Positions 1 through 64,000 of a DNA stretch of 64,000 nucleotides are shown here, piece by piece (position 1 is the stretch's first letter; every line of letters starts with the position of its first letter). A program made the translations under genes and the position numbers. This DNA is from Ectocarpus siliculosus (lineage: Eukaryota; Sar; Phaeophyceae; Ectocarpales; Ectocarpaceae), in assembly GCA_000310025.1 (NCBI GenBank), contig FN649747.1, positions 726,454 to 790,453 of the forward strand, given 5' to 3'. The notes under the pieces are model-generated. The model was not told where the DNA came from. It saw only the letters and a list, made by a program, of their open reading frames with translations, and did no database searches.

Positions 1-1610
1 GGGGGGGGGGGGGGGGGTGCTCATAGTCGCGCATGCCGTAGTCGTTAGACCATTGGCCTCGCATGCTAGGGGGGTGGGGGTCACACGTCGCAGAACAAAA
101 GCATTTGTGATGCTATATGTGTCTGCTGTGGTGCCCAGACAAGAGGCCCTACTCGACACGAAACGCGACACCCATTTCAGGGGAGGACGGGATGCCTCGG
201 CGCAAACAGAGCTGACGCACATGGCTCTCTTCGCTCGGACCCAACACAAGGCTCCGCGTGAGCACACACCCAACAACCACGGTTTCAGAGCACGAAAAAA
301 AACGCCCTAAACCCAGTCACCGAGCTTCAGCAAGACCCGAATGCGGCGAAATACGACTACTGCGGGGGACCACGCGGTCGCTACTACTTAGTCGGCGGAG
401 AAAACACACAGGCCAGCGCACGCCGCTACGCCAAGCACCAGCAGGCGGTGCTCGCTAAAAGGAAGAGTCTAAGCCAAGTCCTCGGGCGAGCTAATTGGAG
501 CATCCGTTTCGACAAAAGCTAATAGACAACAACAACAACAATAACGTACCGTGACATCTGGCATGCCCTCCACAGCGTGCGTGATCGAGTCCGTAGCCTT
601 CCAGATTGCATCCCTCAACTGGTCCCTCAAGAGCAGAGTCTTAGATGAGACATCCGTGGGTGTCGAAGAGATACTATTCATAGGCACAACCCGAGTTTTA
701 ACGCATCAGCACGAGCACAAACAACCACAGAGCGCGCGGGGTAGCGGGGGGGGGGAGAGAGAAACAAAATCAACAGGATACGAAGATCTTGTGCATGCTC
801 TTGCCGGAGGGCTTACTTGCTCGTTTGCATCAGCGGTTTCGTTACTCGTTCCTATGGGCTGCCCACGGGAATGGCCAGGGAAGATAATAGTTCCATGGGG
901 CTCCAATCGTGAGGCCATCCTTCGCTGCAGTTTTGCCCACGGTGGGCAGCCCACAGGCATGCCCATGGGCATGCCCAAAATACCACTCGCGTGTTTTTAC
1001 AAAAGGGCTGGGTCAAGCAACCGAACGAAGGACGAACATGCGCAGGGGCGTGACGACCGTGTTGCCAGATGCAACTAAAATATTATCTTGGTACGTACAC
1101 TTCGTGTGTGCCTCAACTACCGAGTTGGAGCAATGTGTTCCAATTCCCCCACTCGAACATACAGCCGGTTTCCCTCTTCTCACTGCAAAGACTCCAACAC
1201 ATCCCCTTCGACGGTGGTTATATTCTATCTCGAACGGGTAGCAGTTCTGTGCGTGTGTGTATTTGTCCTATTGTAATACTCTGGGGAGCGTTGTCAATTT
1301 TGTGTGGACAATGTTCCTAGTTTTAATTTCTCCGAAAGCGGAGGGACGTGTGCTTCAGGGGTCTTCGTTGTGCCCACCTTCGTCTATGCCTTTCTTTGGT
1401 GTCTACAGGCACTGTAGCTTGCTTGCTACCACGGATCCCTTTATTTTGCTTCCAAGAGATATATACGTATCCACGGATACCGGCACATCTTCAGACCCAC
1501 CTACTGTTGTTGCTGTGCGCAGCCCCGGGGTTTTTGCGTTTCTTTTCGTCTCCAAACCTCGCCCCTAACGGAGTTGCGCCGCATAATGAAACGGCGGCTT
1601 GTTCTTTCTC
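1..1610. other. Gene-free start of window with dispersed repeats
   Basis: I see no supportable gene here. The window opens in a run of 17 G. It is followed by a copy (about 16-72) of a short dispersed repeat containing GTTAGACCATTGGCCTCGCA, also present near 23.85 kb and 58.1 kb. A second repeat family occupies about 1155-1262. The open frames present are short and have neither GC-rich exon character nor recognisable domains. Confidence 0.5.
1155..1262 (+). repeat. Dispersed repeat, copy 1
   Basis: This resembles 4702-4795 along its length. Shared blocks include AGACTCCA(A/T)CACATCCC and TCTCGAACGGGTAG followed by TTCTGTG. A shorter, inverted piece occurs at about 20333-20356. The repeat type is unknown; no terminal repeats are visible. 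Confidence 0.6.
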
Positions 1611-2218
1611 GATCGTACTAGGCCTGTGCTCGGTAGGTGATCACCGAAAAGCACCGAATTTTGAAAACTTGACCGAAAAAAGTGACGAATTTGAATCACC
1701 GAAAAAATAGTGGCCGATCACCGAAAACGGGAGGCGCCTCGCTGATTTTCACCTTTTTTGTTAGGGGGCTCCGTGTATACAGGCCGTACCCCGCAAATCC
1801 CATCAGATACCCCCCTCGAGCGCAGCAGCACAGCAGCAGAGCCAACAGCACACAGCACACAGCGAACACAACCCAAGCACCGCGCTGCAGACACCACACA
1901 CGGTACACAGTACGGACACACTTGTGGTATACATAAAAGAACACCAGAGTTCGTTTTAACGTTTTCAAGTGGAGTACTTCCTACGATATCGCCGAACATC
2001 GCCGAAGAACGTTTTCGGCAGTCTACCCTTCAAATTATCACCGAAAAGCACCGAAAAATCTTTATTGGCTCTCATCCTTTTCTTATTTTTGTCGCCGATT
2101 GTCCCCGAAAAAAATTTCAGTGCACCTAGAATAATCACCGATTTTTTTGTTGGCAATCGGAAAAATCACCGAAAAAATGAAAATAAAATCACCTACCGAG
2201 CACAGGCCTAGATCGTAC
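1611..2218. mobile_element. hAT-like MITE with 8-bp target site duplications
   Basis: A non-autonomous DNA transposon of 592 bp (1619-2210). The left end begins TAGGCCTGTGCTCGGTAGGT and the right end is its exact inverse complement, giving a perfect terminal inverted repeat of about 23 bp. The element is flanked by direct copies of GATCGTAC (1611-1618 and 2211-2218), an 8-bp target duplication. Eight-bp duplications and TAGGCC-type ends are typical of the hAT superfamily. Just inside both ends are many copies of CACCGAAAA in mirrored orientation, the usual arrangement of transposase-binding subterminal repeats. There is no transposase frame, so movement would need a transposase supplied from elsewhere. 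Confidence 0.9.
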
Positions 2219-3801
2219 ACAGTGCTTTTGAGCCGCTTTTCATTCGTTGCGTGAAACGGTTCGATGCCATGTGTGCACATGTAGTGTGGACTTCAAGAAC
2301 CGCGTGGACTTGAAGAATATAGAAACCAAATGCCCAAGTCCGAAGTGTTGGCACGTGTTGCTGTAGGCAAGACAGCTACGGCCGCAGTGTGCGCTGCACA
2401 CAACGCCAACACCTCCCTCTTTCTTGCGAGATTTGTTCGAGTTGACGCATGGTTAAGTCCCACAAGCCCCTGGGTGCACATGCACCATCAACATGCGGGG
2501 CGATTTCTGTTGCCATATGCCAAGACCTCCCGTCCTCCGGTGGGGGTGTGAACATCACCTCGGTGTGCCAAGAAATAACTCTGTGTGTGTGCGTTCGTTC
2601 CTATCTTTTTGGCCCCAAGTCTATCGGTACGCTTTTCCGGTGCATGTGTCTGGTGTATCAACCGGTGCCACGCAGCAGGAAGGTCGCACAAGCAGATGCT
2701 GTTTGTATTACAGGTACGCTATTGCCCCGCCTTTTCCTGCTGCACCGGTGTGTTACCATACTTGTATTATTGCGAGAAGGGTACAGCCGTCCTTTTCATA
2801 CGTCGAACGTGTGCAATCTCACCACAAACGATCGTTTTCACCGCAGAATTGCATAGAACAACACGCTTAACAGCAACCTCTAGAGAGTCAGTTTCCGCGG
2901 CAAGTTTGAAGGAGGAAGACAGCTTGAAAGGTAGCACTACGACTCAACAAGTTTGAAAAGCGTGTTACGCATAGGGTATTACTGTATCAGAACATAAGGA
3001 GATTAAGACGTTGAGAGACTGCTGTCCGTTGCCTTTTTTGGCGCAATGATACGAAGGCCGCTCGCTCTCTTGCTCACACACGATGCCACATGTCTGCGCG
3101 TGTGCGTGCGCGTATACGTGCTGGGCTGAAACCGCTTACTAACCCAGGCCACTCTTGAGCAGAGAGGTATTTCGCACAGGGGGAGAGGGGGGCGGAGAGG
3201 AAAAAGACCCATGTTGAACAACGTGAAACTACCGTTCGACTGCACACATCAACACAAAAAAAAGTCTGGGCGCGCGCGCTTACACACAACCCTCTTTATC
3301 GACAGCCAAAAGAGGGGGCTCGCGCTGTGCCGCCATCGCGTTGGAGAATAAACAATGTCTAGCTCGCGATGGGTAAGCGTGCATCCTACTGTAGAAGGCT
3401 TTGCAGCAAAGTCGTCGCTCGCTCCGCTCCACACTGGCTGCTGTGTGCCGATCACCAAGGAGGTGTGTGTATGATCTGCGGTACCGGCTTGCCGTTTGAT
3501 CTTTCCAGGTCAGAACGCAGCTGCTGCCACGCAAGAACAATTTCCCATGCGGTCATCCTGCCAATGCTTGCTGTCCCCTTCGGCGAGACGGGGAACATAG
3601 CAGCAGCAGGTGTGCTCTGAAGCGTCTATCAGCAGAGCGTGACCCGGAAGGGGCACACGCAGGGGTGCTGCTGAGCGGCAGCTTCATCGAAAGGCGTGGC
3701 CTCTTGTTTTCGGCAGGACCCAACACAGCAGGAGCTCGCTGCTGTTAGCATGTACTTCACAAATTCAATCCGGAGGAGACAAGGCGGTACACCGAACCCA
3801 C
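2219..3801. other. Gene-free stretch
   Basis: No exon with convincing coding character is visible. If the possible presequence exon at 3802-3995 is real, its downstream exons should lie here on the minus strand, but I could not find them. Confidence 0.4.
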
Positions 3802-3995
3802 CTCTTGCTGGACGAAGCCTCCGTTCCAGCCGCCCCGATCGCCTTCACTCCCCGCTCTAGCCCCCCCTCGGCCGTTGGTCTGCCGGCGGGCGCCATGAAG
3901 GCCCCCGTTAGCCCCAACAATCCCGCAACAATCAAAATATGCATACCCACCAGGCGGCGGCTGCTGGTGCAGCCGCTTCTCCTGCTCAACATCAT
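3802..3995 (-). CDS. Possible first exon of a plastid-targeted protein (partial)
   Basis: A 64-codon open exon starting MMLSRRSGCTSS. It carries a positively charged start, a hydrophobic stretch (ILIVAGLLGLTGAF) and then GAFMAPAGRP. In stramenopiles, nucleus-encoded plastid proteins carry a bipartite presequence whose signal-peptide cleavage site has an ASAFAP-like motif with a conserved Phe; GAFMAP fits that pattern. The rest is rich in Ala, Gly and Ser, like a transit peptide. A GT donor follows AGCAAGAG at 3802/3801. An in-frame upstream extension (to about 4259) is open but looks less natural. No downstream exon was recognised, so the mature protein is unknown and the call is tentative. 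Confidence 0.35.
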
Positions 3996-4701
3996 GTTTG
4001 CCTCCTCTCCCGATCCGCCAAAAATCTGTCCCTGCAGGGCGTTCCGTAAGGTCCACGGCGTCACAAAGCCGACCGACTTTGCTTGCGTACCCGAACTACG
4101 GCGGTACGCGTGCTGAGTGCTGAGCGATGTGAGAGATTGGGCGAGATGTGCGAGATGAAGCGGTTGTTGCAGATGAAACATGCCTCTCTCCTTTTCGTGG
4201 AGGGCCAGGGGATGATATGATACTCCGCCGCCCCCGAAGAGGAATTCTGCGCGCTGCATCGTCGTTGGTGCTTTTCAACAAGCACGTTGTATAATAGTAT
4301 ACCTCTGCCGAGCGGTCATCTAAGGGTCATCGCGGGTCGAGAAACACAGAGAAAAAATGCATGTACATTTGGTATCGCCCAAATCACGAAACCTTATCAG
4401 AGGGTCAGCCTGAGTTTTTGTGGGAATGCTGTAATAAAGTTTTGTTCTGTGCACTATTATTATACTAATATTATATAAACCGGCGCTCGAATTGAAATAA
4501 ATGTATTCTCCCTTCGTTACCTTGGTAGAATCATCATCTATCTGCGGACTCATCATTCATGTGCATGCTCCCCTGGCAAATTTCTACGGGGCTGTGTGTG
4601 GCGCGTAGTGGCGGATCACTCACGACGACGGTGCTCATTCATTCCTAGAAATTACTACTAATTTAAATGTATGTAGAGGCCCAAATAATAAGTCCAGTAG
4701 T

Positions 4702-4795
4702 ACCCAGCCGGTGTTCCTCCACTCACTGAAAAGACTCCATCACATCCCTTTCGACTGAGGTTGTCATATCTCGAACGGGTAGTCTTTCTGTGAGG
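4702..4795 (+). repeat. Dispersed repeat, copy 2
   Basis: It matches 1155-1262 with scattered substitutions and small gaps, including AAAGACTCCATCACATCCC and TCTCGAACGGGTAGTCTTTC. Confidence 0.6.
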
Positions 4796-5080
4796 GTTGT
4801 TCACTTTCTAAAAATGTAGAGGACCAGGATAAACGATGAGGTTTCTCTTTGTCTTGTCCCCTCGTTCATGCGCGACCACACGATGACAATTCCCACCTTC
4901 AGAGCGTGTTGGGTGAGGGAGGTACACGGCGAAAGGGAACTACTACTGTAATTCCATGTTAAGTGGTACGTTGTTTCCATATGCGTGTGGCGTCGTGGTT
5001 GGAAAGGGCGCAGGCGGGCACCAGGACCGGACGACGAACGGCGGGTAAAATGGCTTTATTATTTTATTAACCATCGCGTC

Positions 5081-5330
5081 CCGTCTGACTGACGGGTTTT
5101 TCCCGCGAGAAAACCGGATGAAAACCGGGTGTCACAAGCACGCCCATTTAACATAAACGTCCTTGAGGCAAATTGTGAATCCTCGTGTGCTGTATGAGTG
5201 ACGGATTTTTCCCGCGAGATGACTGGGCATCACATGCATGCCCATACAACACAATATCATTGAGGCGAATTGTGGACCCTCGTGTGCTGTCTGACTGACG
5301 GTTTCTTCCCGCGAGATGACCGGGTGTTTC
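5081..5330 (+). repeat. Tandem repeat, ~100-bp period, about 2.5 units
   Basis: Units begin near 5082, 5190 and 5288. Each contains TGACTGACGG or a close variant, then TTTTTCCCGCGAGA and an ATGACxGGG-like block. The first two units also share GAGGC(A/G)AATTGTG and CCTCGTGTGCTGT. Divergence between units suggests an old duplication. It lies outside any gene I can support. Confidence 0.75.
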
Positions 5331-6994
5331 TGCTTGTTTGTTCGCCGACCGTTTTCCAACCACGGATCGACCCGAATCACGGGAGGGGTAGACACCATGC
5401 AACCTATCCTCAATACATACGTGTACGAAATGAACGTTATTAGGTGATACCTTAATAGCACGTTTTTGCACAGGTACAGCCAAATTGTTCGATACAAAAA
5501 CGAAGCAACCGACACCAACTACAAGCGCACGTTCTCAACACATGGACCACACGAACGAATAGACCGCAGGGAATGGGCCACTGGGTGCACGGGAAAACAC
5601 ACACACACACACTGCACACAAAAAAAGCACACCTGGAAAAGAAACGAGCCCGCCTGCTGCACTGCACCACACCAACGTTCTATACATCCTGCTCTACATT
5701 CTACACGCTCAAGAAGCGCTTTCGACGCCGGGGGGGGGGCGCATGAACCCGAGGCACCAAAAACATGCTGTGTGCAGGACGTACACCCTCCGCATGAGCC
5801 GCCTAAGGTCTAAATTCAACCTGAGCTTTAGATTTAACGAATTCTCCATTGCAACACAGTCACAACTCCGCTGACGTGTCAGCACGTCAGCGAGACGCAC
5901 CTCTACCTCCCCCGCCCATTGGCGCCCTCCCTTCCCAACATTCGCCGAAAATGGACAGCCTTAACACCTACCCTCCTAAGGAACGTTATCAAAGCCGGTT
6001 CGAACCCCACCCACCCAACCACCCAACCACCCAACCACGCAGCATTTCTCCGCGCGCCTTCCATGCCTCCACGAGCGTGAAAATCATCATCTTTAAGTGC
6101 CACGTACACCAACCTACGTTGCTTAGCAAATAAATACCTTGCGGAAGCTGTGCCGAACCGACCACAACTTTAAGACCTTCGCGTTTCGAACGAGGAATCC
6201 GCCTCTGTTCCTTCGAGACGCAACCAACAGCGACTGAACAGCACAACAGTTAACTGGGCCAAACCAGCTCGTAATCTTAAGTCGCTTATTTCTTGAAAAA
6301 TGCAAAAAAAACTAAGGCTCAAGTCCCGGCTTCTACCATGTACTCTGTGTTAACGTCTGCAAGTGTACACTACGGCAAGTCATGCTCCTGCCAACTGGTG
6401 CCGTTGTGGCAAAAACACCGTTCGTTCAGATCAACCACCGCACGCACACGGGGACAGCGCAAATGTCGAGTGGGGGCCACCCGACGTGTCGTCGCCCCTG
6501 CGCCTTCCGAAGCCACGCACACATGTGGCGTGCCTGTGCCCCCGCGTCTATTCGTCCCTTACCTGCCCCCCCCCCCCCCCCTCCCCCCGCGCCTCGCCAA
6601 TCGAAAGGGGTAAAAAAAAAAAAAAAACAAGCCCTTAAGAAAAAATCCCGCGGCTGCTGCTTCCGGGGGGAAGCGATCAACAAACAAGGAGTGCTCCCCT
6701 TAATGATGGCCAAAAGAGAAGAAAACGATGATGCAAAACGAACGTTGAGTGAACGGTTGTGCCCTCCCTCGCGGGCACATGCACCGAAAACCAACTAAAT
6801 CAACCAGCACACGCAGGGAGAACATGGCCAGGGAAGGGGGCGCTCGTCATCGTCTTGCATTACCCCCTCTTGGAGATGTCCCCCTCACCGCCCAGCCACA
6901 GCCCTCCCCCCCGACGCTCACCGCCACTGGTACAAACGGTCAGAAACGAAAAATACGCAAGGGTAGAATACAAACCATACTACTAAAGCGGCGG

Positions 6995-7018
6995 CAGCAG
7001 CAGCAGCAGCAGCAGCAG
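6995..7018. repeat. (CAG)8 microsatellite
   Basis: Eight uninterrupted CAG units, read as CTG on the minus strand. They lie about 260 bases beyond the RING-LON stop codon and may fall in its 3' UTR. Confidence 0.85.
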
Positions 7019-7276
7019 CGATACCTATCACGGCAAGGCAAGAGGGGCAACGCCGGGCCGTCCGGTTTCCACCCAGCCCACCCATCCAAAAGTCTTATCC
7101 CACCCACCGAAAACCAGCCCAATCTCCCTGATATCAATACAACCAAGCAACACATGCACCGTTTCCAGGGCCTCGGCATTCATGGTGGCGCTGGAAAATA
7201 CGGAGCGATTTCATCTCTATATGTAGAGGGCCGAATGACGCCGCCGCGGTCACGACGGCAACCGTGCTTCTCCTCT

Positions 7277-10200
7277 TCAGACCTTGGAGATACGCTGGTA
7301 GGCCACCATCGCCGCGAAGATGCCGACGATCAGGATCACCGAGTTCCTCGTGGAGCTGAGGAACCCCTGCCCGTGGCCGCCGCCGCCGCCCCCGCCGCCG
7401 CCGAGGCCGCTCGGGGGCGGCGCGAAGAGCTTCCGCAGGCCGCGCTCGCGGCGGCTGCTCGTCGACCCCGTCACGGCCTCGCTCTCCATCACCACTTCGC
7501 AGGCCTCCGAGAGCCTCTGCCGCAGGGACCGGTTCCTGAACATCGCTGCCCGCCGCTCGCGGGCGGCCGCCACGCCTCCTCCTCCACCACCCGCCGCGGT
7601 GCCTCCAGAGGCGGCGCCGCCGCCGCTGCCGCCGGCATCGGCAAGGGCGAGAGCCGAAGGGAGCCAGTAGCTCAGCTTCCGGTAGCTGTTGAGGGAGGAC
7701 CTGCCGACCTTGGGCGGCTCCCCGCACCGGCGGATTAGGCTGATTTTCTGCCGCGTGGACAACCTCGCGAGGCAGCTGCCACCAGAGGGAGCGTTGGTTT
7801 TTCGGGCAGAAGCGGCGGCGGGACCGAGCGTGGGGTGAGAAACACAACGGGCTTGTGGCAGGGCAGTGATGTCGGGTGCATGGTCTCTGCCGTTTACGCA
7901 CAGCCCGCGGCAGTAACGCCTGGTGCTCGGGCTACGCGACAAGGTGATCACGCTGGGTAACAACAAAAAGCAGGACGAGGTCTAGGCATGTATCGCCGCT
8001 GGAATCGTGTACAGAAAAAACAACACGCGGGCCGAAAACCACACCATCTATGGCAACGACAAGAAGCTGGCGACATAGGTCTAGCCCGTGGGATTTCCAT
8101 CGAAAACCCGCAAATGTTTTGTAGGGAGGCACACTGTGGCATTCTGGGTGACGCCCACAATTCGGATACTTAGCCCCCTTCCGGGAACATTGGCTGATGT
8201 CTACCTGCTGACACTGGCGTCTATTCCATAGGTCAGTCGGCTAAAAAGCTAAAAGGCAAAGTGGTCGATGCATATATGCAGAAACGCACAGATATACACA
8301 CGCTCACCCGAGGAGGCTCAAGTTCGCCGCTGCGGCTTCAAAACACTCACCACAACCACAGGACGTGTGCCCCTCCAAGACACATAAACCACAGCAGTCT
8401 TTCCCCACAAAACAAGAGGAGCCCACGCAGCATACACAGACACACGCGTGGAATACAAACAATAACAGGAAGACTGCCCGTTCTAGATACAACCACAATA
8501 ATCCCCCCCCCCCCAAAAAAAAAGAGAGCCCCGCATACACCGACACACGTATGCATACATAGAATTGGAAAAGAAAGAACAAAAAAACTTACTCGAAAAC
8601 CACCACCGACGTGCGGTCGGCAAGGTCCCTCAGCTCCGGGCCGAGAACCTCGTCCGCCGTGACCCTTCTGCCTCCGCCGCCCCCGCCGCTGCTGCTTTCG
8701 GTGGACCCCGTGACTGCCTCGTCATCGTCCTCGAACGGAGAAACGCGTGCGTGCCGCAGGCCGCCCGTTCCCGCCTCCACCTCGAACTCCGCGGAGGAGT
8801 TGCACCTGAAGGCGTGTGCGTGTGTGTGTGTGTGTGTGTTTGTTGCTGTTAGCATCGACCTCGCTAGCCGGCTCTGACCAATGAAAAGACGTCAGTCTAA
8901 GTGCGGTTGACAACACCAAACGAGTGTTCTTTTTTTATTGTTAGCATCGACCGTGCTAACTGGCTGACCAACGGAGACGTCGGGTGCAGTGCGGTTGAAA
9001 ACGAAACATGTGGGTGTTTCCATTATTAGCATCGACGAGCTAACCGGCCGCCCGCTCCCGACTCCACCTCGAGCTCCGTGGAGGAAGTGCACCGGAAGGT
9101 GTATGTGTTTATATTAACATTAGCATCGACCGCGATAACCGCTGACCAATGAAAATACATTTCAGTCTTGCTAGCATCGACCGCGCTAACTGGCTGACCA
9201 ATGAAGAAACGCCAGTCTTAGTAGTATCGACCGCGCCAACTGACTGACCAATGAAGAAACGCCAGTCTTAGTAGTATCGACCGCGCCAACTGACTGACCA
9301 ATGAAGAAACGCCAATCTTGTTAGCATCGACCGCGCCAACTGACTGACCAATGAAGAAACGCCAGTCTTAGTAGTATCGACCGCGCCAACTGACTGATCA
9401 ATGAAGAAACGCCAGTCTTAGTAGTATCGACCGCGCCAACTGACTGACCAATGAAGAAACGCCAATCTTGTTAGCATCGACCGCGCTAACTGACTGACCA
9501 ATGAAGAAACGCCAGTCTTAGTAGCATCGACCGCGCTAACCGGCTACCAATCAATAGACTCAGTGCGGTTGAAAACAATTTTTTTTTCTGAAGGCCATTA
9601 TCTGGAACCACATGAGGGGGCGTCGCGGGGGAATCGATGCTACTCTCCTGCATGTATACGTGAGTGCATTTCCAGCACGTATAATTATCAGGCGTGTACT
9701 CTTCGGAGTGTACATGAGTTCAACTGTTTATAGCGTGTTTCGGAAGCTATGAGAGACGAGTGAGAAGATAAATGGTATCCGGTGAATCCTATTCTCGTTC
9801 GTGTCCAATGTATGTGCTGCTGATTATACCTCTCTCTGTTTCCATGTCGTGCTTCTTTGCGTGCGTCGGCGTATTATTCTCGGATTCCTGATACAAGACC
9901 TGCTTAAGACGACGCATACTTATGTTCTACTGGTTCCTCCCTGTCCTCGTTGCATACCATGACGGCACTCTTCTCACGTGCGCGAAACATGCTCGTCGAA
10001 ATTTACCACCACCGCCACAGAGCAACACTCATTGTTAGCGTGCGGTACTACCGCGGGTTGCATAAGATATCACACCCCCAGGACCGATTTTCGAAGCTCA
10101 ATATCTCAGCAGGAAAAGCAGTGACGGTGCCGAAAATGGTGGCGTTGGAACCATCTCGTCGAGAGTTTTCTGACAACATATCATTTCATTCCAGCATCCT

Positions 10201-13200
10201 CTTCGATGGGGAGTAATTAAGCTTTCAATACAGTTCCAGGGGGTGGTGGTATCTAATGCAACCTACGGTACCCCCCCGCTTACCTGCCAACGCCCCGGCA
10301 CATGATCAGGTACTGCCCCCTGTTCATCATGCGGGCGTCGCTGATCTCGAGGATGGCTCCCGACAGCCCCGTAGATGGCGACTGGTCCTGAAACACCGCA
10401 AAGCGCCGGGTGCTGGAGAGGCACCGGTTGACCATCGTGATGTAGCTGTTTTTTCGTCACCGGCAGTGGACGTCAAGGAAGCTGAACGTGAGTCGGAGGG
10501 GTTGGGTGGAGCGGGAGATGGACGATAACGATCGGGTGCTCTTGGACAGCCCCAGTCTCTTACTTACACCATAGACCCCTCGCGCCCCCAAATCTACACA
10601 GATTGGGAGCGCGGCAGGTCGAGTCTTTCACCGCCCACGCAAACCGAAATAGAGAGGGAAAGGGAGGGGTGGTTCACATCATGTACGGTACGGTAGGGTC
10701 TCGAGGGGAGAGTGTGCGTGGGGGCACCGGGTAACAACACACCTATTTGGGGGGGGGGTACACACGCGTGGCAAAGAGCGGGCTGGTTGGTCGCGCGGCG
10801 CCGCGGGCGATGTCAACGACGGAGATCTGGTTGTTGGGCTGGCTGTGTTGTGAGCATGCGCCGGGAAAAGTTCGCTGCTACTTGCGGTGATGTAGATCAA
10901 AATACGTCGCTGGCCGGCCGAATCACATCGTGCCAACCTACCTAGCATGGGTCAAACTTGTGGTGAGGGGTGAGTGTCAAGCACTGCACTGCCCTATCGC
11001 GTCAAACGAGACATTTGCCGGGTGCGGTTGTTTCGGCACGAACGGCGCAATATCACAAAATTCTGCCTGACAACTACAAATTAATATCGGGCGCAAGCAC
11101 CAGGCCGTCGTCCGGTCAGTGGAATCTGAGAGTCAACAATACCGGCCCTTTCACCACGCAGAAACATATGGTATAGGGAGAGGGGGTCGACCGAGATACA
11201 GCAGCATAGGGAACAGAGAAGTGGCACACTTGACGTGTGCACGTTCCGCTTGTGGTGGTGTGCCGCTGCTGTGCGTACTGCTCACGCACACTTGATCGCG
11301 TGCTACAGCGAACCTCAACTCAACTCACCGGGGTTCGAAAAGATAGAGCGTGACGGGTTGGAGGGGGAAGAGGAGCATGTCGAGGAGGCACACGGGCATC
11401 AGCACCGATCCGTCCGGAGCAGGGGTAACGCTCTCCCCGATCGTGTGCGCGCGACGGCGTGTCTCGGCCTCCACCATCGCGTCGTGCTCCGCCTGGTTGT
11501 CGGTTTTGGACAATCGATCGGCCGGGTAGTTGGAAGTAATCGAGAGAGAGAGAGAGAGAGAAACAGCAGGCAGCCAGGAGAGGCACGGAGTGCGATGCTG
11601 CGGTGGTGACAAACAGGAAGAACGCGGGAGACAAATAAAAAACGTAAGAGTTTCCTTCCACCGCCCTTACTTCGCGCCAATTGACTGCAACCAGCGTGCA
11701 GGCTTTCAGAAGCTTCGCGTCGGTTTCTATCTACTACAGGCCTCCGTCGCCGCCCCCCCCTCCCACGCTCACGAGCCGCCTTCCCTATCCGTGGACCCCC
11801 TCCAACCCCACCCTCGCCCTCCGCGCCGCTTGGGTCCTCCTTACACAAGGAGAAACAGAGTCCCAATCGTGCGCGTGCTGTCTACTGCTCGCACCGCTCG
11901 TACAACGTGTACCTCGTTCTCGCGCTCCTCGTACTGCCGCCCGAACTGGCTCTTGATGATGCTAACCATGGCGAGGTTCGTCCCGCAGTCGCCCGCTCCC
12001 AAGTGGCACGCGGCGCGGCACATGGGGCACTGGTGGCCGACAAAAACAGGGGGGGGGGGTGCCATCAACGCACATACATCACGGAGTTAGGCACGAAGCG
12101 GGGGACGGGGGTGGGGGGTCTCACCAGCAGCTAGCACCACCAGCACCGCCAATTGTAGAGAATAAGGGCGACAGCAAGAATCCAGTTCGAGATGTTTCCA
12201 TGTGTATGACACAAACGGATGAAAACGATACCTCACAACAGCACTCTACGGCCTCCAGATGCGCTCCATTCGGACGACCGCGCCCTCAGCCTTCCACCAT
12301 TGTTGGCTTCTGCTGAACTGAGCATCGCTCTTGACTCGTCTACTGCCCCTCCCTATGGTCAGCACCACCATAGTAAACTGTCACATTCCCGACCGTACGG
12401 AGCAGTCTCCTTGGCTTCGAAAAACGACACATGAACGGTTGCGATAACTACTCCGCGTTCTTCATCGTGCGGTCGCCGCGCGCGGGGCGCGGCCACGCGT
12501 GGAATAATTGCGACAGACAGAACACCTTCGTACCTGGGTCTTATTAGCCAGCGCTCGCTTCAGGCAACCCCTGCAGTAGGTGTGGCCGCAAGGCAACGAT
12601 ACCGGCTCGTGGTACAGCCTGTTCTCTCGAGGAGGGGGTTAGGAGCGAGAGGGGAACACCACGCCAACAACGAAACGAAATGTCTCGAAATAAGCACCGA
12701 CGAGTCGACGACAGGCGACAGGACATCGTGCACGAACCAGTGGCCGCTAGAAACGCAACAAATAAATGGCGACAAGAGGGGCTCATTGTGTGCCGTGAGT
12801 TCCCCAGATTCCAGCGCTGTCGGAGCCTGCCGCGCTCGACGCCTTCGCGACTGGGACTAAATAAGTGCTGCGTGCACAGCTCAGCAGTGTGTGCATGGAA
12901 ACACCGAAGTGTCTTGTAGCTGGCACGGACGTCTTTCTTGGGAAACACCTTGGCTTTTTGGGAGACTGTTTCACACGCCAGTGCCAACTCACAAAAAATC
13001 GCAACCCCCTTTGGGGGCAGTTGGCTTGTGACCACGGAAGGCGTCCGAGTCAGTCGGACCAGTACGGACATTAGAAGGTACTCAGCGTAGACCGGAACGG
13101 TCTTTAATGTGAATACATGTACAACAACAACTATTATATATATAATGCTTGGGAAGAAGATCAGCGTGATCCCCGACGAAAAACAAATCGAACAGCTTCG

Positions 13201-14583
13201 GTCTGGTGCGTATCAGTGCCGCCGTGCGTGCGATTCTGTGCAACACAGCAGTGGTTTCAGTGCTGCACAGTACTTGGAAGTGTGTGTGGCACTACAATAC
13301 TGCTCTTAGTGTCAGAGAGACCGAGCGAGAGAGGGAGAGAGAATCCGCGTCTGCTTCATTGCGCGGCCTTTAGAGCGTTTCTTTATTAGAAGTATTTAAC
13401 AAGAGCGTCGGCAAAGTTTAAACCCCAACACCGCACGCGACCAAGCGGTGTTTGCTGCAAAGAGCTGTATAGCACACCCGGGTGCAGACAGCGTCAAGTG
13501 TACTGCAGCACAACCACATACTTTTTTTGCAATGCTTCGTGTGCATACGTATCAACGACCTCTCCATCGCAACCCAGCGATCTCCATCCGCGGGTATCGA
13601 ATGAAACTCCCTCCGTTCTGGCTTACGTTTACGCCCGCCCGCCCCAACTCGAACGAATGTACCCCGTGCGAACGGGATTATTAATGACCCGAGAGAGGTC
13701 TTTGGAGACGCGCTCGGCAGAGAGAGAAGGACAAATATTTTCCATACTTGCATAATTACGCTGTAGGCCTGTTTGTTGCTGCCGTAGATGATCTCTCTTT
13801 GAACAAGGGCCTCCGTAAATTGGATGTGTCGGAGACATGAGTTGCGAGCGTGGAGAAACCAACGTGCGAGCGTGGAGAAACCAACGTATTTTTGTAACCA
13901 CCCCCACTGATCCCGAGCTTCCGAGAAACGACTCTCACTGGTGCTGCATTGTATTGTATCGGGATCGAGTCTAACATTCATTCTCGCGGCTGTCCGCGGT
14001 GTGTCTGTTGGAGAAATCGGAACGAACGTGTGTTTGCAACCAAATCCCTTCCCGAACAAAGCACAACGCCAGATAGTCCATCCCGCAACGTCGCATGCGC
14101 ATTTACATACCAATGCATCACACACATACACACAGCCGATGGGCAGGAAAACACATGCTACTTAAGTTTGATATTTAGGCGAGCGCTCATGCACAACTGG
14201 CACGTTGTTGTGTACCGGCGAGAGGCAAGTTGATGTGCAAGGTCTGGCCTTGGGCGGCACAACCCTCGTCCAACACATCAGACACCTGCATGCAATACGG
14301 CAAAATGCCACCCCGGTTTCGGAGGAGATGCTCGACCGCACCTCTCCTCCGTACGCCGGCACGATGCAGACACGCATACACACACACACCTTAGGCAAAG
14401 AATGCACTCGAACTCGCTCGGAATCGTACAGGCCGTCGCCTCGTCATCGGGAGCATTACGAGCAGCCGCTTTGGTCGTTCCTCCGCTATCAACTTCCAGA
14501 GCAGGACTCGCTCCCGCCGCAGCAGGAGAACTCTCCTCTAGTGCCTCCAAGCGACGTCGCCGGATGTTGGTAACGTCCGCCAT
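7277..14583 (-). CDS. RING-type E3 ligase with LON substrate-binding domain and C-terminal membrane anchor
   Basis: Eight exons joined in phase: 14583-14390, 12618-12534, 12029-11913, 11730-11671, 11492-11329, 10445-10284, 8805-8593, 7775-7277. Together they give 1,494 nt and 497 residues. Residues 60-97 form a C3HC4 RING split over three exons: C60-x2-C63, C75-G-H77, C80-x2-C83, C94-P-M-C97. A LON N-terminal domain follows from about 183, starting LMPVCLLDMLLFP and LYLFEPRY and ending RKLSYWLPSAL. Gly-rich inserts interrupt its later part. The last 25 residues are a hydrophobic segment (SVILIVGIFAAMVAY) with a short basic tail, a tail-anchor layout. The family (LONRF-like) pairs RING ubiquitin-ligase activity with a LON recognition module; there is no Lon ATPase or protease domain. 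The membrane anchor is unusual. The gene is head-to-head with an ER DnaJ. Exon borders are predicted, but every junction keeps frame. Confidence 0.88.
8759..8840. repeat. Exon-edge segment and adjacent (GT)n, source of an intronic duplicate
   Basis: This covers the 5' edge of RING-LON exon 7, its acceptor (CTTCAG on the minus strand) and a (GT)n tract. A diverged copy lies at 9046-9105 in the neighbouring intron. Confidence 0.75.
9046..9105 (-). pseudogene. Dead duplicate of the RING-LON exon 7 edge
   Basis: This matches 8759-8822: CCGCCCG, TCCACCTCGA, CTCCG, GGAGGA and GTGCACC all recur in order, followed by a GT-rich tract and the TTAGCATCGACC motif. The splice acceptor AG of the real exon is changed, reading CTTCCG instead of CTTCAG on the minus strand. 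The copy is therefore unlikely to be spliced in. Confidence 0.7.
9171..9545 (+). repeat. 50-bp minisatellite with 150-bp higher-order period
   Basis: Seven full 50-bp units start at 9171, 9221, 9271, 9321, 9371, 9421 and 9471, with a partial eighth at 9521. Each carries ATCGACCGCG(C/T)(C/T)AAC, TGACCAATGAAGAAACG and CCA(G/A)TCTT. The block 9221-9370 is nearly identical to 9371-9520, so three-unit blocks were duplicated together. Degenerate single copies occur at about 8852, 8941, 9027 and 9121. The array sits in the RING-LON intron between 8806 and 10283. Confidence 0.95.
11537..11562. repeat. (GA)n microsatellite
   Basis: A GAGA run within a RING-LON intron, between the exons ending at 11671 and starting at 11492 on the minus strand. 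Confidence 0.8.
13839..13888 (+). repeat. Short direct tandem duplication
   Basis: The block GCGAGCGTGGAGAAACCAAC occurs twice back to back within the first RING-LON intron. Confidence 0.8.
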
Positions 14584-14930
14584 TATGTTTTGCGCACCCC
14601 GGTACTGGAGGGGCTGATCGCCCGAGGATGGATTTCAACTGCAGTACACAGCAGTAGTATTTACGCCAACTGGCCGGACAGGTGGCAACAGCAGAGGAAG
14701 AAAACGAGGGGCACGACAGAGCAGAATTAAGGGTTGGGCCAACGAAAGCGGGGACAGCTGTAGTACTAAAATCAAGACGTTCAGAACGCCTCCGAATTTC
14801 ATGCGGCCTCCAAGATTCGCTCTTGTGGGTCTTGAGTCTTGAGTTCTCCGGCGCCGAGCTCACACTGACCAATACCTCTCTTGGTGCGTACCTGCTGGCT
14901 GCCTGGCTGCAACGAAGCGTTACCCACCTG
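14584..14930. promoter_or_regulatory. Shared divergent promoter region of RING-LON and DnaJ genes
   Basis: The two predicted start codons (14583 minus, 14931 plus) face away from each other across only 347 bp, so both genes must use this interval or upstream exons for initiation. A CCAAT box is visible near 14869. I see no clear TATA box. I could not identify a convincing heat-shock or ER-stress element by eye. Confidence 0.5.
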
Positions 14931-17911
14931 ATGAAAGGGTTATCGGCGCGCTTGCTGTTGAAAAGTGCGGTGCTATTGGTCCTGTTGGTGGTCGGACTCG
15001 CCAAGGCCAAGGAGGAGGACTACTACACGGTACGGTGCTCGTGATTCCTCGTCCTCGAAACTATATTTTCTTCAAGTAATACCGGAGCTACTGCTGTTGC
15101 TGGTTGCTTATCTAGATGGAATGTCAGAGTCTGGAGACAGCCGAAGGGGATCATGACAGTGATTGTTGGCACATACTATTTTCCAGCAGCACAGAGAAGG
15201 CACTGGGCAGAAACAACGGAACGGTTTGAGACAACAACAATGACAACAGCAACAACAGAGTATATCACATGTACTTCCAACAAGTCAGTCGCGGCTCGTA
15301 TCATTCGAAACCCCATATCGAGAGCAACCTACATTGCATACCCGCTGTACGCGCAGGTTGTGGCCAATGGGCGATGGGCGTTAGATCCCTCTGTGACTTT
15401 TTGTGCTGTCTCAACCGCTCAACAGCTTTGTGCTGAAAACCGTTTCTCACCTCAATCCCCGCCCCCTATCACCCACCTTGCGAACTGGGCATGTGGTCAC
15501 GCACAATTGTCTGATTGGATTGCTCAGGTTCTCGGGCTATCCAAAGACTGCTCTGACCGCGAAGTAACAAGAGCCTACCGGAAACAGGTACAAATCAAGT
15601 GTGCCAGGTGTGGAGAGGGATTCGGGTTCGCACAAAGCCCGGAGTAGAAGTGGTTTATCATCTTTATCAACACTGGCTTGATGCCAGGACGCCAGGACGT
15701 ATGGTACACTAATATATTATACAGCAGTATGTACTTCTAGGATGGAATCGGCGTTGGGGTACACGGACGGTGTGCCGGAGAACAGAAAACGCCTCCGTTT
15801 CTGAACGATGCAGCTTTATTTCAAGGTAGGTGTGTGTATCCTTGGTTTCCGAGAGCGATGACAACGATGACCACCAACAAACATCAGGGACGAATTTTCA
15901 TTGTCTTCAAGACGAGGATAAGGATGGTCAGAACGATATTTTAAAGTTCGCCCCGCAGAATATCTGTCGTTGATATCAATTGGCTTGCGTACCGTTCGGG
16001 TCCTTTTTATTGAGTATCCCCTTTTTAGGGTAAGTTAGCCTGTGACAACGGGAATCGACCGCGTCAAATGTTCGATCAGTACCCTGTGACAACGGGAATC
16101 GACCGCGTCAAATGTTCGATCAGTGCGTACCGATAAGGGTACTGGGTAGAGAGATCGGAACGAACGGTGATTAACGTGTTTACAACAACCACAACAACGG
16201 TACGCTTCTAATTCGAAGGGTTTCTTGCTGTAAGCGCGAGGGTGTTTTGAGCGAAAGAGTGGCCCTCTCGGGATGTCCAACTACAATACTTGATGTGGGT
16301 GGCGCGTCTCAGACTGACTGACAGAAAATGCCGGGTGTGTTCCTCACTGGTCTTTTCGCGCGGATCGGCTCTGCCGCGGGTACTTCCTGCCGCTGCCCGC
16401 ACGCCCACAGGCGCTCAAATGGCATCCGGACAAGAACAGAGATGACCCCAAGAGAGCGGAGAAGCGTTTCAAGCTCGTGAGCGAGGCATACGAGGTGAGT
16501 TCAAACTGTAGGCACTTTTGCGTGGCAGAATTCACGAATCCAAGCCTCCTCCTTTTTTTGTGGCTCTTACTCTTGTGGGTCAAGCGACCCCGTCCGAAGC
16601 CTGCACTGCTTCAGGTGTCTACCCGCACGATGGCTACACCGTATGCCTTCTAGGTTGATCTTTGGCTACAGCATTTTCGGTAAATGCTTCTGTCTCCATG
16701 ACACTACTTCAAGCATCAAATACATGCCCAGTTACAGCAGTATGCCAGATGCCATATGTGGTCGATCCCCAAGCATGCTCATTCCTCCCATACCGTCGCT
16801 TGCTCCCGCTGAAGACTCCAGCGACAAACACCACCGTCTGCCCTTGGAGATGCATCGTAATGCGAACGTCCAGACACGACGCGTAGCAACCCATTGGTAC
16901 TCCGTTTCGTTTCGCTTTGGTCAGGTCCTCCACGATGCCGAAAAGAGAAAAATGTACGACTTGTATGGGAAGGAAGGCGTGTTCGCATCCGCGGGGGCCG
17001 GCGGCGGCCCCGGCGGGGCCGGGGGGGGTTGGCCCGGTCAGGGTTTCTCGGGACAGGGAGGGATGCCGAATTTCGCCGGCGCGCAAGGCGGGCCTGGGGG
17101 TGCGAGTTTCTTCTCTTTCGGGGGGGGCGACGGGGGGGCGGGGGGAGGGGGAGCAAACGGCGGCTCCTTCGGAGGGTTCACGGACCCGCGAGAGCTTTTC
17201 GAGGGTTTTTTTGGAGGCGGCGGGGGCTTCGACGATTTTGGGGATGGCGGCGCTGCTAGCCTCTTCGGCGGGTTGTTCGGGTCCCCCTCCTTCGACGACC
17301 CGTCCGGAGTGGGCTCGAAGAGGAAGGGCGGATTCCACGGGGCCCCCGGTCAAGGGCGGTCGCGGCGGCGGCAGCGGCGGCGGCCGCGACAGTCCGGGCC
17401 TCCCGTGGAGAAGGAGTTCTGGTGCAGCCTGCGGGAGCTGTACGAAGGGTGCGAGAAGAAGCTGAGGGTGACGGACACGGTTTCGGACCCTTTCACGGGG
17501 CAGTCGCGGAAGGTGTCCCACGTCTACCGGATCGCGGTCAAGCCGGGTTGGAAGGAGGGGACGCGGGTGACGTTCCCGGCGAAGCGGGAGGGCCTCCGGA
17601 GCATCTGCTTCGTGCTGCGGCAGAAGCGGCACCGGTACCTGCGCCGGGAGGGGGACTGCCTGGTCTACGATTGCCGGCTGACGGACGACCAGGCCCGCCG
17701 AGGCGTCCGGATTAGCGTGCCGCTCCTGAGCAAGGCCGACCCGCCGGTCGAGGTCACGACCAAGGGGCAGGAGGTGTACCACAACAAGGAGATGCTCCTC
17801 CCCGGGTTGGGCATGCCCACCAAGAGCGGCGGCGGCGGCGGCGACAGGGGGGCGTTCAAGATCAAGTTTTTGCTGCAGCAGCGCTCCGGGAAAGCGGCGT
17901 CCGCGGCCTGA
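14931..17911 (+). CDS. ER-lumenal DnaJ/Hsp40 co-chaperone (type II, DNAJB11/ERdj3-like)
   Basis: Four exons, all in phase 0: 14931-15029, 15528-15587, 16411-16494, 16925-17911, encoding 409 residues. Residues 1-26 are a signal peptide (hydrophobic [15 protein letters not shown]). The mature protein opens directly with the J domain (EEDYYT-VLGLSKD), with the Hsp70-activating HPD at 58-60 and [13 protein letters not shown] closing the domain. A long Gly/Phe-rich region (about 103-240) follows, then two beta-sandwich substrate-binding domains from about 245 ([17 protein letters not shown] to the LPGLGMP region). There is no CxxCxGxG zinc finger, so it is type II. It would recruit a BiP-type Hsp70 in the ER lumen. 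There is no KDEL-type tail, as in known ERdj3 proteins. Upstream in-frame ATGs exist, but the start used gives the clean signal peptide. Confidence 0.9.
16039..16124 (+). repeat. Direct tandem duplication, 44-bp period
   Basis: Two identical 42-bp copies (16039-16080 and 16083-16124) beginning CCTGTGACAACGGGAATCGA, inside the second DnaJ intron. Perfect identity suggests a recent duplication. Confidence 0.9.
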
Positions 17912-20240
17912 TTGATCCCCCCCTGACGGCGGAGGCATCGGCACCAGAGATTTGCTCGCTTCTTGCTGCTGGTGGTGTTGTGTTGCGCGCGAGCTGTGCA
18001 GGGTGATGTGGACTCCTCCTCTGGCGCTGAAGATCCGCAAGACGGCTTGGTTGGGGTTGCTTGCTGAGTTGGGAGATGGATCCATGCATATATACCCATG
18101 TTTTGGTGACCCGCCGAGATTCCGTGCGGTTGGGCTGCTACAAGAGACTTAAAAATTGAGCAGGACTGCTTCTGTCTAAGCGACAAAATAGATACGTGCG
18201 CAGTGCGTGCGTGTAGCGTTCGGTTTTCCTGGGAGGAGTTTGGAACGAAGTTTTGGGGCGGTTTTACAACAAAGAGGCCAAGGTGTCTTGCAAATATTGG
18301 CTCAAGCATCCGTGCAATCCCAAGACGTGGGGGCGGGGTTTACCTGTTGCTCCGCGGTTGTTTTGTGGTCCAGGGCGCGGATTCTCCCTACCTCAAATAT
18401 GATGTTCAAGAGGCAGACGATGTTTGTGTATGGAACGGGGTGGCCCATATGGCGATTTGGGGGCTGAGAGTTGGGGGTGGAATAATAGGGCCAGTGTGCG
18501 GCGGTGTGCTTGTGTATCTCGGGACAACAAATCAATGGGTGGATGGAGTACAGATAGGGCCCGGAGATAAGAAACGTCAATATCGGGTGGAGCATCAATT
18601 TCTTATTCTGGGCAGAAGGACCAGCCGAAGTCGGTCAATTTCTTAAAACGGATTTATTATTCCTTTGGGCTGTCGCATCCTGCTGATTCTCCTATTCCTG
18701 CTGTATTTTCTTTTTCTGATGGCGAAGAAAACAACACACAAAAAGCCTTCATGTAGCAGTAAACCGACAGCTCGGTGTGGCGAACATTGGGGGTTGTGGC
18801 AGTACAGAAGTACAGCAGCAGTGGGGAGCGCAGCCCGCGGCGGCGGTCGCGAAAATAACCACTCTCCGCCCCTACCAATAATTACATGACATATGAGCTA
18901 GGTAGGAGGTGGGAGCACGGCAGAAGCAGCAGCAGTGGGACGTTTCTTTGGACACGCTCACCCAGCTTCTACCCGTTGTTTCTTTTGTCTTGGGGTATAG
19001 CACGATCATGTTTCTTATTGGGATGTTTCTTATGTTGTGCCCGAGATTGAGCTGAGGCCTTTTTTCTTATTTTTCCGTAAAAGTTTGAGCCTTTTTTTCT
19101 CTAACAGAGCCCCATCTGTAGATCCTGTCGTATATCGTGCAGTCAAATACGTATAAATTTCAAACCTCCTCAGGCGAATGCCACCGCACTACATTGTATT
19201 GACGGGTGCTCGGGAAAGCGGTCGACTCCCGTCTGCGCTATGGATTTCTTGGGTTTCATCTTGTTCGCGTCCGTCTCTGTGCGCCCTTCATCCCTCCTCA
19301 CTCCCTGAGTTGCTGTAGATTCGCAGGGTTGGATTTTTTTGGTCCAGAGAGCAAAAACCGAAGGGAAATAATTCATGAAGTTAACGAGATGGAGCTTGTC
19401 AACTACGCGCTCTTAGCCCGCGACGGCAGACGTTGGGGAGCGGCTCCAATTTTCGCTATGTGGGCTATGTTCCATAGGTGTGATGATGAGCACATACATC
19501 ATGGGCTCGTTTGAATTTGAAAATCAAAATATGACATACCCCGCTAGTCCCAGGCGTGGTGCCCCCCCCAGACGCACACACGGCGTCTTCCACTGCTGTT
19601 CAACCACGACACTCCTGGCCTCATCTATCCAACCTTCACCACCTCCGCTGAAGAAAAGGGCCTCCCACACACTCTCCATTGCTTGTTTTGCAGCTCAGTC
19701 CACGGGTCCGACAGCTTGGAAATGGTGAGCTGTGTTTTTTTACCGGGCGGCGTGCGGTATCCTTTTGCGTCTCCCCCCCGGAAGCGTCTGCACACGGCTC
19801 GTGGCGAAAGGCAGGCAGCGGTAGCTTGGATACCATTGCTACTGCTGCTGTTTCCCTGCTGATGGCCTCATGATTCGTCGCCTTTTTCGGTTGGGCGCAG
19901 CATCTGTGCTGGCGCAGGGGAGGTTTCCCTGAGATCCTGTCGTTTGGCTGCAGGGAACTTGTGTCGTGCTCTCTCGTGGCACCATGATGCCGTTACACAG
20001 CCTACATTGTTCTGACGACTTGGCAAGGACTGATTTTGCTCCTGTGTGCTCATCCCTGGTGCCGTCCTTCGTCCTTCCGACCTTCGGGGTCAAAATCAAG
20101 TGCCCATCTCTACGTTCAGAGACAAGTGGACAAGCCCCCAATATTCCTGCCGCTTTTTTTTCAACCTTGTTCAACCGTTTGTTTTTGTATTTATAGACTA
20201 TACGGCGGTGCTCCAGCAGGTACACTAAACATTCATATAC
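17912..20240. other. Gene-free stretch
   Basis: DnaJ 3' flank and intergenic DNA. The longest open frames, for example 18203-18646 plus, have no recognisable domain or splice context. I see nothing else that I can support. Confidence 0.45.
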
Positions 20241-20246
20241 AGTAGG

Positions 20247-20485
20247 GGACCCTCAATATCGCCGGTATGTGCCCAGCGCATCGACCGGCGCTATTCAGAG
20301 CGACCGGCGTTATTAAGGAAAAATAAATACACGCACAGAAAGACTACCCATTCGATATATATATAGAGATATATGTAAATTGGAATAGTGCCTCAATAGC
20401 GCCACAAAAGCGCCACAACCGGCGCTATTGAGGGATAAGAAACCCTCAATACCGCCGGTTGTGGCACTATTGAGGGGTTGTGGGC
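20247..20485. mobile_element. CCCTCAATA fold-back element (MITE-like)
   Basis: CCCTCAATA followed by a GCCGGT-type block occurs at the left edge (about 20250), and again near 20450, with inverse copies (ACCGGCGCTATTGAGGG) near 20420. The centre of the right part is a near-perfect palindrome, ACCGGCGCTATTGAGGG ... CCCTCAATACCGCCGGT, with about 7 bases between the arms. More GCGCCAC/GGCGCTATT blocks lie around it. The AT-rich interior also holds an inverted piece of the dispersed repeat seen at 1155 and 4702. No coding frame is present and target duplications are not clear. Confidence 0.55.
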
Positions 20486-20989
20486 ATATGGCGCAGCGAC
20501 GAGCCAACATATTCACAAATTGAATAAGAAACGATTGAGTGGTGAAGTGGGCGGACTGCAAAGGATAAATTGTCTTCCTGGACTGCCCAGAGTTGCTGTG
20601 GTTAATAAATGATCATCTATTTAGAGAGGCGGCAGCATGCTGATCCTCCAGTCTCACGAATAGGCGCTGTGCAGCCGGAAAGTTGCTGTAATAGAGAGGA
20701 CTCCGCGACAGCGAAATGACGACACAACTGCACCCAATGCACCATTGAACGGAAAAAGTTACATAGTTATTCGCAAAGAATCGAACAACAGCAAACTAAA
20801 ACAGATGTGGACGAGAGACGTGCAAGAGCACTCTTTCGCCCTTCACCCAAGTAGCGAGAAAGAACAAGAAACGACCGCGAAAGACGCGCCACATGCAGAT
20901 CATCAGACACACAACCAGCCATGCCAGGTAGAGACAGGACGGATCAAACGCCAGACACGAAACAGCAAAAAAAACGGTTTTGACTACAC
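20486..20989. other. Gene-free stretch
   Basis: I see no exon or clear repeat here. Confidence 0.4.
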
Positions 20990-21372
20990 TCCCGCGTTAT
21001 CTTTGTCGTCCTCTGCGACTTGGATTTTCGAGCCCCAGCACCCTCCGGTGGCGCTGTCGCTTTGCGCTTGCCAGCTTTGGCTAGACACAGACTGCAGATG
21101 CGGTGCATTTCGTTGTCTTCTGCGATGCTTCCGCTATTGCCGTGGAGCCGCCCGCCACATCCTCCCTGACAGCGTTGCCCATTAGGGGCTTCTGGCGAAG
21201 TGTCGGGCGACTTGCACAGTTCACCTTCCGCACATGGCATGGTGCGCCTTTGAGCTGTAGGGTCTGTAGATGTACGTGTGTACCCCAATTGGCGTGTAAC
21301 CTCCTTAGGGCAGGTGCGTGGTGCGCGGTGTGTGGCTTGTGAAACCTCTTCGGGAGTTCTCGAAACATGCAT
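20990..21372 (-). CDS. Cysteine-rich CGGRLHG-motif exon, possible fragment
   Basis: The open frame contains CAEGELC, then CQGGCGGRLHG, then EMHRICSLC, and a basic tail (KAGKRKATAP, KSKSQRT). The spaced Cys pairs and His suggest a small metal-binding module. I do not recognise a named family with certainty. No flanking exons were identified, and the frame has several candidate starts. It could be a remnant of a transposon-borne zinc-finger gene or a chance frame. Treat it as a candidate only. Confidence 0.3.
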
Positions 21373-21884
21373 CAGACGATGCCGAACCCTCGTCGTGTCC
21401 TGTACACTATATGTAGCTCGCTCTTGACGGCCGACCGAGAGAGAGATAAAAGGTCTTCAATAGGTGTAGATGCCATCCCGAATAGAGTGTATGTACGCGT
21501 ACAGGGTCCCCACCAACAAAGGCGATTCCAAATTTTCAGACAAAACCATTGGCATGGAGCATTTCGCGCTGCTGTGTGAATATATGCCGTAGCCGTCAAT
21601 ACACGTTTGCTCCCTCCCCCAATGAACCTCGAGAGCACGCCCAACCTTTGACCGTAAATAGTCGGAGGCCGTTCAGTCATTCGTTTTTACACTCGTATAA
21701 GCTAAAGAACACCGCCGTAGGTCGGGTTAGCTCGCGCCCCACAACACTTGCAACTTTTTTTTTTCTTCGCACTTTAAAACGCAACGCACCCATCTCTATC
21801 CACAGATGAGAGTCCAGGATAAATTAGATTTGAATCCATGTGAAGTTTTTCTTTGCCCAAGAACGATTACAACAAAGAAATGAA
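21373..21884. other. Centrin 5' flank
   Basis: Non-coding by eye. It probably contains the centrin promoter and 5' UTR, and could hide a short upstream exon if the real start is not the ATG at 21885. Confidence 0.4.
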
Positions 21885-24389
21885 ATGAAACTGCAGGCGC
21901 GCCGAACCCCTACCAAGCGAGCGGCGAAGACGTACGAACGGCCCGGGCTGTCAGAGGAGGAGATCGAGGAGATCAGGGAGGCGTTCAACCTGTTCGACAC
22001 GGACGGGTCGGGCACGATCGACCCCAAGGAGCTCAAGGCGGCGATGCAGTCCCTGGGATTCGAGGCTAAGAACCAGACCATCTACCAGATGATCAGTGAC
22101 ATCGACAAGGTGATCACCTCCCGTATTTTGGACAAGCAGCTACACCGTCAGTGCAGTGTCGGTACGAAACGTGTGCGTACCACTTCTTTTGTTTTCAAGT
22201 GTTATTGGGGAGATGCTTGTAGTTGAAACACAAGAATGACTGTTGGGAGCTGCTCCAGGTGATGCTCATGGATATGCGTTGAATTGAAATCAAGTATTTT
22301 CTGTGCGGATTGAGAGTATCCTGCTGGATGCTGGACTTGGTTTCTCCACGAAGCGTTTGCTCGGCGACATCATCAAGGCGGGAACCAATGCCGACAGATG
22401 TGGTTGTTGTGTTCTGGGTGTGCCTCGATGATGGAAGTATGAATGTTTTCTCCGTATCGACAGCAGTGGTCGAGGGCGCGAACACCACCCGTGGTAGTAC
22501 ACATGAATTGCTGATGATACTAGAGGTGGAGGATTGATTGGGCGGAAGACGATCAGATCCCTTCACGATAAGTACAATGTACGGGGCCCGTATTTATGAC
22601 ACGTCAATGTCGGGTCCAGGTTTGCAAGCATTGAGGGGAAGGAACAAGGATCGCGGACAGGCGTGAAGAGGAAAACGAAAGGGGGGGGGGTGGGGAGGGG
22701 CAGGAAGATTGGAGCACGCGAAAGATCCATGTGCTGGCCATCGCCAACTGAACCACTGCCTATATGGCTTCCGTAGAAATCTGTCACTGGTGTTCTCTCA
22801 TGCCTCGGTGTATTTTTGGAGATTTTTCAAATTCAAACCAACCCCGGAAGGCGACAGGAGTCGTCCCGGTGAACGCTGGATTGTCTCCGGGTTACGCTCC
22901 GGGTCTCTCATAGAAGCGTGCGAAAGCAGCAGCCCCATAAATACGGCGTGCCGCATGTGGAACGCTCCTCCGACCGAGTCCTTCGCCCTAGACGTACCCC
23001 CCCCCCCCCCCGACNNNNNNNNNNNNNNNNNNNNNNNNNNNNNNNNNNNNNNNNNNNNNNNNNNNNNNNNNNNNNNNNNNNNNNNNNNNNNNNNNNNNNN
23101 NNNNNNNNNNNNNNGGGAGTTTTTTCCGGGGTTCCCCCCCGGTTTTTTAAAAAAGGGGGGGAAAACCCCCCCCCCCAAAAATGGGGGGCCCCCCAGGGGA
23201 AAGGTTCCCCCCCCGGATTTTTTCCCCCAAAAGTCCCCCCCCCCCCCCCCCCCCCCCCCCCGTGTTTTCGTGAGACGTCTCTGGCTCGCTCGACGGCGAT
23301 AATTTCCTGCCGTCGGTGCTTCCCCGCCAAGGTGTCCCGCATCAAAGGAATCCCTGACCGAAGCGAAGGGGCGACGTGATGCTAGGCGCCCTCATGCCTG
23401 CACCTCTGTCAGCATTTCAACAGAATATAATCGAAAATTAAAGAAAGGCGTACCTGTTCGAGATATAACCAGAGGTGAGGGGGATGGGTTGCATTCACAT
23501 TCCCCTGCCACAACCCACCTCCCAACCCCGGCATCTCCGCCACTATTATTATTATTTTTTTTTTTTCGGCAGGACGGCTCCGGCTCGATCGACTTCGAGG
23601 AGTTTCTCAACATGATGACGGCCAAGATGAGCGATAAGGACACGCGGGAAGACATCAACAAGGTGTTCAACCTCTTCGACGACGACCAGACGGGACACAT
23701 CACCCTCAGGAATCTCAAGCGCGTGGCGAAGGAGCTGGGAGAGACGATGTCAGGTGAGTTGAGAGGATGGCCGTCGGATGATGTTTTCAGCGCCGTGAGC
23801 CGGCGGGTGTGGGAGGTGGGGTGCACTCATAGCCGTGCATGTCGTAGCCGTTAGACCATTGGCCTCGCATCTCTACAAAGCCTTTGGGGGAGGGGGAGGC
23901 GTACCGTTGTTTTGCGTGCGCTGGCGGTTAGACCATTGACCACGCGTCCTCGAGACGACGGAGCCTTGTACCCCTGCGGCGAAGGGGCGTTTTGAGAGAG
24001 ATATCGAGTGCCTCGGGCGTCACGCCACTGTCGGCCTTAGTCCATGCCGGGCGTTTGCTGATACGGCACCTGCGTTTCACGAGGTTATCAAGGAAACAGA
24101 GAGAACGAGAGTACTCTGCGATGTTCGAAGATATTGTGAGCCGTGTGACCAAGATTGTGAGCGTTGCACGCTACCTAAATAGGGGTTACCGCCAAATCGG
24201 TTCTCAGGCGTACATGCGGCCGTACACGATGGTGACCTCCCACCCCTCCCTGAACCTTCCTCCCCCCCCCCCCCTGCCCCCGCAGACGCGGAGTTGCTGG
24301 AGATGATCGAACGAGCAGACACGGACCAGGACGGAGAGATCAGCGCAGAAGAGTTCTACTCCATCATGACCAAGAAAACGTTCACATAA
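21885..24389 (+). CDS. Centrin (EF-hand basal body/centrosome protein)
   Basis: Three exons, 21885-22109, 23573-23753 and 24286-24389, give 169 residues, the usual centrin length. The N-terminus is short and basic ([16 protein letters not shown]), followed by [17 protein letters not shown]. The four EF loops are [12 protein letters not shown] (canonical), [12 protein letters not shown] (split at intron 1, canonical), [12 protein letters not shown] (position 12 is Asn, so weak) and [12 protein letters not shown] (canonical). FLNMMTAKM and RVAKELGE are centrin-typical and argue against calmodulin. The C-terminus is MTKKTFT. Centrin acts at basal bodies and centrosomes, which brown algal zoids and cells use. 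An ATG at 21840 would add 15 residues. Intron 1 contains the N gap, but no coding sequence is missing: the exons join in frame. Confidence 0.93.
23015..23114. other. 100-base N gap
   Basis: Exactly 100 N, the usual placeholder for a gap of unknown size, inside centrin intron 1. Confidence 0.98.
23115..23262. other. Low-quality homopolymer flank of the gap
   Basis: The sequence right of the gap is almost only stretched homopolymers (T6, C7, A6, G7, C13, C31 and similar). This looks like degraded read ends rather than real DNA. Confidence 0.8.
23816..23890 (+). repeat. Dispersed GTTAGACCATTGG repeat, copy 2
   Basis: A G-rich lead, then ACTCATAGCCGTGCATGTCG, TAGCCGTTAGACCATTGGCC and TCGCATCTCTACAAAGCC. 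It matches about 16-72 and 58107-58172. A shorter relative (GCGGTTAGACCATTGACCACGC) lies at about 23926-23947. Confidence 0.8.
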
Positions 24390-27004
24390 TTGTTTCTGTT
24401 ACGCATCGTGTCTCGTTTACTTGCTATTTCACCATTGTCGAATCTGCTTTTCAGTGCCATCATTGTATACAGAGCGCGGATATGTGGCATAGGGTTATTC
24501 CTCTGCAATACAGCGTTTCGTGCAGAATAATAGCTTGTTCGCAACGACGAAATTTGCCGTTGCTGTGTATGCGTTCGCTGAAAACTACGTTAAAAACGAC
24601 GCTAGGTAGGAGCTTGAGGAGAAAGTCTTATCATTGGCAGCCATGGAGGAGAGAAGAGAGGTTAAGCCGGCTCGCTGTACGCCCATGCCACTTGTCTTGT
24701 ATTTCAGGCGCCGAAAAGCAGCGAGAGGCCCGCTCAAGGGCCGCCTCGAACTTGGGCAATTGCTTCCTTGGTTTTCGATTGGGGACGGCCGGGTCTTTTT
24801 TGCAGTTAAAACGCCATATCGATTCCACCCGTGTACATAGGCTGTAGTTGTTGGCCTCGGGGTTGTCCACACGCGTCTTGACCGCCGAGTATAAACGAAT
24901 TAGATCGCCGTCGACAGGGTGCAACCAATTTTTTGCTGGGATCATTTTTTTGGGAACGGCCGCCGGTGGACGCCGCTTCTTCTGTCGATTTGTCGCGTGT
25001 CGCCAGGCTTGAAGTATTCGCCACCCCTACCTTCTAATTGCGGGGGGGGGGGCAACTCTCGTGCCCCGACAATAGATGGAGGAGTGTTCGGCGGACAGCA
25101 GTATTGTGTGGTGGCGGTATCCTTGCCCGTACTCTGCATGGGTGTGTCCAGCGAGCGTTCAACCGTGTGCTTTTCCCACCTGCTTTTTTTGTGTGGACAG
25201 AGGAGAAAGAGAGTATTTCTGCTCGATGGGCTTTGCCACTGCTTTTGCCAATCGGAACGACCACGTGCTTGTGTCCTGTTTGGAATGGTGGGCCGTCCCG
25301 GTGTTCTGCACCAAACGCTCTTGGCACGCATACTAGTCATCGACCGTTACGTTGCCCAATCGGAATGACGGGGCGCCCCGCAACGGTGCGGTTACATTTC
25401 CCGCATATGCCGTACTGTCACGGGGATTTTGAACCCTACTGCCGTGTACCAGAAGAGGCTGGTCATCCTCTCCGATGGCGCACTCAAGCGCCAGGCAAGC
25501 AACAGAGGAGATTTTTGCGGAAGAGAGAGATTCAGTGTAGAGGTCAGGCCGTTAACTGAATCCGAAGACGATAGGCACAATGCGACCAACAAAGGGGGCA
25601 GCGTTGGTGCCCGGTGCTCGAGTTCTCGAGTATTTGGACTCCGGATGCACCAAAAAAAAAAATGGGGGCTGGACCAGCATCATCCCGAGCTTCATGGACG
25701 GGCTGAACTTAGACAGTCTCAGCACACCACGGCATGCACACATATCTCGAACAACCGGAAACAACCAAGAAGGCACGCAGCGGCACGCATGCCACTGACA
25801 GTCATATGCGCGGTGCAGAGTGAAGCCGATCTTCCCCCCGAACCGTTTCTGCCGGACAACATCAGGTGGTGTGGCAGCGGCACGACTCACGAGTTGTTGC
25901 AGGAACGGGGCTTCCCACTCATCACTGAATGCGCTAAATCGCACTCAGCGAGCCAACACGGAATGAGAATCAACCGCTATCCAAGCCAAGGGCAGCGAGA
26001 AAAAGAACATGTGGCGTGCAGTTTCAGATTGGTCAACAAATCTGAGCGTGATCCAAACGCGGCTGGCTGCACCGTGCGGCAGAAGACTTGAGAGCCTAAC
26101 ATCTTCTCGGCAAACGCTGGCTCCCCCCCCCCCCCCCCCTAAAATGCAAGCGCCTCTCCTCTGGTCTCCAGGCGGTTACTTGCTGCCTGCTGGTCGCGAT
26201 TGATACTCGTGATGTTTCCTTACGTTCTACCGCCGCTTGCTGTACTACGTGCATGATCATGTGGACGGTAGCGTCCCAAAACAAAACTCAGGAGAAGCTA
26301 CGGGGGGGGGGGGGCGAAATGCGGAAAAATTTTAGGGCCTGATCCAATAGGCTGGCATCTCAGCACAAACAACTTACGTAGCGTGAGAAAAAACATAAGG
26401 GTAAGGGTAGCACAGCAAGTTCGATATGGCGACACAATACCCGAAAAGTAGCATAAAGCGAATATTTCCACGTCGAGGTCGGTCTGACGGGCGGGTTAAA
26501 AACTGACACCAGCGATGTGACATGTCCAAATTGGTCGCGACATTTTCATGAAAAAAAAATCGAGCAACTGTCTTACTTAGTGGCTCCGGCAAACTCATAA
26601 TAGAGCGAAACCCCGCGCTCAAAAATCGAAAAATCAGAGGGCAAACGAGCGCCAGGTAGCAACAGAACACATACGTACCTCAACCAGATCAATTGGACAC
26701 CAGGCACATGCGAAGCAACACCAACCAACAACCAACAAAACACGGTACAAATGACGAGCCAATAAAGGTAGCATGACCTAGCAACGTAGTTGACCCTTTC
26801 GAGCGTAAACCTTCTCGACAACAAACTCAAAAACAACACGGAACAAGCTGGTCAGCCCCTAGAAAGTTGCACAAAAATCGACATGGTATAGAAAAAAAAT
26901 CGGAGACTTCCCTCTCGTTCTCTCTCTCCCCCTTCCTGTCTCAGGGTCTTGTGGCTGCTCGAGGTCCGTGCGGTACAGTATATGGGAGGTGGCCTAGGCT
27001 CCCG
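24390..27004. other. Gene-free stretch
   Basis: Homopolymer runs occur near 25041 (G), 26126 (C) and 26301 (G). The longest frame (25429-26091 plus, 220 codons) has no recognisable domain, no coding-like composition and no splice partners, so I do not call it. Confidence 0.45.
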
Positions 27005-29005
27005 CTACCGGCCCCGGGGCTTTTGGTTGATGAGGACGTAGGCGAACACGATAAGTGCCGCCACCTTCCAGCCCCCGAAAAGCACCTGAAAACAGACAGT
27101 GGGACAGAGGGGTATGTACGTTGAGCGCGCCGTCTACTCTGAGAGATCCAAAGATGGAATACGCGCGAGCAACCAAAATCGTGGCAACTATTTAGGCTGC
27201 CGAACCGAGAGATTTTTCCCCGCGCCAAGAAGCAAGACTAGGCGTGCGCATACAAAGCGGTAAGACCGCCGCACACCGCCTATTTTAGCACGGCTTTTCC
27301 GACCCTCTTTTTTTCCCCGACCATTCCGACGACGGTGATTTTAGAAAGGTGTCATGTTGAGCTTTCCTTAGACGCGTCGGTCGGCCTTCAAAACCTCTTG
27401 GTTATGGATGGAGCAATCGAGCTTTGAAAGTCTGTCTAGGGTGAGGGTGATGGCCGGCTAGTTTGAGGGTTCCTAAGTTCTGGTGTTGCGACAGAAAATT
27501 GACCGAGGAGACATGGGCAACTTCGTGGCCCCCCGTACCTCTCTTTTCCTACGGTGTAATAGGCAGGTGGGGGGTATGATTATTTGCTTGCTGCAAGTTC
27601 CCGAGGATTGGCGGGCATTGTACATAAGATCGGCGTGGGCGTGCAAGACCGCGAGGCACTGCAGTGGAAAAAAATCGCCGCGTGATTCATGCTGTTAGCA
27701 CTAATGGACCAGGGCAGACGGGGATCGGGGATCGGGGGGCTTTCCCTGCCGAGCTTCAGCAAATGCTACGAGACACAGGTCACAGCAACCCTTCCGACCT
27801 TGCACGCAGCGGCGGTCGAGGTGACGTACGAATAGAGGCTGGCACCCCGCGTGGGTTTTGTCGCTGTACAAATCATTGCTCCAACAAGCACCACCAAAAA
27901 CAACCACCAATTACAACATTAAGGGCCGGTATGGCGCGCGTCTGCTTCGGGGCATATGGCTACAGACTGATGGAGCTAGCAGCAGCAGCAATATCAGGAG
28001 AAGATTCTCTCAGGAGAAGATTCTCCAGTACTCACCACCAACGCAGCAATCATGAGATAGACGAAGGGGACCTGTTGCTCCTGTACGCCCAGTGCGCCGG
28101 GGATGGTCACGGTTCGCCCCTGAACTCCTATCATCTCCGCCAGTTTGTCCAGGGGTCCCGTCGACGCTCCTGCTCCTCTTCCCCCAGCTGCTGGTCCCCT
28201 TGTGTGGGTGGAGAATGAGCGTTGAATCGTGCGCACAGCAGTGGGGAACAAAATAGTCGGCTGTGCGCGCGAGAATTGACCAACACAGTGTCGGTTTTGG
28301 TCGGGGTTTACAAACCACTGTTTAATTTAAAGCAACGCTCATGGTAGCGGCGGGCGATGATAATGTTTTCTTGGGTAGAGAGTAGGTGCTCGCTGTGGCT
28401 CGCTTGGGCAAGGAGGTACTTCAAGGCATTCCCACATCGGACTACGACATCTCGAGACAGTGAGGAGGTGGCATGCTTTGGGCTCAAAGGCACTCTACGG
28501 AAGGAATTCCGCGCATGGTTAATGCTTTGACTCAGGTCATTTGTGGCTGGCTGGTCTCGAAGAGTATGAACGCAACGCAAGACTCTGATGTTTGCGTAGG
28601 GGCAATACACTCATAAGCCTTGTCTGGCAAGATCGACACCTCGAAATTCTCTTCAGCCCAACTCGCTCTCGAACCACAGCACCAGATGTTCTACATACCA
28701 GCTAGCGGCGTTTCCCAAAGGCATCACTGCAAATGATGGGTTCACAATGTAGACGGTACACGGTATGACATCGATTACCTTGCACCCCCGCCGGTTGCTT
28801 CTGCAGTAGATGGCGGGTCAAGGAGGGACGCAACGTGGCCGTACCCTGCCCTTCCTTGTCCCCCGCCTCCTCCGCCTCCCCCTCCTCCTCGCCGCTGCGG
28901 TCCGGCGACTCGAGGGTCATCGTCGCTGACGATTTCCCCATTTATGATTCTCACTTTGGACACCCGTGCGAGCGTGTGGGTATGTGGTGATAGTCGTCGG
29001 TGCAT
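27005..29005 (-). CDS. FAM241/DUF4605-like small membrane protein
   Basis: Three exons joined in phase, 29005-28779, 28198-28036 and 27085-27005, give 156 residues. The conserved part of exon 1, VRIINGEIVSDDDPRV, resembles the start of FAM241B-type proteins (a V-R-I-x-x-x-G-E-I-V-x-D-D-D-P-R pattern). A Gly-rich linker follows, then two hydrophobic segments near the end (VPFVYLMIAALVV and GWKVAALIVFAYVLI) and a short basic tail, NQKPRGR. In animals the family is a small endomembrane protein of poorly defined role. The ATG at 29005 gives about 17 extra residues before the conserved start, so an unseen upstream exon is possible. The exon 1 donor could also lie some 60 bp upstream within the exon. 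Confidence 0.6.
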
Positions 29006-30265
29006 CGAGGGAGGGCAAGATGAGGAAGAGAAAACGAGCGCAGATCTTCGGGGTGTTGTGTACAGATGGGCGGTCGATTGGATATTTTGGCTGCCAACGT
29101 AGGAACAATGATGCTGCTCCTCAGTCACCGTGATCGTCGGGCAGCAACATGCATTGCGTCCTGATGGCACCCAAACATAGTAGTACAGGAAAAGTAGGGC
29201 GCTTCTTCGGCATGAATCGAGAGATATCAGAGAGAAACCGGGAAGAGAGTAGCGCGCATAGTAGCGCGAGAGGCAGACAGGCAGACAGGGCAGACAGATC
29301 GATGACTGCTGTACGCATAGGTAGCAACACGCGGTTGAAGACAAAGAATGCATTAGCAATACAGAGAGCGAGGTGCACAAAGAGGCGCAGAGAAAGAGAG
29401 AAAGAGAGAGAGACAGTACTAGAGAGGCGGTACTAATGATAGAGCTGACGGTTGCAAGCGGGACGCGCACGGGCCGGACGAGCACGCACCTGCCAACCTG
29501 ACAACGAACCAGTACAACATCGTACCAGAGGTAGCATACTTTTTGGACACAAAAGCTCACGCCACGCCATCACACCATGCCCAGAGAGACACGTGTCACA
29601 TTCTTGTTTCCTGGTGCAAATGTAGTATAATTTCTGTTTCGTGGGACACATGCCATTGATATGGTTTTCCACGTGGCGGTACCGATGTTGCAACGAACAC
29701 AGAGGTCCGTCCTGCGGCGGTGCTGAGTGTCACAATTAGACTATAATACGTACGCGAGAGCCGGTGAACTGAAACTTCGGGGATCGCCTTCCTTTGTCGT
29801 GCCCTCGTACACAATACGTCAAAATCTTGCAACCAAAGAGCACACCCTCACCCATGACCGACGAGCGAAGAAGCACAAGCAACGCACAGAGCGCAGAGCA
29901 CAGAGCGGCGAGTGGTGTCCCTGTAGCCGTAGCGCGCCCAACAGCAAATGCCGAGCTCTACGAACCCGAACCCTGCCGCAGATGGAGTTGCATGCGGGGA
30001 TGCGGGATGCGGGGATTTGGTTCAGGCGGCGGAATTGCCAATGGTTTGGCGAAACGTCACGGGACTGTCGACCGTCTATCTCGCTCCTCGCTCCTTACTC
30101 CTCTCTCCTATCTCCTATCTCCTCTCACTCCAAAGTCCACACCAGCGTTCACTCCTTCACTGCTCTCATATCGCCCACCCTTGTCGATGATCGTCAGCGG
30201 CGCGTGCAACGCCCCGTGCGATAGTAGAGGTGGGGTGGTGAGACGAAAAAAGCGTTGACTACAGC
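29006..30265. other. Divergent intergenic region between the FAM241-like and TIR-EH genes
   Basis: It contains a GA-rich microsatellite around 29387-29415 and CT-rich tracts near 30090-30130. It should hold the promoters of both flanking genes. I cannot point to defined promoter elements. Confidence 0.45.
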
Positions 30266-31988
30266 ATGGGAGCCGGCGCGAGCAATGGCAATGTCAGCTG
30301 GCACGATGTGCGGGACATGTCACCTCCTGAGCTCGCCGACTTTGTGAGAAACGAATCCAACTCTGCCTAGAAATATGTGGTCATGTCTCATGGCCGAGTT
30401 CAGCTTCATCTGAATTGATCGTGTGAAGTATCATAAGCGTCCCCTCAAATGCAATATGGAGTAGTGTACAAAGACACTTCTTATGTAGTCTATAGCCCCA
30501 AGCTCGCACAGTTCGGAATAAGTCGGAGGTTGCTGCGCACGTATGCATACCGCGTACAGCCGACGTCGAGCCATGGCCTCGTGTGCTGTGGGGGAAACAT
30601 GCTAAGGTACCCTGCACCCTCAAGATATTATCGCTGCTGTCACATGCTACCGAGCGATTAGTCATCTGCCATCCAAGCACACGCTGTGTTGAATCCCTTA
30701 TCTGCAGATGGCACAAACGTGCGATTCGAGCTTCACGAAACACTACCAAGCCATCATCGACAACGCCGTGGGGGGTGGTATCGTGTGTTCCTTGGGAAAA
30801 CAATCTCTGCGGACGTTCTTGACGGACATAAACATCACGCTCAAGCCGCAGCAGGACTTCATAATTGAAGGTCTCGACAAGCTGAACAAAACCACGGAAG
30901 TCGCTGTGGCCGCGCTGGAGGAAAGTGGGTCCCCCTATAAGCACACTGTCGTTCGGAACTTGAGGACACACAACGCAGCGTACGTTACCTTCACCAAGGT
31001 GCGGTTTGCGAACAAATATTACTCTGGTCGATTCACTTCCAAACGTGAGTCATTGTCAGTTCTGCTGCAACACTGGAGTGTGCGCGCTTGTGGCGTACCT
31101 CCTGCAGCAGTCAGATACAGATACACACGGAGTTTACTGAAACCTCGTCAAATGATCCTGGTACTTGCAACTTGTGGAGGGAAGGTGTTCGGGAGCGACA
31201 AGCATAGTCGCTTATTTTGGGCAACGGTCAAACTGTAGAGCAAAAATACATCGAGCCCTCGCTTTGGACTTTTGCGCGGACGAGTGTCGTACACGACACT
31301 GGTGTAGCAAGTGAAAGTTGACCGTAGGGGTCAGCGGTTGAGCACATTCCTTCACCTCCCGACAACTATCAGCCCCTGGTGTCTGATGTGAATGGTTTGT
31401 TTCTCTGGACAATGGGCTTTCAGGAGGGAGACACATTCCGTGGCGCAACCAAATTCGCCAAGGGCCTTCGAAGAACCATCGGTTCCGCATGGGATCCACC
31501 AAATGTGCCGGTGAACATCCGTTTGCGAGGCAGCGGCAGTTTGGGAGTCACCGGTGGGCCGCTCCTGCAAGAGGTACACTACAAGGCCCAACCGGCGCAT
31601 CTCCCCACCACCCATGTCATAGGCGTGCATATTCAATGGGAACGTTTATCCTGACATATATCTGTCGTTTGCTGTACCTTTGTGAGAATTTCACCATGTC
31701 CCGGCAACAACTTTTCGGAAAATGTACTCAACCTATCGCTATGTCGAAGTCCGCAGGTCTCCATTGCGTGATCACTACCTGATTCTGGTTGGTCTCCATT
31801 TGATGTTCAAACAGGTGGCGCAATCGCTGAATATGGTGTGGCTCATTTCCGCCGGAAGCCTTGAGGACCCTTTCTGTCTTATGGAGGTGTGCGCGGCAGT
31901 GCGGCAGGGAACTCCGGTGCTGCCTGTTCGTCTCGCGGGGGCTGGAATGCGGCCCCTTAACATACCGATCTGGACCTACTCGATCCAG
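30266..31988 (+). other. Myristoylation-type N-terminus, SAM-like and TIR domain exons
   Basis: Exon 1 encodes MGAGASNGNVSWHDVRDMSP: Gly2 and Ser6 match the N-myristoyl-transferase pattern, and W-x-x-V followed by a helix opens a SAM-like fold. It continues in exon 2 (YQAIIDNAVGGG, LRTFLTDINIT, FIIEGLDKL). The TIR domain starts about residue 110 (AAYVTFTK), with helix FAKGLRRTIG, strand VPVNIRLRG, and NMVWLISAGSLEDPFCLMEV followed by GTPVLPVRLAG. Glu197 (codon 31884-31886), in FCLMEV, falls where plant TIRs and SARM1 carry the catalytic Glu. The BB-loop region is divergent. Confidence 0.65.
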
Positions 31989-34900
31989 GTAAAGCCTTCG
32001 AGATCTGGGGCTACTACATCGAGTACCCTTACGGCTTCTTCTACCGACGACACTGCTGTCGTTGGTGACGCCAATACCAAGAATGGCCCGGGAAAATTGG
32101 AGAAAAGCAGCGATCTCAAGGGCGGCGGAGGAGGCAGCGGCGGCGGCGAGCACCAACTGGCAGCAACAGGAGTCGACGCGGGCAACACGGCAACCGAATT
32201 CAGAGAGAGAGGGCGGCGTTTGCGTCGTCGCGCAGTCGACGGGTTCTACGCGCAGCTCGCTCAGCGACTGCCTAAGCAAGTCCAGGCCGAGCTTCACCGA
32301 AATCGTTTCCTGGTGAAGGACGTCATCGCGGCCGTCCGCTCGTGTTTCGAAGGCACAGGAGAGAGCGAAACCGGCGACACAGGGCAAGCAGGCGCCGGTG
32401 CTACCGGCACCCGATCCGACAAAGCGGCGTCCGCGACGGTTTCCAAGGCGAGGGCGAAGCCACCAGTGTTTGACATATCGGATCAACCTGCTGAACACGA
32501 CATGCTTCTCACTGCGCTTGTAGGGGTCAACCGCCGGAATACGGGAAAGGCAAACGTCGAAGACGTTGCAAATCGTGACAAAGGGAGAGAATCTGGGTCG
32601 TCTTCGTGGAATTGGGAGCAGGTACCACGGAGTGCTCCGCTTGCCGGGCGCGCGCGCCTTACGGACGCCGTGCCCTGGCGGTCGGACGAGGAAGTTTCGG
32701 AGATGATCAAGATGGAAGAAGCGGAAGCAGACGATCTCGCGGGTGAGTACCGTAATGTCACCTATCTGCCTCAGAAAGAGGATGGAAGACCGGGTTGAAA
32801 CAACCTACTGGTATAATCGTAAACGCTAACGAAAGAGAGACAGACATAGATAGTACCGTCGTTGCTAAAAGTGGTACCTGCACATTTTCCAAGTGAACGT
32901 TGTTCCACACACTTTAAGGGATTCCCCCCCGAAGCTCGGTGTCTATAGAATCTGGTCGCTGGCATTCAGTGGCAATGTGGGGCGCTGTTACTCTATATCT
33001 TCTCGCACGCCTCTTGAAAGCTACTGAACTTGTGATCACACGTCAAGCGTCGGCACGTGGGGAAAGGCGGACTCGTTCCGGTGGAGCCAAAGCGACTGCG
33101 GGCATGTATACCGTGGTTAGAGGATTGGACCGTGAATTCACTCGTCGTTGTTTTCTTGGGGCTTGTGTAAACAGACCAAACGCTGCACGATCCTCGCTTG
33201 TTGATCAACGGTTGTCTTCACTTGTATCTGCCCGATCGATATTTCTCCTTCCTCAGGACTGTTGGTGAATGACATGCGGACCCATCCGAGCTCGGAGCAG
33301 CACCAGTGGGAGGGCTGCAAAGGGTTGGCAGACCTGGCTGCTAGGGATAGTGACGGTCTAAGCGCTGTGCGACGGCAGGGAGGGATTCAGGTGCTGCTAT
33401 TGTCTGTTGGGCCAGCCCTTGGGGCTCTTGATGAACCTGTAATACGTTTTATCGGTACGAGGGCAAACAAAAGAAACCGACTGTCTCTCAGGGTCACGAT
33501 TCAACACGTGATTGTACCGGCACCCTCTGGTTGCTATACTTTCCATAAGTTTGCTGAAAGAAAAAGGGTGCCGCATATGGTAGTAGTATGGGGGCACAAG
33601 AGACGACACAATCAAGGCTGACATGTCGTTGATTCTGTCGTTCTCCTTTTCTCGTGCCATTTTTCGTGCTCGACACACGCCACTCCTCCGTGTCAAACGT
33701 TCCCTGTTCCTTGGGTACAACTACGCGCTCGGTCTGTTTTCACCTATATTCCGTCAAGCTGTCAGGCTCCACGGCGCGGTTGACGTTTGGCGCGCCCCTG
33801 CGCAGATGCACACGAAATGTACTACGACAACGTGCAAAGCATGTGCTGCCACACACGAGGTCCACAACATCTAAAATCATGAAAACATACAATTCACGTG
33901 CAGGCCATCCTTGCCGCTCTCGCGGCATGCCCCAAAGATGCAGACGTACAGAGATGGGGATGCCAAGCGCTGGTCCCCCTGTTCAGCGACCCCATCGTGG
34001 CGACACCCTTCCGCCAGGCAGGAATCGCCGCTGTGATCCGAGCGCTCGCCGTGTTGTCCTGCTGTGAGGCGGCTCTGAAGAGTATGGGGGCTGTTGGCGG
34101 TGCAGGTGGGGGGAGCGCTGCCCGCGGCGGAAGGGCGAAGGCGACGGCGGCTCGCACGAGGTGGACTCGAGCCGTCAAAAAGGTCGACCTGTTTGCAGAT
34201 CGGTTTTGGTTGGTGCAGCTCGGGGCTCCGTGGTGCGAGTGTAGACGGAGCCGCTGTCGGAGAGCTTGACACACCACTCCAACCGTGTCTCCCCTACCTA
34301 TTCAGACTTCTTAGTTTGTAGGGTGGGTCCTTCTGGGGTCTTGTTGATCGCACGCAATGTAGTACACTGGACGCAATCTTTTACATTGACGCACGAATGT
34401 CGCGCGCGTATGGAACCTGGCGAAGAGAGCGCTGGTTTCGAATATCATAAGAAGGAGGATTCTTCTGAGTATCGAACACTCGTTGTTTCGGGTCCCCACG
34501 TGCTGTACGCCAGAACCGTGTGGTATTTTCCTTCCACCCACGATACCTATCAGCATGACCCCCCATCGCCAGTCCGCAGGCCCAAATCAAAGAGTAAGCA
34601 CGGTTTCGTTTCCCCTGCTTGTGCTCTGGAAATTGTCCCTGAAGCTGGAAATTTACCGCGTGAGGGAACAGAGACGTGCCAGCCTGGAGAAAAGCGAGGC
34701 CGCCGTAAGAGCGATCCAGAGGGAGGAAGAAGAACTGGTGAGGCACGTACATAAAGCGAGACCGCAGAGAGGCGACGTAGCGTTGTCGTGAGAAGCGCGT
34801 TTGGATTGTCCATGCCTCCGTTTCTCACATGCCGTAGGCGAGGATACACGTCTGGGTTGTCATGTTTTATGTGTGTTCATCCGTAAGCACGAGGCTTGCC

Positions 34901-37900
34901 TCTGGAGTACTCCTGTTCGATGTTGGTAAGGCTCTGACCCCAGCTTCGTGGTCGTGTTTGTGATACTGTCTCAGGCTAAAAAGATAGAGGCGAGACGAAA
35001 GAGCATCGAGCTTGAGCTTCAGAAAGAAATCGAAGCTGAGGATGAAGCAGCTGTGGCTGACGCTAGCGATGCAGCTGAAACTATCGATGCGGGTGAGGCT
35101 CGAGACAATACCAACAGCGATGAAGGTCCATCATTGGAAAGCGTCGATGCAGCAACCACAGCCGCAGCCGCAGGAGCGCGGGGCAGCATTGACGGAAAGA
35201 ACAAGGAAGAAGGCCGTACGGCGGCGGAGCAAACTACGCCGGAAGGGCAGGAGGAATCTGAGATTGAGAACAACGGAGACACTGAAGAGAACAACGGAGG
35301 CACTGAAGAGAAAAACAAAGATGACAGCAGCATATGTGATGACGCGCTGGCCGAGGAGCAGCGGCGCCTGGAGGAGCAGGACAGGCTGGAGCACGAGGCC
35401 GAAATAGCGAGGTTGAAAAAGTGAGGGGTAGAGCGCGCGCGGTTTTAATAATCGAGTGAGAAGACACCCTCCCGACCCTCGATGCACGATGGTTCCGAGT
35501 GGAGAGAAGCACATCTACAACAGTATCAATTAGTTTTGTTAGAAGGTGTCGAGGAAAACGTTTCGCGGTTATCTTGCTGTGACGAGGTGGATGGTTCTCA
35601 TAGCTAGACCGTGCGGCGGCGGCGGCGGTGGTTCGAGCACAACACTCTCGGCTTTGCGTTTTCTGAGACCCTGTGCAAATTATAGTGGCTCTGAACGGTT
35701 TTCGAAGGACGAAGGGGCATGCTGTTCGTCGTGACCGTCTAGCCTCCCACGGAAACCTCCTCGACAGGATACAAGATGCAAACAAGCTCGACCAATGGGC
35801 GATGACGGATGCCGACATCGCAATATACGACAAAGCTTTCTTTAAGCAGGACAAGGACAAGGACGGCTTCATCTCCCCACACGGTGATGGTCGTGTAGAG
35901 TACCAACCTAATTGTCGTTCAAAAGAGTGCTAGTCGTCCTCAAGGCAAAAATTCCTGTCGAACGTGGTGGAGTGTCTTGAGTTCCAGCCCGGTCATGTAG
36001 TTGCTTAATCAAGGAGACCAAATTTTGGTTGTAGGGGTGGTCTGATTCTCCCGCCGAAAAACAAGCTTGTAGTCGACGACGTGTGTTCTCGTACGAGAAC
36101 CCTGTCTCTCAGATCTTAGGGGTACTCTCCTCACATGCAGAACGATCTCGGTTGCGCTTTTGGGCTGATGCGGTCTTTCTTTGTTGTGTTCATGTTGAGA
36201 AAACGACACTCACCGCTACCCAGCACTGCCGCTTAGTGCCGGCCCATCCGGTCAGAATACCATGGTCTTAAACGTACAAACAACACTTTTTTGTTTTACC
36301 GACTTCTTGCGGCACCGTTCTACCTTGTCCATGGCCGTGTTGCCCGACGCTGTGGTTCAGAGGCGAAATCGATGTTTAAAAAGGCTCGCACGTCCGAGGA
36401 CGCTCGGCGACATATTTGGTGAGCGATTTGTTATCCCTTGCATTTGAGTCTATCCCGTGTGGTTGTGAATGGGATGGCAAACATTGGGCAGAGGGGTCAT
36501 TTCTCCATGTTCCGTTTGATGAGCTCACGCGGGTCCAGCGCCGCTGTTCTTGTTTCCGCTAGGATCGTTTTGCTTCCAGTCGATGAAAGGCGGCGCCACC
36601 TGATGAATTTTTTTGAGAAACTCGAGTGACACCCTCCAGTTGGTCTACGCCTTCGGCTCCATACTAAGCTCCGTGATCCCCGGTGGTTTCGAGGAGTGCT
36701 TACGCTCTTTTCTGCGGCAGTTGTGGGCCTACGTGGTGGATCGACGAAGAACTCGAAGCTAAGGTCCACCGGCCAGACGGCCCCACCCACCCAGCCACCC
36801 ACCCATCAACCGCTGTGCCCCGTCTAACCCCAAAACGAGCACTTCAACCTCGCTTTCACCGACCTCCATTCCGTTTGAAACGACAATAACAAAGGGAGAT
36901 GTGCGACCCGTACCGAAGAGGAAAACTGACCCAGCATGGCTGGAGGGTCGCGTACCACCTCGCCCGGTCCATGAAAAGCCGAAAGCTGGAGCTGCCAGAG
37001 GCTCTGCCTCTCTGCCTCTACCCCCCAGGCTTCGTTCCCGGCGCTTCCACACCGGCGGAGAAAGGAAATGACGCCGTAGATGCTCCCGAGGGCGGGAACC
37101 GCAGTCAAGCCAACAGAGAGGCAAATCGGAAGGGCGACAGGGGTTCTGTGGGCAACGGCGGTCCGGCAGGGGCGAATGAGGACCGTGGGGCTAGTGTTGG
37201 GGGCGGGGAAGGCGAAGCTGGAGGAGCCAAAGGAAACGTCAGGGGGAAGACGCAGGAGAAAAATAACGGAAAGGAGGGCGGCGGGATGTTCTCGAGAAAG
37301 AAACCAGCTTCGGCAAACTCAAGCACGAAGGGGAAGGAAGGCGGGAAGGAGATGGAGGCGATGGAGTTGCAAGAAAAAGTCAAAACGGAATCGGTTGGAG
37401 AGAAGGAAACGGCCGAGGTGGTGCTTGGTCCTTCTGAAGACATGGACAACGACAAGAACAAGAGGAAGACGAAGAAGAAGAAGACGAAGGCGACGAAGGA
37501 GAAAAAGGAGGTGGACACCAATGGTTCAGACAAGTATCACATGAGCGATGCGCAGAAAACCGGGTACACGAACGTATTCGACAAGCTCACGAAGGGAAAA
37601 CCAGAGAAGAAAATCGGCGGTAAACAGGTGCGATGTAGCCTACCGTCAACACCCTGCAATGGATATACTTCGTATGGGAGAACGTACAGAGAGAACACTT
37701 GTGTCATTGTCTTTTACAGCGTGTTCGTCAGACTGCAAAGCGTTCAAAACGTAAACTGTTGATGAAACGTTATGACAGCTGTCTACTCTGCAAGATGTGC
37801 AGTGCCAATTGATATTCTCGATCCAATGGTCGACAACCACCTACCGATTGGCGGACCGAGACTAGGAAGATTGTGTTCTGCGTGAAACCTTTGGAGGAGG

Positions 37901-40900
37901 GCTATTGTATTCGCAGGTGTTTATGCACACGACATCGTCAATGCGTAGAAAGCTCCTCGGCGTTGGATCCTTATCTAGGAGCACGAACAATTCGCGGTCT
38001 CGAAAGGGATGCGTGGTCGAATGTTCTAACCGAGTAAGGGCAGCCAACAAAAGACATTGCCTGCATCTTCTCGTGGCCACAATACCAACAAATCCCGTGG
38101 ACGAGGCGGCAGGCCGCAACGATGCTGGCAAAGTCCGGGCTGAGCAAGACGGATCTCGGCCACCTTTGGGCCATGGCCGACGCCGATCGGGACGGCAAGC
38201 TCTCCCGACACGAGTTTGCCGTGGCCATGCACCTCGCGGCCCGCGCCGTTGGAACTCCGGCCCTGGCCTTGCCCAGCGTTCTACCCCCGTGTCTCGCCGC
38301 GGCTTCTGCCACAGAAAACGAGGGGAATAGAGAAGGCGACGGCCGCGTGGCGGCGGCAGAGGAGGCGGGAAGTGTCGTGTTGGTTGACGACACGAGTTCG
38401 GTCGTGTCGTCCCTGGGGTATCCGGAAGGTCTCTCGGACGTGGACTCTGAAACGGGGGGGGATGCGGCTTCGGGCACTCGCGATAATGCTCCCGAGAAGG
38501 CCACCGGCGAGGAGGAGAAAGGCCGCCAAGAGTCGAAGAAGGGGGTGGCATCGAGCGATCCCGTGCCAGCAAGAACCGACGAGATGCCGGAAAAGATGAC
38601 AGGCATGACCAAGAAGGCACTAGATGAAGATCATGCGCGTGGGCAGAAGGACAAGAAGGAGGCAGTGGCAGGTGATGGAGAAGGAGAAGGGAGCGCGAAA
38701 ACGAGATCATCCAGCGAGGAGAAGGAAAAAGAGGGGGGGTCGGAGTATCGCATGAGTGATCAGGACGCCGCTCGGTATGACAAGGCCTTCAACAAGCTGG
38801 TCAAGGGCAAAGGGGTCACCCTGGGCGGAAAAGAGGTGGGTGGGGGGTGTATGGGTGCGTTCGCTCACTTAGTTTACGCTCTCTCTACAATCCGTGGCGA
38901 ACGATGTAAGATCTAGATATCTCCATGCGCAGGAAAATACCTCGTACCAAGCAGTCCACTTACGCAAAATCTCGCGATGAAGCTGACGATCTATTCCGTG
39001 ACCATCTCGGGGGGCGAGCAGGCTGCGGTGGTTCTCGCCAAGTCCGGGCTGGGGAAGAGGGATCTCGGCCGCCTGTGGGCCATGTCCGATGTCGATCGGG
39101 ACGGTGCTCTCTCCAGAATGGAATTCTCGATCGCAATGCACCTTGTCTCCTGCTCCGCGAAGAAAGGTCTCCCGGTGCCGAGAGCCCTGCCGGAGAGCCT
39201 CGGTGCTCTCCTCCCGCAGCCGGAAGTGCAAAGCGAAGAAATAGGAAATGGGGTGGCCACTTCGGCGGAGGAGACGACCACCACCACAGGCAGCACAAAC
39301 ACCAGGGAGAAGCTTGAAACCCCGTCAGCCAGTTCTGACAGCGGAGGAACCAAAGGACGGAGGAACAAACGTGGTGCCGTTGCTGGGAAGAAAATGGCTG
39401 AAGCGGTCGAGGACAATCAAGGACGGTATACCGGCTATGACAACAAGAAAGCCGGGACCATAGCAAGAACGAAGAAGGAGGGGGGGAAAGGGGAGAAAGG
39501 GAACAAGAATGGGTCAAGAAGCGCGGCAGCGACGACCGAGAAAGAGGCCGGATCGTCAAAGAAACGAGGCTGTGGGATGGTGTCTTCTGCCGCTGTCGCA
39601 ACAACAGCAGGGGAAAGCGAGACTTCCGCCGCTGCTGAAGATGGCATCACGGGCGAGACAACAAACCATGCTTCACCAGCAGAAGCCAGTGGCGGAAAGA
39701 ACAAGAAGAGGAGCAAGAAGGCCACACCTGGAGACCAAGACCAAGAACACCATAAGGACGACAAACACGACACTACCACCGCCGCCGCCGCCGCCGCCGC
39801 CGCGAAACGGAGGCCTGCATCGAGGGATAAAACTTTGGTGATGGAAGAAGCTGGACGATTAAAACCATTGGAGAAACCCCAAGCGCCGAAGAAAAACAAA
39901 AAGGGAAAGTCAAGCAGCCCAGCAAGAATAGCAGACAAAGTGGGTAGCGCCGGAGAAGCGGAGGAAAGTGTTTCTCCCGAGCCGGACCAACAGAGTGGGT
40001 CAGACAACGACCATGCGAAAACTCTCGCGCTCGTCTCGGTGCCCGAGGAAAGGCGTGAGGGACGGCTGACAGCGGCCAAGGGTGGCAAGTATGTCGCCGA
40101 GGTTGCGGCAGGAAGTGTAGAAGGGGACGCTGATCGTGCAGAGACGGAGACGGAGGGAGAGGACGCCAAGACACCGACAAAGGAAAATATGCCGCTCTCC
40201 AGAGAGGAGAGGGACCAGCTTTACGGCATGTCCACATCGGAGAGGGCCGGATACGACGTAATCTTCATGCAGGTAGGTTCTTTCGCTTATTGAATTTGTT
40301 GACTGGACTGAAGATCACCATTACGGCTAGGCACAGGACAAATGGATTTGAAAAAGATTTTAATGCTGCAGCCTTCTTCAACGTTCCTTTCCGATCAAGG
40401 TGAGCAGTGGTCGGCCAGAGCGACGGTAGCACAGAGCAATCGTGAATGGTGTGGTTGTTGACTACCGTTTCTATGAGAAGGCGTCCAACTGACAAGAACT
40501 AGTTGTCGGCTATGGTGAGGATGAAGTAGGGAGTCACATGCCCGCATCGTACAGGTCGTTTACAGTAGCAACGCATTACTACGAATACCGAAGATATTTG
40601 GACCTTCCATACTAAACTTTGACCCGCTGGAACATCCGATAAACGATTGACTTGCGGATTGCTCTCTCTCTCGCTCTCTCCCTCTCTGTGCGCCCCATCC
40701 TTCTCCCCACCCAACCCCCGCCGGCAAAAACACGCGCGAACCAAAACCACCCCCGCCATGCAACTACCGCACAATCTATAAGATCGACGCGGACCACAAT
40801 GGGACAATCGACGGCCGTGAGGCGGCCAATCTGCTCTGCAAGAGCGGCTTGACGCGCGCGCAGCTTTCGAAAATATGGGGCCTGGCGGACGCGAACGACA

Positions 40901-43900
40901 ACGGGGAGCTGGACCACGACGAGTGGGCCGTGGCCTTGCACCTCTGCAGGTAAGGGGAGGAGACGCTCGGACGAGAAGAGCCGTGCGACCTGTGCTTGAG
41001 GGTTCGCGTCTCCGTAGACACATGTACCTGTGGCTGGCTGTTTGCCCCTCCCCCCCGGCGTATTGCAGCAACCTTTCGGCTGGACTGGCACCCCCCGCGA
41101 TCAGTTCCCCGGGAGGCGGCGTCGCAGACGACAACTTGTCTCGAGCATGGGTGCCGAGTTCCCCTGTCTCAACCGTTCCAACTCTCATCTGCCCCGCCGC
41201 TCCAGACACTGGGGGCGGCCTCTGTCATCACCCTACATATCGAGATACCGCCCACAGGGATTTCATGTACCACTTCGTGGCCATGCTCCGGACGTTTGGA
41301 GGGATTTATTCGCTTTCGAAAGATACCCTCCAATGTTGTCCGTCGTGGATGCAGGTGTGTCGCTCACAAGCACCTTCCCTTGCCGGAGACCCTCCCTCGA
41401 AGTCTGGGAGGGCTAGGTTTAGCGGGAGGCCCCGACGACGATGAAGAACAGCCTGACGGCGGCAGAGACCAAGGCCCGAAAGGCTCCAAGGCCATACGGG
41501 AAGCGGAGCAGGTGCGCCCCTCCCTCGAGGGGTACGTGTGTGCCCCTTGGTTTTTCTTGGGTCCGTACGTTGTCCGTCTTTTTGTCTGTACGGGGATGAA
41601 GTCGAACGCTGGCGCAATTTTCGGTCCCCTGATATTTTCGGTCGTCTGCTTCGTCATCAGTCGTGCCGTGCGGACTGACTTTTGTGAATTTCATCACATG
41701 TGGCCCGAAAACGTTACGCGTCCAGTATTGTCATTCCCTGCATATATAACACCTTCAGCTTGAGGTGCTTTCTTTCGCAGATATGATAAGAGGCGACGCC
41801 CCTCTTTGTGTTACTTTGGTTGCCGTCCCTTCTTCTGACACAAACCAATGGTAACAACGGACAGGCGAGAGAAAAGGAGAAAAAAGCGATGGCGGGGCGA
41901 GCGGTCAAGCTGAGGGAGCAGACGCAGGCGTTCCGGCTTGGGAAGGTCACGGCCGCGGCGTTCTACATCACACTTGCGGGGGCGTTTGGCGCGAAGCGGC
42001 ACACAATGATCCCCAAGGTACTGACGCACTATTCGCTCGCTCAGCATGGAAGGAGCCGAGCGACACAGTTGCTTCAGCACGGCCTTCGAGGCAGCGACAC
42101 GTTCTGGAAGCATGGGATAGGGCCGTAAACCCGATGATATGAGACGTACTGTATGCCGATTGGCTGCATAAACGACCGAAAATGCTGAACGTTGGAAGCG
42201 ATTTTGAAAGCGATTTTTGCACAGAAGTGTTGAACGTCCAGCACTAGTCCTGTATCGCGCCCCCCATCTTTCTCAAACCCGACACTCAAAGGTCGTCAGG
42301 CGGTGTGTACTAGCGTCATTCTCCTAGTAGTCAAGGTGTCCGAGTGCAAACCCTTCCACAGCAAACGGCTAGACTGAAATCATGCAAAGTGTATCCGCAA
42401 CTTGTGTCTCGCCTGCATGGCTGGTCACGAGCTGGCGAACATTTACGATCCGCTCCACTCCCTCGTGCCACAATCGGCTCGGCAACCCGTCGTCTAGTCC
42501 AGTTTCCATCCCTAACGTACAGCGGTAGTTTCTTGCAACCTCTCCTCCTGTCGCCCCCACTCAGGTTGCTCGCAGTCTTCCCCTCGACAGGGCACGAGCG
42601 CTGGTTGTGGCCGCCGGTCTCGGGGAAGAGGTTTTGGAGGACAACGAAGTGGCGGAAGCCAAGCTCGCAGCGTTGCGTCGGCGGCGGGTCGATGAAGCCA
42701 ACCTGCACGTAAAGGCGACGACCAGCAACGCTACCGCAAGAGACGTTAGCCTACTGGCCTGTCGCTTGGCAAACCGCCTGTCCGCCACGCTGGACGACGA
42801 GAACGGCGGTGCAAGGGGAGCGGAAGGGGTAGGCGGCGACACCTTAGGGGCGCAGACAAGCGTAGCGGCGGACATGGCTTCCGCCGGCGGGGTGGACGCC
42901 GCAGCGTTAATTTTTCGAATGTTCGGGGCTTTGGACTTAGAGCTCATGGTGGAGGCCCTCCAGTTCTCCCTGATACTGGCGCGAGCCTGCAGTGCCGTGC
43001 CAATAGATGAAGAGCCTGCATCCGAAACGTCCTCCCTGGCGTCATCATCTCACTCGCTCGTGGAGGATAGGGTGGTCGAGACCGCCCCTGAACCTTCGCC
43101 GTTGCTCCCGCTGCTGCGGCCCCTGTACGCGCCATCGGTGTGCAAGAGGGTCGCCGAGGTAGCGAAGCAGTTCTCACACAGCAGGAAGACTCAACGCCTT
43201 GTTTGTCTGCTCGTGGGTGAACTAGGCTCCACGTGTGGCGCTCCTGCGCGCCGGTGTTTCGCCGACTGCTGCGAGCCGATTGTCGTGGCGTCGGCGGGGG
43301 GGCTCGACGAGCACGCCGCCAGCGACAGCGACGGGAGTAGCGTGCTCGGTGGCACAGGCGGCGGCGGAAAAAACGGGTTATCGACCTCAATCGTAGCGTC
43401 GTCATTGCCGGGACAAGGAGTACGAGACGTGGCGTGCCAAGCGCTCAGCGTTCTCGCCCAGGAGTCAGGCCTCAGCCGCCGCTTGGTGGCGGCGGGTGCT
43501 GGAAAGGCCTCGGCCGTCGCCTTGGCCGCCGCCCCACGCGAGCACTCGGTGCAACTCTACGGGCTGGAGACGATCGCGCTCTTGGCCGAGAGCAGCTGCA
43601 GTCCCGGCATGTGGGAGAGCACTACCATCGACGCACCTTGCAGGCTAGCGGTACAGAGCGTGCAGACTTTCATCAGGGACGCCAACATTCACCGGGCGGC
43701 CAGGTTTGAAGATTGACTACATACAGCCCTTTTTTCCCCCACGTGTGAATCGATGCAATCATTCCGAAGCATTGTCAGCTAAATGGTTTCAATACCTATT
43801 CGAGTTGGGCCATGTTGTGCACAGACCGTGTTTTGGCTTAGCAAACGTGCGGAATACTGCAATTTCGTTGCGGATACTCAACACGCTCCGCGAAACCTTC

Positions 43901-46900
43901 CCGACCTTTGCCAACACAGTGATCTATTTCACGATCTGACTTGAACAAAGCAACCTTCACCAACCTCTTGACGCCTGGAACTACTTGCGAACTGCTCGTC
44001 AGCCGGGCAATTTTGGCTCTCCTCGTCGGCGATGCTGCCGGCGACGCTTCCCGGAGCATTGCCGCCGCAGGAGGAGCGACCGCGCTCGCTCGGGTTCTGG
44101 CGACGTCCCCGAACGTCAGGGAAGTCCAGCTCCCGGCCGTGCTCGCCATCAACGAACTCCTTGAAAGGTGCCGCAGCAGCTGTGCAGAGAGCGTACCAAC
44201 CCCGGTTTCCGAGCCCGGTGAAGAGGATGACTCAGTCTCGGCGGCGGCTGCAGAGCCGGGAAAGGTGGAACGCGAGCTAATAGCGGCGGCTGGGTGCGAA
44301 TTGCTCTGCAAGGTGGGTGCTCTGTCTAAGTTTCAGCTCTTTGTGTTGGATGGCCACAGAAGCTTGGACAACAAGTCGCACACAACGCCCCCTCCCCTCC
44401 GGCCCCATCGCCTGATCTAGTTCTGGCACGTAGCCATCAATGGCAGGCATGCATGAAACTGAACCCTTGCCTCTCCCCTTTCAACCTCTCCACTGATTGA
44501 AGAGCGCCAAGGCTTTCCCGAGAGACCGAGACTTGCGCCTAGGGTGTTTGAGGGCCATGGGAGCGTTATGCAGAGGAGCACGGCAAGCGGCCGTCGGTCG
44601 GCTCATCGCGGCCGGGGTCTGCGAGCAGGTGAGCGAGCACGCAGCGTACGGGGTTGGACAACTCCCGCCCATTGGTTCCCCGACAGAACACACATAAGAA
44701 GCGTACCTGTTGGGCTTCCTTCAGGCACGTCTCACCTTGCTGTGAGTGCTGAAAGGAGATACTCTAAACCCTGGCACGAATCCCAACCCCAACCACACCA
44801 AACCCTTGCGCCCCGAGGTCCAAAGCGGTCCAAAATTCCAGCGACGTAACCCGATCAAATGGCACCCCTCCCGCTTTGGCCCTTGAACACCTTCCATCCC
44901 GGAACCGTTGGGTGCTTGCCACCGTGTGCGAGACATGCAGCTTATGAAAATTTTGGGCGCTTATCCGGACGACATCGAGGTGCGGCGGGCGGGCCTCGCC
45001 TTGCTCGTGGGCGTCTCGGAACACGGTGAGGGGACAACGGAGGCGAGCGACGACGAGACAGAGGAAAACGACGACCAAGACAACCAGATCACGACGGGTG
45101 CTTTGGCGAGTCGTCTCGGCTTCGTCGGGGCCGTCGATTTCGCCGGGGTGTGGCTGCGGCAAGTGACCGCCCCGACATGGGCCTGGGTCGCCGGCCACGG
45201 TGGCGGGGGCGGCGAAGAGGACGAGCTTGCTCGCGCGTGGGATCTGTTGATGTCGTGCAAAGCAGCCTTTCTCTTGACCCGGCACAGCTCCACCAATCGA
45301 GATCGACTTACCTCGATGGGTGCGATGGAGGCGCTGAGCAGAGCGGTCGCGCTGTCAGGGCGCAAGAACAATCTCAAGGTGGGGCTAACTCCCCCGGTGG
45401 GACTGCAACAAGACTCGACGCTGTCCGTCCAAGCGGAAACGCAACTCTGGGCCGTGCAAGCCTTGACAGAGCTATCTGGAGGGCAAGATAATGAGAATCG
45501 ATGTTCAGCTCTTATGCGATGCGGCGCGCTGCGCGCACTCTTAGCGGCCATGAACAAGAGCAACTCGGCCAGCCAGCTTCAACGCGCGGGATGCATGGCT
45601 CTCGGCAACGTTGCAAGTTGTTTGAAGCCGAAAGATCTCCAGGTAGTCGGCACAGAACCAGGAAAAACCAGACAGTACTCTTCCATTGGTGGGACATGGT
45701 TTGGCAGACACGCCGTTTGTCTATTATTCAAGCCACTTGTTCCGTCTTTCCACTCTAGGAATACGACGTGAGGTTCGAAAGTAGCGTTATTCTCGGGAAT
45801 GCGTACGGTTCGAAAACTTTTGAACATTTCTCGCCGTGTCTCTCCATGTGCAGGCGCTCGGGAGGAACGGGGGAGCCCAAGCCGTGACGGGTGCTTTTGA
45901 AGCTTGCCCTGGAGACAAAGACGTGGCCTTGGCCGGTCTCCTGGCTGTTGCGAAGCTTTCAATGAGCTCGGAGAACCGTCGGCTGCTAGGGCAAGCAGGG
46001 GTCTGTCCCATGATTTCCAAGGAGCTCCTCGACTTCTCCCACGACGAGGCCGTCGCGGAAGAAGGGTGCCGAGCCGTCACCAGACTCGCCGCGCTCTCCG
46101 GCTTCAATCGAACGGCATTGGGACACGCCCGCGCAGCCGAGGCGACGGCAACAGCCCTGCTCAAACATCCCTCGAAGCCGAGGGTCCAGCGGTGGGGCCT
46201 AAGCGCCGCTGCCGCCCTGGTGGCGGAGACGGACCCTTCGGGCAACACGGACAGGATCACGAGCGCGGGGATCCTAGGACTCGCCGTCAAGGCCCTCATG
46301 AAGTTCCGACACAACCCAACGGTCCAGGCCGAAGGGTTGAAGACGTTCGCCAAGGTGGCCACCTCAGGGAAGGACGGCAACGACGCCGTGTGGGCGGCCG
46401 GGGTGGTTCTCACCGTTGTGAGAGCGCTCGGGCTGTATCTGAACGACGCGAACGTCCAGCACTGGGGGGTGGCAACCATGCGCGCCCTCACGGGGAGCGA
46501 CGACCGGTGCGATGTTTGGCGGGGAGCCGGGGCGCCAGAAGCCGTCGTGCGGACGCTGGTCGCGTTCGGCCGGGATGGGACCGGCCGCCACGCTAGGCAC
46601 GACGAAGAAGGGCTGGGCAGGGCTAGCGAGACGAGGCCCTGCACGGCCGAGGAGTCGCTGTGTGTGCAGTTCCAGGCCTGCGCCACTGCTTTCAACTTGG
46701 CCATGTCATCGCCAGACGCCAGAAGGCGGATCGTCCGGGAGGGCGCGGGCGAAGCCCTCGCGGGCATGATGAAGAGTAACTCTTCGAACCAGGCTGCTCT
46801 GCGGGGGGCGCTGGCGACCCTTGCCGCTCTTTCCGCGTCTGGGGTAGAGAACCGCAAGCGTCTGCACAGGCAAGCAAGGAGCCCGCTTCCTGTAGCGGGT

Positions 46901-49093
46901 TCATTCACCTAGCCCCCGGGCCTCCCACGTGGGAAAAACGCACTTTCATTAATAGTCAATTGTCAAGCTAGGAAACTAGTTGTTGGTTAACAGGTGCCAG
47001 AGAAAATTAAGGCCATCGAGGTCGACTTCTAAATTTCGCGAAAGGCGTGTGTGCCATGTACATTTTTTTTTGTGACGTGACAACCAATATACGGTTCGTC
47101 GAAAAAAGAGAGATTACACTACCAAGCCGTTGCAATCTATTGAGGTTAACCACCAAATGTGTGCCACTTCTTGTGACATCGCGGCCGAAGATACAAAGGT
47201 GGCGTCCCAAAGGCAGTAGCCTCGGCGCTGGAGTCGTTCCCCGAAGATCGGCGGGTGCGATGTGAGGGAGCCCTCACCGTCCAGAACCTAAGCCTAACAC
47301 TGGGAGGAGCGAGAGCGATGACGAAGGCTGGCGTCGCGCCGGTGATCATCCGACTGCTACGAACGACGTTGGAAGAGTCGTCTTTCCCGACGACCAGCGA
47401 GAGAGAGGGTGAGAGGGAGGAAGGACCCACCCTCAATGGCGCAATAGCGAACGGACATTCAGGCGGCAAGCAGGCCGACCGCGACGGTAAGAAAAGAGCC
47501 TCAGGACCAATTTGTTTTCTACAGGGCTACTCGTCATCATCCCGCTCGAGACTGAACGGGGTTCCTGCTCTTGCCCACCACGCAGTTGGTGTTGCGTGTT
47601 ACGCAATCCTGAAAAATTGACACTGTTGAGCATTGGGATCAACCATAGGGAATGGATACGAATGAAGTAATTAGGCAAACACTCTTTGATGCCGCAAACT
47701 GTATGATGCACTCCTACCGCTTGCATGCACATGACAAACAGCTCTAAGCAAAAACCTTAACTTCAGCATCGCCAACCTACGATCTAACTTTTTGCAACAA
47801 CACGTGCACCAAAATGCAGTTATTGTGTACCTCTTGAACGGCCTGGCCAACATGGCGGCCGCCGACAAGAGCCTCAGTGATTTCATCGGGCGGCACGGAG
47901 CCTGCGAAGCGGTTGTTTTCGCCCTGGAGCACCACCCCAGAGACCTCCAGATGCAGGTCAGCAAGAGCTGGAGAAATCAGAGTTAATAACGCGATGAATC
48001 ATGAACGAAACACTGGTAACTCGGAATCTTGTGATACACAACGGCAGCAGCCCTCCCGAAAGAAATCTCGTTGACAGTCGCCCCCATACTGCCAACATCG
48101 CCGGTGTAGGCCTCCCACTCAGTTGAATTGTCACTCGTGTCATTCCCATTGTCGACGGCACATCCCCCCACGCTGCCCCAGGCTAGCGGGGTCAAGGCCG
48201 TGCGAGCCCTCGCCCTCGGCGGCTGCCGAAACGTCCAAGATTTGGCCCGCTTGCGAGGCCCCTCGGCGATAGCTCGAGCCCAGGGACTTTTCTTGCGCGA
48301 CCGTGAAATACAGCTCGCTGTGGGGGCAGCTATGGAAGCGTTGTGTCGGGGAGGCAACCGGGCCAACCGGGAGGCTCTTGTCGGCGCCGGGACCATCGTC
48401 CTGCTAGAAAGTGCCCTATCCCAGTTCGCCAGCGACGCGGAAGTTGTATCTCAGAGCTTCCGCGCTCTCGTTGAGATTGTTCTGGCCGGCTCCGGGCCAA
48501 AGGCAGTGATGGGTGCAGAGGGCGAGGACAATCAACGGTGTTCCAGAAGCGTTGCCGGCGTCGAGGAGGAACCGCCAGTGAAACGGTCGTTTTCTCTACC
48601 CCAGCTTACACTAACCGAGGGTAAAGCAGCAATCAAGGGTCCTCTACAACCGGGCGAAGATGCAGGTGGTACCGTTGGTGGCGTGGCTGTGGGTGAGGTA
48701 TCTTGTGCCGTGGGGATGGTACTCGCCGTCCTCGAGAGGAACCCCTGCCGTGAGGTGTGCCTTGAGGCGTTCTCTGCCCTTGGCCGCTTGCTCGTTAACC
48801 TCGGGGCGACGGACTCGGAGAGTGTGAGTGTCGGATCGAACGACGTCCGCGACCAAACCTACCAGAACAGAGTTGCCACTACAGATGATACCTCAGCTTG
48901 TCACAAGGTTCCTCACAATGGAATGAAGGGAGGAGTGAACGCTGCGGGAGGGTTGCTTCAGTTGGCGAAGGTTCGACATGCAGTGAAGCGGGCGCTCAAG
49001 ATTAACCGTTGTGACGATGTTGATCTAGCGTTAAGAGGTGGTCAAATTATCACGTTGACTACCGTTGCGAGAGGTCGGGCCCTTGCACAATAG
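30266..49093 (+). CDS. Giant SAM-like / TIR / ARM / coiled-coil / 4xEH / ARM protein
   Basis: About 24 exons. Read in phase: 30266-30343, 30708-30998, 31424-31573, 31815-32742, 33257-33438, 33904 to about 34160, 34648-34737, 34975-35420, 35768-35883, 36361-36418, 36895-37627, 38113-38835, 39022-40272, 40783-40949, 41355-41511, 41865-42017, 42565-43703, 44003-44312, 44503-44628, 44941-45642, 45854-46869, 47191-47486, 47820-47956, 48182-49093. The last 17 alone sum to 2,814 codons with no stop. The start, MGAGASNG, fits N-myristoylation. A SAM-like domain, a TIR domain, armadillo repeats, an acidic coiled coil, four EH domains with Lys-rich linkers and a long armadillo array follow. TIR domains of this class can cleave NAD; EH domains bind NPF peptides in endocytosis. 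Membrane-associated signalling or trafficking is inferred. The junction between 33904 and 34648 is unresolved, and two adjacent genes remain possible there. Confidence 0.72.
33257..34200 (+). other. First armadillo-repeat block of the giant gene
   Basis: Exon 33257-33438 (QWEGCKGLADLAARDSDGLSAVRRQGGIQVLL) and exon 33904 onward (ACPKDADVQRWGCQALVPLF, then RQAGIAAVIRAL) show the ARM three-helix pattern with the Gly-I turn. The second exon's 3' end is unclear: candidate donors lie at about 34039, 34105 and 34162. Confidence 0.6.
35768..40949 (+). other. Four EH domains with Lys-rich linkers
   Basis: EH1 (35768-36970) has EF loop DKDKDGFISPHE and IWEMCDPYRRGKL. EH2 (37540-38240) has GGKQAATMLAKSGL and LWAMADADRDGKL. 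EH3 (38750-39150) has GGKEAAVVLAKSGL and LWAMSDVDRDGAL. EH4 (40200-40949) has DADHNGTIDGRE and IWGLADANDNGEL. Each keeps the Trp of the NPF pocket. In EH2 and EH3 the first EF loop is replaced by a Lys/Gly stretch. Linkers of roughly 150-350 residues are rich in Lys, Glu, Ala and Ser, with a nine-alanine run near 39780. Confidence 0.8.
42565..49093 (+). other. C-terminal armadillo-repeat array of the giant gene
   Basis: Many ARM-type helical repeats, for example VQRWGLSAAAALVAE, VQAEGLKTFAKVA, VQHWGVATMRALTG, VRCEGALTVQNLS and IQLAVGAAMEALC. Typical Gly-(I/V/A) turns (SAGILGLAVKAL, AAGVVLTVVRAL) and acidic, Ser-rich inserts separate them. The intron after 46869 appears to start with GC rather than GT. 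Confidence 0.75.
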
Positions 49094-51525
49094 ATGAGGT
49101 AGAGCATGTAGCAGCAATAGAATTTATTAACCACTGGGTGTCCCGGAACCATATCAGAACCAAATATCCCGCCTTTGAGAATATGGGTCAGCTTGGGGGG
49201 GAGAAGTATTGCTGGAAATCCCTGGAGTTTCACCACCAGCGAGACAAAAGATTGTGGTTCTGCGTTTAAGGCTTGTAAACCACCCCAATTTTCGGCCGGA
49301 ATGATGCCGGATTGTTCACTCGGAATTTTGATAGGATGCTTTGAGTTCGTCATCAGGGCTGTTATTCCAATCGTTCGCGTACCACTATCTGGGTGTTATC
49401 ATCATGCGTTTGGCGTGCTCATTTGAACTCTTGGGCAATTGCAATCGAGGCGCCTCGAATCACAGAGGACGAACTGGACTCGTTTTCTCCGCAGAAACGA
49501 ACAGAACACGCGTCGATCGAGCCTAGTGTACTGGGTACTATTTGTTCTTGTAATATTCTTGTTGGTCGTCTCTTGCTGTTGTCTTCACATTGGAAACAGC
49601 TCCGATTTCTGCCCAGTACCGTCTCTAAGACCCGCTCTGGTCTGACTGACGTCAACGCCTTGCATGGGCACAATTTAACGGGTTCTTGCCGATCGATATT
49701 GATTTTGACTGGCGTTGAAACAACCAAGGGCACCAGGAACACACGAGATACAAAAGCCAGGTGGAAAGCTTGCGCAACAATAAATCCCATCGTTGTCGCA
49801 CGGAGGAGGCGTTTCTCTCCTACAGCAGTACCCCCTGACACCACTAGCAGCCTTGGACGTATCCAAATATAGCAGAGATTCTATGTTCATCGTAGCCTAA
49901 TTATCATACGGACCCATAGCCGCGATTGTGGAATACCGAGGATGGACCGCACCATCAGCCTACAACGCAATTAGACCAAGAAAAAAAATGGCTGTGAAAC
50001 ACCGCTATTCCTGTGTTGGGATCCTGACCCAAGTCTAGTCAGCCGAACGTTTCTATTTTGAAGTTCGCTTGAGGTGTTTAGGTTAAGGTGATCCGAAGAG
50101 GTAGCTTAGAGAGCAGAAGAAGCGACCTGGTGAAGTCTGGTGAAGCATGATCGATGTGTGTTCTGCGGCGCGAAAAGAAACGATGATGCCGAACAGGAAC
50201 TTGCAGCGGCCCAAAACCCTGTCCAGGAAAAAAAAAACAACGCAACCATTAGTCTCCCTCCTCTCGCACACAACCCCGCGGGAGGGCAGATCACCGAGCG
50301 ACTTCCACCCAGCCGCGACATTTAGTTAGAGGGGACCTGGCGTGTCGATCTTCTCGCCTCCTCGAAGTGAAATGCGCGCCTTCCGAAATCGTGGACAAGC
50401 CCACCAATCGGAGGCGCCAGCTTTTGCCGTACCGTCAGGTGTGTTTCGCTTCTGCTCTTGTATGCATTTTTCTTTCAACACAAACCCACACCTTCCTGCG
50501 CAACATCACCCCTTCCTGCCATCCGCGGCGAGTCAGTTGTGTTGTACTCGTGCCGTTTGTGCTAAGCCCCCCCTGTCGTGTGCCATTATTATTTAGCTTG
50601 CAGCACGGAATACCCCGCCGCAGTCTTTTCGGGCGGGAGCTTAACTTGTCGCGCTTTCAGAATCCCAGTACCATTACATGTAGCGTTCCTGTGACCAGTC
50701 CTCTAGCCGGGCTTATCATACGTAGAAGAAGCGATGCTGGTTGTTCGGGACTCATGCCGACGTCGCCCCTGGTATCTCGACGAACCTCAATAACACGTTA
50801 ATGCGGTACCCTCGCAGCCTATGTAGACTATGTGTGGCGACCAGGACCAGGGGTTCGAATATTCCCGGAGCTTTCCTTGCAACGGGAGTTTTCTCTCGCT
50901 TCCGTTCCTGCACACAAGCGCTACTCTGTACAGCAGCAGTTCGTGTGCACACGATTTACAGAAGAGAGTGCTGCAATCTTCTCGCGTTAAAAATTGAAGG
51001 AAGCACCGCAGGAGGGGTGGAGAGGAGGCGTCAGGGGGAGGAACCCTTCTGTGTGACCACGATTGGAGCTCCTATGATCCACACGGCAGAATGCTCTGAG
51101 TGCTGATTTTTTCAAGCTGGGCCAGCCAAGAAGCTCACTTTTCGTTCTTTCGCGTCTCATGCTGCCGTTTCCACATTTAGGCTTGGAACTACATTTAGGC
51201 TTGGAATTTTGTGGCTAATCTTAGAAGACAGTAGGGGAACGCCGGTGCCAGATTTTTTTGGAATCTGAGTTGATTTAGGTATTAAATGCTCAAATGGCGG
51301 CGTAGTGGGGGATACTTTCAGCTGAAATCAGTATTACTTGAAGTGTTTTTTACAGATTGAGCTGAAATTTGGTGTGCACCTATCTGGGACCATTGCGAAA
51401 AAAGTGATGGTAGTTGCAAGGCTCACATCATCTTCCATCTAAAGTTATTGCCTCATAAAAAATCCTATACAACACTCAAGATATTGCGGGAAAGTGAGGA
51501 TATCGCGATGTTCCACACCGGTTTT

Positions 51526-51660
51526 GACGATTAGAACCTGAAATTTTGATATGATGTTGTTGGCAATGGTCTCAAAAATGCCCCCGATTTGGATCCGGTG
51601 TTTTTGAGACCATTTCCAACCACATATCAAAATCTCAGGTTCTAGTGCGTAAAAATCGTC
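51526..51660. repeat. Long inverted repeat (hairpin) centred on GGATCC
   Basis: The arms at about 51526-51580 and 51601-51660 pair: GAACCTGA, TTTTGATATG and AATGGTCTCAAAAA on the left recur inverted on the right, with scattered mismatches. Confidence 0.8.
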
Positions 51661-51835
51661 GTGGAAATCGCTTCTAACCATTTCCAAAAACAGTCTTGTT
51701 GCTGATTTAACCGTCCGAGTACGTACGCAGTCCCTCCGCAAAAATAAAATATCGCAGATTTTTCTTGTCGGTAATTAGCCAAGCCTCCAAAGAAATCGGA
51801 GATTGCCGAGTTTCCTTGCCAGACAAAGGGTTCCT

Positions 51836-51895
51836 TGGCTTCAGCATGAAAAGTGTCCCCAAAACACGTGGGGACACTTTTTCATACTGAAGCCA
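51836..51895. repeat. Near-perfect inverted repeat
   Basis: The left arm GGCTTCAGCATGAAAAGTGT continues with CCCCA. The right arm is its inverse with one change and one extra T, around a short AAACACG centre. Such hairpins mark the ends of some fold-back and Helitron-type elements, but neither type is proven here. Confidence 0.85.
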
Positions 51896-53868
51896 AGCCA
51901 ATAAATTTTTCCAGCACCGGGCTGTACAGTTTTACCACCTAGAGGACACGCGGCTTGGGGGATTGTGTACAACAAGTCAGACGGCGAGGAGAGGCATCAC
52001 ACAGCATATCACACAACGTGCCATCTTACCCAAGCATGACAGACCAAGGGTGCGTTTCACACAGCGGATCACTCAGCGGAGCCTAGGGCGACTACGGTGC
52101 GTTGCGCAGACGTTTGAGTGTTGTTTGTCCCCACTTGGCGTCCAGTATTGAGAGGGTTAATGTGATGACAATTTTTATCAAACAATGGTGTGTACACCAC
52201 AGACAGCCGGGGTGCCATCTCGTTCACAGCATCAACACCTTGCTGTAGAGGTATGCACGCGTGGTGCAGTGTGGGAAACCCGTGGAGAAGAGCTCACTTG
52301 TTATTTCTCGTGTGGAACAGCAGCAGCAGTACCTGTTGCGTTGGAGATCGGTAGGAACTGAAGCGAGTGGGGCAAGGATCCTCTGCTCAAGCAGGGGCTA
52401 CTATGATCCGGTCCCATGTTTTATCCTTCCGCGGGGAGTACATCTTCGCGCGCCTTCTAGAAGGAGTCATTCTCTTCTATTCTCCGCCTACATACAAGAT
52501 ACATGTATCTAAATCCTATGACATTGCGGATGATGAGCATGACTTTCGCCCCTCGCTGTTGTCGCAGCCGAAGCCTTTGTGACAACCACACGGTGCTGAC
52601 CCAACTGAGCTAAAAGGGGTCAAACTTTTGGAGGGGTTGGGAAACAAGCCGGGTCCGAGTTTTGGGAAGGATCACCAACAGAAGTTCTGATAAAAATGAC
52701 GTTTCATTTAGTGCATGTTTTTTGTCCACACGTGATTATTCCTTGCAGGAAAGCACACCCGAGGGTGTTTTTTGCTAGAAATTTCGCCGCATTACGATCA
52801 CGGAGCCCCCATTTCGCACCTCGTGGTACTGACGTGCACGGCTCGACTTGCACTCACACGAGCAGCCGCACACAGCTGGTAAACACACAACCACAGACGA
52901 TACGGAGGTGGAGGAGGTAGACAACCCTGCTGGAAACAACCCTGCTGGAAACGGCGTGGCTCAGACGGTGCCAGCAAAGTCTTCGCCGGCGACTCCACGC
53001 GCGATCAAGTTGTTTTTGTGGAAACAACCCGCCACCCAGCCGAGCAATGAGCCTCCATCAGCACCTGCCGCCGGAAGTCCTGCCAAAAGGCCCGCAAAAC
53101 AGGCTCTGCTGAGGTCCGCACAACAGTGTCGCACATCGGCAGCACTCCGTTTTTATCACACATCCTCTTGGAAGAATGTGGGAGCGGTAGTTTGTTTGCA
53201 AATTTGCTATCACAACCTTTTTCTTTTATCACAACGAACCCCTGGTCGCGAGCTTCGTCCACGTGCACTTTATCACGACGGTGACACAAGTTAGCGCACA
53301 CCCCTTGTAGGATAGCACCTCCGGTGATACGTTTGCTGAACTCCAATCATCTTATCACCGCCGTGCGGTGTGCTATCTTGTGTCACTTACGGTACCGGCC
53401 GGACTTGTCCGAGGATAAACGTTTTTTGAGTCAGAGCAGTAAAATGAAAACGAGAGACTGGCATGCCTGCTGGACAGAGGTAGCACGCGGAAATGCTGAG
53501 ATTAGCTGCCGAAAGTTTCTTGTTTTCGTTGATTCTTACGTGTTGACGAACGCCTCCAACTCGCTTCCAAACATGGCAGCCCGCACCATATTTGAAAACT
53601 TCCTTCTTACTAGTGTAGGATGCGGGGGTCTGCCTACTAGTGTAAGGCTTCAACCCATACACCATTTGGCTTATTTCGTAGGGTTGAGAAGATAGAGAAA
53701 CGTAACACGTCTAACTATTGTAGAAAGCCTGAAGAACATTTTCATAGTTTTTTCGGCCCTTCGCGTTGCTCTTTCTCTGTCTCTCTCTGCTGCCTCCATC
53801 TGCCGTCCACAATGAACGTCAGGGCACAACACCGGTACCAATACCAGCAACATTGACAACGGAGGCAG

Positions 53869-55609
53869 CACGCGGTGCTTGGAAGCCATCGCCGTTGTGC
53901 TTTATCAATCATCGCCGAAGGGAGGGATCAGAGAACCCCCGTTCATCTCATCTACGCTGCAGCTGCAATTGGCGTGCTTGGAACTATGCGGGGTGTGTCG
54001 AAGCCTGCCATCCCTGCACATAAAGGTGCCGGAAACACTGCCCGCAAGCTTGTGGGTTGCTCCGACTTCCTCCGACGACGCCGGCGATCACGACAACGGC
54101 GTTCAGTGGCAGGATCTATTTTCCACTCTCCGTTCCTTGCGCCGATGGTATCCCCGCGGGGACTCACGAGGGGGGGACGGCGTGACCCTGAACCGCGTCC
54201 CGCCCCTTCTCCCATTCAGCGTAACATGTGGGCTTTCGAGCTTGCCTCGCTCTAGTAGTAGTCGCACGGCCGACCTGTGGACTGGCGTGGAGCGACTGCG
54301 GCTGGAATTTTCTCTCTCGGAGACGAGCAGTTGGAAGGACTCGTCTGTGGTGATGCTGCCGAGAAGACTCAAGCAGCTTCTGTTTGTCTCGAGCTCCTTC
54401 GTTCCGAATTTTCAACTTCCGGTGGCGGTGTTGTCGTCACCGCCGCCGCTCCTTCTCAAGCTATTTGTCAATGGGAGTTTCGAGGTACCGGCTGCAGACG
54501 TTCCGTGGCCCCCTTCTCTTACCCAGCTTTCATTCGGAGCTAGGTTTCAACAGCGCTTGGGGAAAGGGGGGGCTGGCAGTGATGGTGATGGTGGTGGTGG
54601 TGGTGGTGTGATCAAATGGCCAGTGCACCTGCAGCAGCTGTCGTTCTGGCATCACTTCCAAGAGCCCATTGCCGAAATCAATTGGCCGGCCTCGCTCGAG
54701 CGCCTGGCGTTTTTTGGGCCTGGCTTCAACGAGCCCCTTGCCGGCGTGGTGTCTTCCTGGCCATCGCTGCGGAAACTCGTCCTCGGGAACACATTCAACC
54801 AACCAATCGCCCAAGTTTCGTGGCCAGCCTCCCTCCGGGCACTCAGGTTCGGGGACACATTCAACCAACCCATCGCCCAAGTATCGTGGCCAGCCTCCTT
54901 GCAGGAGCTCTCCCTGGGCGGAGGATTCGACGGTGCTGTAGAGGAAGTCGTTTGGCCTTCTTCGCTACGAAAGCTGGATCTGGGCAAAAGGTTCAGCCAT
55001 CCCATCGCCCAAGCTACGTGGCCAGCCTCCCTGGAAGAGCTGGCGTTTGGGGGTTGTGAGGGCAGGTTCAACCAACCCATCGCCCAAGTTGCGTGGCCGC
55101 CCTCCCTCCGCGCAGTCAGATTCGGGGAATGGTTCAACCATTCCATTGACCGAGTCTCTTGGCCCAATGGGTTGCAAGAGCTCTACTTCGGGGGTAAGTT
55201 CAACCAACTCATCGCCCAAGCATCATGGCCGGCTTCCCTTCGAGAGCTCGCATTCGGGACAGATTTCAACCAACCCGTTCATCAAGTGTCATGGCCAGAC
55301 TCCCTCCAGAAGCTTACCTTCGGAAAGTACTTTAATCAACCCATCGCCCATGTTTCGTGGCCGGGTGCCTTGCGAGAGCTGACATTCGGGGAAAGGTTCA
55401 ACCAACCCATTGCCCAAGCTTCGTGGCCCGATGCGTTGCAGGAAATAAAGTTCGGTGAGGACTTCTCCCAACGGATGATCGGCACCGACTGGCCGATGAG
55501 CCTACGCAAAATATACATTAGTAGGCGTTCTGTTTCGGGGAATCGCGGATCAGGACGTGTATCCGCCCTCTGTGGAAATCGTGAGCTATCGCTGTTCTGT
55601 TATGTTTGA
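53869..55609 (+). CDS. FNIP-repeat protein, terminal exon (5' end unresolved)
   Basis: About 579 codons open to a TGA stop at 55609. From about 54655, some 13 repeats of about 22 residues follow the pattern F-N-Q-P-I-A-Q-x-x-W-P-x-S-L-x-x-L-x-F-G-x-x. This is a variant of the FNIP/leucine-rich-type repeat known from Dictyostelium and some giant viruses, here with Trp-Pro where FNIP repeats usually have Ile-Pro. Two or three degenerate repeats precede them, with a Gly/Asp insert near 54580. The N-terminal ~200 residues are Leu-rich and may be a divergent cap. The frame has no ATG between the upstream in-frame stop (53813) and 54353, so an upstream exon is likely; CAG at 53866-53868 could be its acceptor. 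The repeats probably form a binding solenoid; the partner is unknown. Confidence 0.72.
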
Positions 55610-58106
55610 TGAGGTTCGATATTTGCCCACCCTGTCCAAAGGACGACCTTGCATGATAGAGACAGTGAATTGGCCGGACAAGTTGGAAGGATGTTGGAGA
55701 AGCAACGAGAGGTACTATCGACGGAAAAGTTGACTGGATCCAATCAAAGGCATGAACGAAGGAAGTGAGGATGGTGCAGAGAATCATGGTAGGTGGTAGT
55801 GACGAATCCGGAAGAGTTGCGGACACTCGCACGAGATTCTGTTTTGCCCAGATGGGCAGCCCCGCGGGCACTTTTTGGACAACAGTATTTAGTGTGTGTA
55901 GCGGGCCTGGGTTTTCCACAAGGTTCAAGACGAGGGTGTTTAGGCTACCACAATAGTGATGGTGGAGATAGTTGCGAGCGCATGCCCATGCGGCAGAGCA
56001 GAATAGCGTGGTAGCACTCGGACAGAGGTGAGCTTCGTAGGGTAGAAATGACGGCCCGAAGGAGATAGTGAGGAATATTGTGGAGGGGACATGGTGAATG
56101 TTTGGAGAAATTGAAAATGCAAACGCTGTAGATACAGTTGGGGATGAGTGGTGACCACAACGCCAAACACTGGAGGTGGGTAAGACAAGCGAGACTTGAC
56201 CTTCCTGGTGACCAATAGCAATAACTTGAGGGCGCCGGGCCTTGGAGATTTGTCTACACGGAAAGGGTTAGACAAGCAGCAATTTGTGTTTGCAGATGTG
56301 TAACGGTTACGTATTCGTCGGAGAACGCTGACCCTTGTACGAGACGAAATCGTACGTTCGCGTTCTTCAGAGGTGGCGTCATCTCTTAAGAATACCGTTG
56401 TTGGTGAGTTGTGTGCCCACGACTGTGATACCGGGTGGGGTCACAGCGGTGCATCAACGGGCCATTAAAAGGTCCCAGCTGTCCGAGAAAATTCGGCACT
56501 AATGACACAGGTTGTGAGCATCGCGATCCTGTCTGGCCACAAACCAAGTCTGGTGTGTTTCTATCTTGAAGTTCCCTTGAAAAGCTTGGGTTGACGCAAT
56601 GGAACCGGGACGGTGCATGAGAGTAGGAGACGTACAAGTACAGGGCACGAAGCCCGAGGACCTGGTTGGTGTCGTCCGTAGGATTCCATTGGCAAAAGTA
56701 TTTGCCCGCGTACGTATGTTGAAGTAGATGTTGAGATTATAAACATGGCTGCCAAGAGCACACGAGGCTTCGCCGCCCTCCGCTTCAGAAGCGGCAGCAT
56801 GCGCACGATCGATGTTGATTTCTTCCGAGACACACGCTCTGCAGAACGACCGGTGTCGATTGGCCACAACCAAGAGACCGCGTGAACTGCCTCCTCCTGT
56901 CGCAGCAGGCGGATGACACCCTTCAGCCCCCGCACCATCTCACGGTGGACTCGCAGGAGCTATTTCCATTTACACGCAACACAATAGTGGGTACCTGTCG
57001 GCATGAGCGACGACTTGAGCAAGAGCAAGCATGAGATTCAAATACTATTGTTGTTCTCTCAAAAAGAGATGAACCAAACGGGGACTAAAACAGGTGGTTT
57101 CACCTGAACTTCGTTTCGGTAACCCCTTCCAAAAGTCAAACCAACTTGCTTACCAACGCCTATAACACTTGGACCCTTTTAGCTCATCCCTTGGTTGTTG
57201 TTGAGAAGCACGATGACCACTAGACTGCAAGTCACAAAGGCTTCAGGTAGCCACGAAAGCAGAAAGAGGGACGAAACTCTTGCTTTATGGGCAGTCTGTG
57301 GTGTGCACAGCATTGAAAGGTTAAGGTGTATGTTGAAGTTTTAGGTTCGTGGCATCTGTCGAGATACCATGGGCGAAGTCGGCTTTAAGTCCCGAACAAC
57401 CAGAGTGTCAACTTCCAGTAAATGTGAGACACCCGCGACTGGTCCCAGGAACGCTGCTCTAATTCTGAAAGCCGTACGGGAGCCTGGTTTAGCGAACCCT
57501 ACATCATGTCACGACGAAAGGTGACCGCTATGCAAGCATGCTGCTCAATCCAGTTGAGGACCGCTAAACCGAGAGCCTCAATAGTAGCTATGAACCGCTA
57601 AACCAGGAAGAAGCCCCAAATATAGAATGTGGCGTGACGGGCGCTCGTCCTTTGTCTCGTGCCCACAGTTCTGGAAACCGACATGCGCCAAGGTAAGAGG
57701 TACTTCTTTGTGTTGCACCTTGGCCATGACGAGAAGCGTGTGCACATACATGCACTTTGCTGTAGTATACCGTACAAACGAAGCACACCCATAACGCGTG
57801 CTGAAGCGAGTCTGCCCGCCCACACAGTACGACGACCCTGACCAGGCGGTGCCGTAAAACTCTTCTTGACAGGGCCATGCTTGTGTCTTGTTGCAGCAGT
57901 TACATACGCAGGTAGGCAAAGAAAGTACCCCTAGGTGGAAAGGCATGGGAGTACAAGATATGTGCATTTCCGAAAAAACCCAAAGCTTGCTCTCCCCTCC
58001 GGGACGTTTTCGGACGTCTTAAGAACACGTGTGTGCTGATCTATTCGTCCTGATATCACCGCATAGTGCACGTAGCAACCTTCGATCAGCGATACTTCAC
58101 AAAGAG

Positions 58107-58172
58107 AGGGGGTGTACTCATAGTCGTGCATGCCGTAGTCGTTAGACCATTGACCTCGCACCCCTACAAAGC
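58107..58172 (+). repeat. Dispersed GTTAGACCATTGG repeat, copy 3
   Basis: A G-rich lead, then ACTCATAGTCGTGCATGCCG, TAGTCGTTAGACCATTGACC and TCGCACCCCTACAAAGCC. It matches copies at about 16-72 and 23816-23890. Confidence 0.8.
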
Positions 58173-59122
58173 CGGGACGGAGCACGCCGGATTCTCGCCG
58201 GACCAGGCTCTCACATCGCCAAGCGCGAAACACCGTGAGGCATTCGGCTAGTCGCATGAAGGGTGCGCTGCATCCTGCTAAGGGTGTTCGGCATCTTGTG
58301 CATACTTCCTTGCAGCGGATGACAGCTGCGTATGACTTACATTATTTTCTCGTGCTATCACTTCCAGAGACAGGTGTAAGCACTGTGTAGCTGCCACGAG
58401 GGTGCTTGACCAATTTAACACAACGTGGTGCAATCATCCCCTTTGCGCGGAGTGAGGGTTCTCGACCCCGTACAACATAATCTACTTGACCCTTATGTTA
58501 CGCAACAAAAACAACACAGGGGCAAAAAACAAAGCGGCAAAACGCGGAGCTAGGTGGGCCAAAAGAAGCAAGAATTTCCTTTTGTTGAAACCAATAGCAC
58601 CAACTTGAGCACCTGGACCTTGGATGTTTGTCTATTGGTACAAAAACGTCCGTCCAGACAGGACAGAGAGGCAGCTAGCTGTTTGTGAAGATAGATGTGG
58701 AACGAAAATAAGTCGGAGAACGGTGACGTTCGTTCGCAAGCGAAGCAAAGGTTTTTACTTGACAAACCAGGTTCTGAGATACGATGAACAGCAGATTCAA
58801 GTGCGAGAGGTCATGGTAAGTCGTACGTGCTCTCGAGGTTCTCGGTGAGAGATGTTTGAGGGCTTCGAATCGCGTTTGGCCAGGCTGACCCAGGTGACGT
58901 TGTGGACGTTGTTACGTTTTTTTTGTGGCAGCAGGGCCGACTATCTCGGAATCAGCAGGGTCGTGTGTCGGGCGTTGCAAGCAGGACGTTTAGGTACCGA
59001 GAGCAGAATTATTTAGATTCAAAGCTGGAAGTGTGTGGTAGGGAAATTAAGCTACGCGACAGGTGTCCGATGTGTCTACAGATGGGCAGTATGTGTTCTT
59101 CTTGGCATCGGAGTATTCTTAG

Positions 59123-59158
59123 ATAGGTGACACCTTGTTCATGATAGGTGTCGCCTAT
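59123..59158. repeat. Short inverted repeat
   Basis: ATAGGTGACACC and GGTGTCGCCTAT pair with one mismatch across a 12-base loop. No role is evident. Confidence 0.7.
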
Positions 59159-62100
59159 GATACACCGTAAAAGAATACGAGAATATGTGCCGAAATACTT
59201 GCTCGATCGTGGACATATGTTCATGAGCTGGATCGTGGGAAGCGAAGTTGTCTGACCGAGAGGGCACGTTACCTTGATTGGCATTGGCAACCAAGAAACG
59301 CGGTGGGTTTCTGTTGAAAGCGAGGCATGCGGATTTAATCCAGCACCGCTCACTGAAAATGCGTCCGGATACGACGGCGACTCTCGCTTGTGTTGTTGAG
59401 GGATGATGACAAGCGCCTGCTCATGGGTGTACTCGAGGACAGCAGAAGAATCCTGCTTTGTTGGGTGAAACTCTAAATCCAAGCGTTCAGGAGAAGTAGG
59501 CCACCCGCAAGAAAAGGGGGTAGACAAGAGCCTCTGCGAGCACGGTACCGATCGACGGAAGAAACTCTCACTTTGGCCTGTGTTGGCGTCAGTACCTCCT
59601 CTTCAGGGAAACCGACAGGACTACAAGGTACTTGTGACTAGTAGATCTAGGTCTAGAGTGTCTTCATGTTGAGAAGAAAAGAGAACTCTCGAGTTCTCAA
59701 AGATGGCCATCTATCTGTGAATGATGTGAGCTCCGAGAGTTTCAGAACCAGTTCAGGCCAGCAAGCAACATGGAGGTTCGATACGAGTTGAGCAACAAAT
59801 ATTTCTGAACCGGGTGCGGAGTAACACATACGCTTGACACGCTGATGTGTGCCACGCGCAAGGATGCCGGCAAAAAATCTATGGACCCTCCTGCCGATAG
59901 GAGCTTACGCCCCCCCGGCACTCGCTCAAACAAGCTTGAACGGCCGTTTGGCCAAGCATGGCTCAAAGCGGAAATAGGTACGGCAGCTTACGGCAGAAAC
60001 CCATGCGGTTCAATCGTCGATCGAATTGTCCGTGATTTATGCTGCTTGCCGACAAAGAACATGCCATCATTTTAGACAGAATGTTGCGATAAAATATCAA
60101 TTATCAGATTATTTCACGTGGCATTCTCTCCCCTTTTCTCTACTGCGTCTACGCACGCAAGCAAAAAGGCCGAGGAAAAGCAAACTCAAACCCACACGAC
60201 TTCGCAACAACGGGAAAACAACGGGAAAAAAAAAAAACACTCCTTCGTGCAAACGCGAATGCATAGTCTATGCATATCGTATCTCCCGTGGGCCAAGTCT
60301 CCCTCCCGGTCCTTGTCCTACTTCTGCTCCCGCACACGCACACACTACACGTAAAAACATGAAAAACAGGTCAAGTCATAACGGGACGCACAAGGCAGCA
60401 CCCGCCGTACTCTTGGAGCGAACAAGAAACAAGTCAAACACACGGATGTACATGATGATGAGTTTGACCGCCGAGCGCGACCCTGTTGGCAGCGCTACGT
60501 GCGAGGTGTCAAACCATTCGGAGAGGCGCCCAGACTCACCTACAGCAGCAGTAGTTATCGACCACATATCAACAACACGCAATGCATTTCCGATTTCTGA
60601 ATCATCAGACCTTTCCCAACGATCGGGAAAAAAGCGTTGTGTACGCCCTGTGTACGAAGCAGCCGTAGAGACAGATGGAAGACCCATACTACTGCACATT
60701 GATGGAGTCTGCTTCATTTTTTGCGCCTGCTGAGGTAGAGCAACCTTACAGCCCTGCCTATTATTCAACTAACTTTGTCGGCCCCGACTCAATCCAGGCA
60801 CCAGAAGAGAAAAAAAAAAGAACGAAAGCAGCGGCAAGTCACCTCTTTCCCTCTGCCGATCCGAACAAATAACAAAACCACCTGACAAGGTATGGCTTGC
60901 AATGCCAACGACCAAGGTGCAAATGCACGGGCAGAACACACAAGAGAAATAGCAAAGGCAAATCTTCTGGCTGCCGCCCTTCCTTTCAACTCGCACGAAC
61001 TCTTCACTCTTCACAACCGTATCTTCGCGCTACACATGTAACAGCAGTAGTTCGACTTCATGGAACAACAACGTGTACGCGAGCGCCGACATACACACTG
61101 TAGTTGTTGTAGTTGCGGCGTGGCCTGGCCACGTTAGCCCAAAACTGACTTCTGAACGACGCCTACTACGGCGTTGGGACTAGACCACACGACGAAGCAA
61201 ACACACCATGAACCTCGCGTACGTACATGTACTTCGTTTGCATACAACACTCGAAAATTTTGCGGAGGAAGACGAGGAGCCAAGACCCCAAATCCCACCC
61301 CCAAGTATTTATTGCGGGGGAGGATTGCCCACGATCAAGCAACATCTACACCCACTTGATGTACGCACACAAATCCTCTTCGAGCAAGCACACACTACAA
61401 CGACAGCGTTCTTCCCAAGGGAAGAACCAGACAAGAGCACACCTCCAACACGCAAGTTTCGCGCAGCCTCGAAAAAATTGTTCTGTCGTCAGCCGATGAA
61501 GAGGAGGCGTAGCGTCAACCACGCTATCGTGCACACAACATAATACGACAAAAAACAAACTCTTGTACCGAAAAAAACACAGCTGAAAATAAACAGCTAC
61601 ACGCGGACCGACACAGACACTCTGTTGCTGACCGTCTGGCCCGCTTTGATTGCTCACCGCAATCACGCTCGACCGATCGTTTGAGGGTCATCAACTAGCC
61701 GGACAGGGGAGTGTTCTTGATCCCGCCGCAAGGATCTCAAGATCTCGGCGAAGAAGCGATGACCCGCTGTGCTGGATCCTGGATCCCGCCTCATCGACGA
61801 TCTGTTCACGTATCTCGTATCTCCACCGCTGCTGGAAAGAAGGCAGTGCCCCCCAAGCAGTAGCACAGCAGCAGCAGCCGCAGCCGTAGACATTCCTGTT
61901 GAACGCGGAAGAGAGAAATCGGTGCGAGAAAGTCAGATCCGAAAAATAGGTGATCACAACTGGAGGGAGGCAGGAGAGAAGGGAGAGAGACGAGAAGATA
62001 CCTTGGCGGGAGAGAGTTTTCGGGCTGCCGGACGAAGATCCCACAGCTCCCCGCGCGCCACCCGGAAGACCCCCTCTCTCCCACAAACAGCAACCAGATC

Positions 62101-62185
62101 AGACACTACACAATACACACAACGGGGGACAGAAAACAATGCGGGCGCCCTCAACGAGACCCAACTCTCACCTCCTTTGTTCCTT

Positions 62186-62497
62186 TTACGCCATCATCAC
62201 AGCCAGCGCGACGCCAGCGAACACGGCCGCGAAGGACGCACCCGCGGCCATGGAGGCCGAGTTCGTCACGGGCGCCTCGGTCTCTAGGTCACGGTCGGTA
62301 GCCGTCGGCGCACTCGAAGGCGCCATCGTCTCGAAGTCGATCGGGGAGGACGGTGCCGGAGTCGCCGGGGAAGCAGACGGCGTGCTCGTCTCCTGAAGGT
62401 GACGAGAGCCCTGCCCCAACCTCTCCGCACCGGTACCGCTCAGGGATGCCAAGGCCACCAGCACCACCACCAGAGCTACGCGGATCGAGAACACCAT
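62186..62497 (-). CDS. Small secreted or GPI-anchored-type surface protein
   Basis: A single-exon frame of 103 residues. Residues 1-25 are a classical signal peptide (MVFSIRVALVVVLVALASLS, then GTGAE). The middle is rich in Ser, Thr, Pro and Ala (TPSASPATPAPSS, MAPSSAPTATD), which suggests O-glycosylation. The C-terminus is a small-residue stretch followed by a hydrophobic tail ending AAVFAGVALAVMMA with no basic residues after it. That layout fits a GPI-attachment signal better than a stable membrane anchor. No family is recognised. An intronless gene this short could also be a chance frame, but a signal peptide and tail together are unlikely by chance. Confidence 0.55.
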   Translation of the reverse strand: MVFSIRVALVVVLVALASLSGTGAERLGQGSRHLQETSTPSASPATPAPSSPIDFETMAPSSAPTATDRDLETEAPVTNSASMAAGASFAAVFAGVALAVMMA

Positions 62498-64000
62498 GTT
62501 TGCTGTGTTGCGGGTGGCTGAGAAGAATATGCGAGGGTTGGGCTGCTGGTGCTTCGACGGAGGAAGGTGCCTTGCGGTGGTGTTGGCGTGTGATGGAGGG
62601 TTGTGGAGGGTGAAGTGTGGGAGTGAGCCGAGGTGGGTGGATCGCGAAGCGACCCGAGCCGTTTTTTTTTATTTTTTTGACGAAGAACGGTCCGAATAAA
62701 TTTCCGAGAGGGCACAAAAGAAATTTCTCGATTTCTAGAAAAGCGTTGGGTTCGGGGCGATGCGCTTGTGGGAGTACCGCGTCTCCCGACATGTTATGGA
62801 ATACATTGCAGAGAGAGTTCCGGGAATCGCCAGCACGCAAAGAGTCTAGCCTCTACTCACATACCACGAGAGGGACGATGTGAGAATCACGGCTATTGGC
62901 ATTTTGTGTTTTCTGTTCCCACCAACTTCAAAAAATTCAACCATTATTCTTGTTTTTCCTCTGTCCCACAGCGACCGGCGTGGTGGTGACGCCTAAATTT
63001 TCCAATTTTCTTATTATGTACTGTAGCACGGTACGGCGAATTGCGGCGTACTCGCCGCGAACGGAAAAATATGAACAACTTCCCCACCTCCCGCCCCACC
63101 CTCTTTCTAGAAGTTTAACGGTCAGGAGGGGGGTGGTGATCATTGATGTGGTCTCTCTGCATCTCCCCGGGAGCATCATCATCTCCCCGGGCGTTCTCGG
63201 AAGGATGTCTGACCCCTTCCTTGATCTTGCTGTGTGGCGGAGAAGCATTCATCGTACTGCTGCACACTTGGACGAAGTTTGTTTTTATGTTCGTTCGATG
63301 ACATCAACGAGAGCGACGCCCACATCATCGCTCGTCCTCTAAAACGCGTACATACCGAGCGAGAGGCCCAGGAAGGGAATAAAAAGATCGGGAGCAGCCA
63401 TCACCGACCAAGCAGCCAACAACACGAACAACAACAACTACTGTAACTTCTTCCGACCAGGCAGGTTGGCCACCAGGAGTACCACGCGGTCGGTACATAT
63501 TGTAGTTCAACGCTAAAATAAAGCAACAGATGTTTTCGGCGTGGCCGGATCGAGCGGTAGTATGTACACATTACACCGTCGGTCGCCGTGGTTCGTGCCA
63601 TCAAATTTATAGAACAAGCAAGCGTGAAAACAACGAATAAAGCATTGGTCGTACTACGTATGTATCTGGGGTGGTTCCTGTTCGTTGGACGGGCGCACAT
63701 ATCTAGATTTTTCGAAAAGAAACCCAGTTGACTTTTTTGTGTTCCTGTGCTTAACTGAGAGACCCTTAAAATCTCCGTGCAGAGTATATACATCTAATAC
63801 GGTACATCTGAGGTAGAGGGCTAGGGTTGTATTTCTTCTCAGCATCACGAGAGGTACAGTAGGCCACGCTCTGACCATATTTCCTCTAACCCCTGAAGTG
63901 CATCCACTCCAAGTTGTTCACTTGGGTAACTTCTGGCGGGCTGGAGAACGGGGAGTTCGCACACCGGCAAACGGTGTGTGCTAGATGGGAAACGACATAA
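62498..64000. other. Gene-free right end of window
   Basis: 5' flank of the small secreted-protein gene and further non-coding DNA. I see no exon or clear repeat. Confidence 0.4.

Follow-up and report, generated by a model that had tools for sequence, protein, structure and literature searches.

The window analysed here is a 64,000-nucleotide stretch of the genome of the brown alga Ectocarpus siliculosus (contig FN649747.1, positions 726,454 to 790,453), in an assembly of 189,456,909 bases and 492 contigs. A long chain of exons occupies its forward strand from 30266 to 49093. Upstream on the same strand are a DnaJ C-terminal domain (16499-17911, E 1.5e-14) and an EF-hand exon (23303-23854, EF-hand_1 7.7e-10) that is centrin- or calmodulin-like by eye; unread bases just ahead of the latter leave X residues in the frame 22667-23302. 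Downstream, a single open frame with FNIP repeats spans 53816-55609 on the forward strand (E 4.8e-52). The features of the chain are as follows.

30266-49093, forward: the whole exon chain; in the revised model, 24 exons encoding 3,503 amino acids without an internal stop
30266-30998, forward: exons 1-2, a MGAGAS myristoylation-type start (pattern at Gly2) and a SAM-like candidate (weak score with an own-genome SAM profile)
30972-31988, forward: TIR-like region of exons 2-4, matched by Pfam TIR_2 and a bacterial TIR profile in its C-terminal half only (31815-31988, with Glu197 in DPFCLMEV)
33257-34182, forward: short ARM-like block, exons 5-6 (ARM_LRRK2 at E 0.00066 with 18.5 bits, under the 26.2-bit cut-off)
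34183-34644, forward: junction, an intron in the adopted model, assessed by coding signal and splice-site scores
34645-35420, forward: charged, coiled-coil-like stretch by eye, exons 7-8, with coding signal in frame
35768-37030, forward: EH1, exons 9, 10 and the start of 11 (Pfam EH 1.9e-7)
37538-38310, forward: EH2, end of exon 11 and start of exon 12 (Pfam EH 8.1e-16)
38749-39201, forward: EH3, end of exon 12 and start of exon 13 (Pfam EH 3.3e-15)
40225-41405, forward: EH4, end of exon 13, exon 14 and start of exon 15 (Pfam EH 2.5e-16)
41865-44628, forward: exons 16-19, helical and partly ARM-like by eye, with no Pfam match
44941-49093, forward: long ARM array, exons 20-24 (ARM_LRRK2 8.2e-12, Arm 1.6e-4)

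The first model of the chain, rebuilt exon by exon, comprised 25 exons and 3,482 amino acids and was likewise free of internal stops; the revision extends exon 6 to 34182 and splices it to 34645. Translation begins with MGAGAS at 30266, the terminal stop codon ends at 49093, and the exons are in phase throughout. The in-phase joining from the myristoylation-type start to the last ARM exon proposed in the first-pass annotation, which excepted one junction near 34 kb, is reproduced as a stop-free chain of about 3,500 residues. Because splice sites were chosen to fit, phase agreement along the chain is weak evidence alone. Introns follow the GT-AG rule in 22 of 23 cases, the other (46870-47190) being GC-AG. 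The start of exon 23, placed at 47742 in the model, is uncertain; an alternative acceptor gives a start at 47820 that is in phase too. Third-position G+C is similar across both halves (0.65, 0.65 and 0.70). Ten segments were covered by the Pfam scan; the bulk of the inter-EH linkers and the later portion of exon 8 lie outside them. Each EH domain is interrupted by one or two introns, and these introns are backed by homology because the segments, once joined, score as EH.

All four EH domains exceed the Pfam cut-off of 22 bits for EH (PF12763), at 31.4, 58.3, 56.3 and 59.9 bits, and an invariant tryptophan is present in every one, which bears out the four EH domains first read from the sequence. 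This tryptophan forms part of the peptide-binding pocket of EH domains, and the four copies here may bind NPF peptides. EH4 has two full EF-hand loops by eye, and its closest sequence in the PDB is an Eps15 EH domain (E 1.7e-13). Across the host assembly, 14 EH matches are found at E<=1; 11 are over the cut-off, three of them in this gene. The segment that follows EH4 gave no Pfam family at E<=10 anywhere in exons 16-19, and its first helical portion (41865-42017 and 42565-42640; FYITLAGAFGAKRHTMIPKVARSLPLDRARAL) likewise matches none.

The long C-terminal ARM array is supported too. In it, both ARM_LRRK2 (44.6 bits, cut-off 26.2) and Arm (22.0 bits, cut-off 20.6) pass their thresholds, confirming the earlier assignment, and ARMC5 scores 39.1 bits, below its cut-off of 79.9. 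Against the PDB the array matches Vac8 (E 6.3e-5). A Foldseek search with an AF2 model of exon 21 (pLDDT 51) returned importin-alpha and APC with a best E of 0.02 and none at E<=0.001, which lends the array weak additional support. The ARM assignment for exons 5-6 fared less well: ARM_LRRK2 does match there, but below its cut-off. Taken as sequence, the four-EH/ARM part is established.

The TIR-like region near the N-terminus calls for a more guarded reading. Pfam TIR_2 matches the joined region at E 0.013 and 16.4 bits, below the cut-off of 28; TIR (PF01582) was not listed in the Pfam scan of the joined region, and no curated TIR cut-off was reached. A bacterial TIR profile, built from a seed TIR protein and 23 of its 24 bacterial relatives (one was dropped for stops), gives the query 17.0 bits, a value equalled by none of 10,000 shuffles (best 4.9). 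The seed was found by tblastn of plasmids with the TIR-like query, which gave two chance-level matches, including a TIR protein at E 3, so the shuffle test favours the query segment. The Pfam TIR_2 match is free of this bias, and the family had been named beforehand in the first-pass annotation. In hhalign the query reaches 88.4%, compared with at most 22.7% for 60 shuffles. These hhalign values, like those from Pfam TIR_2 and the bacterial profile, derive from the C-terminal half; taken alone, the first half of the fold scores -1.1 bits in the profile test, with 1,303 of 10,000 shuffles as good. At the Box 1 position the protein reads AYVTFTK where an excerpt of PMC7075850 gives the consensus YDVFISY, and neither Box 1 nor the rest of the first half matches. 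A conserved glutamate, Glu197 by count on the model, aligns with the TIR profile, and the same excerpt describes this residue as critical for NADase activity in TIRs (PMC7075850). The TIR assignment made at the outset is supported for the C-terminal half with its glutamate but not for the first half.

A single gene whose N-terminal part adopts some other alpha/beta fold, one helix of which resembles the TIR C-terminal half by chance, would account for several of these results. The match is confined to that half, the curated cut-offs are missed, PADLOC gave no match, and the bacterial profile was seeded from this very query in a way that favours the C-terminal half. Such a chance resemblance is nevertheless improbable given the unbiased match to a family predicted in advance and the aligned glutamate. 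It also sits poorly with the PDB search, in which 11 of the 12 matches listed for the region are TIRs, though nine of these are TIRAP entries and none is significant (E 1.1-2.1). The TIR-like part of exons 2-4 is thus likely to be of TIR type in its C-terminal half, including the glutamate, and it may act in NAD signalling or cleave NAD+. In the host assembly, a PF01582 search gave no match at E 0.001, and a PF13676 search at E<=10 gave this TIR-like stretch as the sole match (E 0.74); both searches treat exons singly, so a domain divided between exons could escape them. No further copy of the TIR-like part was found in the assembly, the window itself being the sole match. Using the TIR score to choose the link between exons 2 and 3 was rejected, the best of 77 possible links being nearly equal (17.1 for the best, 16.4 for the one adopted).

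Ahead of the TIR-like region, Gly2 of MGAGAS fits the myristoylation pattern, which is short and common, and the N-terminus may tether the protein to a membrane. A SAM domain had also been claimed for exons 1-2, and the curated profiles do not recover it: no Pfam SAM family appears at E<=10, and SAM is absent among the 43 PDB matches listed, the best of which is cyclin A (E 0.2). With a profile built on 12 SAM stretches found in this assembly, the N-terminal part scores 4.7 bits, which 23 of 5,000 shuffles equal, and its windows rank first along the entire protein. At most, these results suggest a SAM-like candidate. An AF2 model of exon 2 alone was discarded (pLDDT 48).

Whether these modules belong to one protein turns on the junction near 34 kb. 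With a codon model that had the exons from 34975 onward as its training set, the coding signal of exon 6 continues through 34108-34182, where none of 2,756 intron stretches scores as high, and drops across 34183-34266, where 12 of 937 coding stretches are as low. From ATG 34555 on, the sequence resembles non-coding DNA (0/936 coding stretches as low). Downstream of ATG 34410 the signal lies in between: 61 of 3,012 intron stretches reach it and 107 of 938 coding stretches score no higher, so a separate gene start there is possible. The fall in signal past 34182 and the apparently non-coding leader at ATG 34555 speak against the two simplest gene boundaries, and splicing out near 34182 is favoured. 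Phase agreement at this point was rejected as evidence because 132 direct links cross the junction in phase and free of stops; six micro-exon routes exist as well. When splice-site and codon scores are summed, the best direct link reaches 52.8, the adopted link 49.7 and the six micro-exon routes 34.5-52.1. The two-gene arrangement reaches 48.9, from 29.0 for a first gene running to 34266 and 19.9 for the best second-gene start (ATG 34410), and one gene and two are tied on these sums, which differ in their number of terms. The leading links have weak acceptors: the 12 best of the 132 links use sites scoring at most 2.6, compared with 4.3 for the weakest of 21 reference introns, and the adopted link from 34182 to 34645 has a donor of 3.4 and an acceptor of 0.9.

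The locus could instead hold two neighbouring genes on the same strand, a TIR-like/ARM protein followed by a large four-EH/ARM endocytic scaffold, and this arrangement is a serious contender with somewhat less than an even chance. The first gene would encode about 660 residues, beginning at 30266 and closing either at the 34269 stop or in a short terminal exon at 34580; the second would start near 34410 or 34555. The near-tie in scores speaks for it, as does the fair coding signal after ATG 34410. A further point in its favour is an in-phase splice from 34182 to 34580 (34580-34597) that ends the frame after five codons; the same splice could produce a short TIR-like/ARM isoform. Against two genes, neither the last 28 codons of the first gene nor the leader beginning at ATG 34555 resembles coding sequence, and the best start for the second likewise needs a weak acceptor, at 34672. 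A gap of less than about 0.3 kb would also be unusually tight here, because domain-bearing neighbours sit several kilobases off, although undetected genes could lie between them. One gene is rated slightly more likely than two. The original proposal of one protein accordingly keeps the stop-free chain, the coding signal up to 34182 and the similar third-position G+C of both halves on its side, but it depends on a junction with weak acceptors and a near-tie in scores.

Elsewhere in the assembly, a partial and rearranged copy of the 3' part of the gene and its downstream flank lies in contig C476 (814000-823000, 9,001 bases). Its six main DNA pieces share 78-87% identity with segments of 43876-45228 and 48138-50202 in the window, and the last exon, where aligned, contains two in-frame stops. 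The TIR-like, EH and 34-kb parts are absent from the 9,001 bases fetched. This is a decayed segmental copy. Short stretches of the window at 13027-13131 and 16020-16198 match the same region near its positions 5885-6017, beside the copied gene part, and are probably a dispersed repeat. In viral contigs, 6 and 9 stretches fit a pattern and none was confirmed as a relative; with the EH query, the same was true of all 591 stretches from bacterial and archaeal genomes.

Taken together, the locus is read, with a probability of roughly 0.4, as one giant gene for a scaffold roughly 3,500 residues long that carries a possibly myristoylated start, a divergent TIR-like domain, an ARM-like block, a coil, four EH domains and an ARM array. 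The stop-free chain, all four EH domains, the ARM array and the C-terminal half of the TIR support this reading; weak acceptors, a fair start at ATG 34410, an unmatched TIR first half, sub-cut-off TIR scores and a codon model trained only on the downstream exons count against it. In such a scaffold, the EH domains would gather NPF-bearing endocytic partners on the membrane. By analogy, the ARM blocks may bind partners or keep the TIR-like domain inactive, and the EH domains together with the myristoylated start may hold that domain at endocytic membranes. Clustering on vesicles could then bring TIR-like domains together, leading to signalling or NAD+ cleavage. The fuller proposal, that a single protein unites a TIR-type NAD-cleaving or NAD-sensing domain with a four-EH scaffold and two ARM blocks and so couples vesicle traffic with TIR signalling in a genome where no other TIR was detected, is doubtful. 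If one transcript spans the locus, TIR signalling would be placed physically on endocytic membranes and would be testable in a single gene. If there are two genes, a four-EH/ARM scaffold beside a TIR-like/ARM protein, with the only TIR-like stretch detected in the assembly, would still be notable.

Among known proteins, the candidate resembles the scaffolds Eps15, intersectin and plant EH1/Pan1 in that it has several EH domains, each with the conserved tryptophan. The PDB matches of EH4 include, besides Eps15, intersectin, EHD and a plant EH protein. The candidate differs from these scaffolds in its four EH domains (Eps15 has three and intersectin two), its long ARM array and perhaps its TIR-like part. 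A further difference from Eps15-type scaffolds is that the entire model holds one DPF motif and no NPF motif. Vac8, which has a myristoylation-type start, shares this feature and an ARM array with the candidate, but it lacks EH domains and a TIR-like part and is much smaller. SARM1 also combines a glutamate-bearing TIR with ARM repeats in one protein, and its parts were at first thought to be present here as a set; with no SAM found by curated profiles, that set is not established. Its order, according to an excerpt of PMC8494770, is ARM, tandem SAM and C-terminal TIR. The candidate departs from that order, with its TIR-like part near the N-terminus ahead of both ARM blocks, EH domains downstream and SAM as a candidate. 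Choanoflagellate SARM1 homologues retain the glutamate, as an excerpt of PMC6040629 reports. No TIR-EH protein is described in the titles and abstract openings among the papers listed by literature searches, which does not imply absence from print. The red alga Pyropia has a protein of TIR and kinase (excerpt of PMC6928737), another algal TIR fused to a second module, although its partner is a kinase rather than EH and ARM. The present case is not a new kind of system; the architecture is new, and its domains are of known kinds.
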